A DNA stretch of 48,565 nucleotides. Source: Lentimicrobiaceae bacterium (GTDB lineage: Bacteria; Bacteroidota; Bacteroidia; Bacteroidales; F082). The translations under genes and the position numbers were made by a program. The notes below the pieces were generated by a model. It was not told where the DNA came from. It did not search any database and saw nothing but the letters and a program-made list of their open reading frames with translations. Shown here piece after piece: positions 1 through 48,565 of the stretch (positions are counted from its first letter, which is position 1; each line of letters begins with the position of its first letter). The stretch lies in the NCBI GenBank assembly GCA_015061365.1, contig SUWS01000015.1, positions 1 to 48,565 on the forward strand. Direction: 5' to 3'.

Positions 1-114
1 ACATTGCAGGTACGACTGCCGTTAAACAATGAAGTCATATCAAAAGTAATGATCATGAAACGACACAAGGCTATCGAAAAATTATTCGATGAAGAATTTT
101 GGGGTACGCAATGA
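1..114 (+). CDS. C-terminal end of an unidentified protein (partial, cut by window edge)
   Basis: Frame 1 is open from the first base to a TGA at 112-114 and encodes about 37 residues ending in KLFDEEFWGTQ. The composition is charged and protein-like, and the reading frame ends just before a 13-bp hairpin, which fits a real gene end. It faces the umuC gene tail to tail. I do not recognise the family, and the piece is too short to assign a function. A chance open frame is possible. Confidence 0.45.
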   Translation, partial: TLQVRLPLNNEVISKVMIMKRHKAIEKLFDEEFWGTQ

Positions 115-137
115 CGAAGTCAGGAGGCTAAAGTACT

Positions 138-168
138 GATAGCTGACGGTTCACGACTGTTGGCTATC
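138..168. terminator. Hairpin between convergent genes
   Basis: Bases 138-150 pair with 156-168 (13 pairs including three G-U) around a 5-nt loop. The hairpin sits between the upstream partial gene and the end of umuC and includes part of the umuC stop codon. There is no clear T-tract on either side, so termination activity is inferred from position and stem strength only. Confidence 0.45.
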
Positions 169-1441
169 ATGCTTTAACAACGAGTATATCTTTTATATTA
201 GTGGTATATTGCTTTGAGACGTACTCATTTTTAATATGCCAATTATTGTTATAACCTTGAACCGCGACTCTCACAGTATCGTGACCGTTTCGTAGATTTA
301 TCTCATCGACTATTTTGGACAAAGCTGATTGTTTCTCTCTGTCAACAGTATCGAACAAACTACATTGTACCGCATTATCTTCGCTGATATTACAAACTAC
401 GACTCCTGCTTTTTTGTAATAATAAGTACCCGTCTTCCAATTTCTTTTCAATGCCTGCACCGACTTAGAGACTATTTCCTGAATGTCATTTGTAGGGACA
501 TCAAGATTTGTAATTTCATGAATATAATTCCTCGGCATGTCATCACGAAAACGGCTCGTATATGCGAACACAATTATAGATTGGCAGACAGTATGTTGTT
601 CACGGAGTTTCTTGGAGCACTGAGCAGCAAAATTCGCCACAGCCTCTTCCACATCTTCTACTCTATTCAATCCATGATTCGGGAAACTTCTGCTTGTACA
701 TATTGACTTCTTATACAAAGCATCTTCGTCTTCAATACAGCTCACGCCTCGCAGTTCTTTCCATGTACGAAGTCCTGTTATTGACATCTCTCTCCTAACC
801 CATCCTTCCGATTTCTGCGTAAAATCCCAAGCCGTCTTAATACCATTATATTCCAATCTCTTCGAATGTTTACGGCCAATACCCCAGACGTCGCCAACCG
901 GAAACAACTTCAATGCTTTCTCGCGTTTCTCGTCTGTATCTATGACACAAACACCTTTATAGCCTTTGTGTTTCTTGGCAAACACTGATGCCATCTTCGC
1001 CAAGGTCTTAGTGGGAGCAATTCCCAAAGATATAGGAATACCAACACCTTTGTAAATGGATTTCACCGCTTTATGAGAAATCTCTACGAGACATCCAATA
1101 TCTTCTATCTCCGACAAATCTATAAAAGCTTCATCGATAGAATAGATATTAATCTTTGGAAAAAACGATGACAGCAACGACATCACTCTTCTGCTAATAT
1201 CGCCATATAAGTTATAGTTAGAAGAAAACACCGCCACATTATTTTTCTCAACAAGCTCTCTTATCTGATAGAACGGAACTCCCATCTTTATACCCAATTT
1301 CTTCGACTCTTCACTACGAGCTACCACACACCCATCATTATTGCTCAAGACAATCACAGGTTTGTAGCGCAAATCAGGATGAAAGACCCTTTCACAAGAG
1401 CAATAAAAATTGTTACAATCGGCTAAACCAAAGAAATCCAT
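167..1441 (-). CDS. umuC: UmuC-like translesion DNA polymerase (Y family, Pol V subunit)
   Basis: This 424-residue protein is the catalytic subunit of an SOS-type error-prone polymerase that copies past damaged bases. The N-terminus FFGLADCNNFYCSCERVF carries the first catalytic Asp, and YSIDEAFIDLSE near residue 102 carries the second acidic pair. LGIAPTKTLAKMASVFAK and a helix-hairpin-helix region (FPVGDVWGIGRKHSKRL) follow, then the little-finger domain. The last ~50 residues resemble the DUF4113 tail of UmuC proteins. The length matches E. coli UmuC. The ATG at 1439-1441 overlaps the umuD stop by one base (TGATG), so I prefer it to the GTG one codon upstream, and translational coupling to umuD is likely. 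No mutated catalytic residue was seen. Assignment is firm; the activity is inferred from family. Confidence 0.95.
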   Translation of the reverse strand: MDFFGLADCNNFYCSCERVFHPDLRYKPVIVLSNNDGCVVARSEESKKLGIKMGVPFYQIRELVEKNNVAVFSSNYNLYGDISRRVMSLLSSFFPKINIYSIDEAFIDLSEIEDIGCLVEISHKAVKSIYKGVGIPISLGIAPTKTLAKMASVFAKKHKGYKGVCVIDTDEKREKALKLFPVGDVWGIGRKHSKRLEYNGIKTAWDFTQKSEGWVRREMSITGLRTWKELRGVSCIEDEDALYKKSICTSRSFPNHGLNRVEDVEEAVANFAAQCSKKLREQHTVCQSIIVFAYTSRFRDDMPRNYIHEITNLDVPTNDIQEIVSKSVQALKRNWKTGTYYYKKAGVVVCNISEDNAVQCSLFDTVDREKQSALSKIVDEINLRNGHDTVRVAVQGYNNNWHIKNEYVSKQYTTNIKDILVVKA

Positions 1442-1887
1442 CACTTACGCAGCTGTTTAATTGTATATGTCAATACGCCCCACACAAGAAACTCATTCTC
1501 ACTCGTAACTTTGATAGGTTCATAGTTCTTATTATGAGGAATCAACCAAGCACAATTCTCTCTCTCATCATAACGAAATTCTTTCAAAGTAAATTCCCCG
1601 TCAATAAAAGCCACGACGAAGTCACCATTTTTCGCCTCCAACGCCTTATCTATGACAATAATATCACCATCACATATTCCAGCTTCATGCAAAGAACTGC
1701 CAGACACTCTCGCAAGGAAAGTTGTCTCTTTATGACGTATCAACTCACGATTAAGATCTATGGAGCCAGTAAGATAATCCTGTGCTGGACTTGGAAATCC
1801 AGCCTTGATACCAGTATCTACAAAAGAAATATCAGTATCTGTCGAGAACTCCGAAGAATATAGATTCAACTTTAAATCCTTATCCAT
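1441..1887 (-). CDS. umuD: UmuD-like self-cleaving protein (S24 peptidase), Pol V accessory subunit
   Basis: This 148-residue LexA/UmuD-type protein is normally processed by RecA-stimulated autocleavage and then joins UmuC. The cleavage site would be Ala29-Gly30 in the sequence IKAGFPSPAQDY. The nucleophile is Ser65 in SGSSL and the general base is Lys102 in DGEFTLKEF, both at the expected spacing. An AGGAA sequence sits a few bases before the ATG. The gene starts 5 bp after msrA ends and overlaps umuC by one base, so the three genes probably form one transcript. I saw no recognisable LexA operator next to it, so any SOS control would act at a promoter upstream of msrA or be indirect. Confidence 0.94.
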   Translation of the reverse strand: MDKDLKLNLYSSEFSTDTDISFVDTGIKAGFPSPAQDYLTGSIDLNRELIRHKETTFLARVSGSSLHEAGICDGDIIVIDKALEAKNGDFVVAFIDGEFTLKEFRYDERENCAWLIPHNKNYEPIKVTSENEFLVWGVLTYTIKQLRK

Positions 1888-1892
1888 ATTTC

Positions 1893-2408
1893 CTATCCAT
1901 TAAATCGCTTTGCGAACTCAAACAATTCCAACGGAAGATGACAATAGCCATTAGGATTCTTGATTAAATAGTCTTGATGATAATCCTCTGCCGGATAAAA
2001 ATTCTCTAACGGCATAACCTCAACAACAATCTCTTCAGAACACTTCTTCTGCTGTTCAAAGATAACTTTATTTATGACAGCGAGATCATTTTCATCAGTA
2101 TAATAAATTCCCGTCCTGTATTGCACACCCACGTCATGACCTTGTTTGTTAACACTTGTCGGATCGATGGAGACGAAATACACATTGAGTAATGTCTCAA
2201 GAGAAATCAAGGACGTATCATATTTTATATACACAGTCTCTGCCGCCATGGTATTTCCTTTGCAAACCATCTCGTATGACGGATTCTCGACCAAACTATT
2301 AGCATAACCCACTTCTGTAAACACGACGCCATTAATCATTTTGAGATAATGTTCGGTACCCCAGAAGCAACCACCTGCAAGATATATCTCTTTAACGTTA
2401 TTATTCAT
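1893..2408 (-). CDS. msrA: Peptide-methionine (S)-S-oxide reductase
   Basis: MsrA reduces the S form of methionine sulfoxide in proteins and free methionine, restoring methionine after oxidative damage. The catalytic motif [11 protein letters not shown] places the nucleophilic Cys at residue 14, and a C-terminal Cys156 in GYCHLPLE is positioned as a recycling cysteine. Conserved [14 protein letters not shown] and AEDYHQDY segments are present. The length (171 residues) is normal. I chose the ATG at 2406-2408 because a TANNTTTG box lies at 2436-2443, so a start at 2438 would fall inside the promoter; an ATG at 2421-2423 is also possible. First gene of an msrA-umuD-umuC operon, an unusual pairing of methionine repair with translesion synthesis. 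Confidence 0.95.
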
Positions 2409-2435
2409 TTTATCATATTGCATATTTGACAAACG

Positions 2436-2443
2436 CAAAGATA
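2436..2443 (-). promoter_or_regulatory. -7 promoter box of the msrA-umuDC operon
   Basis: Read leftward the bases are TATCTTTG, an exact match to the Bacteroidota -7 consensus TANNTTTG. It lies 28 nt before the chosen msrA start. No convincing -33 TTG is seen at the usual 19-21 nt spacing. Confidence 0.6.
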
Positions 2444-2546
2444 ATATTTTTGTTTCAATAATAGGTCGACAAGCCTACAAGATCAAGAACAAAAAGCAAC
2501 ACTTCTACTTTATCTTCAACATTTCAAAGAACATTATATCATGGAT

Positions 2547-2801
2547 TCACTTATTATCTCTCCTACATTTGGCGTAAACTATACCCATACCCGCCATTAA
2601 CAATAGTCCTGTACTTATTGGTACACTTTCAGCCGGATAATTATAATCTAAACCATGAGACGGAGGCAGCATTATCAACTGATTCCATTCACTGTCTTTC
2701 TCTTCTCTATATTCGTATTGATATGAAAAAAAGACATCTGATTGTGCATTTATGCAAACATTAAATCCTATGGTCAATATCACCAGCATATATTTCTTCA
2801 T
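2547..2801 (-). CDS. Small secreted protein with C-terminal hydrophobic-basic tail (cassette copy 1)
   Basis: This 84-residue protein has an N-terminal signal peptide (MKKYMLVILTIGFNVCINAQ). A short Asp/Glu/Tyr-rich middle follows, then the C-terminal sequence VPISTGLLLMAGMGIVYAKCRRDNK. That tail has the layout of a sorting or anchoring signal: a Pro-containing turn, a ~15-residue membrane segment, then basic residues. It closely matches the tail of the 88-residue protein at 26953-27219. Both follow a T9SS surface protein that shares a C-terminal module. The tail resembles the PID-CTERM or exosortase type of signals known in this phylum, but no sorting enzyme is present here. I start at the second codon (ATG at 2799-2801) rather than the GTG before it. 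Function unknown. Confidence 0.75.
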   Translation of the reverse strand: MKKYMLVILTIGFNVCINAQSDVFFSYQYEYREEKDSEWNQLIMLPPSHGLDYNYPAESVPISTGLLLMAGMGIVYAKCRRDNK

Positions 2802-2819
2802 CACATCACTTTTGTTAAA

Positions 2820-2875
2820 GGTTCAAAGTTTAAGGTTCAAGGTTCGGTTCCCCTAAACTTTAAACCTTAAACTTT
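2820..2875. repeat. Heptamer array, inverted halves (hairpin-forming)
   Basis: Eight consecutive 7-nt units: GGTTCAA, AGTTTAA, GGTTCAA, GGTTCGG, TTCCCCT, AAACTTT, AAACCTT, AAACTTT. The last three are roughly the complement of the first three, so the array can fold on itself. It fills the gap between the surface protein gene and the small downstream gene and may act as a weak terminator or mRNA 3' stabiliser. Confidence 0.8.
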
Positions 2876-2883
2876 ATACGATA

Positions 2884-5874
2884 TTATTCAACAATCACTT
2901 TGCGTGTCTTAACTCCATTATCATCAGTAATTCTTACAATATAGATTCCCACATTAAATTCAGAAACATTCTTTCTTACTTCTTTATCTGTTGTCTCTAA
3001 CTTCATGACATCTCTTCCAAGAATATCATAAATATCTATCAAAGCCGCACCTTTAATATTACCGACAACCAAATCTCCGTTATCAATATATATATAGTTC
3101 TCACTATCGCTAATCTCGTTAACAGAATCAACGTCATATAGTTTAATAACAAAACGATTAGGATTATCATTAGTCGTAGCAATGAAAGTATATTCATCCA
3201 CAAGCATATTTGTAACATTTCCTGTCTGACTATCTACAAGATAAATGTGTTCAAAGCCTCTATTGTCAGAGTTGATGGTAATAGTATACTCTCCCATAGT
3301 ATTCGCTTTGAATGACAATGGTATATCTTTTATATTGTCATCAAGCATAGCTACTGCATAATTGGCATCATCGACAGGAAGATAAATCATAGGAATGTCC
3401 TGATTCTGATGATTCACCTTCTCCAATGCCACGCCATCTTCGAATACAGCAAAGGCCTTATCTTCATATTCATTGTTATTCACAGTTATAGCGAGGATGT
3501 CGACACTTGATTTTTGTGACGGTTGGGTGTTGGTCTTTTTGATTTTAACATCACCTTCTTTAGATGTCTTCACCAAGATACCTTGTCCTGGAGCAATAGG
3601 AATATCATCTGAGATTTTTGCGCCCCAAGCTCCAGCATTCGACAAAGTATAATAACCCGCTGCAAGATTATTATCATCAATAGCTGCTCCAACACCTTTA
3701 TAAATATTATGTGTAAATGGATTTCCTATCAGATGGAAACCTGACAAGGCGATATTCTCAGTCTTGGAAAGATGATAAGTAACATCATCCCCGTTCAATT
3801 CACCAGCAAATGACAAGGTTGCGTCGTATTCATTAGCATAAAGATAGCCTCTACCATTTTCAAGATTAGCGAAACTATTGGAAGATTGTTTTACATTCTG
3901 CCATACCGATGTCGGTTCATCATAACGATAAAGGTCGTAATTATTTGTTGTCGGTATCAGACTTTCCACATCAGACAAAGCGACATTACCCATAAGAGGA
4001 GAACTAATAGTATACCAAGACTCATTAGTAGAACCATAACCTTCAATTTCTTTTTCCAAAGTTGCTTTTACCCCTGCATTGTTGTGAATAAGTTGTCCAC
4101 CTTCTTTGATGACAAGGTTATCGACATCAGAGCAACCAATTAGTCCATTGATCGCAAGTATCGCTCCATCCTCGATAGTGATTTTGTTGGTTATACTTAC
4201 ATTCTCCCATGTAGTATTTGTCGCAATTGTCTGAGATTGCGGAATATCTATATCTGTACAATAATAACTTGTTCCTTCTGCCTTGTAAAAATGGTATGTC
4301 TGATTTTTAATATTTGTCGGGAAAGATCCTGAAGCCGTCAGTTTATATGCTCTCCAATCAATAGCGACATCGCCATCATAATACGCCCCGACAAATCGTT
4401 CCGTGGTCTTGTTATAAAGATAGTCAGGATATACTTCGTCTTCGATCTGGACTGTTTTTATCTCAAATACATTGTTATCAGTATTTGTTCCTATTCTCAC
4501 AGAATTATTGTTACTTCCGGAAGTACAATACAGCCAGTTTTCTTCATCAGCATCAGGATATATTATCATATCGCCATTATCGTAAGATATGTTCCATTTT
4601 ATGTCGTCTGGCACCGCACCGATAATTTTATCATCAGACACCATTAATTCGTATGCCGTCGGCTGTCCGCTGCTACCCTTAATCTGTGACATCGCATAAT
4701 ATTTCTCATCTTTTGAAATTGCGATGATAACGGCATCGGTTGGAGAGAAGGATGTGATTTCCGCCTCGACACAATTATTGTTACTGATAGAGAAGACCGC
4801 ATGGACACTCATATCCTCCTCAATCACCGACGATGTCGTCATCATTACCGGACTAATGTTAGTATTACTGGAGATTTCGTTTTCCGTCCATCCGCTGAAA
4901 GAGAAGCCGTCGGGTGCCGTTGTTACAGGAAGTTCGCCTATCTCATCACCTTTTGGAACCGATATGGTTTCCAACAAACTTCCATTATCATAAAACGACA
5001 CCGTAACAGCTTCAATAATGTTGTAAGTCGCACTTGCTATCCCGCTGTTTGTCATGCCATCTTTCTTTGCAAAAGCCTTAATCGTTGTCGTGGCTGACAC
5101 CTCAATAGGAGAGGAATAGACTTCACTTTCTTCCGTAGGATTATCTCCATTAGTAGTGTAATAGATCGTTGCCCCATCTGTATCACAACTGATGTTCACA
5201 TTCTGCGCCGTGGTATAATCGCCACCCGCCGGATTAAAAGTCGGCAGTGAAACAACAGGTGTCACCTCAGATGATTTCACAAAAATATCGATATAAAAGA
5301 AATAATTCGCTCCTCCCATATTTGAAGCAGAATTGGAATAAGGTGCGAACTTCTCATAGGGTTCACCGCTATTGTATTTTCTAAAGGCAAAACTCCTATT
5401 AGAAGCACCAACATTAGTGATAACAAAGGCACTATAATTAGGAACAGATGTCCCCTCGCCTGAAGTCGACAATGCAATCGTCCATGTAGAGTTAGTTCCA
5501 TTCTTGACAAAATCGGTACCGCTACTGCCATAACCGATCATATCGCCATCAGCATTAATAAAGGTGTAATCTGTTCCCGACATACCGACAGTCCAACAAT
5601 AATCAGATTCATTATTAATAATTTCAGATGGCAGCACCTCCCCTTCCCCAGAGGTATCCGATGAGAACATCACGCCTTGTGGTTTACCGGCTGCAGCGTT
5701 CGTCATTGCATAATAACTCGTCACGGAAAGAGAGTCGTGCCGTGCCGCAAAAATGATAGTACTACCATTTTGAATCTCTGATAAATCTGTGATCCGACGA
5801 TAGTCGTCCTGCGCCTTAATGTTTAATCCTAATATTAAACATACGACTGTTAAAAATAAACATTTTGTTTTCAT
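2884..5874 (-). CDS. T9SS-secreted surface protein with chitobiase-like and InlB-like domains
   Basis: A 996-residue secreted protein. It begins with a signal peptide (MKTKCLFLTVVCLILGLNIKAQ). Residues ~208-287 form a CHB_HEX_C_1-type beta-sandwich (ATIYYTTNGDNPT, TTIKAFAKKDGMTNS). Residues ~290-340 resemble an InlB/Listeria-type repeat (VSFYDNGSLLETI, FSGWTENEI). The last ~400 residues match the C-terminal module of the 697-residue protein at 27315-29408 (YDLYRYDEPTSVW, LENGRGYLYAN, HLIGNPFTHNI, MGEYTI). It ends in a type A T9SS sorting domain (IYDILGRDV, NVGIYIVRITDDNG, TRKVIVE). The ATG at 5872-5874 is preferred because a promoter box lies at 5905-5912. It probably sits on the cell surface or is released. 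Ligand unknown. Confidence 0.85.
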   Translation of the reverse strand: MKTKCLFLTVVCLILGLNIKAQDDYRRITDLSEIQNGSTIIFAARHDSLSVTSYYAMTNAAAGKPQGVMFSSDTSGEGEVLPSEIINNESDYCWTVGMSGTDYTFINADGDMIGYGSSGTDFVKNGTNSTWTIALSTSGEGTSVPNYSAFVITNVGASNRSFAFRKYNSGEPYEKFAPYSNSASNMGGANYFFYIDIFVKSSEVTPVVSLPTFNPAGGDYTTAQNVNISCDTDGATIYYTTNGDNPTEESEVYSSPIEVSATTTIKAFAKKDGMTNSGIASATYNIIEAVTVSFYDNGSLLETISVPKGDEIGELPVTTAPDGFSFSGWTENEISSNTNISPVMMTTSSVIEEDMSVHAVFSISNNNCVEAEITSFSPTDAVIIAISKDEKYYAMSQIKGSSGQPTAYELMVSDDKIIGAVPDDIKWNISYDNGDMIIYPDADEENWLYCTSGSNNNSVRIGTNTDNNVFEIKTVQIEDEVYPDYLYNKTTERFVGAYYDGDVAIDWRAYKLTASGSFPTNIKNQTYHFYKAEGTSYYCTDIDIPQSQTIATNTTWENVSITNKITIEDGAILAINGLIGCSDVDNLVIKEGGQLIHNNAGVKATLEKEIEGYGSTNESWYTISSPLMGNVALSDVESLIPTTNNYDLYRYDEPTSVWQNVKQSSNSFANLENGRGYLYANEYDATLSFAGELNGDDVTYHLSKTENIALSGFHLIGNPFTHNIYKGVGAAIDDNNLAAGYYTLSNAGAWGAKISDDIPIAPGQGILVKTSKEGDVKIKKTNTQPSQKSSVDILAITVNNNEYEDKAFAVFEDGVALEKVNHQNQDIPMIYLPVDDANYAVAMLDDNIKDIPLSFKANTMGEYTITINSDNRGFEHIYLVDSQTGNVTNMLVDEYTFIATTNDNPNRFVIKLYDVDSVNEISDSENYIYIDNGDLVVGNIKGAALIDIYDILGRDVMKLETTDKEVRKNVSEFNVGIYIVRITDDNGVKTRKVIVE

Positions 5875-5904
5875 AAATTTTGATATTTTTATAGGTTTCG
5901 ATTG

Positions 5905-5935
5905 CAAAAATATAACAGAAAAACTCTCTTGTCAA
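5905..5935 (-). promoter_or_regulatory. Promoter of the 996-residue surface protein gene
   Basis: Leftward, TATTTTTG at 5905-5912 matches the -7 consensus TANNTTTG, and TTG at 5933-5935 lies 20 nt upstream, the expected -33 spacing. The box lies 30 nt before the start codon at 5874. Confidence 0.7.
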
Positions 5936-6036
5936 GGTTTTTAACTATTTTTAACTTTTTCGCGGTTAAGTAGCAAGTTAACGGAAAAACACTTACGGTC
6001 AGCGGAATCTATTAGGCAGTCAACGGAATATTACAA

Positions 6037-6078
6037 TTCATAATGCATAATTCATAATGCATAATTCATAATGCATAA
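6037..6078. repeat. Heptamer array, alternating TTCATAA and TGCATAA
   Basis: Six perfect 7-nt units alternate TTCATAA and TGCATAA, making three exact 14-nt repeats. The array lies just upstream of the -7 box at 6094 and occupies the place where a -33 element would be expected. Confidence 0.9.
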
Positions 6079-6093
6079 TTATCACAATTTTAC

Positions 6094-6101
6094 TATCTTT
6101 G
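6094..6101 (+). promoter_or_regulatory. -7 promoter box of the GAF-domain reductase gene
   Basis: TATCTTTG is an exact TANNTTTG match. It lies 23 nt before the ATG at 6125 and rules out the upstream in-frame ATG at 6071. Confidence 0.6.
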
Positions 6102-6124
6102 TAAATAAAACTTTTGCTTGCTTT

Positions 6125-6580
6125 ATGGAAAAGATTGAAAAATATAAACTTCTTTATAATCAAATTAAATCATTGATACAAAACGAAAACGACACAATTG
6201 CCAATATGTCGAATGTAGCAGCAATAATACATGAGACATTCAAGTTCTGGTGGACAGGTTTTTATCGTGTAATCAATAACGAGTTGGTGCTTGGTCCGTT
6301 TCAGGGTCCCGTCGCCTGTACAAGAATAGCATACGGCAAAGGCGTCTGCGGAACTTCATGGAAAGAAGCAAAGACGATAGTAGTGGAAGACGTTCATCAA
6401 TTCCCAGGTCATATAGCTTGCAGCAGTGCATCAAAAAGCGAGATTGTAGTTCCAATATTCAAAGATAACCAAGTAGTTGGCGTTTTAGACATCGACAGCG
6501 AGAACCTCGCTACATTTGATAATATTGATAAAGAATGGTTAGAGAGAATCATCGAACTTGCGCAGCCATTAATATCTTGA
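6125..6580 (+). CDS. msrC: Free methionine-(R)-sulfoxide reductase (GAF domain)
   Basis: A 151-residue single GAF-domain enzyme that reduces free Met-R-sulfoxide in the cytoplasm. Three cysteines at 65, 75 and 99 (ACTRI, GVCGTSW, HIACSSASKSEI) have exactly the 10- and 24-residue spacing of the catalytic and resolving cysteines of E. coli fRMsr. WWTGFYRV and VVPIFKDNQVVGVLDIDSE are typical of the family. The start at 6125 follows from the promoter box at 6094-6101. With msrA at 1893-2408, both free and protein-bound methionine sulfoxide are covered in the same 5 kb. The last 12 bp overlap the convergent flavodoxin/ferredoxin gene. Confidence 0.92.
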   Translation: MEKIEKYKLLYNQIKSLIQNENDTIANMSNVAAIIHETFKFWWTGFYRVINNELVLGPFQGPVACTRIAYGKGVCGTSWKEAKTIVVEDVHQFPGHIACSSASKSEIVVPIFKDNQVVGVLDIDSENLATFDNIDKEWLERIIELAQPLIS

Positions 6581-7426
6581 CATAATTCTCGTATATTCCT
6601 CTACAACAAAAAACTCAGGTTGCTTTGGAGAGGAGAAATTTTGCTCTATCATCGCTATATGTGAATGATAATCAGGATCTGCAAAAGCGATGGCTTCATT
6701 AGGACATCCTAAACGACAAGCCTGACATTTAATACAAACACCGTTAAACACAGGAACACCGTCTTCAACTTCAATACTTCCCATCGGACAGATACCCACA
6801 CATTTACCACACCGTGAACAACGTTCTATATCACAAGAAGGTTTTGCCTTGAGAAAGGCAGCAGGGGCATTTGTAGTTTTAAGCGGAGTATAGTATTTGT
6901 CAGGATGAGTCTCACCAGGGACTTTAAGAGCTGAAATTTTATCATCAGAAGATGACAGTATTTTTTCAGAGACCTTAGTCGCAAAGTCTTCAAGAGCAGA
7001 GACATCTTCTTCATTAGGTCGCGACGCTCCGAGAGTGTCGCTGAACACATGACGTGTCACCATAGCGGCAGCACCAATAGGTCTCATTCCACCATCTTCC
7101 ATCAAACCAACCAATTCCGCCAAAGCATTATCGTAAGCCCGATTCCCAAAAGTAACGAGCGCAACAGAAAGATTTCCATCACCATGTAAAGCATTACGAA
7201 CATAATCCAACGTCTTGTTTGGTATACGTCCCGCATAGACAGGTGTCGCCCAAACAACAACATCTCCCGCATCAAATACCGGCATCACCTCGCGTTCTTT
7301 TAATAAGGTATATGAATGATATTCTACATCAGCTTGCAAAATATTTGCAAGAAATTCAGCGAACTGCTTTGCTACTTGCAAAGTACCGCCTGTAGGACTG
7401 AAATAACAAACTTTAATCTTTGACAT
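6569..7426 (-). CDS. EFR1-type flavodoxin/ferredoxin fusion protein
   Basis: A 285-residue electron-transfer protein. The N-terminal ~160 residues are a flavodoxin-like FMN domain with the phosphate-binding loop FSPTGGTLQVAKQFAEF and the segment VVWATPVYAGRIPNKTL. The C-terminal part has two 4Fe-4S motifs, CSRCGKCVGICP and CIKCQACRLGCP, each followed by a typical proline loop. This architecture matches the EFR1 family found in anaerobes, which is thought to pass electrons between reduced ferredoxin or flavin and a partner enzyme. The partner is not evident here. It is monocistronic and converges on msrC with a 12-bp overlap. It implies an anaerobic or microaerobic lifestyle. Confidence 0.88.
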   Translation of the reverse strand: MSKIKVCYFSPTGGTLQVAKQFAEFLANILQADVEYHSYTLLKEREVMPVFDAGDVVVWATPVYAGRIPNKTLDYVRNALHGDGNLSVALVTFGNRAYDNALAELVGLMEDGGMRPIGAAAMVTRHVFSDTLGASRPNEEDVSALEDFATKVSEKILSSSDDKISALKVPGETHPDKYYTPLKTTNAPAAFLKAKPSCDIERCSRCGKCVGICPMGSIEVEDGVPVFNGVCIKCQACRLGCPNEAIAFADPDYHSHIAMIEQNFSSPKQPEFFVVEEYTRIMSRY

Positions 7427-7488
7427 TTGTTTTATTACCTTTTTTATCCAACAATTTTAATCCTGTATCAAAAAGAATGATTCACATA

Positions 7489-7496
7489 CAAATATA
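7489..7496 (-). promoter_or_regulatory. -7 promoter box of the flavodoxin/ferredoxin gene
   Basis: Leftward TATATTTG matches TANNTTTG, 62 nt before the start codon at 7426. No clear -33 TTG at the standard spacing. Confidence 0.5.
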
Positions 7497-7526
7497 ATTA
7501 TTTTCATTCAAATCTTTAAAAAACAT

Positions 7527-7558
7527 TTTGATTAATGAAAATAAATTACGTACTTTAC
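7527..7558 (+). promoter_or_regulatory. Promoter of the C10 protease gene
   Basis: TTTG at 7527-7530, 20-nt spacer, then TACTTTAC at 7551-7558, which is TANNTTTG with the last base changed. It places the transcript start near 7565 and supports the ATG at 7586. Confidence 0.5.
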
Positions 7559-7585
7559 CGAATAAAAAAGCATAATAATAATGGT

Positions 7586-8686
7586 ATGAAAAACAATGTA
7601 TTAATATCAACGATTCTTTCCCTGCTGATAGTTTTTTACGGATCGAACAGCTTAGCTCAAAACAATAACCTTAAAATTGCGGAACATCCAGATGCCGCCA
7701 TGAATTCACCTAAATATGAAGGACTTCTCAATTCCCACTGGACACAAGATTATCCATATAACCAGCTATGCCCAAAAGATCCTATAAATAACAATTCATA
7801 TAGTTATGCAGGATGTCCAGCCGTCGCAATGGGACAGATTATAAATTACTTACGCACGACACAAGAAACTCGTTTCACAGATGATGACGACTATGCACAT
7901 CAATATGCAGGTCGTAATTATAATATTGACGACGACTATAAAACAATAGGATTCCCGTCATTCTCGCAGCTGAACATGATGTTAGATTCCGTTGATGCAG
8001 CTTTTCTGCGAGGCGAAGAACTTACCGACTTACAAGCAGCTGCTGTTATTTTTGCCTGCGGCACAGCATGTACACAAGTCTATACATCTGAAGGTTCCGG
8101 AACTTTCTATGTAGATCAGGCATTTGAAGCATACCAAAGATTCGGTTTTACCGACTGCGTGCTATTTCGTGAACCAGATTCTGTCATGTATGCTACACTA
8201 ATATCTAATCTAAAAGACGGTTATCCGGCACACCTTGCTGTTGAAAATCCGGAAGGAACAGTAGGACATAATGTTGTTGTTGATGGATATCGCGGGGAAG
8301 ACGGCAAGTTCCATATCAACTTTGGTTACGGAGGTACTTTGGACGATTGGTATGACATTCCAGATCCTAACTTTTATTACGGAATGACCAAGATGGAAGG
8401 AATTATACTTAATATTATTCCAACAATTTTCCCTTCTGACGTTAATGAATTATCAGACCAACAGTCATTAGAAATTTATCCTAATCCGGTTTCTGATGTT
8501 ATTAATATCAAAAATCTTTCTTGTGAACAAACTGAATATTCCATTTACAATGTTATGGGACAAGAGGTAACCTCAGGTTTCTCACAAGGAACTATTTCCG
8601 TTGCAGGATTAAAAGAAGGGCTTTACTTAGTGCAAATTAAAGATGGCGTATTTTTTAGAACGACAAAATTCATTGTAAGAAGATAA
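7586..8686 (+). CDS. Secreted C10 (streptopain-like) cysteine protease with T9SS sorting domain
   Basis: A 366-residue secreted cysteine protease. The signal peptide is MKNNVLISTILSLLIVFYG followed by SNSLAQ. Catalytic Cys77 is in YAGCPAVAMGQIINYL and catalytic His228 in VGHNVVVDGY, followed by FHINFGYGG, the streptopain-type glycine-rich segment. The C-terminal ~75 residues are a type A T9SS domain (LEIYPNPVSDVINI, IYNVMGQEV, GLYLVQIKDG, KFIVRR). Only about 50 residues separate the signal peptide from the catalytic Cys, so the inhibitory propeptide of streptopain and many Bacteroidales C10 enzymes is absent or reduced. The ATG at 7586 is chosen because upstream in-frame starts lie before the promoter. 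Likely exported to the surface to degrade host or microbial proteins. Confidence 0.88.
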   Translation: MKNNVLISTILSLLIVFYGSNSLAQNNNLKIAEHPDAAMNSPKYEGLLNSHWTQDYPYNQLCPKDPINNNSYSYAGCPAVAMGQIINYLRTTQETRFTDDDDYAHQYAGRNYNIDDDYKTIGFPSFSQLNMMLDSVDAAFLRGEELTDLQAAAVIFACGTACTQVYTSEGSGTFYVDQAFEAYQRFGFTDCVLFREPDSVMYATLISNLKDGYPAHLAVENPEGTVGHNVVVDGYRGEDGKFHINFGYGGTLDDWYDIPDPNFYYGMTKMEGIILNIIPTIFPSDVNELSDQQSLEIYPNPVSDVINIKNLSCEQTEYSIYNVMGQEVTSGFSQGTISVAGLKEGLYLVQIKDGVFFRTTKFIVRR

Positions 8687-8692
8687 TACAAC

Positions 8693-8736
8693 AAAAAAAG
8701 AGCGTACAAGTGAATTTTACTCATACGCTCTCTTTG
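8693..8736. terminator. Bidirectional intrinsic terminator
   Basis: AGAGCGTA at 8699-8706 pairs with TACGCTCT at 8724-8731; a short inner stem extends it. Seven A residues on the left give a U-tract for leftward transcription, and CTTTGATTTT on the right gives a weaker one for rightward transcription. It separates the convergent protease and DUF2795-like genes. Confidence 0.8.
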
Positions 8737-8776
8737 ATTTTCAATGGTTTAAAAGGTTATAAACCATTATTTTTTC

Positions 8777-8998
8777 TTAATATTCATCTTCGTGGAAGAA
8801 GAAGTCGTCTTTTGTTGGATAGTCTGGCCAAATATCTTCTATTCTTTCATATATCTCGCCTTCGTCTTCTATCTCTGTAAGATTTTCTATGACTTCCTGT
8901 TGCAAACCTACTCTTGTCGCCCATTCCAACAATTCGTCTTTTGTTGCTGGCCATGGTGCGTCTTCCATCTTTGATGCTAATTCTAATGTCCAATACAT
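8777..8998 (-). CDS. Small conserved acidic protein (DUF2795-like)
   Basis: A 73-residue cytoplasmic protein beginning MYWTLELASKMEDAPWPATK and ending WPDYPTKDDFFFHEDEY. The pattern matches the small conserved protein of unknown function (DUF2795 type) present as a single copy in many Bacteroidota. It is strongly acidic and has no signal peptide or membrane segment. It has its own promoter at 9025-9054 and a terminator downstream, so it is probably transcribed alone. No function is proposed. Confidence 0.85.
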   Translation of the reverse strand: MYWTLELASKMEDAPWPATKDELLEWATRVGLQQEVIENLTEIEDEGEIYERIEDIWPDYPTKDDFFFHEDEY

Positions 8999-9024
8999 AT
9001 CTTTATGGTTTTAAAATTCGGGCG

Positions 9025-9054
9025 CAAAATTACTATTTATCTACAAAATGTCAA
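9025..9054 (-). promoter_or_regulatory. Promoter of the DUF2795-like gene
   Basis: Leftward TAATTTTG at 9025-9032 matches TANNTTTG, and TTG at 9052-9054 lies 19 nt upstream. The box lies 26 nt before the start codon. Confidence 0.7.
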
Positions 9055-9083
9055 GTGTTTTTTTGTAAAAAAAATATTATTTT

Positions 9084-9650
9084 TTATTTCTTTGGTTTCC
9101 AAGGCTTTTCGTCGACACCCGCATTTTTCATAAAAAGTCGGGAAAGTGTAAAAAAATAGTCTGAGAGTCTGTTGACAAATCTTCTCAAAACGTCGTCAAC
9201 CTCATATTCTCTGCCCATTTCCACAAGTCGACGTTCCGCCCTACGACATACTGTTCTGCACACATGCGACCTCGACGCCAAGATATTGCCTCCTGGTATG
9301 ATTAGAGTCTTCATCGGCTCCAATTGCGCATTAATAGCGTCAATTTCCGATTCCAAGAACAAAACATCATCGTCTGTCAGCTGAGGAATATATTTGACTA
9401 TTGGCTGCTGGCTATTGGCTGCTGGCTCTAACGCGAGACAAGATTCAAGTATCAAAAGACAATTCTGTATTCTGTCCATTACTTCAATATGATGTTGTTC
9501 AACGCCTTCAGAATCGCTCAACACCGCGATGAACGCACTCAGCTCGTCAAAAGTACCGTACGCTTCCAAACGAACATCATCTTTATTTACACGTGTTCCG
9601 CCTATCAGTGATGTCGTGCCTTTATCTCCTGTTTTTGTATATATTTTCAT
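9084..9650 (-). CDS. pduO: Cob(I)alamin adenosyltransferase, PduO type
   Basis: A 188-residue enzyme that transfers adenosyl from ATP to cob(I)alamin to make adenosylcobalamin. The ATP-binding N-terminus is MKIYTKTGDKGTTSLIGG. The signature LIIPGGNILASRSHVCRTVC and RRFVNRLSDYFFTLSRL follow. The start at 9650 gives the canonical MKIYTKTGD beginning; longer reading-frame extensions run into repeat sequence. Between the second and third helices an insertion, EPAANSQQPIV, is encoded by four tandem heptamers (9398-9425), the same kind of repeat that fills the intergenic regions. The insertion lies in a probable loop and keeps the frame, so the enzyme is probably active. A B12-dependent mutase is implied elsewhere in the genome. 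Confidence 0.93.
   Translation of the reverse strand: MKIYTKTGDKGTTSLIGGTRVNKDDVRLEAYGTFDELSAFIAVLSDSEGVEQHHIEVMDRIQNCLLILESCLALEPAANSQQPIVKYIPQLTDDDVLFLESEIDAINAQLEPMKTLIIPGGNILASRSHVCRTVCRRAERRLVEMGREYEVDDVLRRFVNRLSDYFFTLSRLFMKNAGVDEKPWKPKK
9398..9425. repeat. Heptamer array inside the adenosyltransferase gene
   Basis: CTATTGG, CTGCTGG, CTATTGG, CTGCTGG: four 7-nt units forming two exact 14-nt repeats inside a coding region. They encode the AANSQQPI segment. Confidence 0.9.
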
Positions 9651-9653
9651 TTT

Positions 9654-9776
9654 TAGTCTATTGTTTAAAGTTAATAGTTTATAGTAGTTTTTAAAGTTAA
9701 GAGTTTTAAGTTTATTACAGTTCAACAATCTTTATTCAAAATTCCAAAGTTCTAAAGTTCCAAAGTTCTAAAATTT
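9654..9776. repeat. Degenerate 7-nt and 8-nt repeat arrays
   Basis: Bases 9654-9688 read as 7-nt units (TAGTCTA, TTGTTTA, AAGTTAA, TAGTTTA, TAGTAGT). Bases ~9743-9776 switch to 8-nt units alternating CCAAAGTT and CTAAAGTT. The 8-nt block covers the stop codon of the methyltransferase remnant at 9768. Confidence 0.75.
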
Positions 9777-10118
9777 TAATATAAAGTGTTGTACCTCTTT
9801 TCTTTTCATTTTAAAAAGAAGTCCGAAACGATAGCAGTCGATACTTAATGTTATCTCATCGTCATTTACCATCTCGTTCCATTCTCTTTCATTGCTTTTT
9901 GAACGATGAATATCATATTTTATAATACATTCATCATCTTCAAGAAAAACATCTTTCTTTGATAACAAAAAAGAATTCAATTTATTGTTCAACTCATCTC
10001 TCCAATTTTCATGAGTCATATTATCCAATACTTCTTCATAAAAATTAAAGACGAAAGGAGAATGTAACCTGAATTTTCCTTGCGCCTTTAATCTATATTT
10101 TAAATAAGATGTTAGCAT
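9768..10118 (-). pseudogene. Internally deleted SAM-dependent methyltransferase remnant
   Basis: The open frame encodes 116 residues. The N-terminus (YLKYRLKAQGKFRLHSPFVF followed by NFYEEVL) matches the beginning of a Bacteroidota class I methyltransferase that I remember as about 240 residues. The C-terminus (DIHRSKSNEREWNEM, TLSIDCYRFGLLF, VQHFILKF) matches the end of the same family, which usually reads DDIHWSKGM...TIDLFxxGI. The SAM-binding core between them, including the glycine-rich motif, is missing, and about 35 unrelated-looking residues remain. So the gene looks like an in-frame deletion product. It cannot be a working methyltransferase by itself. Both ends touch repeat arrays: heptamers start at the ATG and octamers cover the stop. 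Confidence 0.65.
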
Positions 10119-10186
10119 TGAACTTTGAACTTTGAGCCTTGAGCTTTGAACTTTGAACTTTGGTTCAAAAGCCTTAGTTCAAAGTT
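10118..10186. repeat. Heptamer array plus shared GGTTC...CAAAGTT element
   Basis: Six 7-nt units of TTGAACT type run from 10118 to 10159, starting at the ATG of the methyltransferase remnant. They are followed at 10162-10186 by a 25-bp element ending AAAGCCTTAGTTCAAAGTT, repeated with one mismatch at 20189-20213. The outer parts are complementary and can form a hairpin (GAACTTTG with CAAAGTTC). Confidence 0.85.
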
Positions 10187-10192
10187 CTTATC

Positions 10193-10432
10193 TCATTTCA
10201 CGTTTTCCACCGACTTAATCTCCGGAAGAATGCTTTTTATGGTTTTTTCTATTCCGTTTTTCAACGTCCTTGAGCTATGAGGGCAATTACCGCAAGCTCC
10301 TGTAAGTTCCACCAGAACAACCATATCATCGGTAAGGTCTACAAATTCCACCCCACCTCCGTCAGCTGCGAGATAAGGTTTAATCTGAAGAAGAATGTTC
10401 TTTATCTTTTGAATTAATTCCTGTTTTTCCAT
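10193..10432 (-). CDS. NifU C-terminal-domain Fe-S cluster carrier (Nfu)
   Basis: A 79-residue single Nfu domain. It begins QELIQKIKNILLQIKPYLAA and has the metal-binding motif GACGNCPHS with Cys47 and Cys50. The family binds a 4Fe-4S cluster between two monomers and delivers it to target enzymes. It lies downstream of an Mrp/NBP35-type ATPase, another Fe-S carrier, and probably shares its transcript across an 87-bp repeat-filled gap. Nothing is missing compared with stand-alone Nfu proteins. Confidence 0.93.
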   Translation of the reverse strand: MEKQELIQKIKNILLQIKPYLAADGGGVEFVDLTDDMVVLVELTGACGNCPHSSRTLKNGIEKTIKSILPEIKSVENVK

Positions 10433-10442
10433 TATTTATTTA

Positions 10443-10513
10443 GCTTTGAGCTGTGAGCAATGAGCAGTGGGCAAGAACACACAAATGCTCATTTCCCGCA
10501 GCTCATAACTCAT
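10443..10513. repeat. Inverted heptamer arrays (GAGC type) between mrp and nfu
   Basis: The left arm reads GCTTTGA, GCTGTGA, GCAATGA, GCAGTGG. The right arm (from ~10486) reads as its approximate complement, with CTCAT and CTCATA words. The two arms can form a long imperfect hairpin inside the operon. The same design recurs at 27246, 29475, 37782 and 48208. Confidence 0.8.
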
Positions 10514-10519
10514 AGCTTA

Positions 10520-11542
10520 TTAAAACATTTCCACGATTTTCTTTGCCAATTTCTCGAAAGCTGCTGCCACTGGAGAGAATCCGTTGAACGAGAACGGCGT
10601 TCCTTTGTCGTTAGCTTCAGAGATGTTCTCATCGATAGGAATCTGCGCCAACAACGGCATATCCAATTCCTTAGCGAAGTCTTCGCCTGTATTTTTACCG
10701 AAGATATAATATTTTTTCTCAGGCATATCCGATGGAGTGAAATAAGCCATATTTTCTATCAATCCTAAGATCGGCACGTTAACACCTTCATGACGGAACA
10801 TATTCGCTGCGCGGCGCACGTCGGCGAGTGCCACTCTCTGAGGCGTTGTCACAATGACAGAACCCGACAACGTAAAATTCTGAGCGAGACAAAGTTGAAT
10901 GTCGCCTGTTCCTGGAGGCATATCTACTACCAAGAAATCCAATTCGCCCCAATCGGTATCTAATAAAAGTTGACTTAACGCATTAGATGCCATAGGTCCG
11001 CGCCAGATAAGAGGCATTTCTTTATCAACCAAATGACCGATAGAAAGCATCTTAACACCATATTTCTCAATAGGAATCATATATGACTTACCGTCACGGT
11101 CGTAACCAAGCGGACGTGTCTCCTCATTACCGAACAAGACAGGAATTGAAGGTCCGTAAATGTCTGCGTCGAGCAAGCCCACCTTCATACCTTGAAGAGC
11201 AAGACCGATAGCAAGGTTGACAGCTACCGTCGATTTACCAACACCGCCTTTACCCGAAGCGACGGCGATGATATGTTTTACTTTAGATAATGCATTCTCT
11301 TGAGAGGCAGCAACAATATCAATTTCAATATCACCGAAGGCACCTTTTAACATCTGTGTCGCAGTGTCGATAAGAATCTGATTCTTCTCGTCATCGACTT
11401 TCTCAAACAAAAGACGAAAACGAATTAAGTTATCTTTTAATTCAATATCGTCAACCATTTTCAAGTTGATGATATTGTCGCCTTTAGGAAAATAGACCAC
11501 TTCCTTCAAGACTTCAATAAGTTTACCTTTGTCTGGTATCAT
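10520..11542 (-). CDS. Mrp/NBP35-family P-loop ATPase (Fe-S cluster carrier)
   Basis: A 340-residue ATPase of the ApbC/Mrp family. Residues 1-80 form a MIP18/DUF59-like domain. The deviant Walker A motif GKGGVGKS is at 97-104, followed by LLDADIYGPSIPVLFG, MPLIWRGPMASNALSQLL and FLVVDMPPGTGDIQL. The region where E. coli ApbC has a CxxC cluster ligand reads ENMAYFTPSDMPEKKYYIFG, with no cysteine. I believe this is usual for Bacteroidota members, but it means cluster binding must differ. It starts 15 bp after the hydrolase gene ends, and nfu follows downstream, so a Fe-S assembly or repair role fits. Confidence 0.92.
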   Translation of the reverse strand: MIPDKGKLIEVLKEVVYFPKGDNIINLKMVDDIELKDNLIRFRLLFEKVDDEKNQILIDTATQMLKGAFGDIEIDIVAASQENALSKVKHIIAVASGKGGVGKSTVAVNLAIGLALQGMKVGLLDADIYGPSIPVLFGNEETRPLGYDRDGKSYMIPIEKYGVKMLSIGHLVDKEMPLIWRGPMASNALSQLLLDTDWGELDFLVVDMPPGTGDIQLCLAQNFTLSGSVIVTTPQRVALADVRRAANMFRHEGVNVPILGLIENMAYFTPSDMPEKKYYIFGKNTGEDFAKELDMPLLAQIPIDENISEANDKGTPFSFNGFSPVAAAFEKLAKKIVEMF

Positions 11543-11557
11543 ATCTGTATATACTTT

Positions 11558-12340
11558 TTATTTATTACAAAAAAAATCTTCCGTTGCTTTATTAAAACCT
11601 TCCGGATCATCAACATGAATCCAGTGACCTGATTCAGGTAATGTCACCATTTCATAATTCGGAAAATGATGTCTCATGACTTCATAATCTTTGTCGATGA
11701 TATAATCCGATTGACCGCCTCTTACGAATAATGTCGGTCCGTCGTAATGATATTTTTCGTCAAAGCCTTTTCCTATCTCAGCTATATTTTTAGCGATGCC
11801 ATCTAAATAAGGTTTCCATCTGTAACCGTTCTCATGGCTATATGAAAGATTCTTCAACAAGAAAAGGAGAAGGCGTCTTTCATAATTCTCCTTAGCCAAT
11901 TCCGCTTCGACATCAGAGCGATGTTCAACTTTAGAGAGGTCTATTCTCGACATAGCGGAAATAAAACCTACATGTTCCATAGGATGATCGAAAGCTCGCG
12001 GACTTATATCTAAGATTTCCAATTTCTCAACCATATCGGGATAATCGAAAGCAAGACGCATCGCAATCTTACCTCCCATGCTATGACCCAAGAGATAACA
12101 ACTTTTTATGTTTTCCTCGTCAATCATCTGCTTTATGTCACCCGCAAGAACATCATAATTGAAAACGTCAGAATGAGGCGACTGTCCATGATTTCTTACA
12201 TCAGGAACCAAAACATAATATCCAAGTTCTGCGAAACGCTTTCCAAAAAAATCCCAGTTCTCAGAGACACCCAACAAACCGAAAATGACTACAATAGGCT
12301 TGTTCTTTGGATCTCCGTACTTTCTGTAAAATAATCGCAT
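11558..12340 (-). CDS. Alpha/beta-hydrolase (YbfF-like esterase)
   Basis: A 260-residue cytoplasmic alpha/beta hydrolase. The nucleophile elbow is LLGHSMGGK with Ser87. A downstream FVRGGQSDYI segment supplies the acid, and ESGHWIHVDDPEGF supplies the catalytic His. PDVRNHGQSPHS is the conserved loop of this family. The usual HG oxyanion sequence is IFGLLGVSENW here, so the His is replaced by Phe. The substrate cannot be predicted. It is the first gene of a leftward unit with mrp and nfu and shares a divergent promoter region with dtd. Confidence 0.88.
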   Translation of the reverse strand: MRLFYRKYGDPKNKPIVVIFGLLGVSENWDFFGKRFAELGYYVLVPDVRNHGQSPHSDVFNYDVLAGDIKQMIDEENIKSCYLLGHSMGGKIAMRLAFDYPDMVEKLEILDISPRAFDHPMEHVGFISAMSRIDLSKVEHRSDVEAELAKENYERRLLLFLLKNLSYSHENGYRWKPYLDGIAKNIAEIGKGFDEKYHYDGPTLFVRGGQSDYIIDKDYEVMRHHFPNYEMVTLPESGHWIHVDDPEGFNKATEDFFCNK

Positions 12341-12350
12341 AGTTAAATTA

Positions 12351-12399
12351 GTTTACAATTTACAATGAACAATGTACCGTTAATAGTTAATAGTTACAT
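12351..12399. repeat. Heptamer array upstream of the hydrolase gene
   Basis: Seven 7-nt units: GTTTACA, ATTTACA, ATGAACA, ATGTACC, GTTAATA, GTTAATA, GTTACAT. They lie in the 5' leader between the promoter box (12421-12428) and the start codon at 12340, so they would be transcribed. Confidence 0.85.
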
Positions 12400-12420
12400 C
12401 ATAAATTTAAAATATTCGGG

Positions 12421-12428
12421 CAAAGATA
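12421..12428 (-). promoter_or_regulatory. -7 promoter box of the hydrolase-mrp-nfu unit
   Basis: Leftward TATCTTTG, an exact TANNTTTG match. It implies a ~75-nt leader that contains the heptamer array. Confidence 0.6.
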
Positions 12429-12481
12429 ACATTTTTTTTAAAATAATCAGAACGTTTTCCTCATTAAGAAGGTTTAAATCT

Positions 12482-12489
12482 TATCTTTG
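12482..12489 (+). promoter_or_regulatory. -7 promoter box of dtd
   Basis: TATCTTTG, an exact TANNTTTG match, 49 nt before the dtd ATG and divergent from the hydrolase promoter. Confidence 0.6.
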
Positions 12490-12506
12490 CAATATAAACA
12501 CCAACC

Positions 12507-12527
12507 GTTGACTGTTGACTGTTGACT
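12507..12527. repeat. Heptamer array, three perfect GTTGACT units
   Basis: Three exact GTTGACT units in the 5' leader of dtd, 11 bp before the start codon. Confidence 0.9.
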
Positions 12528-12538
12528 AAATTTAAAAT

Positions 12539-12991
12539 ATGAGAATCGTAATACAAAGAGTCTCCGAAGCATCGGTGAGTGTTGCCGGAGAAGTTATTTC
12601 AAAAATTGAAGAAGGAATGTTGATTTTGTTAGGAATTGAAGACGCCGACACCGAGGAAGACGTGGAATGGCTTTGCAATAAACTGACGAAACTGCGTATC
12701 TTCTCCGATGAGAACGACGCCATGAATCTCGACATCAACCAAATTGAAGGTTCATTCTTGGTGGTAAGTCAGTTTACGCTTCATGCCATGACGAAAAAAG
12801 GCAACCGCCCGAGTTTCATAAAAGCCGCTCGTCCCGAAAAAGCTATTCCTCTTTACGAGACATTCCTAAAACGACTTTCCTTCATCTCAGGCCGTCCCGT
12901 TCAATGCGGAGAATTCGGTGCCATGATGGAAGTGGCTCTCGTCAATGACGGTCCGGTAACGATAATTATGGACACGAAAAACAAGGAATGA
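12539..12991 (+). CDS. dtd: D-aminoacyl-tRNA deacylase
   Basis: A 150-residue enzyme that removes D-amino acids (and glycine mischarged on tRNA-Ala) from tRNA. The N-terminus [19 protein letters not shown] is typical. The active-site motif SQFTLHA and the C-terminal NDGPVTI motif, whose Gly-Pro enforces chiral rejection, are intact. [18 protein letters not shown] also matches the family. Full length. It has its own promoter and is followed by heptamers and then rbfA, which has a separate promoter. Confidence 0.95.
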
Positions 12992-13026
12992 AGAATTGAA
13001 AACTGAAAATTGAAAGTTAAAGATTG
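12992..13026. repeat. Heptamer array directly after the dtd stop codon
   Basis: Five 7-nt units: AGAATTG, AAAACTG, AAAATTG, AAAGTTA, AAGATTG. The first base follows the TGA stop immediately. Confidence 0.85.
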
Positions 13027-13063
13027 TAATACATTAAGCTTTAAACCTTAAACAAAAAATTAT

Positions 13064-13071
13064 TACTTTTG
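13064..13071 (+). promoter_or_regulatory. -7 promoter box of rbfA, four bases before the ATG
   Basis: TACTTTTG matches TANNTTTG. Only CAGT separates it from the rbfA ATG, so the transcript would begin at or beside the start codon, giving a leaderless or nearly leaderless mRNA. Confidence 0.5.
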
Positions 13072-13075
13072 CAGT

Positions 13076-13417
13076 ATGGAAACAAAGAGACAACAAAAAA
13101 TATCAAAGCTCCTCATGAAAGAGTTGAGCGAAATTTTTCAAAGAGAAATAAAATCGAGAGGTAACGTGATGATTTCCGTTACTAAAGTAAACGTCACAAC
13201 AGATATGTCGTACGCACGCGTATATCTCAGCATTTTCGGACCTAAACAGGAAGAGAAGAAAAAGGTCGTCGAAGAAGTCAACGGAATGTCGAGAGGAATA
13301 CGTAAGATGTTAGGCGACAGAGTAAGATTCCAACTGAGAATAATCCCCGAACTTCAATTCTTCGAGGACGACTCCTTGGATTATATCGAAAATATCGACC
13401 ATCTGCTGAAGGATTGA
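13076..13417 (+). CDS. rbfA: 30S ribosome-binding factor A
   Basis: A 113-residue single KH-fold protein that helps 16S rRNA 5' end maturation and cold adaptation. The N-terminus METKRQQKISKLLMKELSEI followed by FQREIKSRG aligns with the usual RbfA start, so the ATG at 13076 is right despite the promoter box ending at 13071. VTKVNVTTDMSYARVYLSIFG and the C-terminal VRFQLRIIPELQFFEDDSLD are characteristic. The stop codon is followed without a gap by three heptamers. The downstream permease starts 48 bp later and is probably co-transcribed. Confidence 0.94.
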   Translation: METKRQQKISKLLMKELSEIFQREIKSRGNVMISVTKVNVTTDMSYARVYLSIFGPKQEEKKKVVEEVNGMSRGIRKMLGDRVRFQLRIIPELQFFEDDSLDYIENIDHLLKD

Positions 13418-13470
13418 TGGCTAATGACTAATGGCTAAAGGATTTTGCTAATTGTTAATTGTTAATTGAG
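13418..13470. repeat. Two heptamer arrays filling the rbfA-permease gap
   Basis: TGGCTAA, TGACTAA, TGGCTAA occupy 13418-13438, directly after the rbfA stop. AATTGTT, AATTGTT, AATTGAG occupy 13450-13470. The third unit of the second array contains the TTG start codon of the permease at 13466. Confidence 0.9.
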
Positions 13471-14728
13471 ACTTCCAGTATTCATAGCGCAACGTTATCT
13501 ACTCGCGAAGAAAAGCCACAACCTTATTAATATCGTGACATGGATCTCGATAATAAGTATTTGTGTAGCAACTTTCGCTATGATATTCGTCTTGTCTGTT
13601 TTCAACGGTTTCAACGTGGTGATCTCCGACATGATTCACCAGTTCTCTCCCGACTTGAATATACGTCCCGTCAAAGGCAAGACGATAAACATCAACGAAT
13701 TCCCTATAGAGAAAATTAAAGATATTGATGGTGTCGATTACGTATTCCCTACCATAACTGAAGACGCATTGTTCAAGAACTCAAACAAACAGCAGATCGG
13801 TCAGGTCAAAGGCGTTCCTGATGACTACAACATGATCTCAAGAGTTAGAGGAACAATATTAAACGATACAACTTTCACCATAAGTAATGACAATTACAAC
13901 TTCGGAATTCCGGGTGCAGGAATGGCTTATTTCTTAGGCATCAATATCTATCAGCCTTTTTCATCAGTACAAGTATATGTCCCTAAAAGAGGGAACGCCT
14001 CATCATTCAGTCTCGAAAACAGTTTCAGCAATGGAAATCTATTAGTCACGAAAGTCTTTTCCACGCAACAAGAAGTTGATGAACGACTTGTACTCGCACC
14101 ATTTACGTGGTTGTCAGATCTTATGGAATACGACGGACTCGCCACTGATGTGGAAGTTTTTGTGAACGACAACGGGCAACGGACAACAGACAACAGACTG
14201 TTAAAAAGTATCAAGAAAGAAATCAAGAATATTCTTGGTGAAGGTTATAAGGTGCAGGATCAGTATGAACAGCAGGAGACGTTATATAAGATGATGAAAG
14301 CCGAGAAACTTGCGGTTTATCTTATACTTACGTTTGTCTTGATCATGGCGACTTTCAACGTCATTGGTTCGTTGAGCATGCTGATTATCGACAAAAGGAA
14401 AGACATCACCTTGCTCAAGGCGATGGGTGCCGACACTAATTTAGTGAAGAAAATCTTCATCAACGAAGGACTTCTAATCTCCGTCGTCGGTGGTGTTTTA
14501 GGATTGATAGTAGGGATTATCGCTGTTTTGATACAACAGCATTTTGGCATCATACGACTTGGCAATGGAGAAGGCAACTACATCATCGACGCATATCCGG
14601 TTGCCTTGGAGATGGCAGATGTCATCTTAGTTTTCGTCACGATAACGATAATTGGAAGCATCGCATCATTCTTCACAGCTAACAAGTCGATAGAAAAAAT
14701 GGAAGACGTTTCATTAAATGCGAGATAA
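13466..14728 (+). CDS. ABC transporter permease, LolC/LolE-FtsX family
   Basis: A 420-residue inner-membrane permease of the lipoprotein-releasing type. An N-terminal membrane segment (IVTWISIISICVATFAMIFV) is followed by a ~220-residue periplasmic domain. Three C-terminal membrane segments come around residues 280-305, 335-355 and 380-405, with the FtsX motif NVIGSLSMLIIDKRKDITLL. No ATPase or second permease gene is adjacent, so it probably works with a LolD-like ATPase encoded elsewhere. The only start giving the canonical beginning RLPVFIAQRYLLAKKS is a TTG at 13466 inside a heptamer repeat. A second heptamer array (14168-14195) is translated within the periplasmic domain. It overlaps ksgA tail to tail by 15 bp. 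Confidence 0.88.
   Translation: MRLPVFIAQRYLLAKKSHNLINIVTWISIISICVATFAMIFVLSVFNGFNVVISDMIHQFSPDLNIRPVKGKTININEFPIEKIKDIDGVDYVFPTITEDALFKNSNKQQIGQVKGVPDDYNMISRVRGTILNDTTFTISNDNYNFGIPGAGMAYFLGINIYQPFSSVQVYVPKRGNASSFSLENSFSNGNLLVTKVFSTQQEVDERLVLAPFTWLSDLMEYDGLATDVEVFVNDNGQRTTDNRLLKSIKKEIKNILGEGYKVQDQYEQQETLYKMMKAEKLAVYLILTFVLIMATFNVIGSLSMLIIDKRKDITLLKAMGADTNLVKKIFINEGLLISVVGGVLGLIVGIIAVLIQQHFGIIRLGNGEGNYIIDAYPVALEMADVILVFVTITIIGSIASFFTANKSIEKMEDVSLNAR
14168..14195. repeat. Heptamer array inside the permease gene
   Basis: GACAACG, GGCAACG, GACAACA, GACAACA: four 7-nt units in frame within coding sequence, giving the residues DNGQRTTDNR in the periplasmic domain. Its 28-nt length equals the array in the adenosyltransferase gene. 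Confidence 0.9.
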
Positions 14729-15496
14729 CATCTTCGTCAACTCCACAAACTCCGCCACCGAAAGCTGTTCTGGTCGTTTGTTGAAAATCTCGTCTTGGAT
14801 TATCTCCTGAGGTATCAGACTTCTCAATGAGTTCCGCATCGTCTTTCTTCTCTGGTTGAAAGCCTGCTTCACGACAGTTACAAACAATTTTTCATCGCAA
14901 TCTAACTGCGTCACATCGTTGCGTCGCATCCTTATCACAGCCGACTTCACTTTTGGCGGAGGATTGAAGACATTCTCATGAACCGTGAAAAGATACTCAA
15001 TGTCATACCACGCCTGCAACAAAACACTCAATATTCCGTATGTCTTGCTTCCCGGTCCGGCAGCGATCCGCTCAGCGACTTCCTTCTGTATCATGCCGAC
15101 AGCCTCATCAACTTGGTTTCTGTATTTCAAGACCTGAAAGAAAATCTGACTGCTGATGTTATACGGGAAATTACCGATGACGCCTATCTTCTCTGAAGCG
15201 AACTTACTTAAATCAGTCCTCAAGAAATCGCCATGTATGAGATGTTCTCCCAACTGAGGGAAGGCGTTCTTCAGATATTCTATCGATTCTGTGTCAATCT
15301 CAACGACACGCAATTTCTCTAAATTATCCTCGATGATATATTGCGTCAAAACGCCCATGCCAGCACCGACTTCAACAATAACGTTAACGTCATCAGACAT
15401 AGCATCGACGATATTTCTCGCGATATTCAAATCCGTAAGAAAATGCTGACCTAAAGCCTTCTTAGGTCTCACCAAATTATTATATGATTGATTCAT
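14714..15496 (-). CDS. ksgA: 16S rRNA (adenine1518/1519-N6)-dimethyltransferase
   Basis: A 260-residue RsmA/KsgA enzyme that dimethylates two adjacent adenines in helix 45 of 16S rRNA. The N-terminal PKKALGQHFLTDLNIA is characteristic. The SAM-binding motif is VEVGAGMGVLTQYI and the catalytic motif is NFPYNISSQI, a conservative variant of NLPYN. FNQRRKTMRNSL is the conserved C-terminal substrate segment. Full length. It is the last gene of a leftward serS-lipoprotein-TPR-ksgA series, separated from the TPR gene by a heptamer array. Confidence 0.95.
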   Translation of the reverse strand: MNQSYNNLVRPKKALGQHFLTDLNIARNIVDAMSDDVNVIVEVGAGMGVLTQYIIEDNLEKLRVVEIDTESIEYLKNAFPQLGEHLIHGDFLRTDLSKFASEKIGVIGNFPYNISSQIFFQVLKYRNQVDEAVGMIQKEVAERIAAGPGSKTYGILSVLLQAWYDIEYLFTVHENVFNPPPKVKSAVIRMRRNDVTQLDCDEKLFVTVVKQAFNQRRKTMRNSLRSLIPQEIIQDEIFNKRPEQLSVAEFVELTKMLSRI

Positions 15497-15545
15497 CGTT
15501 AATTATCAATTGTTAACTATTAATTGTAAATTGTTAATTGTAAAT
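15497..15545. repeat. Heptamer array spanning the ksgA-TPR gene gap and the TPR gene end
   Basis: Seven 7-nt units: CGTTAAT, TATCAAT, TGTTAAC, TATTAAT, TGTAAAT, TGTTAAT, TGTAAAT. It begins at the base after the ksgA start codon and ends inside the TPR gene, supplying that gene's stop codon (15520-15522) and its last seven codons. Confidence 0.9.
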
Positions 15546-17409
15546 CGCGAAGCCGCCTATACGCATTACGAGCCTGCGCCACATAGACGCTCGCCGTATA
15601 TTCATCGATAATCTTGGCGTAGCATTCCATCGCTTCATCCTTATTATCTAAAAATCTCTCCAACAAAACAGCGTCTTTCATCAGCGCGTCGTCTGCCATA
15701 TAGCTGTCGGCATATCCTTGATAGACGCGTTTATATAAACTATCCGCCAAATTATATTCCTGATTTTCAACTGCTATCTGCGCCTTACGCATCAGGAGAT
15801 AAGGCATACTGACTTCATTAGGATTATATATGTTTATCGAGTCAAGCATCTGATTTGCGATCTCGTAGCGTTTCTGATAAATGTAGAAATCTGCTTTTGC
15901 GAGACGTTGCAATGCGATAGTGTCGTATTCTAAATTATCAGAAATGACGAGCGACAATGTCATGGCGTCGTTAGCTATGAGTTTCGATGTCGCTGATTTC
16001 AATATGTTTAGAACCGACAACGCCCAGTCGAATTCGCCTATATAATAACGAAGCTGAGCATTCTTAAAACGCGCTTCATGTCCTATAGGTTCTTCCTTCA
16101 TCGACTTGTCAATCTGACTGTAAAGTAATGTCGCCTCCCATACTTCTTCCTTAAAAAGATAAATATCAGCGAGTTTCATCTTAAGTTTCGCCTTATTCAG
16201 CTTAGACAGATTCAAAGTCAAGGCATCGTTCAACAATGTTATCGCCTTCTCATTATCATCAAGTTTAAAGGCTAAAATCTCTGCACGTATAATTAATATA
16301 GGTACAGTCTTATCGTTGATGCCGAGTTCCAAACATTCGTTCTCTATTCGTTTCTCAAACCCGGAATAGAAGTCATAGTCTGAATTACCATCAATTTCAG
16401 ATTTAACATACTGAACTTCTGTAAGTCCCACAACAGCTTCAGGATAATATGCACCCTCCTTCGATTTTTTAATAAGATAATCGTAAGCCGTAATAGCCAC
16501 ATCATATTGTTCGTTATCACGGGCTATTCTCGCAAGATATATGATGTCGTATTCTCTGTCATTCATACGTCTGTCTATCGCAATCTCCTGATTCAAAGCC
16601 ATTTCATAATCTTTCATCTGAAGAGCGAACCACACTAAAAGTTCAGCAATCAATACATCTTCAGGTCTTTCCTGCGACTTTTTCAAAAGAGCGATACGCA
16701 TGACGTCAGTAACTGAACCATCCATATCATATCTTATCATAAAAGAAAGTCTCGATTTAATGATTTCATAATCGTCGGGTTCTGTCTCAAGTTGAAGGAG
16801 ATAATTTTCCGTAGCTTTTTCAAAATTCATCATCGACTGATAAGCTAAAGCCTTCTCCATATAAAACTTATAGTTCATCGACGAGATAGCTGAACCTCTG
16901 TCGTACAATATGATAGCATACTCATCGAAATCCTTCGAACGTAAAGTATTAGCCACCTGACTAAAAACATTCCTATCTTCAGGCAAATCGCCTATCATCT
17001 TTTTGAGATATTTATCAGCTTTTTCAGTCTCACCATTTTTCTGATAGACGTATGCGAGATTTATCTGAGCCTTCCATTTATTTGTCGTGTTGTCGCGTTT
17101 AATAAAAGACTTCAGACTTTTCTCAGCCTCTTCATAGTTTTCCAAAAAGAGCAGACACTCAATATATTGAGAAAAATAATGATAATAGTTATGTTGTAAA
17201 TAAAGCTGATTATATAATTCGGCCGCCTTGTCGTATTCCTTGTTGTTATAGAAAGAACGTGCAAGTTGTTCATTCACCTGACGCTGAGGTTGCGCCGACT
17301 GGTCTTTACTCGTATTACGCTGAGGTAACGGCACCTGGGCCGACATCTGTTCCGCTGAAAAAAACAGCAAAGTCACGACAAAGAAAAACAACCGTGCAAG
17401 ATACCTCAT
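15520..17409 (-). CDS. Exported tetratricopeptide-repeat protein
   Basis: A 629-residue protein with a signal peptide (MRYLARLFFFVVTLLFFSAE followed by QMSAQ) and then helical TPR-type repeats throughout. Examples are YNNKEYDKAAELYNQLYLQH, YEEAEKSLKSFIKRD and YNLADSLYKRVYQGYADSYM. No enzyme domain is visible, so it is probably a periplasmic or outer-membrane scaffold for protein complexes. Its start is 6 bp after the end of the lipoprotein gene, so the two may act together at the envelope. The last residues (LQLTIYN) and stop codon are encoded by intergenic-type heptamers, so the original C-terminus may have been replaced. Confidence 0.85.
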   Translation of the reverse strand: MRYLARLFFFVVTLLFFSAEQMSAQVPLPQRNTSKDQSAQPQRQVNEQLARSFYNNKEYDKAAELYNQLYLQHNYYHYFSQYIECLLFLENYEEAEKSLKSFIKRDNTTNKWKAQINLAYVYQKNGETEKADKYLKKMIGDLPEDRNVFSQVANTLRSKDFDEYAIILYDRGSAISSMNYKFYMEKALAYQSMMNFEKATENYLLQLETEPDDYEIIKSRLSFMIRYDMDGSVTDVMRIALLKKSQERPEDVLIAELLVWFALQMKDYEMALNQEIAIDRRMNDREYDIIYLARIARDNEQYDVAITAYDYLIKKSKEGAYYPEAVVGLTEVQYVKSEIDGNSDYDFYSGFEKRIENECLELGINDKTVPILIIRAEILAFKLDDNEKAITLLNDALTLNLSKLNKAKLKMKLADIYLFKEEVWEATLLYSQIDKSMKEEPIGHEARFKNAQLRYYIGEFDWALSVLNILKSATSKLIANDAMTLSLVISDNLEYDTIALQRLAKADFYIYQKRYEIANQMLDSINIYNPNEVSMPYLLMRKAQIAVENQEYNLADSLYKRVYQGYADSYMADDALMKDAVLLERFLDNKDEAMECYAKIIDEYTASVYVAQARNAYRRLRDLQLTIYN

Positions 17410-17415
17410 CTTTTA

Positions 17416-17886
17416 TTATTGTTTTTCAAAACTTTTTATAAATTCACTCTGTTTCTCGAAACGATCTAAGAAATAATCCAACTTGGCGTTCAAAGTCTTG
17501 ACAGCCTTTTCCTCGGAAGCGAGATATTCTTCTCTTTGCGTCTCATCATAAAGACCGTTCTCAAAATCATCCTTGAGGTCACTAAGTTGCGATTTGGAAT
17601 AATCAATTTCTTCTTTCAACGGGATTCTCTCATCTTCATATTGCTGAAGATATGCGCGAAGAAGTTGCATCTCTGGTCGTGGGTTGTTATCATTCCTCAA
17701 TTTCCCGTCAAATTCAATACAATCCTCGACAAGCTCATTGAAAGCGGTTTCTGTCTCTTGGTATTTCTTCTCAATCTTGGAAACCTGTTTTTCCATCGTA
17801 TCAATACGTTTCATTGACGGCTCGTTATTACAAGCCATCAATGAACACAATATTAAAAAAACGCTTATTTTACTTAATAATCTCAA
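17416..17886 (-). CDS. Lipoprotein with coiled-coil
   Basis: A 156-residue lipoprotein. The signal peptide ends in the lipobox LMACNN, so Cys19 would be lipidated. The rest is charged and strongly helical, with long heptad-like stretches around residues 30-55 and 85-155, consistent with a coiled coil. No family is recognised. It overlaps the end of serS by 17 bp and is followed 6 bp later by the exported TPR protein, so translation is probably coupled. A structural or assembly role at the envelope is a guess. Confidence 0.82.
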   Translation of the reverse strand: MRLLSKISVFLILCSLMACNNEPSMKRIDTMEKQVSKIEKKYQETETAFNELVEDCIEFDGKLRNDNNPRPEMQLLRAYLQQYEDERIPLKEEIDYSKSQLSDLKDDFENGLYDETQREEYLASEEKAVKTLNAKLDYFLDRFEKQSEFIKSFEKQ

Positions 17887-19141
17887 AGCCAGTATATTTT
17901 TGGAGTGCCTTAGGAACTCTGATTCCTTCTTCGCACTGGTTATTTTCCAACAATGCTGCCACTATACGAGGCAATGCCAATGCGCTGCCGTTGAGAGTGT
18001 GAACAAGACGAATATTACCGTCTTTATCTTTAAATCTGAGTTTCATTCTGTTAGCTTGGAATGTCTCGAAGTTAGAGACGGAACTTACTTCAAGCCAAAG
18101 TTCTTGCGCTGCCGACCATACTTCGTAGTCGTATGTCATTGCCGATGTAAAACTCATGTCACCGCCGCAGAGACGTAACACTCTGAAAGGAAGTTCGAGC
18201 TTACGTAACAAGTTGGCTACGTGTTCTTTCATTGCTTCAAGTCTTTCGTAAGAGGTGTCAGGGTGAGCAATCTCCACTATTTCAACCTTATCAAATTGAT
18301 GCAATCTGTTGAGACCGCGCACTGTCTTACCCCAAGAACCGGCTTCGCGACGGAAGCAGTTGGAATAAGCCACGTTTCTCAAAGGAAGCTGATTTTCTTG
18401 GACTATCTTGTCGCGGAAGATATTAGTTACAGGCACCTCTGCCGTCGGGATGAGATACATATTATCCAAAGGCACTGCATACATCTGAGCCTCTTTATCA
18501 GGAAGTTGACCCGTTGCGTAAGCCGATGCCTCATTGACTAAGATCGGAGGTTGAATTTCGTAATAACCTGCTGCTATAGCTTCATCTAAGAAGAAATTGA
18601 TGAGAGCGCGTTGTAATCTTGCGCCTGCGCCTTTATAGAATGGGAAGCCTGCGCCAGTCACCTTATTACCGAGTTCGAAGTCGGCGAGCTGATATTTGTT
18701 TAAGAGATCCCAGTGAGGGACAGCACCTTCATAAAGTTTCGGCAGCTCACCTTCTTGGCTTACGACGAGGTTGTCGGCAGCCGTCTTACCGCAAGGCACT
18801 TCTAAATTAGGGGTGTTAGGAATCTCGACGAGTTTGTTTTGAAGCTGAGTCTTTATCTCCTCTGCGCGTTCTGATAAAACTTTGGTTTTCTCTTTAAGTT
18901 CTGTGTTTCTCTTTTTGAGTTCGTTAGCTTCGTCGGCTTTACCTTGTTTGTAAAGTTCGCCGATTTTCTTTGCCAACGAGTTTGCTTCTGCGAGAGCCTC
19001 ATCGTTTTCTTGTTGTACGGCACGACGTTCATCGTCAAGCTGAAGCACTTCATCTAATAATTCAAAGCGAGTAAAATTCTTAATACTCAATCGTTTGACA
19101 ACTTCTTCTTTATGTTCTCTTATGTAAGATACTACTAACAT
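17870..19141 (-). CDS. serS: Seryl-tRNA synthetase
   Basis: A 423-residue class II synthetase that charges tRNA-Ser and is the first step toward selenocysteyl-tRNA where used. The N-terminal ~110 residues form the antiparallel coiled-coil arm that contacts the long variable arm of tRNA-Ser. Motif 1 lies around EIQPPILVNEASAYATGQLP, motif 2 is CFRREAGSWGKTVRGL, and motif 3 is LNGSALALPRIVAALLENNQ. It starts 20 nt after a TANNTTTG box and heads a leftward unit with the lipoprotein, TPR and ksgA genes. Confidence 0.96.
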   Translation of the reverse strand: MLVVSYIREHKEEVVKRLSIKNFTRFELLDEVLQLDDERRAVQQENDEALAEANSLAKKIGELYKQGKADEANELKKRNTELKEKTKVLSERAEEIKTQLQNKLVEIPNTPNLEVPCGKTAADNLVVSQEGELPKLYEGAVPHWDLLNKYQLADFELGNKVTGAGFPFYKGAGARLQRALINFFLDEAIAAGYYEIQPPILVNEASAYATGQLPDKEAQMYAVPLDNMYLIPTAEVPVTNIFRDKIVQENQLPLRNVAYSNCFRREAGSWGKTVRGLNRLHQFDKVEIVEIAHPDTSYERLEAMKEHVANLLRKLELPFRVLRLCGGDMSFTSAMTYDYEVWSAAQELWLEVSSVSNFETFQANRMKLRFKDKDGNIRLVHTLNGSALALPRIVAALLENNQCEEGIRVPKALQKYTGFEIIK

Positions 19142-19386
19142 GGTAAAAAAATTTTTATATGCAAAGATAAAAAAAAGTCTAAAGGCGAAAGTCTAAAGAC
19201 GAAAGATTTTTTCAATGCACAATGCATAATTCATAATGCATAATTATTATGATGTATTCATTCAATTATGAATTAATTGTGATTGCTTATCATAATAATT
19301 TTTCGTTATAATGTAAAAATATCATAATAATTTTCCATTATAACATAAAAATATTATATATTTTAGTTTTTCAGATTCCATGTCAA
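19142..19386. repeat. Gap between serS and rpmA: heptamer arrays and a 32-bp tandem repeat
   Basis: No gene is seen in the ~300 bp between serS and rpmA. GTCTAAA, GGCGAAA, GTCTAAA, GACGAAA fill 19177-19204. CAATGCA, CAATGCA, TAATTCA, TAATGCA, TAATTAT fill 19213-19247. Two copies of a 32-bp AT-rich unit with four mismatches lie at 19288-19319 and 19320-19351. The serS promoter box is at 19162-19169 and the rpmA terminator follows at ~19387-19421. Confidence 0.85.
19162..19169 (-). promoter_or_regulatory. -7 promoter box of serS
   Basis: Leftward TATCTTTG, an exact TANNTTTG match, 20 nt before the serS ATG. Confidence 0.65.
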
Positions 19387-19421
19387 TAAAAAAAATCCCG
19401 GACTTCAATTGAAATTCGGGA
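19387..19421 (-). terminator. Intrinsic terminator of the rplU-rpmA operon
   Basis: Bases 19396-19406 pair with 19411-19421 with one mismatch and a 4-nt AATT loop. The leftward transcript then runs into a tract of eight U residues. It lies 29 bp after the rpmA stop. Confidence 0.85.
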
Positions 19422-19449
19422 CTTTCTTATTTCGTTTTATGTATAACGA

Positions 19450-19722
19450 TTATTCTGTTATTTCAGCTTGTACTGGGATAACTGAAACGTAAGAACGATC
19501 GTCTCTTCTCTTACGGAATTCTACGATACCGTCTGTGAGTGCGTAAAGAGTATGATCTTTACCGCAACCTACGTTTTCACCTGGATTGTGTTTTGTACCA
19601 CGTTGACGGACGATGATGTTACCGGCGATAACAGCTTGACCACCGAAAACCTTTACGCCCAAACGTTTGCTATGGGATTCACGACCGTTTGATGAACTAC
19701 CAACACCTTTTTTATGTGCCAT
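19450..19722 (-). CDS. rpmA: 50S ribosomal protein L27
   Basis: A 90-residue ribosomal protein whose N-terminal tail reaches the peptidyl-transferase centre. The start [20 protein letters not shown] is the processed type, without the cleaved leader seen in Firmicutes. [17 protein letters not shown] ([19 protein letters not shown]) and the downstream [14 protein letters not shown] are conserved. It lies 24 bp after rplU in the standard order and is closed by a strong terminator. Confidence 0.97.
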
Positions 19723-19746
19723 AACTAATAAATTTTTTCGGGTTTG

Positions 19747-20058
19747 TTATTCAGTAATATTTTCAATGCTGATCTTTGTCAATTCTTGACGATGACCATT
19801 TAATGTTTGATAACCTTTTCTTCTTTTCTTTTTGAAAACAAGAACTTTGTCACCTTTAAGATGCTCAACAATCTTAGCATCAACTTTAGCACCTTCGAGG
19901 ACGGGGGTGCCTACCCTTGTGCTGCCTTCATTTTCGATCAACAACACCTTGTCGAAAGTGATTGTGCCTTCGACTTCACCATTCAAACGATTGCAATAGA
20001 TCTTGTCACCTTTGCTAACTTTGAATTGTTGCCCTGCGATTTCTACAATTGCGTACAT
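19747..20058 (-). CDS. rplU: 50S ribosomal protein L21
   Basis: A 103-residue ribosomal protein that binds 23S rRNA. MYAIVEIAGQQFKVSKGDKI, VLLIENEGSTRVGTP and VFKKKRRKGYQTLNGHRQEL are the expected conserved parts. It is the first gene of the rplU-rpmA operon, with a promoter box at 20102-20109. The ~40-nt leader shows no structure I can assign to autoregulation. Confidence 0.97.
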   Translation of the reverse strand: MYAIVEIAGQQFKVSKGDKIYCNRLNGEVEGTITFDKVLLIENEGSTRVGTPVLEGAKVDAKIVEHLKGDKVLVFKKKRRKGYQTLNGHRQELTKISIENITE

Positions 20059-20101
20059 TCTTTAAATTTAAGTTGAAATTATTTTCTAATTTTTCGGACT
20101 G

Positions 20102-20109
20102 CAAAAGTA
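20102..20109 (-). promoter_or_regulatory. -7 promoter box of rplU-rpmA
   Basis: Leftward TACTTTTG matches TANNTTTG, 43 nt before the rplU ATG. Confidence 0.6.
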
Positions 20110-20160
20110 CTATTTTTTTTCATACAAAAAACATTGTGAAGAAAATTAATTTTTGATACT

Positions 20161-20213
20161 TTGAACGTTGAACATAGACCATTGAACCGGTTCCAAAGCC
20201 TTAGTTCAAAGTT
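20161..20213. repeat. Heptamer array plus shared GGTTC...CAAAGTT element, copy 2
   Basis: TTGAACG, TTGAACA, TAGACCA, TTGAACC fill 20161-20188. They are followed at 20189-20213 by the 25-bp element also seen at 10162-10186, ending AAAGCCTTAGTTCAAAGTT, with one mismatch. In both places TTGAACN-type heptamers precede the element. Confidence 0.85.
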
Positions 20214-20259
20214 TAAAGTTTTTTTCTTTACACCTTAATATTATAAAGCATATTTTTCT

Positions 20260-20267
20260 TACCTTTG
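20260..20267 (+). promoter_or_regulatory. -7 promoter box of the purL operon
   Basis: TACCTTTG matches TANNTTTG. The ~65-nt leader to the ATG at 20337 contains a weak inverted repeat, AAATTGT at 20270-20276 and ACAATTT at 20318-20324. It matches no riboswitch I know. Confidence 0.6.
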
Positions 20268-20336
20268 CGAAATTGTACAGACAAGGCAATTCACGTCCGT
20301 ACATATTTATTTTGTGCACAATTTAATTATAATACT

Positions 20337-23300
20337 ATGATAGTATTCTTTGAAAATAAACAACGTAATATCATCGCTTTAGAAAGTAATGAACGTTTAA
20401 ATCCTGAAACAGTTTCCAAATTAGTCTGGTTATTCGACGAAGCAAAACAGATTTTATCTCCAACTATCAAAGGTTATTTCTTCGGTCCCCGTAAGGAGAT
20501 GATAACTCCATGGAGCACCAACGCGGTAGAGATAACCCAGAACATGGGCATCAGCGGCATCACCCGCATCGAAGAGTTCAAGCCAGTAGATGCCAACGAC
20601 AATAGTTTCGACCCGATGCTTCAGGCAAAATATAAAGACTTAGACCAAAAATTGTTCTTCATCGACCGCAAGCCGGAACCTATAAAAAACATCGACGACA
20701 TTGAGAGTTATAACATACAAGAAGGTCTGGCGTTAAGCGAAGAAGAAATATCATATCTCAAAGGCATAAGCGAGAAGATAGGTCGTCCGCTCACCGATAG
20801 CGAAGTATACGGTTTCGCCCAGGTCAACTCAGAACATTGTCGTCATAAGATCTTCGGCGGCACTTTCATCATCGACGGAGAAGAAAAGCCCGACTCTCTC
20901 TTCGCGCTCATCAAGAAGACTTCAAAAGAAAATCCTAACAGATTAGTATCTGCATATAAAGACAACGTCGCTTTCATCTTAGGTCCTAAGGTAGAACAGT
21001 TCGCTCCTAAGACACAACATCAAGCCGACTTCTTCCATATACAAGACATCGACACCGTCATCTCTTTGAAAGCTGAGACTCACAACTTCCCTACTACAGT
21101 GGAGCCTTTCAACGGAGCGGCTACAGGTAGCGGCGGCGAAATCAGAGACCGTCTCGCCGGCGGTAAGGGCAGCATCCCATTGGCAGGAACAGCAGTATAT
21201 ATGACATCATATCCTCGCACCGAAGAGAAACGCGAGTGGGAACAAGGCTTCGAAGAACGTAAATGGTTATATCAAGATCCAGCCGACATCCTCATCAAGG
21301 CTTCTAACGGTGCTTCCGACTTCGGCAACAAATTCGGACAGCCTCTCATCAACGGCAGTCTCCTCACCTTCGAACATCAGGAAGAAGGCAAAGAATTCGG
21401 ATACGACAAGGTCATCATGCTCGCTGGCGGTATCGGCTTCGCAAGAAAAGACGACAGTCTCAAGGAAGATCCGGAACCAGGCGACCTCATCATAGTGTTA
21501 GGCGGCGACAACTACCGCATCGGCATGGGCGGCGGCGCAGTATCGAGTGTCGACACAGGACAATACAGCAACGCCATAGAACTTAACGCCGTTCAACGTG
21601 CCAACCCTGAGATGCAGAAACGCGTCGCTAACGTGGTACGCGCCATGACAGAATGTGGCGACAACCCTATACGCTCCATCCACGACCACGGAGCCGGCGG
21701 CCACCTCAACTGCCTCTCCGAACTCATCGACAAGAGCGGTGGCAAAATCAACGTCGACAAACTCCCAGTAGGCGACCCTACATTATCCGACAAAGAGATA
21801 ATAGGCAACGAGTCGCAAGAAAGAATGGGACTCTTAGTCAATAAAGAAAATACTGAAATCATCAGACAGACAGCTCTCAGAGAACGCGCCCCTTATTTCT
21901 TAGTAGGTGAAGCCACCAACGACGAGCGTCTGCGTTTCATAAGAGAAGAAGGCGGCAACGCCATCGACCTCACCTTGTCGGACTTCTTCGGAAGCACTCC
22001 GAAAACCATAATGCACGACACCGACAAACCTTATCATTTCAATGATATTAAATACAAGAAAAAAGATTTCAACAAATATTTAGAGCAGGTACTTCAACTT
22101 GAAGCCGTAGCTTGTAAAGACTGGTTGACAAATAAAGTTGACAGATCTGTGACGGGACGCGTCGCCTTGCAACAATGTGCAGGACCGATACAGCTTCCTC
22201 TCAACAACTTAGGCATCAGCGCACTCGACTATCAAGGCAAGAGAGGTATAGGTACGGCCTTAGGTCACTCCCCGGTGGCAGCACTCGCCGACCCTGCAAA
22301 AGGCTCTCGCTTGGCAGTAGCCGAATCGTTGACCAACGTCATCTGGGCTCCTATAGAAGAAAACCTCAAAGGCGTCTCATTAAGTGCTAACTGGATGTGG
22401 CCAGCCAAAAACGAAGGAGAGAACACACGTCTCTACAAAGCCGTCAAAGCTCTCAGCGACATCTGCATCGAATTAGGCATCAACGTACCGACAGGCAAAG
22501 ACTCCTTGTCGATGACACAGAAATATCCTAACGGACAGAAAGTAATGTCGCCAGGAACAGTCATCGTGACAGCAGTAGGCGAAGTGTCTGACATACGCAA
22601 GACAATAAAACCTGTAGTTCATCAAGACAATGAAACTGAGTTGTTATACATCGACTTCTCAAAGGGCGACTTCCAATTAGGAGGCAGCAGCTTGGCTCAG
22701 GTGTTAGACAAAATCGGCAACGACACTCCTGACGTTAAAGACCCTGCATATTTCAAAAATTGTTTCAACACCATACAGAAACTCATCGAAGAAGGTCTCA
22801 TCATCGCCGGTCACGACGTATCGGCAGGCGGCTTGATCACAACATTATTGGAAATGACATTCGCCAACTGTGAAGGCGGCTTGAACATCAACCTCTCAGA
22901 ATTTAAAAACAACGACCTTATCTCGGTAGCTTTCAGCGAACAACCTGCCGTCGTTATTCAAATCAAAGACAATAAGGCAAAAGAGATTCTCAAAGACAAC
23001 AATATAGATTTCATCGTAATAGGTAAGCCTCAAGACAAACATGAGATCACGTTGAAGAAAGATAGAGACAAATATAGTTTAGACATCAACGCTTTACGCG
23101 ACGTATGGTATAAGAGCTCATATCTTTTAGACATAAAACAAAGCGGTAAAGCTAAGGCAACAGAACGTTTTGAGAATTATAAGAGACAAGACTTGCGATA
23201 CGACTTCAGCAACAAGTTCACCGGTAAGGCAGCCGACCTCGGCATTGATATGCACCGTAGAGAACCTTCTGGAGTCAAGGCAGCCATCATCAGAGAGAAA

Positions 23301-24023
23301 GGCGTGAACGGCGACCGTGAGATGGCATACGCCCTATACCTTGCAGGTTTCGACGTGAAAGACGTTCACACCACCGACTTGATAAACGGAAGAGAAGACC
23401 TCAGCGATGTCAACATGATAGTGTTCGTCGGCGGATTCTCCAACTCCGACGTATTAGGATCGGCAAAAGGCTGGGCCGGAGCTTTGTTATACAACGAAAA
23501 AGCACGTACCGCGATAGAGAACTTCTATGCACGAAAAGACACCCTCAGCCTCGGCGTATGCAACGGATGTCAGCTTATGACAGCCTTGAAACTCGTATAT
23601 CCAGATCATGAAGAACATCCGGTGATGCTGCATAACGACTCACATAAGTTCGAATCTAATTTCGTCAACGTAGATATTAATCACAGCAACAGCATAATGT
23701 TGTCGTCATTAGAAGGACGTCGTCTCGGCGTATGGATAGCTCACGGCGAAGGCAAGTTCAACTTCCCTTATTATAAAGACAAATACAATATCGCTATGAG
23801 TTACAGCTTCGACGAATATCCTGGTAACCCTAACGGAAGCGACTGGAACGTAGCGGCTATATGTTCTAACGACGGACGTCATCTCGCCATGATGCCTCAC
23901 ATCGAACGCGCCTTCTTACCATGGCAATGGCCTTATTATCCGGAAGGAAGAAAAGACGATGAGGTAGCACCTTGGATTGAAGCTTTCGTAAACGCATTTA
24001 ACTGGATTAAAAATAATAGATGA
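20337..24023 (+). CDS. purL: Phosphoribosylformylglycinamidine synthase (large, single-chain form)
   Basis: A 1228-residue enzyme of purine synthesis that converts FGAR, ATP and glutamine to FGAM. The order is an N-terminal PurS-like segment, two synthetase halves (AETHNFPTTVEPFNGAATGS, GGEIRDRLAGGKGSIPLAGT, GTALGHSPVAALADPAKGSR, GKDSLSMTQKYPNG) and a C-terminal glutaminase. The glutaminase nucleophile is Cys1075 in SLGVCNGCQLM, and the His/Glu pair is in MMPHIERAFLPW. The ATG at 20337 is chosen because upstream in-frame starts lie inside the promoter box. The stop overlaps the next gene's start by 4 bp, so it is coupled to an acyl-CoA synthetase gene and holA. Confidence 0.97.
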   Translation: MIVFFENKQRNIIALESNERLNPETVSKLVWLFDEAKQILSPTIKGYFFGPRKEMITPWSTNAVEITQNMGISGITRIEEFKPVDANDNSFDPMLQAKYKDLDQKLFFIDRKPEPIKNIDDIESYNIQEGLALSEEEISYLKGISEKIGRPLTDSEVYGFAQVNSEHCRHKIFGGTFIIDGEEKPDSLFALIKKTSKENPNRLVSAYKDNVAFILGPKVEQFAPKTQHQADFFHIQDIDTVISLKAETHNFPTTVEPFNGAATGSGGEIRDRLAGGKGSIPLAGTAVYMTSYPRTEEKREWEQGFEERKWLYQDPADILIKASNGASDFGNKFGQPLINGSLLTFEHQEEGKEFGYDKVIMLAGGIGFARKDDSLKEDPEPGDLIIVLGGDNYRIGMGGGAVSSVDTGQYSNAIELNAVQRANPEMQKRVANVVRAMTECGDNPIRSIHDHGAGGHLNCLSELIDKSGGKINVDKLPVGDPTLSDKEIIGNESQERMGLLVNKENTEIIRQTALRERAPYFLVGEATNDERLRFIREEGGNAIDLTLSDFFGSTPKTIMHDTDKPYHFNDIKYKKKDFNKYLEQVLQLEAVACKDWLTNKVDRSVTGRVALQQCAGPIQLPLNNLGISALDYQGKRGIGTALGHSPVAALADPAKGSRLAVAESLTNVIWAPIEENLKGVSLSANWMWPAKNEGENTRLYKAVKALSDICIELGINVPTGKDSLSMTQKYPNGQKVMSPGTVIVTAVGEVSDIRKTIKPVVHQDNETELLYIDFSKGDFQLGGSSLAQVLDKIGNDTPDVKDPAYFKNCFNTIQKLIEEGLIIAGHDVSAGGLITTLLEMTFANCEGGLNINLSEFKNNDLISVAFSEQPAVVIQIKDNKAKEILKDNNIDFIVIGKPQDKHEITLKKDRDKYSLDINALRDVWYKSSYLLDIKQSGKAKATERFENYKRQDLRYDFSNKFTGKAADLGIDMHRREPSGVKAAIIREKGVNGDREMAYALYLAGFDVKDVHTTDLINGREDLSDVNMIVFVGGFSNSDVLGSAKGWAGALLYNEKARTAIENFYARKDTLSLGVCNGCQLMTALKLVYPDHEEHPVMLHNDSHKFESNFVNVDINHSNSIMLSSLEGRRLGVWIAHGEGKFNFPYYKDKYNIAMSYSFDEYPGNPNGSDWNVAAICSNDGRHLAMMPHIERAFLPWQWPYYPEGRKDDEVAPWIEAFVNAFNWIKNNR

Positions 24024-25834
24024 TGAATAAGTCTGTAAAATTAGGAATACAAGGCAGACCCGACGTACCTCCAAGATTATTCGACCTTGTACCTCGCTAT
24101 ATAGAAAAATACGGATATAAAGATTGTCTCTTCGCTGGTAAGGTCAATAAGCAATGGGTGAAATATGATGGAAAGAAATTCTACGAGATAACCAATTCCA
24201 TCAGTTACGGACTGCTGAAACTTGGCGTTAAAAAAGGCGACCGCATCGCTCTTATCGCCAACAACGCCCCCGAATGGAATATGATAGATTTCGCCATCCA
24301 GCAAGTAGGCGCAATATGTATCCCGATATATCCGACCATCAGTCACGACGATTATAAATACATCTTCAACCACTCTGAAGCAAGTATAGCGTTCTTTACT
24401 AACAAACACTTATATAGTAAAGTCGCCGACATTATCGCCGACATACCGACGATAAAAGAGACCTACCTCATCAGAGCGAGCGAAGACATGAAGTCGTTGC
24501 AAGACCTCATCGACCTCGGCAACGACAACAAAGACGTTGACACCTTAGAGGCGAGAAAGGCAGAAGTGAAAAACGAAGACGTGGCGACGATAATATACAC
24601 TTCGGGGACGACGGGAACTCCAAAGGGCGTGATGCTCACTCATCGTAATATCTTGTCTATAGTGGAATATCTATGTCCGCTCTATCCTATTGACGAGACT
24701 CACGACGCACTGAGTTATCTGCCGTTATCTCACATCTATGAAAGAGCTGTCCAATATTGCCACATATATCTCGGATGCACCACTTATTATGTAGATAACA
24801 TCGGAGCCATCATCGACACCATGGCGGAGGTGAAACCACAACATTTCACATCGGTGCCTCGTCTCATAGAAAAAGTCTATCACACTATAGTTCGCAAAGG
24901 TCATAAACTAACCGGCTTCAAGAAGACGATATTCTTCTGGGCGTTACGACTCGCAGAACGTTACGACGAGACCAAGAAACATAACGGATGGTTCTATCTG
25001 CAGAAACTGAAGATAGCCGACAAACTAGTCTTCAAGGAATGGAGAAAGGTATTCGGTGGCAACCTCAAACTCATCATCTCAGGCGGCGCAGCGATCCAGC
25101 CTCGTCTCACCAAGATATTCACAGCAATAGGAATACAGTTATCCGAAGGTTACGGATTGACGGAGACTTCTCCTGTGATAGCATCCAACAGCCTGACGTT
25201 AGGTAAACTTAAATCTGGAACCGTCGGCGTGGTGATGGACAATCAAGAAGTTATGATAGCCGAAAACGGCGAGATCCTCGTCAAAGGTCCTAATGTGATG
25301 CTCGGCTATTATAAGGATGAAGAGAAAACAAGAGAAGCCATCGACGAAAACGGATACTTCCATACCGGCGACAAAGGCTGCTTCGATGAAGACGGCCTCC
25401 TGAAAATCACCGGTCGTATCAAGGAGATATTCAAGACTTCCATGGGTAAATATGTCAGCCCTGTTCTTATCGAAAACAAGATCAAGGAATCTCCGTTCAT
25501 CGGCGAGATGTTGGTCATTGGCGAAGGACAGAAGTTCGCGGCAGCTCTCATATATCCTAACTTCGAACATCTGAAGTCGTGGTGTAATATCAAAGGCATT
25601 CCTTATACCACTGACGAAGAGATGATTCAAAGCAAAGACATCATCATGCGTTTCCGTAAGGAGATAGACAAATATAACGCTACGTTGGGCGACTACGAAC
25701 AAGTCAAGAAGTTTGAGCTTATCGCCAAGGAATGGACGATAGAATCGGGTGAGATGACAGCAAGTCTGAAGCCACGACGCAGCAAGATCATGGCGAACTA
25801 TGCCGACTTGGTTGAAAAGATTTACGCGGAATAA
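24020..25834 (+). CDS. Long-chain acyl-CoA synthetase (AMP-binding family)
   Basis: A 604-residue adenylate-forming enzyme that activates fatty acids to acyl-CoA through an acyl-adenylate. The P-loop is IIYTSGTTGTPKGVMLTH. SEGYGLTETSPVIASN, YFHTGDKGCFDEDGLLKI and GRIKEIFKTSMGKYVSP are the A5, A7 and A8-type motifs. The size and the KYVSP ending motif match the FadD15/FAA group of long-chain synthetases. No signal peptide; probably membrane-associated. Two ATG codons stand side by side at 24020 and 24023; the first overlaps the purL stop. It is followed by holA after 3 bp. Confidence 0.93.
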   Translation: MMNKSVKLGIQGRPDVPPRLFDLVPRYIEKYGYKDCLFAGKVNKQWVKYDGKKFYEITNSISYGLLKLGVKKGDRIALIANNAPEWNMIDFAIQQVGAICIPIYPTISHDDYKYIFNHSEASIAFFTNKHLYSKVADIIADIPTIKETYLIRASEDMKSLQDLIDLGNDNKDVDTLEARKAEVKNEDVATIIYTSGTTGTPKGVMLTHRNILSIVEYLCPLYPIDETHDALSYLPLSHIYERAVQYCHIYLGCTTYYVDNIGAIIDTMAEVKPQHFTSVPRLIEKVYHTIVRKGHKLTGFKKTIFFWALRLAERYDETKKHNGWFYLQKLKIADKLVFKEWRKVFGGNLKLIISGGAAIQPRLTKIFTAIGIQLSEGYGLTETSPVIASNSLTLGKLKSGTVGVVMDNQEVMIAENGEILVKGPNVMLGYYKDEEKTREAIDENGYFHTGDKGCFDEDGLLKITGRIKEIFKTSMGKYVSPVLIENKIKESPFIGEMLVIGEGQKFAAALIYPNFEHLKSWCNIKGIPYTTDEEMIQSKDIIMRFRKEIDKYNATLGDYEQVKKFELIAKEWTIESGEMTASLKPRRSKIMANYADLVEKIYAE

Positions 25835-25837
25835 ATC

Positions 25838-26839
25838 ATGACATTCGAGCAGATAATATCTGATATTAAAAAAAGGAACTTCTCCCCTATCTATTTTCTG
25901 ATGGGAGAAGAACCTTTTTTCATTGACAGCATCAGCGACGAATTGGAAAACGGCATCCTCGATGAGGCAGAACGTTCTTTCAATCAAATCATTTTATATG
26001 GAAGTGATGTCAACGCCAACGACATCATGACACAGGCCCGCGCCTTCCCAATGATGGGAGAACATCTCGTCGTGATAGTGAAAGAAGCACAGAACGTAAA
26101 AGACATCGAAAGCATCGCTGATCACTTAGACAAGATACCTCCTACTACGATATTGGTGATTTGCTATAAATACAAAAAATTAGACAAACGTAAGTCGCTC
26201 GCAAAACAAATCGACAAGAAAGGCGTGCTCTTCGAATCGAAGAAACTTTACGACAACAACATTCCCGACTGGATTGTAAAATATCTCGCTTCAAAAAAAT
26301 ATAGCATCACGCCAAAAGCAGCTCAAATGCTATCCGACTTTATCGGTAACGACCTCCATAAGGTAAGAAACGAACTCGAAAAACTGATGGTGGCAGTACC
26401 CAAGTCGAAGAAAATTGACGATTCCGACGTAGAATATAATATAGGTATATCGAAAGACTTTAACGTATTTGAGCTTCAGAAAGCCATCGGTGCAAAAGAC
26501 CTGTTGAAGGCGACACAGATAGTAAATTACTTCGGCGACAACCCTAATGATAATCCTATCTTCATGACTATCGTCGTCCTTTACGGTTACTTCACAAAAT
26601 TATTGAAACTGCATTTCTCCAAAGACAAAGACAAGAACACACTCGCCACCATGCTTGGCGTGAATCCTTTTTTCGTAAACGACTATATAAGCGCGGCACG
26701 TAACTTCCCATGGACAGACTGCATGAGATGTATAGAAATACTCCGCGATTTCGACCTAAGAGCGAAAGGATATAACAGCAGTTCCGACATAACACAAAAG
26801 GAACTTTACAGGGAGATGATATGCAGGATAGTGTCTTGA
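25838..26839 (+). CDS. holA: DNA polymerase III subunit delta
   Basis: A 333-residue clamp-loader subunit that opens the sliding clamp. The family start SPIYFLMGEEPFFIDSISDE is present, with a degenerate AAA+ fold that lacks a Walker A motif, as usual for delta. The three-domain architecture is full length, with the conserved NDLHKVRNELEKL and DYISAARNFPW segments near the C-terminus. It lies 3 bp after the acyl-CoA synthetase gene, the last gene of the purL operon. The stop is followed by six heptamers and a terminator. Confidence 0.92.
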   Translation: MTFEQIISDIKKRNFSPIYFLMGEEPFFIDSISDELENGILDEAERSFNQIILYGSDVNANDIMTQARAFPMMGEHLVVIVKEAQNVKDIESIADHLDKIPPTTILVICYKYKKLDKRKSLAKQIDKKGVLFESKKLYDNNIPDWIVKYLASKKYSITPKAAQMLSDFIGNDLHKVRNELEKLMVAVPKSKKIDDSDVEYNIGISKDFNVFELQKAIGAKDLLKATQIVNYFGDNPNDNPIFMTIVVLYGYFTKLLKLHFSKDKDKNTLATMLGVNPFFVNDYISAARNFPWTDCMRCIEILRDFDLRAKGYNSSSDITQKELYREMICRIVS

Positions 26840-26840
26840 G

Positions 26841-26882
26841 TTTTCAACTTTCAATTTTCAACTTTCAATTTTCAACTTTCAA
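26841..26882. repeat. Heptamer array, TTTTCAA/CTTTCAA alternating
   Basis: Six 7-nt units alternate TTTTCAA and CTTTCAA, three perfect 14-nt repeats, beginning one base after the holA stop codon. Confidence 0.92.
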
Positions 26883-26884
26883 TT

Positions 26885-26926
26885 AAAATAAAAGGTGCCA
26901 CTCATCATGAGCAGCACCCTTTAATT
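26885..26926. terminator. Bidirectional terminator between holA and the small anchored protein gene
   Basis: AAAGGTGC at 26891-26898 pairs with the GCACCCTTT side around 26914-26922 with one bulged C. An inner CTCAT/ATGAG stem (26901-26911) continues it. A-rich sequence on the left and TTTAATT on the right give U-tracts in both directions. Confidence 0.75.
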
Positions 26927-26952
26927 ATGCATTTTGAATTATGCATTATGAA
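26925..26952. repeat. Heptamer array abutting a stop codon
   Basis: TTATGCA, TTTTGAA, TTATGCA, TTATGAA: four 7-nt units that end at the base before the stop codon of the small protein gene (26953-26955). Confidence 0.88.
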
Positions 26953-27219
26953 TTATTTTTCACGTCTTTTAAGTCCGTATGCTAATCCCATACCGGCGAG
27001 TAACAACAAACCTGAGCCTAAAGGTGCACTTTGGTCTGTATACATTCCCATGCCCGGCATTCCTGGAAATACAATGTCATCTGCCGAACCGTCACGATAT
27101 TGACCACTTGGTGTTGTTGAGAAGAAACCGTCAGTAGCTTGAGTATTGTCAAAATATTGTGCATTTGCACCCAATCCTAATACTATTACGAGTGATAATG
27201 TTACTAATACTTTTTTCAT
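26953..27219 (-). CDS. Small secreted protein with C-terminal hydrophobic-basic tail (cassette copy 2)
   Basis: An 88-residue protein with a signal peptide (MKKVLVTLSLVIVLGLGANA). A ~40-residue middle rich in Asp, Gly and Pro follows (FPGMPGMGMYTDQ), then the C-terminal tail APLGSGLLLLAGMGLAYGLK plus RREK. The tail is the same type as in the 84-residue protein at 2547-2801: proline and small residues, a membrane segment with GLLL(L/M)AGMG, then basic residues. It follows a T9SS surface protein in the same way, after a hairpin-forming heptamer array. It may be anchored in the membrane or cut and attached by a sortase-like enzyme. No promoter box is seen before it, so read-through from the upstream gene is likely. 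Function unknown. Confidence 0.78.
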   Translation of the reverse strand: MKKVLVTLSLVIVLGLGANAQYFDNTQATDGFFSTTPSGQYRDGSADDIVFPGMPGMGMYTDQSAPLGSGLLLLAGMGLAYGLKRREK

Positions 27220-27245
27220 TTTTATTCTTTTATTTTTCTGGCTTC

Positions 27246-27308
27246 GAGCCTTGAGCCATGAGTTATGAGCGTTTCATGCTTGCCCATTGCTCATCGCCCA
27301 TTGCTCAG
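27246..27308. repeat. Inverted heptamer arrays between the 697-residue protein and the small protein gene
   Basis: Nine consecutive 7-nt units: GAGCCTT, GAGCCAT, GAGTTAT, GAGCGTT, TCATGCT, TGCCCAT, TGCTCAT, CGCCCAT, TGCTCAG. The right half is largely complementary to the left, so the transcript can fold into a long hairpin between the two genes of the cassette. Confidence 0.88.
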
Positions 27309-27314
27309 AGCAAT

Positions 27315-29408
27315 TTATTCAACAACTATCTTTTGTACCTTAACTCCGTTTTCGTCTGTCATTCTGATGATGTAAACGCCAGCTGCGAAATCTGACGTTG
27401 AGATGTTTGCCGATTCAGCGACATTGTATTCTGCCACAGGACGACCAGTCACGTCATAGACGCTGACAACGCCTTGTCCTTCGATATTGTAGATATACAT
27501 CATGCCGTTGTTGATGAACGCGAAGTTTTCGTTATCACCGTCATTGCTATTAGACATAGCTAACTTGATGATGAAACGTTCAGCGTTGTCATTTGATGTT
27601 GCCATGAATGTGTAGTCTTCGATGAGCAAGTTTGTCTCAACGCCAGTGAAACGGTCGACGAGTGTCATCATTGCGTATTCGCAGTTCTGTGCTTCTGCGC
27701 CGATTGTATATTCACCCATTGTTGCAGCCTTGAATGATACAGGAATCTCTGTAACGTCTTGTTCCATCATAGCGATTGCATAGTTCTTGTTATTAACTGG
27801 AACAAACACCATAGGAATTTCAGCGTTACGGTGTTCTATCTTATCCAAACCTACACCTTCGTTAAATGAGACGTAAGCCACGTCGTTATAGTTAGAGTTA
27901 GAAACGTTAACAGCTATTACACCATTATCCGCTGTATTTCTCTTTGAAATTGCAGTTGGATTAATGACCAATGTACCTCCTTTAGCATTTGCCTTGACGA
28001 GAACAGACTCCATCGGAGCGATTGCAGAGCCTGATGTCTTTGCGACAAATCCACCATTAGCTGAGATTTCATAGAAACCGCCTGCGAGTTCTACATCAGG
28101 AATCATGTTGGCATTTGTAATGTTATGTGAGAAAGGATTACCAATCATGTTGAAACCAGCGAGAACATTGTTTTCTGTATAGCTAAGAGGGAATTGTACG
28201 TCACTTACGTTAAAAGCACCTTTCAACTCTACTGTTACGTCATCAGTGTTTGCATAAAGATAGCCGCGACCTAATTCTAATGTTTCATAATCGTTTTGAT
28301 CATCATCATAATAATTCCACATCATTGTTGGTTCATCAAAACGATAAAGGTCGTGAGTGCCAGCAGTTGCTTCTGGGATAACAGCGTTAGCGATAGGAGT
28401 GCTGATTGTTCCCCAGTATGACTGACCGCCTTTGAACGACTTCTTAGCGACACCATTGATTGTTTGAGTATGATAAATCTGACCGCCGTTAAGTTCTACA
28501 TTACCATTAACGACAACATCACCTGCAAGAGTTACGACAGGAGCTTCATAGCCTTCATATTTACAAGCGTCTAATGCGAAAGATTTGGTTCCGTCAATAT
28601 TAGCTTGGATTGTTGAATTGCTGATGTTAACCTTACCGCTGTTGTTTGAAAGAACGTATGAATCTTGGTATTGTTCTATCCATTTATCCAAGTAAGTACC
28701 GTCCAATGTCATGTTCTCGACTTTGAGGTCAGCGTAGTTTTGAACGAGGATATAGAACTTGTCAGCTGCTTCTTCTGCTACGTTCAAACCGCCGTTTTTC
28801 AAAGTGACAGTGTTACCGGCGAGGATTTGGAAACCGTTAGATTCTGTTCCTGTTGAACCTACTGGTTCTGTGAATGAGTAAGTCTTTCCGTTGAAGTCGA
28901 TTGTGACATCTTTGTCGATGACGAGACCAGGACCTTGGGTATTGTTAGTGATAGTGATGACATCACCATCCTCTGCTGCGTTATAAGCATCCTGAAGAGA
29001 ACCATATTTCAGATCCCCGACTTTTGCTACAGAGTAGAAGTGGATTTCTAAATCATAATGTTGTTCAGGAATAAAGGTCAAAGTATTATCGTCAGAGACA
29101 AAATTCAAAATTCTTTGCGATTCATGATCATAAATTCTATACTCGATGAGATCGTTCTTCTGGCCTTGCAACATTAAATAGAATACTTCATCATATTCAT
29201 CCAAGAAAGCCTTGCCGCGAAGTTCTTCTCCACAGAATGCGCCTAACTCAATATTCGCACCGACATTGGTATCGTCTATGCTGAGTACTATTGTAGACGA
29301 AGTGTTTGTTTCGTATGTCACTGGTTTTCCCCAATGGGATTGATACTGTGCAAATGCACTGGCACAAAGTGCAATAAATAAAGTTAAAACTGTTAGTCTT
29401 TTTTTCAT
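27315..29408 (-). CDS. T9SS-secreted beta-helix surface protein, 697 residues (protein A)
   Basis: A secreted protein with signal peptide MKKRLTVLTLFIALCASAFA. Residues ~22-125 form an N-terminal domain with LGAFCGEELRGKAFLDE, shared with the two giant proteins. One beta-helix-like module follows (KYGSLQDAYNAAEDGDVITI, VIDKDVTIDFNGKTYSF). The last ~400 residues match the C-terminal module of the 996-residue protein (HDLYRFDEPTMMW, LELGRGYLYAN, FNMIGNPFSHNI). It ends in a T9SS sorting domain (SVYDVTGRPVAEYN, AAGVYIIRMTDENG, VQKIVVE). So it joins the N-terminal domain of the giants to the C-terminal module of the 996-residue protein. Probable adhesin or carbohydrate-binding surface protein; ligand unknown. 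Confidence 0.85.
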   Translation of the reverse strand: MKKRLTVLTLFIALCASAFAQYQSHWGKPVTYETNTSSTIVLSIDDTNVGANIELGAFCGEELRGKAFLDEYDEVFYLMLQGQKNDLIEYRIYDHESQRILNFVSDDNTLTFIPEQHYDLEIHFYSVAKVGDLKYGSLQDAYNAAEDGDVITITNNTQGPGLVIDKDVTIDFNGKTYSFTEPVGSTGTESNGFQILAGNTVTLKNGGLNVAEEAADKFYILVQNYADLKVENMTLDGTYLDKWIEQYQDSYVLSNNSGKVNISNSTIQANIDGTKSFALDACKYEGYEAPVVTLAGDVVVNGNVELNGGQIYHTQTINGVAKKSFKGGQSYWGTISTPIANAVIPEATAGTHDLYRFDEPTMMWNYYDDDQNDYETLELGRGYLYANTDDVTVELKGAFNVSDVQFPLSYTENNVLAGFNMIGNPFSHNITNANMIPDVELAGGFYEISANGGFVAKTSGSAIAPMESVLVKANAKGGTLVINPTAISKRNTADNGVIAVNVSNSNYNDVAYVSFNEGVGLDKIEHRNAEIPMVFVPVNNKNYAIAMMEQDVTEIPVSFKAATMGEYTIGAEAQNCEYAMMTLVDRFTGVETNLLIEDYTFMATSNDNAERFIIKLAMSNSNDGDNENFAFINNGMMYIYNIEGQGVVSVYDVTGRPVAEYNVAESANISTSDFAAGVYIIRMTDENGVKVQKIVVE

Positions 29409-29428
29409 TTGTTTGATTCTGAATTTTT

Positions 29429-29671
29429 AAGTTTTTAATATTATTAATTTTATTTAACTTTCGTTTTCAGTTTCGAGCCGTGAGCCGTGGGCACTTCGAC
29501 AAGCTCAGTGACCACAGTCCACAACCCTCAACTAATCATTCATCATTAATTTTCAGTTTTCAATTTTCAACTTTCAATTCGTCAGACGCACCAATTACAT
29601 ATTGTTTATTTCCAAAGGTGTAATGTGTCACGTCTCTACAAAAATTTTCAATTTTCAAATTTCAACTTTCA
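29429..29671. repeat. Intergenic block copy 1 (leader repeat of the surface island)
   Basis: About 240 bp nearly identical to 37739-37978 and to 48168-48373. Contents in order: an AT-rich ~40 bp next to the start codon; GAGCCGT heptamers around a CACTTCGACAAGCTCAGTG palindrome (29475-29532); TTTTCA-type heptamers (29549-29576); the CGTCAGACG...CGTCTCTAC hairpin element (29580-29639); four more heptamers (29644-29671) ending at the base before the stop codon of the next gene. No TANNTTTG box lies near the start of protein A. Confidence 0.85.
29580..29639. repeat. MITE-like hairpin element, copy 1
   Basis: About 60 bp with outer GACG/CGTC and inner ATTACA/TGTAAT inverted repeats, ending CGTCTCTAC. 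Four copies occur in the island (29580, 37887, 48314, 48409). The right end matches the GTAGAGACG-type inverted ends I remember from other Bacteroidota and cyanobacterial genomes; that comparison is from memory. Confidence 0.7.
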
Positions 29672-29672
29672 A

Positions 29673-32600
29673 TTACTTAACGATGAGTCTGCAATTTTGT
29701 ACGTTGCCGTTATTAGTAATTCTGATTACGTAAATACCCGCTGTTTCAAGAGCGTCGATAGTATCAACATTTTGGTATTCGGCAATCTTGACTCCGAGTG
29801 CGTTGAACACTTCAACAATGTCGCATACAGATCCAAGATTTACTTCTCTACCTGTTGTTGTTGGGTTAGGATAGATGTTGACTTCACTCATTGCAGACTC
29901 ACCGATACCTGTAGTTCCGCGTGAGAGTAAGTATGGATTACCTATCGAACCTACGACTGCATCATTCGAATAGTTCATTCTGTTGTTGAGATCGTGCTCT
30001 TCGCCTGTTGCGAGGTCGTAGCATTTGAATGTCATCTCTTCAACCTCTTCACCGTGGATTGTGAGGAAGAACATATAAGCGTCTAACGATTCGATATAGA
30101 CTGGACGTGCGCTGCCGCGTACTTCACCGCCTACGAATGCCGCTACTTCATAGTCGCCACCTTTAACATCAAGCACCGCTACCATTGTCATATTGTTCGC
30201 ATATTGCGATGAAGCCGGTACCCAGTAGTTGTTCTCTGATGTGATGTTCGCTTTCACAGCCTCTCTTGTAGAAGGATATGAATATGTGAATGTTCCAGCA
30301 ATGCTTCTCTGATACATATAACCCTCTCCTGGATTCATCGATCTGAGGTTACCATACCATCTGCCATCTTTATATTCAGCGAATTGATCTCTTGACTTAA
30401 TGTAGTCACCTTCTTTTGCAAAGCCTGAGAACACTGTTCCTACATTTACAGGCTCGCTCAAAGGATAACCTAAATAGTTCCAGTTCACTTCCAATTCGAT
30501 AGGATAGTGTGTCGGATCTACAACCGCTCCTGTAAGCTGTATTGGAAGAGTTTCTCCGCTTGCGAGGCTTGTGTTGACTTTATACATATCGGTCACTGAT
30601 GTAGCACGAAGATTACCTGACCAGGATTGTTCTTCTGTGTTATAATTAGTGAATTCATTTTGATTCTTGATCTGTACACCGTATGCGCCCAATCCGTTCT
30701 TCAGCTGTGCAAGGATGTCTGAACCTGTATTACCTTCTACATAATGTGAAACCCAGTTCCATTTTGTTTCAAATGTGATAACCTGAGCAGGGGTTACTTC
30801 CCATACGTTTGCCGATGTCTCAACTGCACCATAACCATCAGCGCAGAAGTTTGTATGACCGCCTGTTTCTGCTGCGTTGTCCTGTGGATTGAAACCATAG
30901 AACGTACCACCGTAAATTTGAACTTCAGCCGAACCGTCATTATAGTTAGCGTCAATACAGTTGATCATGTATGTTGCGCCGTAGTCACTCTCATTGACTT
31001 TGAACTCACCGCCTTTGATTGTGAGTAAACCTTTCGTTACTGAAGCGACTGTTACTGTACCTGTATAAGTACCGCTTTCTATTGTGAGGTTACCTGCTGA
31101 TGAACCGTCTGATGCTCCGAGGATGAAGTTATAGCCTGTAGTGTTCATCTTGCCGTTCTTAATAGTGACGTTCGCACCGCCTTGGATACGGATAGCTGGT
31201 GTTAACGAACCTTCAACATCTTTTTCTGCAAAGTCGAAGTTGATATTGCTGTTCTTATAGTCTTCATCGCTGTCAACAAGTAGGGTTGTGTTTCCAAGAT
31301 CGATTTCCTTGAGCAATGTCACAGTCATAACATGATCTGCATTCTCATTATACTTACGGGCTGCCACAGCTTCTTCAAGTGTTGCATAACCTACTTCGTT
31401 GGTGTAATAATTTCCAGATTTATGTTGCTCATCAACGTAAGCTACAGCGTCTACCATTGTCCACAATTCTTCAACAGCATCATATTTGAGAGCCTTCTCT
31501 TTTTGAGCCATCACTTCAAATGGATAGAATTGGTGGAGAATGTCATCGTTGAATGTACCGTCGTTGACGATGATATTCTTTGTATTCTGTCCCGAAGCGT
31601 TGAAGATCCATGGTGAGCCGTTGCTTAATGTACCGACATTTTCAAGTATGAATTTACCACCGTTGACAGTTACTTTTTCATCGTCATTAGAATAAATCAA
31701 ACCTCTACCATTACCTCCAACATTGAGTTTATAATTACCGTTATTGATTGTGATACTACTGCCGTCATATTGAAATACTAATGAATATACTTCAACAGCA
31801 TTGTCAATCCACATGGTACCTGTTTTTTCTTCAGAGTTATCCTCGATTGTAAGATTAGCCTCGTTTTCTGTTGTTATCATTCCATGCACATAATTAACTT
31901 CTAACTCTTCTCCTAATATAGCTTTTACCATATAGCCGTTTAGGTCAATAGTTATAGTTTTGCCATCAACATTAATGAAAGATCTAAATTGACCATCGCA
32001 CATTTGTTCAGCATCTTCATAGCCTAATTCAATATCTTTCAAAACAACAATTTCATCACCATCTTGTGCCTCATCGATAGCTGCCTGGAGTGATTCGTAT
32101 TTAGTCTCACCGATAGCAGCGACGTAATCACATGGTTTGAGGTAATATTTACCGTCTCCATAAGCTACTTTATAATCATCAAATGTTGTTGTTACAGTAG
32201 AACCTTCTGGAGCTGTAAGTGTAGCGTCTGTTGCTGTGAGAACATATTTCGCATATTGGCTTGATGATAATGTACCAACTGTGTTAGCGCCTTCGAAGTT
32301 GAAAGTCTGTACTCCTGAATAACCTGAACGTTCATAAATATTAATTGTTGTGATTTCACAGTTCTTGAGGTTGATGGTCTTTGAAGCGTAGTTCTGAATG
32401 TAAAGACCATTGGTTACATTTGTCATTGTGACATTTTCGAGAGTTGCGGTTGTGCCATATACCCAGTGGAAACCGTAGTTGCCGCCATCAACAGTAACGT
32501 TCTTAACCACGACTGTTGGGGTTGACTTGTTAGCGTACAAGAAACCGTAACTGTAGTTGTTTACAGTACAGTTTTCAACAGTAATGCTCTTAATTCTGTC

Positions 32601-35600
32601 TGTTTTAATAGCATAATACGTACCATTAACGAAGTTCACGTTCTTAACGGTCATCGCTGTAGAAGTACCAGAAACTGCGATATTACCAGTGTATTCGAAA
32701 TTAGCACCATCAATTGTCAAACTCTTGCTGATTGTCACGTCTTCCGTTACATTAGCGATGAGTGTTACTGTCTTGCCTGCTGTCGCTGCTTCTACTGCTG
32801 CTGCTACTGTCTTGTATTTTACTTCACCTACTTGAGCTACATAAACGCCTTCTATAACTTCATAGCAATCGCCGTGTTCGCATTCTATTTTCTCTGCCAT
32901 GTAGCCTTCAGCGCAGAAGTTTGTACCTGCACCCTCAGCAGCGTTGTTTTCAGGATTGAATTGGTGGAATTTACCGCCATAAATTTCAACATTTGCTGAA
33001 TCATCATTATAGTTAGCGTCTATACAGTTAATCATATATGTTGCACCATATTCGCTGGCATTAACTTTGAACTCGCCACCGTTGATTTTGAGTAAACCTT
33101 TTGTTACAGAAGCCACTGTTGTAGTGCCGTGGAATGTACCGCTTTCTATTGTGAGGTTACCTGCTGAAGAACCGTCTGATGCGCCGAGGATAAAGTTGTA
33201 GCCTTCTGTGTTCATGTTACCGTTCTTCACTGTGACATTTACATTACCTTGGATACGGATAGCTGGGTTTGCTGAACATGTAACTTCTAATCCGCCGAAA
33301 TCGATTGTAACGTCTCTTTCAACAACAGCAGTAGATGTTATCTTATGAGCTTTGATAACTGTTACGGTATTGTTAACTGGGTTTCCAAGTGGATTGACAG
33401 CTTCTGCCAATGTTGCATAACCGACATTACGAGCACTGGCATTTGTTGATGTTGCTTTTTCTACAGCGTATGCTACAGATTCAACAACTGTCCATGTTCC
33501 TTCTTCGTCGCCATTGTATTGGAGAGCCAATGTTTCTGGAACATAGACTTCGTTTGCCCAGAACTGATGGTTGATGTCAGCGTTGAATGTACCGCCGTTG
33601 ACGATAACATTTCTTTGGTTTTTACCGTTAGCATTGAATATCCATGGATTATAGTTGCTACCTGGACCGTCTTCTCCAACATTACCAAGAGTAAATGTTC
33701 CACCATTGATAATGACAGCATCGTCTCCTGCCGAGTGAACAAGATTATCCCCTGCTTTTTCCAAAGTATAATTACCACCATTTATAGTCAGTTTAGAACC
33801 CGTACCTTCATCATAACATGAAATCAACGAATATACATTATTGACAGTTGAATTATCAATCTTAACTGTTGAGGTATTACCATTGTCATTAAGTGTAAGA
33901 TTACCACCTTTTTGTATTGAGAACATGGCAATCAAACCAAAACCGCCAAGTGGTTCAATATCGAGCACATCTCCTGTAATGTTATAGCCATTTAAATTGA
34001 TAGTGATAGCTTTACCCTCAACCTTGAAGAATGTGTTATATTTATCACTACCGTTAGCATCTTCAAGAATAACCACATCATCTTTACCAACGTTTATATC
34101 GCCAATAACTTCAATCACATCACCATTTTGTGCTGCGTCGATAGCTTCCTGGAGTGATTCGTATTTAGTCTCACCGATAGCAGCGACGTAGTTAGGTTGT
34201 CTGAGGTAATATTTTCCATCTGCGTAATCTACAATATGACCTGCAACTGAAGTTGTAACATTTGCACCTTCTGGAGCTGTAAGAGTTGCGCCTTCTGCTG
34301 CGAGAACATATTTCGCATATTGACTTGCTGATAATGTACCGACTGTGTTAGCACCTTCAAACTTGAAAGTCTGTACTCCTGAAGAACCGCTTCTTTCCCA
34401 GATAGCGATAGATGAGATGGTGCTGTTCTTGACTTTGATAGTCTTTCCAGCATAGTTCTGGATGTAAAGACCATTAGCTACATTTGTCATGGTGACGTTT
34501 TCGAGAGTTGCTGTTGTACCATATACCCAGTGGAAACCATAGTTGCCACCTTCAACTGTCACATTCTTAACAACGACTGTTGGAGTTGATTTGTTAGCGT
34601 ACAAGAAACCATATCCGTAGTTGTTAACAGTACAGTTTTCAACGGTAACACTCTTAATTCTGTTTGTTGTGATGGCATAACCTGTACCGTTAACGAAATT
34701 GACATTCTTAACTGTTATTGCTGTAGTATTACCAGAAACTGAGATATTACCTGTATATTGGAAGTTTGCACCGTCAATTATTACGCTCTTATTAACTGTA
34801 ACGTCTTCTGTTACGTTAACAAGGAGTTCGATAACATCACCTGCTTGTGCTGCTGCTACTGCTGCTGCCACGCTTGGATATATTGCTTCTCCAATCTTAG
34901 CGACAGCACCTATCGCTGTATATTCACCGTTGTTATAAACTACAACATAGCCTTCTCCTGTTTCAATTGAACTTTCTAAACCTGCGCCAGCTTTAAGTGT
35001 TGTTGTTGGATCGAGCCAGATTTGAGCTGTAGCTGTGCTTGGGAAGTTAGTAACAGTCACATTGGTGTAAGTTACTGTAGGAGTTGCACTGCCGCCATTG
35101 TTAACTACCAATACGTAGTTAGCTTCGTTTTCTGCTGGTGCTGCCATATTTGCGCAGTTGACATTGAGATTTTCAAGTGTAACGTCAGCGTATGCGTTGA
35201 ACATCCATTTTACGTTTGTATTCTCTGCAATAGCGATAGTACCGTTCTTCAATGTAACTGTATTGTTCTTAAGAAGTTGGAATCCTTGTGATTCTGTTCC
35301 TGTTGAACCTACAGCTTGGTTGATGGTATAAGTCTTACCGCCGAAATCAACTGTGATGTTCTTATTAATTACGAGACCTGCGCCTGTAGCGTCAGCTATG
35401 AGTTCTACTGTCTGACCTGCTGTTGCTGCTTCTACTGCTAATGGAAGTGTACGATAATAAACGTCACCTATCTTAGCGACAGCTGGAACTGCTGTATATT
35501 CACCGTTGTTATAAACTACAACATAACCTGCTTCTGTCTTAATTGAATTTTCCAAACCTGCGACTGCCTTGAATGTTGTTGTCGGGTCGAGCCAGATTTG

Positions 35601-37730
35601 CTCTGTTGATGGGAAGTTGGTTACATTTACTCCGCTATAATTAACTGTAGGTGTTGCACCGCCGCCATTGTTGACAACCAAGACGTAGTTGGCTTCGTTT
35701 GCAGCAGGAGCTTTCATGTTAGCGCAGTTTACATTGAGACCTGCAAGTGTCACATCTGCGTATGCGTTGAACATCCATTTCACGTTTGTTCCTTCTGCGA
35801 TAGCGATGTAACCGTTTTGCAATATAACTGTATTGTCTTTCAACAATTGGAAACCTTGTGATTCTGTTCCTGTTGAACCTACAGCTTGGTTGATGGTATA
35901 AGTCTTACCGCCGAAATCGACTGTGATGTCCTTGTTGATCTTGAGACCTGCACCTGTAGCGTCAGCTATGAGTTCTACTGTCTGACCTGCTGTTGCTGCT
36001 TCTACTGCTAATGGAAGTGTACGATAATAAACGTCACCTATCTTAGCGACAGCTGGAACTGCTGTATATTCACCGTTGTTATAAACTACAACATAACCTG
36101 CTTCTGTCTTAATTGAATTTTCCAAACCTGCTACTGCCTTGAATGTTGTTGTCGGATCAAGCCAGATTTGCTCTGTTGATGGGAAGTTGGTTACATTTAC
36201 TCCGCTATAATTAACTGTAGGTGTTGCACCGCCGCCGTTGTTGACAACCAAGACGTAGTTGGCTTCGTTTGCAGCAGGAGCTTTCATGTTAGCGCAGTTT
36301 ACATTGAGACCTGCAAGTGTCACATCTGCGTATGCGTTGAACATCCATTTCACATTGGTGTTTTCAGCTATTGCGATGTAACCGTTTTGCAATGTAACTG
36401 TGTTGTTCTTGAGCAACTGGAATCCTTGTGATTCCGTTCCTGTTGAACCTACAGCTTGGTTGATAGTATAAGTGAAACCGCCGAAATCGACTGTGATGTT
36501 CTTGTTGATCTTGAGACCTGCGCCTATAGCATTGTCGAGAAGTGTTACTGTCTCGCCTGCTTGTGCTGCTTCAACTGCTTCTACCAATGTTTCATAACCT
36601 TGACCTGTTGTAGTGTTACGTGCTACATATTCTCCTTCTTTAACAGTGTTGTATGTTGTTCCGTCAACTACTTCTGTTGTTGGGATGTAACCGTCAGCGC
36701 ACCATGCTTCAGCGATTGGATTTGTGAATGAACCGTCTTTAATGTTGAGGTTTGTCGGAATTGTTGAAGAGACTTCAATTTCACCTTTTATGATACCTTC
36801 TGTTTCAACATTGACTGTAGGAACCTCATAACCTGCTGATGAATAGTCATAGACATCGAATGCTACTTCATCTGTTGTGATGTTTGTTTTGCCAACGAGG
36901 TTCACATTACCGCTGTTGTTTGACAATGCGTATAAGATATGATCTGTATTGTCATAGAGGTTCATTTTGCTCAATGTCAAGTGAGCGTAGTTCTGGATGA
37001 GCACCTTGATTTGTTTGCTGCCTTCAACTGCTGCTGTTGATGTCAATGTACCGTTCATCAAAGTGACGGTTTTGTTCTTCAAGATTTGGAAACCGAGTGT
37101 TTCTGTTCCTGCTGAACCGACTGCTTGGTTGATGGTATAAGTCTTACCGCCGAAATCGACTGTGATGTTCTTGTCGATGACAACGCCTGCGCCTGTAGCT
37201 GATTGAAGCAATGTTACTGTTTCACCTGCTTGAGCTGCGTTGACAGCTGCTTGAAGTGTACCGTATTTAACATTGTTAACTTCAGCGATAGATGTAAAGT
37301 TAATCAGGTTATCTCCTGCATAAATACCTGTCTGTGTATTCAGAAATTCAATATCACCTATCTTCTTATTATCTTCAAACACTATGTCAGGATATGGGTA
37401 GAATAATTCTCTACCTGCTGAATGATCATAGAATCTGAATGAAATAACTTCGGCAGGATCGCCTGCTGTAAGAATGTTACCGTGAATTACAAGATAAACC
37501 ATGTTCATCTGAGTCTCGTCTGGTCTTACTGTACCACGTAATTCATCGCCACAGAAAGCAGCGATTTCAACATTAGCACCTTGAATTGTGCCATCAAGTA
37601 CGATTTGGGTAATCATCGTCATTGTACTTTCACAATGAGTGTCAGGGACACCCCAGTATGATGCCTGTCCGAAACCTATCGAACAGAACATCATCATCAA
37701 AAACGTAAGAATAAAACTCTTTGTTCTCAT
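29673..37730 (-). CDS. Giant T9SS-secreted beta-helix repeat protein, 2685 residues (protein B)
   Basis: Signal peptide MRTKSFILTFLMMMFCSIGF plus GQ. Residues ~23-150 carry the domain with IAAFCGDELRGTVRPDE. About ten modules follow, each starting like KIGDVYYRTLPLAVEAA, then a hydrophobic strand and ITVDFGGKTYTINQAVGS, as in right-handed beta-helices. Modules 2-4 are ~190-residue tandem copies nearly identical in DNA (about 34900-36560). Modules 5-7 and 8-10 form a duplicated triplet. From ~2318 there are two W-rich repeats (WNWVSHYV, WNYLGYPL, SWSGNLRA). A second copy of the N-terminal domain (VAAFVGGEVRGSARP, ~2530) and a T9SS type A domain (VNIYPNPTTTGREVNLGSVC) end it. Probably a long fibrous adhesin. 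Confidence 0.85.
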   Translation of the reverse strand: MRTKSFILTFLMMMFCSIGFGQASYWGVPDTHCESTMTMITQIVLDGTIQGANVEIAAFCGDELRGTVRPDETQMNMVYLVIHGNILTAGDPAEVISFRFYDHSAGRELFYPYPDIVFEDNKKIGDIEFLNTQTGIYAGDNLINFTSIAEVNNVKYGTLQAAVNAAQAGETVTLLQSATGAGVVIDKNITVDFGGKTYTINQAVGSAGTETLGFQILKNKTVTLMNGTLTSTAAVEGSKQIKVLIQNYAHLTLSKMNLYDNTDHILYALSNNSGNVNLVGKTNITTDEVAFDVYDYSSAGYEVPTVNVETEGIIKGEIEVSSTIPTNLNIKDGSFTNPIAEAWCADGYIPTTEVVDGTTYNTVKEGEYVARNTTTGQGYETLVEAVEAAQAGETVTLLDNAIGAGLKINKNITVDFGGFTYTINQAVGSTGTESQGFQLLKNNTVTLQNGYIAIAENTNVKWMFNAYADVTLAGLNVNCANMKAPAANEANYVLVVNNGGGATPTVNYSGVNVTNFPSTEQIWLDPTTTFKAVAGLENSIKTEAGYVVVYNNGEYTAVPAVAKIGDVYYRTLPLAVEAATAGQTVELIADATGAGLKINKDITVDFGGKTYTINQAVGSTGTESQGFQLLKDNTVILQNGYIAIAEGTNVKWMFNAYADVTLAGLNVNCANMKAPAANEANYVLVVNNGGGATPTVNYSGVNVTNFPSTEQIWLDPTTTFKAVAGLENSIKTEAGYVVVYNNGEYTAVPAVAKIGDVYYRTLPLAVEAATAGQTVELIADATGAGLVINKNITVDFGGKTYTINQAVGSTGTESQGFQLLKNNTVTLKNGTIAIAENTNVKWMFNAYADVTLENLNVNCANMAAPAENEANYVLVVNNGGSATPTVTYTNVTVTNFPSTATAQIWLDPTTTLKAGAGLESSIETGEGYVVVYNNGEYTAIGAVAKIGEAIYPSVAAAVAAAQAGDVIELLVNVTEDVTVNKSVIIDGANFQYTGNISVSGNTTAITVKNVNFVNGTGYAITTNRIKSVTVENCTVNNYGYGFLYANKSTPTVVVKNVTVEGGNYGFHWVYGTTATLENVTMTNVANGLYIQNYAGKTIKVKNSTISSIAIWERSGSSGVQTFKFEGANTVGTLSASQYAKYVLAAEGATLTAPEGANVTTSVAGHIVDYADGKYYLRQPNYVAAIGETKYESLQEAIDAAQNGDVIEVIGDINVGKDDVVILEDANGSDKYNTFFKVEGKAITINLNGYNITGDVLDIEPLGGFGLIAMFSIQKGGNLTLNDNGNTSTVKIDNSTVNNVYSLISCYDEGTGSKLTINGGNYTLEKAGDNLVHSAGDDAVIINGGTFTLGNVGEDGPGSNYNPWIFNANGKNQRNVIVNGGTFNADINHQFWANEVYVPETLALQYNGDEEGTWTVVESVAYAVEKATSTNASARNVGYATLAEAVNPLGNPVNNTVTVIKAHKITSTAVVERDVTIDFGGLEVTCSANPAIRIQGNVNVTVKNGNMNTEGYNFILGASDGSSAGNLTIESGTFHGTTTVASVTKGLLKINGGEFKVNASEYGATYMINCIDANYNDDSANVEIYGGKFHQFNPENNAAEGAGTNFCAEGYMAEKIECEHGDCYEVIEGVYVAQVGEVKYKTVAAAVEAATAGKTVTLIANVTEDVTISKSLTIDGANFEYTGNIAVSGTSTAMTVKNVNFVNGTYYAIKTDRIKSITVENCTVNNYSYGFLYANKSTPTVVVKNVTVDGGNYGFHWVYGTTATLENVTMTNVTNGLYIQNYASKTINLKNCEITTINIYERSGYSGVQTFNFEGANTVGTLSSSQYAKYVLTATDATLTAPEGSTVTTTFDDYKVAYGDGKYYLKPCDYVAAIGETKYESLQAAIDEAQDGDEIVVLKDIELGYEDAEQMCDGQFRSFINVDGKTITIDLNGYMVKAILGEELEVNYVHGMITTENEANLTIEDNSEEKTGTMWIDNAVEVYSLVFQYDGSSITINNGNYKLNVGGNGRGLIYSNDDEKVTVNGGKFILENVGTLSNGSPWIFNASGQNTKNIIVNDGTFNDDILHQFYPFEVMAQKEKALKYDAVEELWTMVDAVAYVDEQHKSGNYYTNEVGYATLEEAVAARKYNENADHVMTVTLLKEIDLGNTTLLVDSDEDYKNSNINFDFAEKDVEGSLTPAIRIQGGANVTIKNGKMNTTGYNFILGASDGSSAGNLTIESGTYTGTVTVASVTKGLLTIKGGEFKVNESDYGATYMINCIDANYNDGSAEVQIYGGTFYGFNPQDNAAETGGHTNFCADGYGAVETSANVWEVTPAQVITFETKWNWVSHYVEGNTGSDILAQLKNGLGAYGVQIKNQNEFTNYNTEEQSWSGNLRATSVTDMYKVNTSLASGETLPIQLTGAVVDPTHYPIELEVNWNYLGYPLSEPVNVGTVFSGFAKEGDYIKSRDQFAEYKDGRWYGNLRSMNPGEGYMYQRSIAGTFTYSYPSTREAVKANITSENNYWVPASSQYANNMTMVAVLDVKGGDYEVAAFVGGEVRGSARPVYIESLDAYMFFLTIHGEEVEEMTFKCYDLATGEEHDLNNRMNYSNDAVVGSIGNPYLLSRGTTGIGESAMSEVNIYPNPTTTGREVNLGSVCDIVEVFNALGVKIAEYQNVDTIDALETAGIYVIRITNNGNVQNCRLIVK
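34900..36560 (-). repeat. Three tandem 570-bp coding repeats in protein B
   Basis: Positions 35281, 35851 and 36421 begin the same sequence (CCTTGTGATTC, then TTCCTGTTGAACCTACAGC), an exact 570-bp period, 190 codons. Units starting 35401 and 35971 differ at only a few positions over ~380 bp, silent sites included. The copy nearer 34900 has diverged more and carries extra codons. Confidence 0.88.
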
Positions 37731-37738
37731 TTGATTAA

Positions 37739-37978
37739 GTTTTTAATATTATTAATTTTATTAACTTTCGTTTTCAGCTTCGAGCCGTGAGCCGTGGGCA
37801 CTTCGACAAGCTCAGTGACCACAGCTCATAACTCTCAACTAATCATTCATCATTAATTTTCAGTTTTCAATTTTCAACTTTCAATTCGTCAGACGCACCA
37901 ATTACATATTGTTTATTTTCAAAGGTGTAATGTGTCACGTCTCTACAAAATTTTCAATTTTCAAATTTCAACTTTCAA
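37739..37978. repeat. Intergenic block copy 2, upstream of protein B
   Basis: Same order of elements as at 29429-29671: AT-rich leader, GAGCCGT heptamers with the CACTTCGACAAGCTCAGTG palindrome (37782-37840), TTTTCA heptamers, the hairpin element (37887-37946), and further heptamers up to the stop codon of protein C. Only scattered differences from copy 1. Confidence 0.88.
37920..37949 (-). promoter_or_regulatory. Promoter-like sequence inside the hairpin element (upstream of protein B)
   Basis: Leftward, TTTG (37946-37949), an 18-nt spacer and CACCTTTG (37920-37927) resemble the -33/-7 pattern with one mismatch in the -7 box and a spacer one base short. The same arrangement exists in the copies upstream of proteins A and C. 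It would give a ~180-nt leader. This is a weak match and an inference. Confidence 0.3.
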
Positions 37979-40900
37979 TTACTTAACGATGAGTCTGCAA
38001 TTTTGTACGTTGCCGTTATTAGTAATTCTAATTACGTAAATACCCGCTGTTTCAAGAGCGTCGATAGTATCAACATTTTGGTATTCGGCAACCTTGACTC
38101 CGAGTGCGTTGAACACTTCTACAGTGTCGCATACAGATCCGAGATTTACTTCTCTACCTGTTGTTGTCGGGTTAGGATAGATGTTGACTTCACTCATTGC
38201 AGATTCGCCGATACCTGTAGTTCCGCGTGATAATACGTATGGATTACCTATTGAACCTACGACTGCATCATTCGAATAGTTCATTCTGTTGTTGAGATCG
38301 TACTCTTCGCCTGTAGCGAGGTCGTAGCATTTGAATGACATCTCTTCAACCTCATCACCGTGGATTGTGAGGAAGAACATATAAGCGTCTAACGATTCGA
38401 TATAGACTGGACGTGCGCTGCCGCGTACTTCACCGCCTACGAATGCCGCTACTTCATAGTCGCCACCTTTAACATCAAGCACCGCTACCATTGTCATATT
38501 GTTCGCATATTGTGATGAAGCTGGTACCCAATAGTTGTTCTCTGATGTGACGTTTGCTTTCACAGCCTCTCTTGTAGAAGGATATGAATATGTGAATGTT
38601 CCAGCAGTGCTTCTCTGATACATATAACCCTCTCCTGGATTCATCGATTTGAGGTTACCATGCCAGGTGCCATTGTAATATTCAGCGAATGCGTCTTGCG
38701 ATTTCACATAGTCACCGTTTTCTGCAAAGCCATAGAACACTGTTCCTACATTTACAGACTCGCTCAAAGGATAACCTAAATAGTTCCAGTCCACAGCCAA
38801 TTCGATAGGATAGTGTGTCGGATCTACAACCGCTCCTGCAAGCTGTATTGGAAGAGTTTCTCCGCTTGGGAGGCTTGTTTTGACTTTATACATATCGGTC
38901 ACTGATGTAGCACGAAGATTACCTGACCAGGATTGTTCTTCTGTGTTATAATTAGTGAATTCATTTTGATTCTTGATCTGTACACCGTATGCACCCAATC
39001 CGTTCTTCAGCTGTGTAAGGATGTCTGAATCTGTATTACCTACTACGTAATGTGAAACCCAGTTCCAACGTTCTTCGAGTGTGATGATCTGAGCAAGGGT
39101 TACTGTCCATGTGCCATCGCCATTGTTTTGTGATACATAACCCTGAGGGCACCATTCTTGAACGTCTTCTGTATATGTACCGCTTGCAATGCTTACTTCA
39201 AGAACGTTTTCTTGTACCTTGATACAATCGATACCACCGTTTACTATAACATTCTCTGTATTAGGATTTACAAAGAATTTACCATCTTGAATCACAATAG
39301 CCGTTGCCTGTGGGCCTGCATTAACTGTCAAGTCTGCACCAAGAATCAAGGTTGCATTGTATGTAGCGCGAAGTGTACCACCAGCAGCACCGTTACCATT
39401 TACAGTACCATTTGTGATTGTGAGTTCAGTACCATTACGGTAAGCAATGAACGCTGTTCCCGTTGAAGTGTATGTGAAATCACCAAGGTCGATGGTAATC
39501 TTCTTCGCTGTGTTCAAATCTACTGTAACTTCAGCATCATTGACATTATCGAGAAGGTAAACTATATCGCCTGTTACAGCTGCGCTTGTAGCGTCAGCGA
39601 CTTTCGCGAAATATCTGTCACCGATACGTGCTACCGCACCTCTCACTGTCCATACATTTGGTGCAGATTCGTATGCGCCATAACCTTCAGCGCAGAAGTT
39701 TGTGCCAGCACCTTCAGCGGCGTTGTTCTGTGGATTGAAGTTATGGAATGTACCGCCCTTGATTTCAACTTGTGCTGTACCGGCGTTATAGTATTCGTCT
39801 TTACAATTGATGAGGTATGCGTAATCGTAAGTTTCTACATCAGTGATTGAGAAGTCACCGCCTGTGATGTTCAATTTACCTAATGTAACCTGAGCTACAG
39901 TTGTCTCACCCACATAAGTACCGTTTTCGATTGTCAGGTTACCTGCTGATGAAGCATCTGATGCACCGACAACGAAGACGTAATCATCATTCTTGATTGT
40001 ACCTTCTCCGGTGATTGTCACCTCAGCGTCATTTTGAACACGGATTGCAGGATAAACGTTTTCTGCTGTGATAATAGTTCTGCCTTCGATGTTGAGCGCT
40101 GCATTTTCTGTCAAGACAACAGGTTTCAAGATTGTCATAGTCTCGCCTTCGACATGACTTACAGCAAGAGCGTCGATAAGTCTGAAGTACATCATCGTAG
40201 CGACATTATCTTTTGTAACCTTAACTTCTGCATCTTTGATATAGATAACAGGGTCTGTTTCTTTGTTCTTATTAATTGTTGCACCATCGGCAATAATAAT
40301 ATTGTGATTTGTAAGAACTCTGTTGTTAAGTTCCTTATCGCCTACGTAGAATGCATAAATATCGTAACTGCTATTGATTACTTCAATTTTTGAATTTTCA
40401 TCAACGTTAACTGTCACATTATCTGCGCCAATTTCAAAGGCTGCAAAATGAGCGTTGCTTGTTGAAGTAGCTTTGATTGTAGAATTTACAACATTCACAA
40501 CAGAATATTCTCCATTAACATAGATCGCTGAACCGCCGTTGTAATATTTTTCAACCCAAGAATTAGTTACATTAATCGTAACTTTTCCCTTGGCATAGAT
40601 ACCGCTCATATCAGCATAAAGTTTAGATCCGTTGTTTACATTTATCACTGACTCTGCTGCTGAAGATTCTACAAATACAGAATATACTGAGTTGACATCG
40701 ACATTATCGAATGTTACGTTTGCTTTTTTAGCAATATGAACACCATGTGTCTGAGAACCGTTATTGTATCCCGTGCTTTCTATTACAAGATTTTTAAAGA
40801 TCACATCGTCATTAGTATTGACTTTAACGGCAGGAATACCATTAGCGTTTACTGTCAACTTATAATTATTTTCACTACCATTTAATGTAACGCCTTTAGC

Positions 40901-43900
40901 GATTGCGAATGTAGCATCCAATGTAACATTTTGTAACAACACTATTGTGTGATTTGCATTTGCTGCTTCGTAAGCTGCCTGGAGTGTTTCATACTTAGCA
41001 CCTGTTTCTGCAATCTGTGCTATATATTCACCTCGTCTTACAGTGAATGTTCCGTCGCCGTTGTCATCTGAGATATAACCTTCAGCGCAGAAGTTTGTGC
41101 CAGCACCTTCAGCTGCGTTGTTTTCAGGGTCGAAACCTACGAATGTACCGCCGTAAACATTGATAGTAGTAACATCGCGGGTTGCATCGTATTCGTTAAG
41201 TACGTAACGTTTATCAGAATCTATTGTTTCGAATCTACCGCCGTTGATTACAGCGTGACCGTTATTGATTACGTATACAGCTTCTGGATTTCCTACAAAG
41301 TTACCGCCGTTGATAGTTACAATACCATTATTTACAAACACAGCCTGATAACCGCTTACTTTACCTGTACCGTAGATAGCCACTTGAATGTTTTCACCGT
41401 TAACATAAAGAGCTGTTCCGTCATTGCGTGTGATGTCGAATTGGCCTAAGTTAAGGTTAACAGACTTGTCGATTGTGACGAATTTTGTAAGTTGAACGTT
41501 AGCGATGAGGTTGATTGTTTCATTTGCTTGAGCTGCGTTGACAGCGTCTTGTAATGTTGCGAATCTTGCTTCGCCTATCTCAGCAACTGCTGGGAGTACT
41601 GTCCATACGTTTTCTGCTGTTTCTGTCGCTGCGTGGTCAACGTAGCAGAAGTCAGTGCCTGTACCTTCAGCGGCGTTGTTCTGTGGATTCCAGTTGTGGA
41701 ATGTACCGCCGGTGATTGCTACTGATGCTGTTCCGTTTTTATAGTTAGCGTCTATACAGTTGATGAGGAATGCGTAGTTTCCTTCGTATGGTTCTACTGA
41801 GAACTCACCGCCTGTGATTGTAAGAGCACCTAATGTTACGGAAGCGACTGTTGTTGCGCCATGATATTTACCGCCATTTATTATGAGATCACCGTGTGAT
41901 GAACCGTCAGATGCTCCGAGTACGAACACATAGTCTGTTGGGTTTGTAACTTCACCACCTGTAACTATCATTGTAGCTCCGTTTTGGATACGGAAGATCG
42001 GATATACGTTATCTCCGGTGATTTTTTCATTCGTGAAATTGTATTCTTTATCTTCTGTGATAACGATTGGTTTAATCACAATAACTTCACCGTCTGCTGC
42101 AAGAGCTGCGTCAAATGTTTCATAACCTTGTCCGTTTACGCGTGCTACGTATTCACCGAGTTTTACGGTCCATTTACCGTCTTCGGTTTGTGTTGGGATG
42201 TAACCGTCAGCGCACCATGCTTCTTTAATTTCAACTGTGAACAAACCACCTGAGATGTTGAGGTTGTTTGGAAGATCAACTTCTATCTGACCTTGGATGA
42301 GAGTTTCTCTATCTTCAAGGTTCGCAACATAAACTACAGGTTTTGATGTATAGTTTGCATTGTCGTCGACATCGAATGCGAATGATTTCACACCATCGTT
42401 GTTGACTATGATTGTCGAACCTTTGATATAGACTTCACCGCTGTTGTTTGAAAGAGTATATGAATCCCAATTGTCTTGAACTTTTGACCACTTATCCAAG
42501 TTGGTTCCGTCTAATGTCATGTTCTCGACTGTGAGGTTTGTATAGTTCTGAACGAGGATGTAGAACTCTGAAGCATCTGCGTCTGCTACTTTCAATGTAC
42601 CGTTCTTCAAGACTACGTTACCTCCGAGGAGTTGGAAACCGTTGCTTGTCAAAGAACCTGAACCGACACCTTCATTAAATGAATATGTGTAACCGCCGAA
42701 GTCGATTGTGATGTCCTTGTCGATGACAACACCTGCGCCTGTAGCTGTTTGAAGCAATGTCACTGTTTCATTAGCTGCATCGATAGCTTCTTTAAGTGTT
42801 TCGAATTTAGCTCCTGTTTCTGTCTCTGCGATATAATTCTTTGCTACAACTTGATAGACGTTTTCTCTGATTTCAACGAACTTATAGTCTGCTGGAACTT
42901 CAACCGTAGGAACAGTTGTTTCTATATTTTGAATATTCATCTCGTATGCGCCGCTTGCGTCGCTGCCGTCTTTCGCTAACATCTTTGTAATGACACCGCC
43001 TGTTACGTTAAGTTCGCTGCTTGTATCCAAGTAGTCGATCTGACCGCCGCTGACGTTCAAAGTACCGCAGTTCCATACAACGTTGAGACGACCGCCTGAG
43101 ATATTAGCTGTGCCTTCGGAATGATTTGGATAATAGAACACATACAACGCAGCGTCATCTGAACCTGTGGTTGTGATGTTACCACCTTTTATATTAACTG
43201 TACCATACGTACCGATTGCGAGACTATTTGAAGTAATGTCGCCTTCGCCTTCTATTGTAAGTTTAGCATCTTTCTTAACATAGATAGCACCGTATGAATC
43301 ATCGAAGTTAGCTGTAATATTCTTACCGTTAAGATTCAAAGTGATTTTATTTGTGACATCCAAACGTGAAGCGAGTTCTGCATTATCATAAAGTGTAACT
43401 ATATCACCATCTTGTGTAGCATTCCATGCTTCAGCTAATGTCATGTAATATGTAACATCTGTACCTCTTGTTACGGAAGCTGCTTTATAGACACCGTCAA
43501 ATCCTAAATATGTCTTCAAGTTTTCTGCTGAGCTGAATCCTGCGTTTGGATTCTGAGTTCCGTCGTATGTATCTGTTAAAATACCGTCGACATAAACTTT
43601 AAACTTGTTAGGAACGTTGTTGACAGCGAAGTGTTTATTGCCTGAATATACATTTTCAAACATATATTCATTTAACCATGAACCAGCCACTTTACCTGAA
43701 ACCACATTATTGACTGTAAGTCTTTCTGCCGACACCGGATAACGGTTAACGCCAGGAGCATCTAAATCTTCTGCTCTATACGTTGTAGTAAGAAGGAGTG
43801 TTTCATCATGATATACTTTCACCACGAGAGATTCTGAAGCATAGACATCTTGAAGTGTGATGCTGAAATGTTCTCTTGGTTTGTTTGCTGCAAAACGTGC

Positions 43901-46900
43901 GTATGCGCCGCCGGTGAATGTAGCTCTGAGTTTCTCTGCTGTATATTCACCGTCTTCATAAGCTACAACATAACCTTCTTCTGTTTCAATTAAGTCTTTC
44001 AAACCTTCTTCTGCCTTGAATGTTGTTGTCGGATCAAGCCAGATAGGTGTAGCACCTGTTGGTAAATTAGCTATTGTAATATTACTATAGTTAACTGTAG
44101 GTGTTGCACCGCCGCCGTTGTTGACAACCAAAACGTAGTTGGCTTCATCCTCTGCCGGAGCTTTCATGTTAGCGCAGTTTACATTGAGATCTTGAAGCGT
44201 AACGTTTGCGTATGCGTTGAACATCCATTTTACATTGGTGTTTTCAGCTATCGCGATGTTACCGTTCTTCAATGTCACTGTATTGTTCTTGAGCAACTGG
44301 AATCCTTGTGATTCTGTTCCTGCTGAACCTACTGCTTGGTTGATGGTATAAGTCTTACCGCCGAAGTCGATTGTGATGTCCTTGTTGATCTTGAGACCTG
44401 CGCCTGTAGCGTCTTTAAGGAGTTTTACTGTTGCGCCTGATTGAGCTGCATCGTATGCTTCAACGAGTGATTCATATTTTGCGCCGTCATTGACTTGTGC
44501 TACATATTCACCTACTTTAACAGTGTAATATGTTATTCCGCCAACTACTTCTGTTGTTGGGATGTAACCGACAGCGCACCATGCTTCAGCGATTGGATTT
44601 GTGAATGAACCGTCTTTAATGTTGAGGTTATTGCTGATACTTTCTGAAACTTCAATCTTACCAGTGATTTTTCCTGTTGTGTTGACATAGACTACTGGTG
44701 TTTCAGCATAACCTCCATAAGTGTAATCGTAAACGTCGAATGCTACTTCATCTGTTGTGATGCTTGTTGCACCTTCGATGCTTGTTGTACCGCTGTTGTT
44801 TGACAATGCGTATAAGATATGATCTGTATTGTCAACGAGGTTCATGTCGGTCAATGTCAAGTTAGCGTAGTTCTGGATAAGCATCTTGACTTCTTTGCTG
44901 CCTTCAACTGCTGCTGTTGATGTCAAAGTACCGTTCTTCAAAGTAACATCATTGTCCTTCAAGATTTGGAAACCGAGTGTTTCTGTTCCTGCTGAACCTA
45001 CTGCTTGGTTTACGGTGTAAGTGTATGTTGCGAAGTCGATTGTGACGTCTTTGTTGATATAAACGCCTGCGCCTGTAGCGTTGTCGAGCAATGTTACTGT
45101 TGTACCAGCGTTGACAGCTTCTTGGAGTGTTTCGAATTTAGCTCCTGTTTCTGTCTGTGCGATATAAACTTTCTCTACAACTTTATAAACATTTTCTCTG
45201 ATTTCAACAAACTTAAAATGTTCTGGAACTTCAACCGTAGGAACAGTTGTTTCTATATTTTGAATATTCATCTCGTATGCGCCGCTTGCGTCGCTGCCGT
45301 CTTTCGCTAACATCTTTGTAATGACACCGTCTGTCACGTCAAGTTCGCTGCTTGTATCCAAGTAGTCGATCTGACCGCCGCTGACGTTCAAAATACCGCA
45401 GTTCCATACAACGTTGAGACGACCGCCTGAGATATTAGCTGTGCCTTCGGAATGATTTGGATAATAGAAAACATACAATGCTGCATATCCTTCACCGCTT
45501 GTAATGTTACCGCCTTTGATATTGACCGTACCGTATGTACCGATAGCGACACTACTGTTAGAAGTGATGTCACCTTCGCCTTCTATTGTAAGTTCCGCAC
45601 CTTTCTTAACATAGATAGCACCGAATTGATCTTCGAAGTTTGCTGTGATATTCTTTGCGTTAAGATTCAAAGTGATTTTATTTGTGACATCCAAACGTGA
45701 AGCAAGTGTTACATTATCATAAAGTGTTACTATATCACCGTTTTGTGTAGCATCCCATGCTTCAGCTAATGTCATATAATATGTAACGTCTGTACCTCTT
45801 GTTACGGAAGCTGCTTTGTAGACACCAGTAAATCCTAAGTATGTCTTCAAGTTTTCTGCTGAACTGAAGCCTGCATTTGGATTCTCAGTTCCGTCGTATG
45901 TATCTGTTAAAATACCGTCGACATAAACTTCAAACTTATTAGGAACGTTGGTTATGTCGAGTCTTATACCTTCTGCATAAGTGTTATCCCATGAACCAGC
46001 CACTTTACCTGCAACAACATTATTGACTGTAAGTTTTGTTGCTGACACCGGATAACGGTTAACGCCAGGAGCATCTAAATCTTCATCTCTATACGTTGTA
46101 GTAAGAAGGAGTGTTTCATTATGATATACTTTCACTACGAGAGATTCTGAAGCATAGACATCTTGAAGTGTGATGCTGAAATGTTCTCTTGGTTTGTTTG
46201 CTGCAAAACGTGCGTATGCGCCGCCGGTGAATGTAGCTCTGAGTTTCTCTGCTGTATATTCACCGTCTTCATAAGCTACAACATAACCTTCTTCTGTTTC
46301 AATTAAGTCTTTCAAACCTTCTTCTGCCTTGAATGTTGTTGTCGGATCAAGCCAGATAGGTGTAGCACCTGTTGGTAAATTAGCTATTGTAATATTACTA
46401 TAGTTAACTGTAGGTGTTGCACCGCCGCCGTTGTTGACAACCAAAACGTAGTTGGCTTCATCCTCTGCCGGAGCTTTCATGTTAGCGCAGTTTACATTGA
46501 GATCTTGAAGCGTAACGTTTGCGTATGCGTTGAACATCCATTTTACATTGGTGTTTTCAGCTATCGCGATGTTACCGTTCTTCAATGTCACTGTATTGTT
46601 CTTGAGCAACTGGAATCCTTGTGATTCTGTTCCTGTTGAACCTACAGCCTGATTGATAGTATAAGTCTTACCGCCGAAGTCGATTGTGATGTTCTTGTTG
46701 ATGACAAGACCTGCGCCTATAGCTGGTTGGAGCAATGTCACTGTTTCATTTGCCGCATCGATAGCTTCTTTAAGTGTTTCGAATTTAGCTCCTGTTTCTG
46801 TCTGTGCGACATAATTCTTTGCTACAACTTTATAAACACCATCTTCATAAACAACCTTATGATCTGCAACATTTGTTGTAACATTCAAACCTTCGGCTGC

Positions 46901-48157
46901 TTTAACTGTTGCATTTAATTGGAGATAAACTGTACCGTCTGTTACAAGTGTACCATTTACGATAACATGTGTATTTTGAAATACTTCAAATGTCATGTTT
47001 GCTGGAACTGTGAATTCTGCACCAGAAGCAATTGTCAATGTCTGGCCTTGTACTGTTCTCCAGCTTTTACCAAGTGTCATTTCACCTGACTTGATGGTGA
47101 TGTCACCGAATTGTCCTGCAATATTTACAAGAGCATCTGTTGTATTGTAGTAATAATCACTTGTTGTACCAACCATTTTATAATTATCGGCTGTGATAAA
47201 GTTACCACCTTTGAAGTGGATGTCGCCTATTAAATTACCATTTACTGTTGCACCGCTATTGATTACAAGTGTACCATTGTTGACAACATTACCATTAACT
47301 GTTACGGTTGTTCCGTTCATGACATTGAACTTGCTGTTTTCCTTGATTGTGAAATTAGCATTTGCATCTATTGTCAAGTTCTGTCCTTGTGCTGTCCACC
47401 ATTCTGTTGGAACAAGTGTAACATCACCTTCTTCTATAGTGATATTATTAGCGTCAGTGATTACTGTAGCAGCATTTGTTGCGTAGATGTCAGCATCTTT
47501 ACCAATCATCTTGTAATCCTGTGGAGTTACCCAGAGACCGCCATTTGTTTTAACTGTACCAAGAATGTCGGCTTGGATAGTATGAGTATTGAGATTCAAA
47601 GTAACATCAGCTGGAATATTCACAGGATTTGTTTCTGCTACTACATCAGCAAGAAGTACGATAACATTGTTTGCTTGAGCAGCATTAATTGCTGCATCGA
47701 GTGAGCCGTATCCAATGCCGTTAACTTCAGCGATAGATGTTAGATTAATCAGTCCATTTCCATTTATCACCGATGAGTAACTGCCAATCACTTTGTTATC
47801 TTCAAACTCTATGTCAGGATATGGGTAAAATAATTCTCTATCTGCTGCATGATCATAGAATCTGAATGAAATGACTTCGGCAGATTCATTTTGCTCTGGA
47901 TTATTACCATGAATTACAAGATAAACAATGTTGCCATCTTGTACGTCAGGTCTTGCCGTTCCGCGTAATTCATCGCCACAGAAAGCAGCGATTTCAACAT
48001 CACTACCTTGAACAACACCATCAATTACAATTTTCGTAATCATCGTCATTGTACTTTCACAATGAGTGTCGGGGATTCCCCATTTTGATGTCTGTCCGAA
48101 ACTTACAGAACAGAACATCATCATCAAAAACGTAAGAATAAAACTCTTTGTTCTCAT
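37979..48157 (-). CDS. Giant T9SS-secreted beta-helix repeat protein, 3392 residues (protein C)
   Basis: Signal peptide MRTKSFILTFLMMMFCSVSF plus GQ. The N-terminal domain carries VEIAAFCGDELRGTARPD. About twelve beta-helix-like modules follow (GAKFETLKEAIDAANETVTL, GLVINKNITIDFGG, TYYMTLAEAWDATQNGDIVT). Two contain an extra beta-sandwich-like insert (FAANKPREHFSITLQDVYAS, YVDGILTDTYDGT). Modules 2-4 and 5-7 are a duplicated triplet with a 2313-bp offset. Many modules end in a single-Cys motif such as GTNFCAEGY or EAWCADGYIPT. From ~3030 the C-terminal region is almost identical to that of protein B: W-rich repeats, a second FVGGEVRGSARP domain and a T9SS type A domain (IYPNPTTTG, GIYVIRITNNG, CRLIVK). 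Tandem paralogue of protein B; likely a fibrous surface adhesin. Confidence 0.85.
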   Translation of the reverse strand: MRTKSFILTFLMMMFCSVSFGQTSKWGIPDTHCESTMTMITKIVIDGVVQGSDVEIAAFCGDELRGTARPDVQDGNIVYLVIHGNNPEQNESAEVISFRFYDHAADRELFYPYPDIEFEDNKVIGSYSSVINGNGLINLTSIAEVNGIGYGSLDAAINAAQANNVIVLLADVVAETNPVNIPADVTLNLNTHTIQADILGTVKTNGGLWVTPQDYKMIGKDADIYATNAATVITDANNITIEEGDVTLVPTEWWTAQGQNLTIDANANFTIKENSKFNVMNGTTVTVNGNVVNNGTLVINSGATVNGNLIGDIHFKGGNFITADNYKMVGTTSDYYYNTTDALVNIAGQFGDITIKSGEMTLGKSWRTVQGQTLTIASGAEFTVPANMTFEVFQNTHVIVNGTLVTDGTVYLQLNATVKAAEGLNVTTNVADHKVVYEDGVYKVVAKNYVAQTETGAKFETLKEAIDAANETVTLLQPAIGAGLVINKNITIDFGGKTYTINQAVGSTGTESQGFQLLKNNTVTLKNGNIAIAENTNVKWMFNAYANVTLQDLNVNCANMKAPAEDEANYVLVVNNGGGATPTVNYSNITIANLPTGATPIWLDPTTTFKAEEGLKDLIETEEGYVVAYEDGEYTAEKLRATFTGGAYARFAANKPREHFSITLQDVYASESLVVKVYHNETLLLTTTYRDEDLDAPGVNRYPVSATKLTVNNVVAGKVAGSWDNTYAEGIRLDITNVPNKFEVYVDGILTDTYDGTENPNAGFSSAENLKTYLGFTGVYKAASVTRGTDVTYYMTLAEAWDATQNGDIVTLYDNVTLASRLDVTNKITLNLNAKNITANFEDQFGAIYVKKGAELTIEGEGDITSNSSVAIGTYGTVNIKGGNITSGEGYAALYVFYYPNHSEGTANISGGRLNVVWNCGILNVSGGQIDYLDTSSELDVTDGVITKMLAKDGSDASGAYEMNIQNIETTVPTVEVPEHFKFVEIRENVYKVVEKVYIAQTETGAKFETLQEAVNAGTTVTLLDNATGAGVYINKDVTIDFATYTYTVNQAVGSAGTETLGFQILKDNDVTLKNGTLTSTAAVEGSKEVKMLIQNYANLTLTDMNLVDNTDHILYALSNNSGTTSIEGATSITTDEVAFDVYDYTYGGYAETPVVYVNTTGKITGKIEVSESISNNLNIKDGSFTNPIAEAWCAVGYIPTTEVVGGITYYTVKVGEYVAQVNDGAKYESLVEAYDAAQSGATVKLLKDATGAGLKINKDITIDFGGKTYTINQAVGSAGTESQGFQLLKNNTVTLKNGNIAIAENTNVKWMFNAYANVTLQDLNVNCANMKAPAEDEANYVLVVNNGGGATPTVNYSNITIANLPTGATPIWLDPTTTFKAEEGLKDLIETEEGYVVAYEDGEYTAEKLRATFTGGAYARFAANKPREHFSITLQDVYASESLVVKVYHDETLLLTTTYRAEDLDAPGVNRYPVSAERLTVNNVVSGKVAGSWLNEYMFENVYSGNKHFAVNNVPNKFKVYVDGILTDTYDGTQNPNAGFSSAENLKTYLGFDGVYKAASVTRGTDVTYYMTLAEAWNATQDGDIVTLYDNAELASRLDVTNKITLNLNGKNITANFDDSYGAIYVKKDAKLTIEGEGDITSNSLAIGTYGTVNIKGGNITTTGSDDAALYVFYYPNHSEGTANISGGRLNVVWNCGTLNVSGGQIDYLDTSSELNVTGGVITKMLAKDGSDASGAYEMNIQNIETTVPTVEVPADYKFVEIRENVYQVVAKNYIAETETGAKFETLKEAIDAANETVTLLQTATGAGVVIDKDITIDFGGYTYSFNEGVGSGSLTSNGFQLLGGNVVLKNGTLKVADADASEFYILVQNYTNLTVENMTLDGTNLDKWSKVQDNWDSYTLSNNSGEVYIKGSTIIVNNDGVKSFAFDVDDNANYTSKPVVYVANLEDRETLIQGQIEVDLPNNLNISGGLFTVEIKEAWCADGYIPTQTEDGKWTVKLGEYVARVNGQGYETFDAALAADGEVIVIKPIVITEDKEYNFTNEKITGDNVYPIFRIQNGATMIVTGGEVTNPTDYVFVLGASDGSSHGDLIINGGKYHGATTVASVTLGALTITGGEFSVEPYEGNYAFLINCIDANYKNGTASVAITGGTFHNWNPQNNAAEGTGTDFCYVDHAATETAENVWTVLPAVAEIGEARFATLQDAVNAAQANETINLIANVQLTKFVTIDKSVNLNLGQFDITRNDGTALYVNGENIQVAIYGTGKVSGYQAVFVNNGIVTINGGNFVGNPEAVYVINNGHAVINGGRFETIDSDKRYVLNEYDATRDVTTINVYGGTFVGFDPENNAAEGAGTNFCAEGYISDDNGDGTFTVRRGEYIAQIAETGAKYETLQAAYEAANANHTIVLLQNVTLDATFAIAKGVTLNGSENNYKLTVNANGIPAVKVNTNDDVIFKNLVIESTGYNNGSQTHGVHIAKKANVTFDNVDVNSVYSVFVESSAAESVINVNNGSKLYADMSGIYAKGKVTINVTNSWVEKYYNGGSAIYVNGEYSVVNVVNSTIKATSTSNAHFAAFEIGADNVTVNVDENSKIEVINSSYDIYAFYVGDKELNNRVLTNHNIIIADGATINKNKETDPVIYIKDAEVKVTKDNVATMMYFRLIDALAVSHVEGETMTILKPVVLTENAALNIEGRTIITAENVYPAIRVQNDAEVTITGEGTIKNDDYVFVVGASDASSAGNLTIENGTYVGETTVAQVTLGKLNITGGDFSITDVETYDYAYLINCKDEYYNAGTAQVEIKGGTFHNFNPQNNAAEGAGTNFCAEGYGAYESAPNVWTVRGAVARIGDRYFAKVADATSAAVTGDIVYLLDNVNDAEVTVDLNTAKKITIDLGDFTYTSTGTAFIAYRNGTELTITNGTVNGNGAAGGTLRATYNATLILGADLTVNAGPQATAIVIQDGKFFVNPNTENVIVNGGIDCIKVQENVLEVSIASGTYTEDVQEWCPQGYVSQNNGDGTWTVTLAQIITLEERWNWVSHYVVGNTDSDILTQLKNGLGAYGVQIKNQNEFTNYNTEEQSWSGNLRATSVTDMYKVKTSLPSGETLPIQLAGAVVDPTHYPIELAVDWNYLGYPLSESVNVGTVFYGFAENGDYVKSQDAFAEYYNGTWHGNLKSMNPGEGYMYQRSTAGTFTYSYPSTREAVKANVTSENNYWVPASSQYANNMTMVAVLDVKGGDYEVAAFVGGEVRGSARPVYIESLDAYMFFLTIHGDEVEEMSFKCYDLATGEEYDLNNRMNYSNDAVVGSIGNPYVLSRGTTGIGESAMSEVNIYPNPTTTGREVNLGSVCDTVEVFNALGVKVAEYQNVDTIDALETAGIYVIRITNNGNVQNCRLIVK
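42840..44375 (-). repeat. Coding triplet duplication in protein C, copy 2
   Basis: This ~1.5-kb stretch repeats 45160-46690. A constant 2313-bp offset was checked by hand at several points over ~43888-44321 and 46201-46634, where the two are essentially identical. The flanks diverge more, so the boundary is approximate. Confidence 0.8.
45160..46690 (-). repeat. Coding triplet duplication in protein C, copy 1
   Basis: Partner of the repeat at 42840-44375. It encodes the module with the beta-sandwich insert, the LAEAWDATQNGDIVTLYDN module and the beginning of the next module. Confidence 0.8.
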
Positions 48158-48167
48158 TTGATTAAGT

Positions 48168-48466
48168 TTTTAATATTATTAATTTTATTAACTTTCGTTT
48201 TCAACTTCGAGCCGTGAGCCGTGGGCACTTCGACAAGCTCAGTGACCATAGCTCACAACTCTCAACTTATCATTCATCATTAATTTTCAAATTTCAACTT
48301 TCAATTTTCAATTCGTCAGACGCACCAATTACATATTGTTTATTTTCAAAGGTGTAATGTGTCACGTCTCTACCAAAATTTTCAATTCTCAATTTTCAAC
48401 TTTCAATTCGTGAGACGCACCAATTACATATTGTTTACTTTCAAAGGTGTAATGTGTCACGTATTC
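48168..48466. repeat. Intergenic block copy 3, upstream of protein C, with two hairpin elements
   Basis: AT-rich leader, GAGCCGT heptamers with the CACTTCGACAAGCTCAGTG palindrome (48208-48266), then two copies of the hairpin element (48314-48373 and 48409-48466) separated by TTTTCAA-type heptamers. The second copy has lost the CGTCTCTAC end. Confidence 0.85.
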
Positions 48467-48565
48467 TATGTTAAAATCCAAATTAATTTACAATTATTTT
48501 AAAAAATATTTTATCTATGCAGTAATAAATTTTTGATCAAGTCTATCTTTATATATCATATACAT
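48467..48565. other. AT-rich window end without recognised feature
   Basis: About 100 bp of very AT-rich sequence upstream of the repeat block. No gene, clear promoter box or RNA structure was seen. Confidence 0.6.

Follow-up and report, generated by a model that had tools for sequence, protein, structure and literature searches.

The PorP/SprF shuttle of the T9SS is a barrel. In type B secretion through this system the gene directly after the cargo gene encodes a dedicated partner in the envelope, as far as the excerpt of PMC12618676 describes it, and the locus reported here has the same order. A second likeness is to PEP-CTERM/exosortase and GlyGly-CTERM/rhombosortase, where, according to portions of PMC1569441 and PMC3237569, many proteins with a signal peptide and a tripartite tail are served by one enzyme, and enzyme and target are adjacent where a single target exists. 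The nearest named families to the tail and enzyme of this study are PID-CTERM (NF046080) and exosortase X (XrtX, NF046081); as here, a tiny protein with P-x-[DG]-x-G, a helix and a basic end is found in genomes that also have an XrtX-like gene, and in other Bacteroidia it often lies behind a T9SS gene. XrtF of Flavobacterium johnsoniae is likewise an exosortase-family protein in T9SS-bearing Bacteroidota; XrtF and T9SS genes came from the same colonisation screen, according to excerpts of PMC10936215 and PMC12188702, which state, respectively, that XrtF substrates are still to be sought and that its target proteins are not yet known.

Results

The window, meaning the whole analysed stretch of 48,565 nt of contig SUWS01000015.1 from Lentimicrobiaceae bacterium, contains two pairs of a large and a small gene, all on the minus strand, just where the preliminary description had placed them. 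In pair 1 the large gene (2884-5874) encodes a T9SS type A cargo protein of 996 residues, whose C-terminal module, comprising a pre-CTD region and the CTD, occupies 2884-4104 and ends in a T9SS type A sorting domain (TIGR04183, 2887-3066). A heptamer-type hairpin (2802-2883) separates it from the gene for mini-protein 1 (2547-2801), which has 84 residues counted from its ATG, or 85 if translation starts at an alternative GTG at 2804, and consists of a signal peptide ending in ..NAQ, an exported segment of ~40 residues and a C-terminal tail (2550-2621) made up of PISTG, a variant of the P[LI]G[SN]G motif seen in the family, a hydrophobic stretch and CRRDNK. Pair 2 is built in the same way, with a type A cargo protein of 697 residues (27315-29408) carrying the shared module (27315-28505) and the TIGR04183 domain (27318-27497), a heptamer-type hairpin (27220-27314), and mini-protein 2 (88 residues, 26953-27219) with a signal peptide ending in ..NAQ, an exported segment and a tail (PLGSGLLLLAGMGLAYGLKRREK, 26956-27024). 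A terminator-like hairpin with a T-tract lies just 3' of mini-protein 2 (26889-26923); such sites number 2 in the region against a shuffle mean of 1.9, which is not above shuffles, and none was found between the large and the small gene of pair 2. The two genes of each cassette are probably co-transcribed.

The large proteins had been said to differ at their N-termini and to share a C-terminus of ~400 residues, and alignment bears this out, with 166 of 408 residues identical (41%, E 3e-92) and no significant alignment outside the shared segment. TIGR04183 scores 44.7 and 42.7 bits in large proteins 1 and 2 against a curated cut-off of 23, which places both in T9SS type A; neither is a type B substrate, as the CTD is of type A and the downstream protein has only 84-88 residues. 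The genome holds 139 TIGR04183 matches, a list not compared row by row with the tail-paired genes. The module is also shared beyond the genus (profile match in Bacteroidia at E 1e-27 over 273 columns), and its profile also matches the C-terminal region of RemZ and RemA (PDB 8gl8 and 8gl6, E 2e-15 and 2e-10). Of the T9SS ORFs linked to a tail, 17 of 24 matched a genus pre-CTD model, against 3 of 18 without such a link (P 7e-4), the CTD model behind these counts having been derived from tail-linked proteins. Fold prediction for the module from a two-sequence alignment gave a mean pLDDT of 40.5, with the CTD alone usable.

The small secreted proteins (84 and 88 residues) clearly belong to a common family with a matching tail, as had been proposed, even though their pairwise alignment is weak (E 0.025). 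The tail combines AP[LI]G[SN]G, a hydrophobic helix and an Arg/Lys end, which is the layout of a sorting-enzyme signal. In 70 proteins kept from 85 matched frames in six species, with the motif P and last G chosen by pattern, Tyr occupies motif position +15 in 69 and Lys or Arg position +19 in 65, the last 10 residues contain on average 3.9 Lys/Arg, and 66 carry AQ somewhere in their first 36 residues. The exported part has a median length of just 40 residues. Judged from sequence, these proteins thus appear to be exosortase-type substrates, with a signal peptide and a tripartite tail. Named families fall short of describing them: PID-CTERM (cut-off 26) reaches 23.8 bits at best in the source genome and 22 bits in a relative, matching 15 of 56 family members at E up to 1, and the LPXTG model (TIGR01167, cut-off 15.9) reaches 14.6 bits in one member (P0002), with 24 of 56 members matching at E up to 1 (best E 0.016) and PLGSG as the motif here.

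The preliminary description gave two cassettes, but the genome has 13. Searching with the module alone yielded 13 strong matches (E below 1e-35), and every one of them adjoins a tailed mini-protein, which lies downstream in 12 and is fused in frame in one; a weaker 14th module (91 bits, C5:69 kb) has no tail protein beside it. Tail proteins number 17 in this genome and 9-20 per genome in the six genomes inspected; the 17 comprise the 13 at modules, three encoded ahead of lipoproteins and one truncated by the end of its contig. Among the matches listed for five related species, 50 of the 64 modules that score above 140 bits have a tail partner, with match-to-match gaps of 0-220 nt, and nine of the 14 unpaired ones have no tail by the pattern used. 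Tabulated from the other side, 50 of the 79 tail matches in these species directly follow a module, so that the small-protein homologues are found mostly beside the T9SS module rather than mostly without it. The pairing is not exclusive, because 17 of the remaining 29 tails lie next to a lipoprotein gene or form a fusion with one. Where both parts share a single ORF, the tail is still followed by a second signal peptide or lipobox; such fusions are no proof of exosortase cleavage, because signal peptidase alone could split the parts. Pfam assigned no family at E 0.01 to eight lipoprotein partners or fusions and, at E up to 1, gave one Lcl_C match below cut-off among three further ones.

The heptamer hairpins between the genes are real, as first described (-26.0 and -34.1 kcal/mol, z -4.8 and -5.1, 0 of 200 shuffles as stable), and the same holds for 10 of 11 folded junctions of the source genome; the pair 2 hairpin has close copies in the cassettes on C85, C67 and C88. 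We nevertheless place the hairpin outside the conserved unit, because it is absent from the cassette at C62:117 kb, the genes at C5:60 kb overlap by 4 nt and leave no gap, the match-to-match gap is 30 nt or less in 28 of 50 pairs from five other species, and some 40 places in the genome carry a related repeat of 14 nt.

The source genome encodes one exosortase-family protein. Its score with TIGR04178 (57.4 bits, cut-off 23) and its conserved Cys, Arg and His assign it to the exosortase/archaeosortase family; C104, R145 and H164, which we take to be catalytic, are identical in 52 of 52 aligned rows (49 distinct). The enzyme is below the cut-off of PF09721 (20.3 of 25.7) and of exosortase X (90.4 and 91.1 bits, cut-off 170), and is nearer the XrtX model (90 bits) than XrtF (53 bits); its predicted structure (pLDDT 78.8) matched nothing in the PDB at E <= 0.001. 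Across the genus, an exosortase was found in 35 of 36 genomes searched, with one match each, one of these partial, and tails in 36 of 36, among the matches listed, so that tails and sorting enzyme occur jointly and many-to-one. Of 24 genomes from beyond the genus, 5 had a match to the genus tail model (among the matches listed), 8 to the exosortase query and 3 to both, which is no significant association (Fisher P 0.29).

With the related PID-CTERM tail, co-occurrence extends through the class. Of 149 Bacteroidia genomes, 75 have PID-CTERM and Xrt, one PID-CTERM only, 18 Xrt only and 55 neither (Fisher P 1e-23), and 42 of 86 PID tails above cut-off lie within 600 nt of Xrt. The 44 tails away from Xrt yield 38 after subtraction of four loci not retrieved and two without a located ORF, and 23 of these come immediately after a T9SS cargo gene (binomial P 9e-21 to 1.5e-17). 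The background assumes that T9SS genes make up 5-7% of all genes, a share that we estimated from TIGR04183 counts of 87 to at least 150 per genome. Among the 21 examined of the 42 tails beside Xrt, 10 directly follow a T9SS cargo gene, as counted with the CTD model derived from tail-linked proteins (binomial P 2e-8 to 5e-7 on the same assumed background). The remaining 15 of 38 and 11 of 21 have no demonstrated T9SS gene upstream. At one locus, L257, a chain-length-like gene, read from its start, stands next to tail and Xrt.

Discussion

What was observed, namely the pairing, the layout of the tail, one exosortase gene with conserved Cys, Arg and His, co-occurrence of related tails and enzymes across the class, and the fusions, is best explained, with a probability that we put at about 0.6, by a mini-protein that is an exosortase-processed companion made with the surface protein, probably for anchoring or assembly. 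Action of the exosortase on the mini-protein tail is well supported by inference. The preliminary description had reasoned from the conserved pairing to a role in anchoring, chaperoning or capping; the pairing stands in the source genome and in five other species from the genus, a related form of it extends across Bacteroidia, and what went unnoticed is that the tail has the layout of an exosortase signal and that the enzyme is encoded.

Each cassette would give two secreted products from its adjacent genes, the large one a T9SS type A cargo and the small one a dedicated substrate of the cell's exosortase. The mini-protein would enter the inner membrane via its signal peptide, be cut before the Gln of ..AQ, and stay anchored there through the helix at its C-terminus, the basic end lying in the cytoplasm. 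At this stage the exosortase may recognise P[LI]G[SN]G together with the helix, cleave there, and pass the peptide of ~40 residues to an acceptor in the envelope. The released peptide would be a near 1:1 companion of its partner, most likely serving in surface anchoring or assembly.

Several observations would also suit an exosortase substrate that acts alone, for example in exopolysaccharide or biofilm formation, and whose T9SS adjacency reflects surface-protein co-expression only. Some tails are solitary or beside lipoproteins, a chain-length-like gene stands near tail and Xrt at L257, PEP-CTERM/EpsH is linked to exopolysaccharide genes (PMC1569441, in excerpt), and module and mini-protein co-vary little when recent duplicates are set aside (r 0.14), with no co-variation in two of six species. 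We nevertheless hold such independence to be unlikely, since the T9SS genes concerned are a subset that have the pre-CTD module in common, and single-ORF fusions exceed what co-expression needs. The fusions, being co-translated, would agree equally with an inner-membrane-anchored periplasmic escort or chaperone of T9SS cargo, whose tail is merely an anchor on which no exosortase acts, as would the hydrophobic tail and basic end of the 70 members examined and the dedicated partners of T9SS type B substrates, commonly encoded just downstream (PMC12618676, in excerpt). The conserved PLGSG..Y pattern would, however, be superfluous for a plain anchor, which also leaves the related PID tail and Xrt-type genes in 75 of 76 genomes unaccounted for, and we judge an escort quite improbable.

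It is very doubtful that the segment of ~40 residues is a soluble peptide signal set free by the exosortase. The shortness of the exported part fits a signal, and pheromone precursor models give weak matches (AimP in 20 of 56 members, Phr in 7 of 56), those with a given position lying in the signal peptide and below cut-off; but no recurrent receptor-like gene was noticed in the loci read by eye, and a signal fits poorly with many divergent copies per genome next to surface proteins. Four cassettes share a stretch of 95-97% identity across the junction and distances between modules and between mini-proteins correlate within genomes (0.42, 0 of 2000 permutations), as they would had one chance neighbour pair simply been duplicated as a unit. 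Such hitch-hiking is nonetheless highly unlikely because the pairing is class-wide, with related tails behind the T9SS genes of many distant Bacteroidia, and because fusions and pairs with lipoproteins occur as well.

Our preferred reading, a processed companion of the surface protein, suggests that T9SS and exosortase sorting cooperate at the surface. Tentatively, and with less confidence than in the companion itself, the two systems of Bacteroidota may be arms of one surface route, in which each member of a type A cargo subset with a shared pre-CTD domain has its own mini-protein, which is processed by the exosortase, becomes attached to a glycan or lipid of the envelope and fixes or assembles the cargo; the gut genus would have expanded this route to some 9-20 tails per inspected genome and spread it to lipoproteins. 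Two sorting systems usually treated apart become linked, because candidate exosortase substrates adjoin T9SS cargo genes, and, if true, this would add a step to surface building in these gut and environmental bacteria. Numerous concrete candidate substrates are thereby offered for a Bacteroidota exosortase related to XrtF. Among the matches listed in the literature searched we met no description of a coupling between T9SS cargo and an exosortase mini-protein: for exosortase with T9SS no title or abstract start described the pairing, and a search on XrtX returned unrelated matches only.

Set against the described systems, the cassette differs from each. The enzyme is closer to the XrtX model than to that of XrtF, whose substrates are given as unknown in the excerpts cited above. 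RemZ, a type A T9SS substrate according to an excerpt of PMC10994853, has a structure well resolved in the CTD only. T9SS type B cargo is served by the PorP/SprF shuttle, whereas the CTD here is of type A (TIGR04183) and the partner, of ~85 residues with one C-terminal helix, is far smaller than that shuttle. In PEP-CTERM and GlyGly-CTERM proteins, as the portions cited present them, the tail ends a functional secreted protein, whereas here it ends a mini-protein beside a large protein with its own T9SS signal. From PID-CTERM/exosortase X, both of whose cut-offs are missed here, the family is set apart by PLGSG in place of PIDGG, by 9-20 copies where PID-CTERM has mostly one to three, and by its pairing with T9SS modules or lipoproteins.

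Cassettes in the Source Genome

Both window pairs lie on the minus strand, a large T9SS cargo gene (2884-5874 and 27315-29408) being followed downstream by a gene for a mini-protein of 84-88 residues (2547-2801 and 26953-27219). Pairwise comparison of the cargo proteins revealed 41% identity across their C-terminal 408 residues and no significant likeness outside them; each terminates in a type A sorting domain that scores above the curated cut-off, and the pair 1 protein additionally matches chitobiase C-terminal and Fn3-associated domains. In the mini-proteins, a signal-peptide-like N-terminus ending in AQ gives way to an exported stretch and then to a hydrophobic C-terminal tail whose last residues are basic. 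The glutamine that would head the chain once the signal peptide is removed agrees with the Bacteroidetes Q-rule (PMC5837995, PMC10653852).

The cassette was preliminarily described as present twice. When the window C-terminal module alone was searched against the whole source genome (96% complete; 2.94 Mb in 115 contigs), 13 strong loci emerged (E < 1e-35), all with a mini-protein when their neighborhoods were read. In 12 it lies downstream of the module on the same strand, with spacing that ranges between an overlap of 4 nt and a gap of 163 nt; at C62:140303-142549 it is joined in frame to the N-terminus of the large protein. A further, weaker module, the 14th (91 bits, contig C5, 69 kb), is without the tail. 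Four further mini-proteins away from strong modules bring the total to 17 tail proteins: C94 carries two and C59 one, each immediately upstream of a lipoprotein gene, and the one on C44 is interrupted by the contig end. Because TIGR04183 has 139 matches in this genome (150 of 160 candidates scored), the pairing is restricted to one T9SS cargo subset (13/13 vs 0/126 other T9SS matches, roughly treated; Fisher P ~2e-18).

Within genomes, module and mini-protein distances are correlated (0.42; 0/2000 permutations as high), but hardly so after removal of recent duplicates (0.14): the cassette is duplicated as a unit, with little sign of a strict cognate fit. A ~175-nt stretch (C53 27155-27330 in G000, the source genome), which takes in the gene junction plus the signal peptide of the mini-protein, shows 95-97% identity among four cassettes (C53, C85, C67, C88) whose modules are just 60-68% identical, a disparity that points to gene conversion or a site of recombination.

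Gene Junctions

On the coding strand, the search for terminator-like sites found none between cargo and mini-protein gene in either pair, and co-transcription is therefore likely, judging from sequence. One such site follows mini-protein 2 (26923-26889), in a region whose count of these sites does not exceed that of shuffled sequences. Heptamer-type hairpins (-21 to -34 kcal/mol) occupy the junctions of pair 1 (2802-2883) and pair 2 (27220-27314) and, in all, 10 of the 11 cargo/mini-protein junctions folded (window plus source-genome loci L043-L054), with several different heptamers represented. Strong as they are, the hairpins are not common to every cassette, and in other species many gaps would not accommodate them. 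A 14-nt AATTCATAATGCAT-like repeat occurs at 6035-6080, at 26923-26956 and in ~40 places genome-wide on many contigs. Heptamer-rich repeats resembling the junction ones (29543-29674, 37855-37980 and 48282-48462, the last with a 95-nt unit) flank giant ORFs of 2685 aa (29673-37730) and 3392 aa (37979-48157).

Pairing and Fusion in the Genus

All 36 genus genomes searched, the source genome included, harbor at least one mini-protein family match (1-25 model matches each). In five species (G009, G011, G015, G017, G026), 64 modules above 140 bits were set against 79 mini-protein matches. A mini-protein directly follows 50 of the 64 modules (match-to-match gaps 0-220 nt, median 28.5); of the other 14, whose regions were read, three reach a contig end, two are tandem neighbors of a paired module and the remaining nine are without a tail by the pattern used. 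The 29 mini-protein matches not directly after a module include 11 in-frame lipoprotein fusions, six immediately 5' of a lipoprotein gene, one second tandem tail, one by a module remnant, two alone and one at a contig start; seven are weak (~30 bits or less) and were left out of tail tallies, giving 9-20 tails per genome. The conserved pairing of surface module and mini-protein that had been proposed is borne out in the source genome and these species.

In all 11 lipoprotein fusions a lipobox-like cysteine is retained a short way beyond the tail; the T9SS fusion on C62 retains a second signal-peptide-like stretch. Additional examples are two complete T9SS fusions (2721 aa in G022, 1626 aa in G030), one in G012 that is partly masked and has a second signal peptide like that of C62, and five lipoprotein fusions. 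At one locus, beside a gene we take from its sequence to be enolase-like, two species have the pair as separate genes and a third has it fused. The second signal peptide would return the chain outward, so that fusion would enforce equal amounts and a common export site, and signal peptidase could afterwards separate the parts. Of the lipoprotein partners and fusions (L083, L085, L086, L088-L098, L294, L296-L298), many end in VRLV; eight tested matched no Pfam family at E 0.01.

The Tail and the Exosortase

The consensus tail of 70 mini-proteins from six species is A-P-[LI]-G-[SN]-G-L-L-x-L-T-A-L-G-A-G-Y-A followed by Lys/Arg; the P and last G were demanded by the selection pattern, the Tyr (kept in 69/70) and basic pair were not. 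The exported stretch spans 36-67 residues (median 40, 66 proteins). Among 56 members, weak NCBIfam tail matches (E up to 1) were to LPXTG (24), GVDTG (16), PID-CTERM (15) and PEP-CTERM (7). PID-CTERM is the most telling of these (best E 1e-4), with scores below its 26-bit cut-off in the members listed.

The source genome has one exosortase-family match, a 196-aa protein on C92, away from the window contig (TIGR04178, 57.4 bits, cut-off 23). Its best subfamily is exosortase X (90 bits, missing the cut-off of 170); XrtF gave 53 bits, missing 90. A single match occurs in each of 35 of the 36 genus genomes (partial in G028), and none was found in G001 (89% complete). Cys104, Arg145 and His164 are invariant in 52/52 aligned rows (49 distinct); the predicted model (pLDDT 78.8) had no significant match among solved structures. 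Scanning named genomes gave 21 exosortase loci, mostly titled uncultured Bacteroidales or "Lentimicrobiaceae", nine of the titles referring to a ruminant gut and one to a horse.

Among 149 evenly drawn Bacteroidia genomes, 76 have PID-CTERM (E up to 0.01) and 93 have an XrtX-model match: both occur in 75, PID-CTERM only in one, where its match is weak, exosortase only in 18 and neither in 55 (Fisher P 1e-23). Forty-two of 86 above-cut-off PID tails lie within 600 nt of an exosortase gene on the same strand. Joint presence and adjacency have earlier served to match sorting signals with enzymes (PMC3237569). Some caution is called for, since among 24 genomes from outside the genus the genus tail model matched in five, the enzyme in eight and both in three, an association that is not significant. 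At L257 (G168), a PID-CTERM gene adjoins a polysaccharide chain-length-regulator-like gene, with an exosortase gene near, which hints that this species may have a connection to exopolysaccharide. At L229, L232 and L249 the surroundings of the PID tail gene repeatedly include a membrane protein of ~155 residues, alike at its start, which is possibly a further component.

T9SS Link beyond the Genus

Regions were retrieved for 40 of the 44 PID tails not beside an exosortase gene, and in these 38 tail ORFs could be placed, 32 with a same-strand upstream ORF within 450 nt. Of these upstream ORFs, 24 are T9SS-cargo-like, 23 of them matching TIGR04183, and none of the other eight matches it; hence 23/38 directly follow a T9SS gene. 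Among the exosortase-adjacent tails (21 of 42 examined, with a CTD model built from tail-linked proteins), 10 follow a T9SS-CTD protein (9/17 + 1/4). Against a base rate estimated at 5-7% of genes, on the TIGR04183 matches of 11 genomes (87 to at least 150 in each), binomial P is 9e-21 to 1.5e-17 and 2e-8 to 5e-7, respectively. The genus module profile aligned with that of the 24 class partners over 273 columns (E 1e-27), and the genus pre-CTD model matched 17/24 tail-linked vs 3/18 unlinked T9SS ORFs (P 7e-4; ten linked source-genome ORFs, the controls, excluded), so the likeness of the partners extends beyond the CTD. Among PDB entries, RemZ (E 2e-15) and RemA are matched by the module profile.

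Discussion

Our results argue that the mini-proteins are functional companions of their T9SS or lipoprotein partners (probability about 0.75), and we consider it highly probable that they are exosortase substrates. Anchoring or assembly would be their most likely use, a proposal we make tentatively and at somewhat less than even odds.

Among the matches listed, no published description of the T9SS-cargo coupling was found, nor of the PLGSG branch, its expansion or the lipoprotein fusions. The mini-protein tail has the tripartite layout of LPXTG, PEP-CTERM and GlyGly-CTERM signals (PMC3237569, PMC1569441); T9SS cargo, exosortases and sorting tails have all been described before, and NCBIfam already names PID-CTERM (NF046080) and exosortase X (NF046081).
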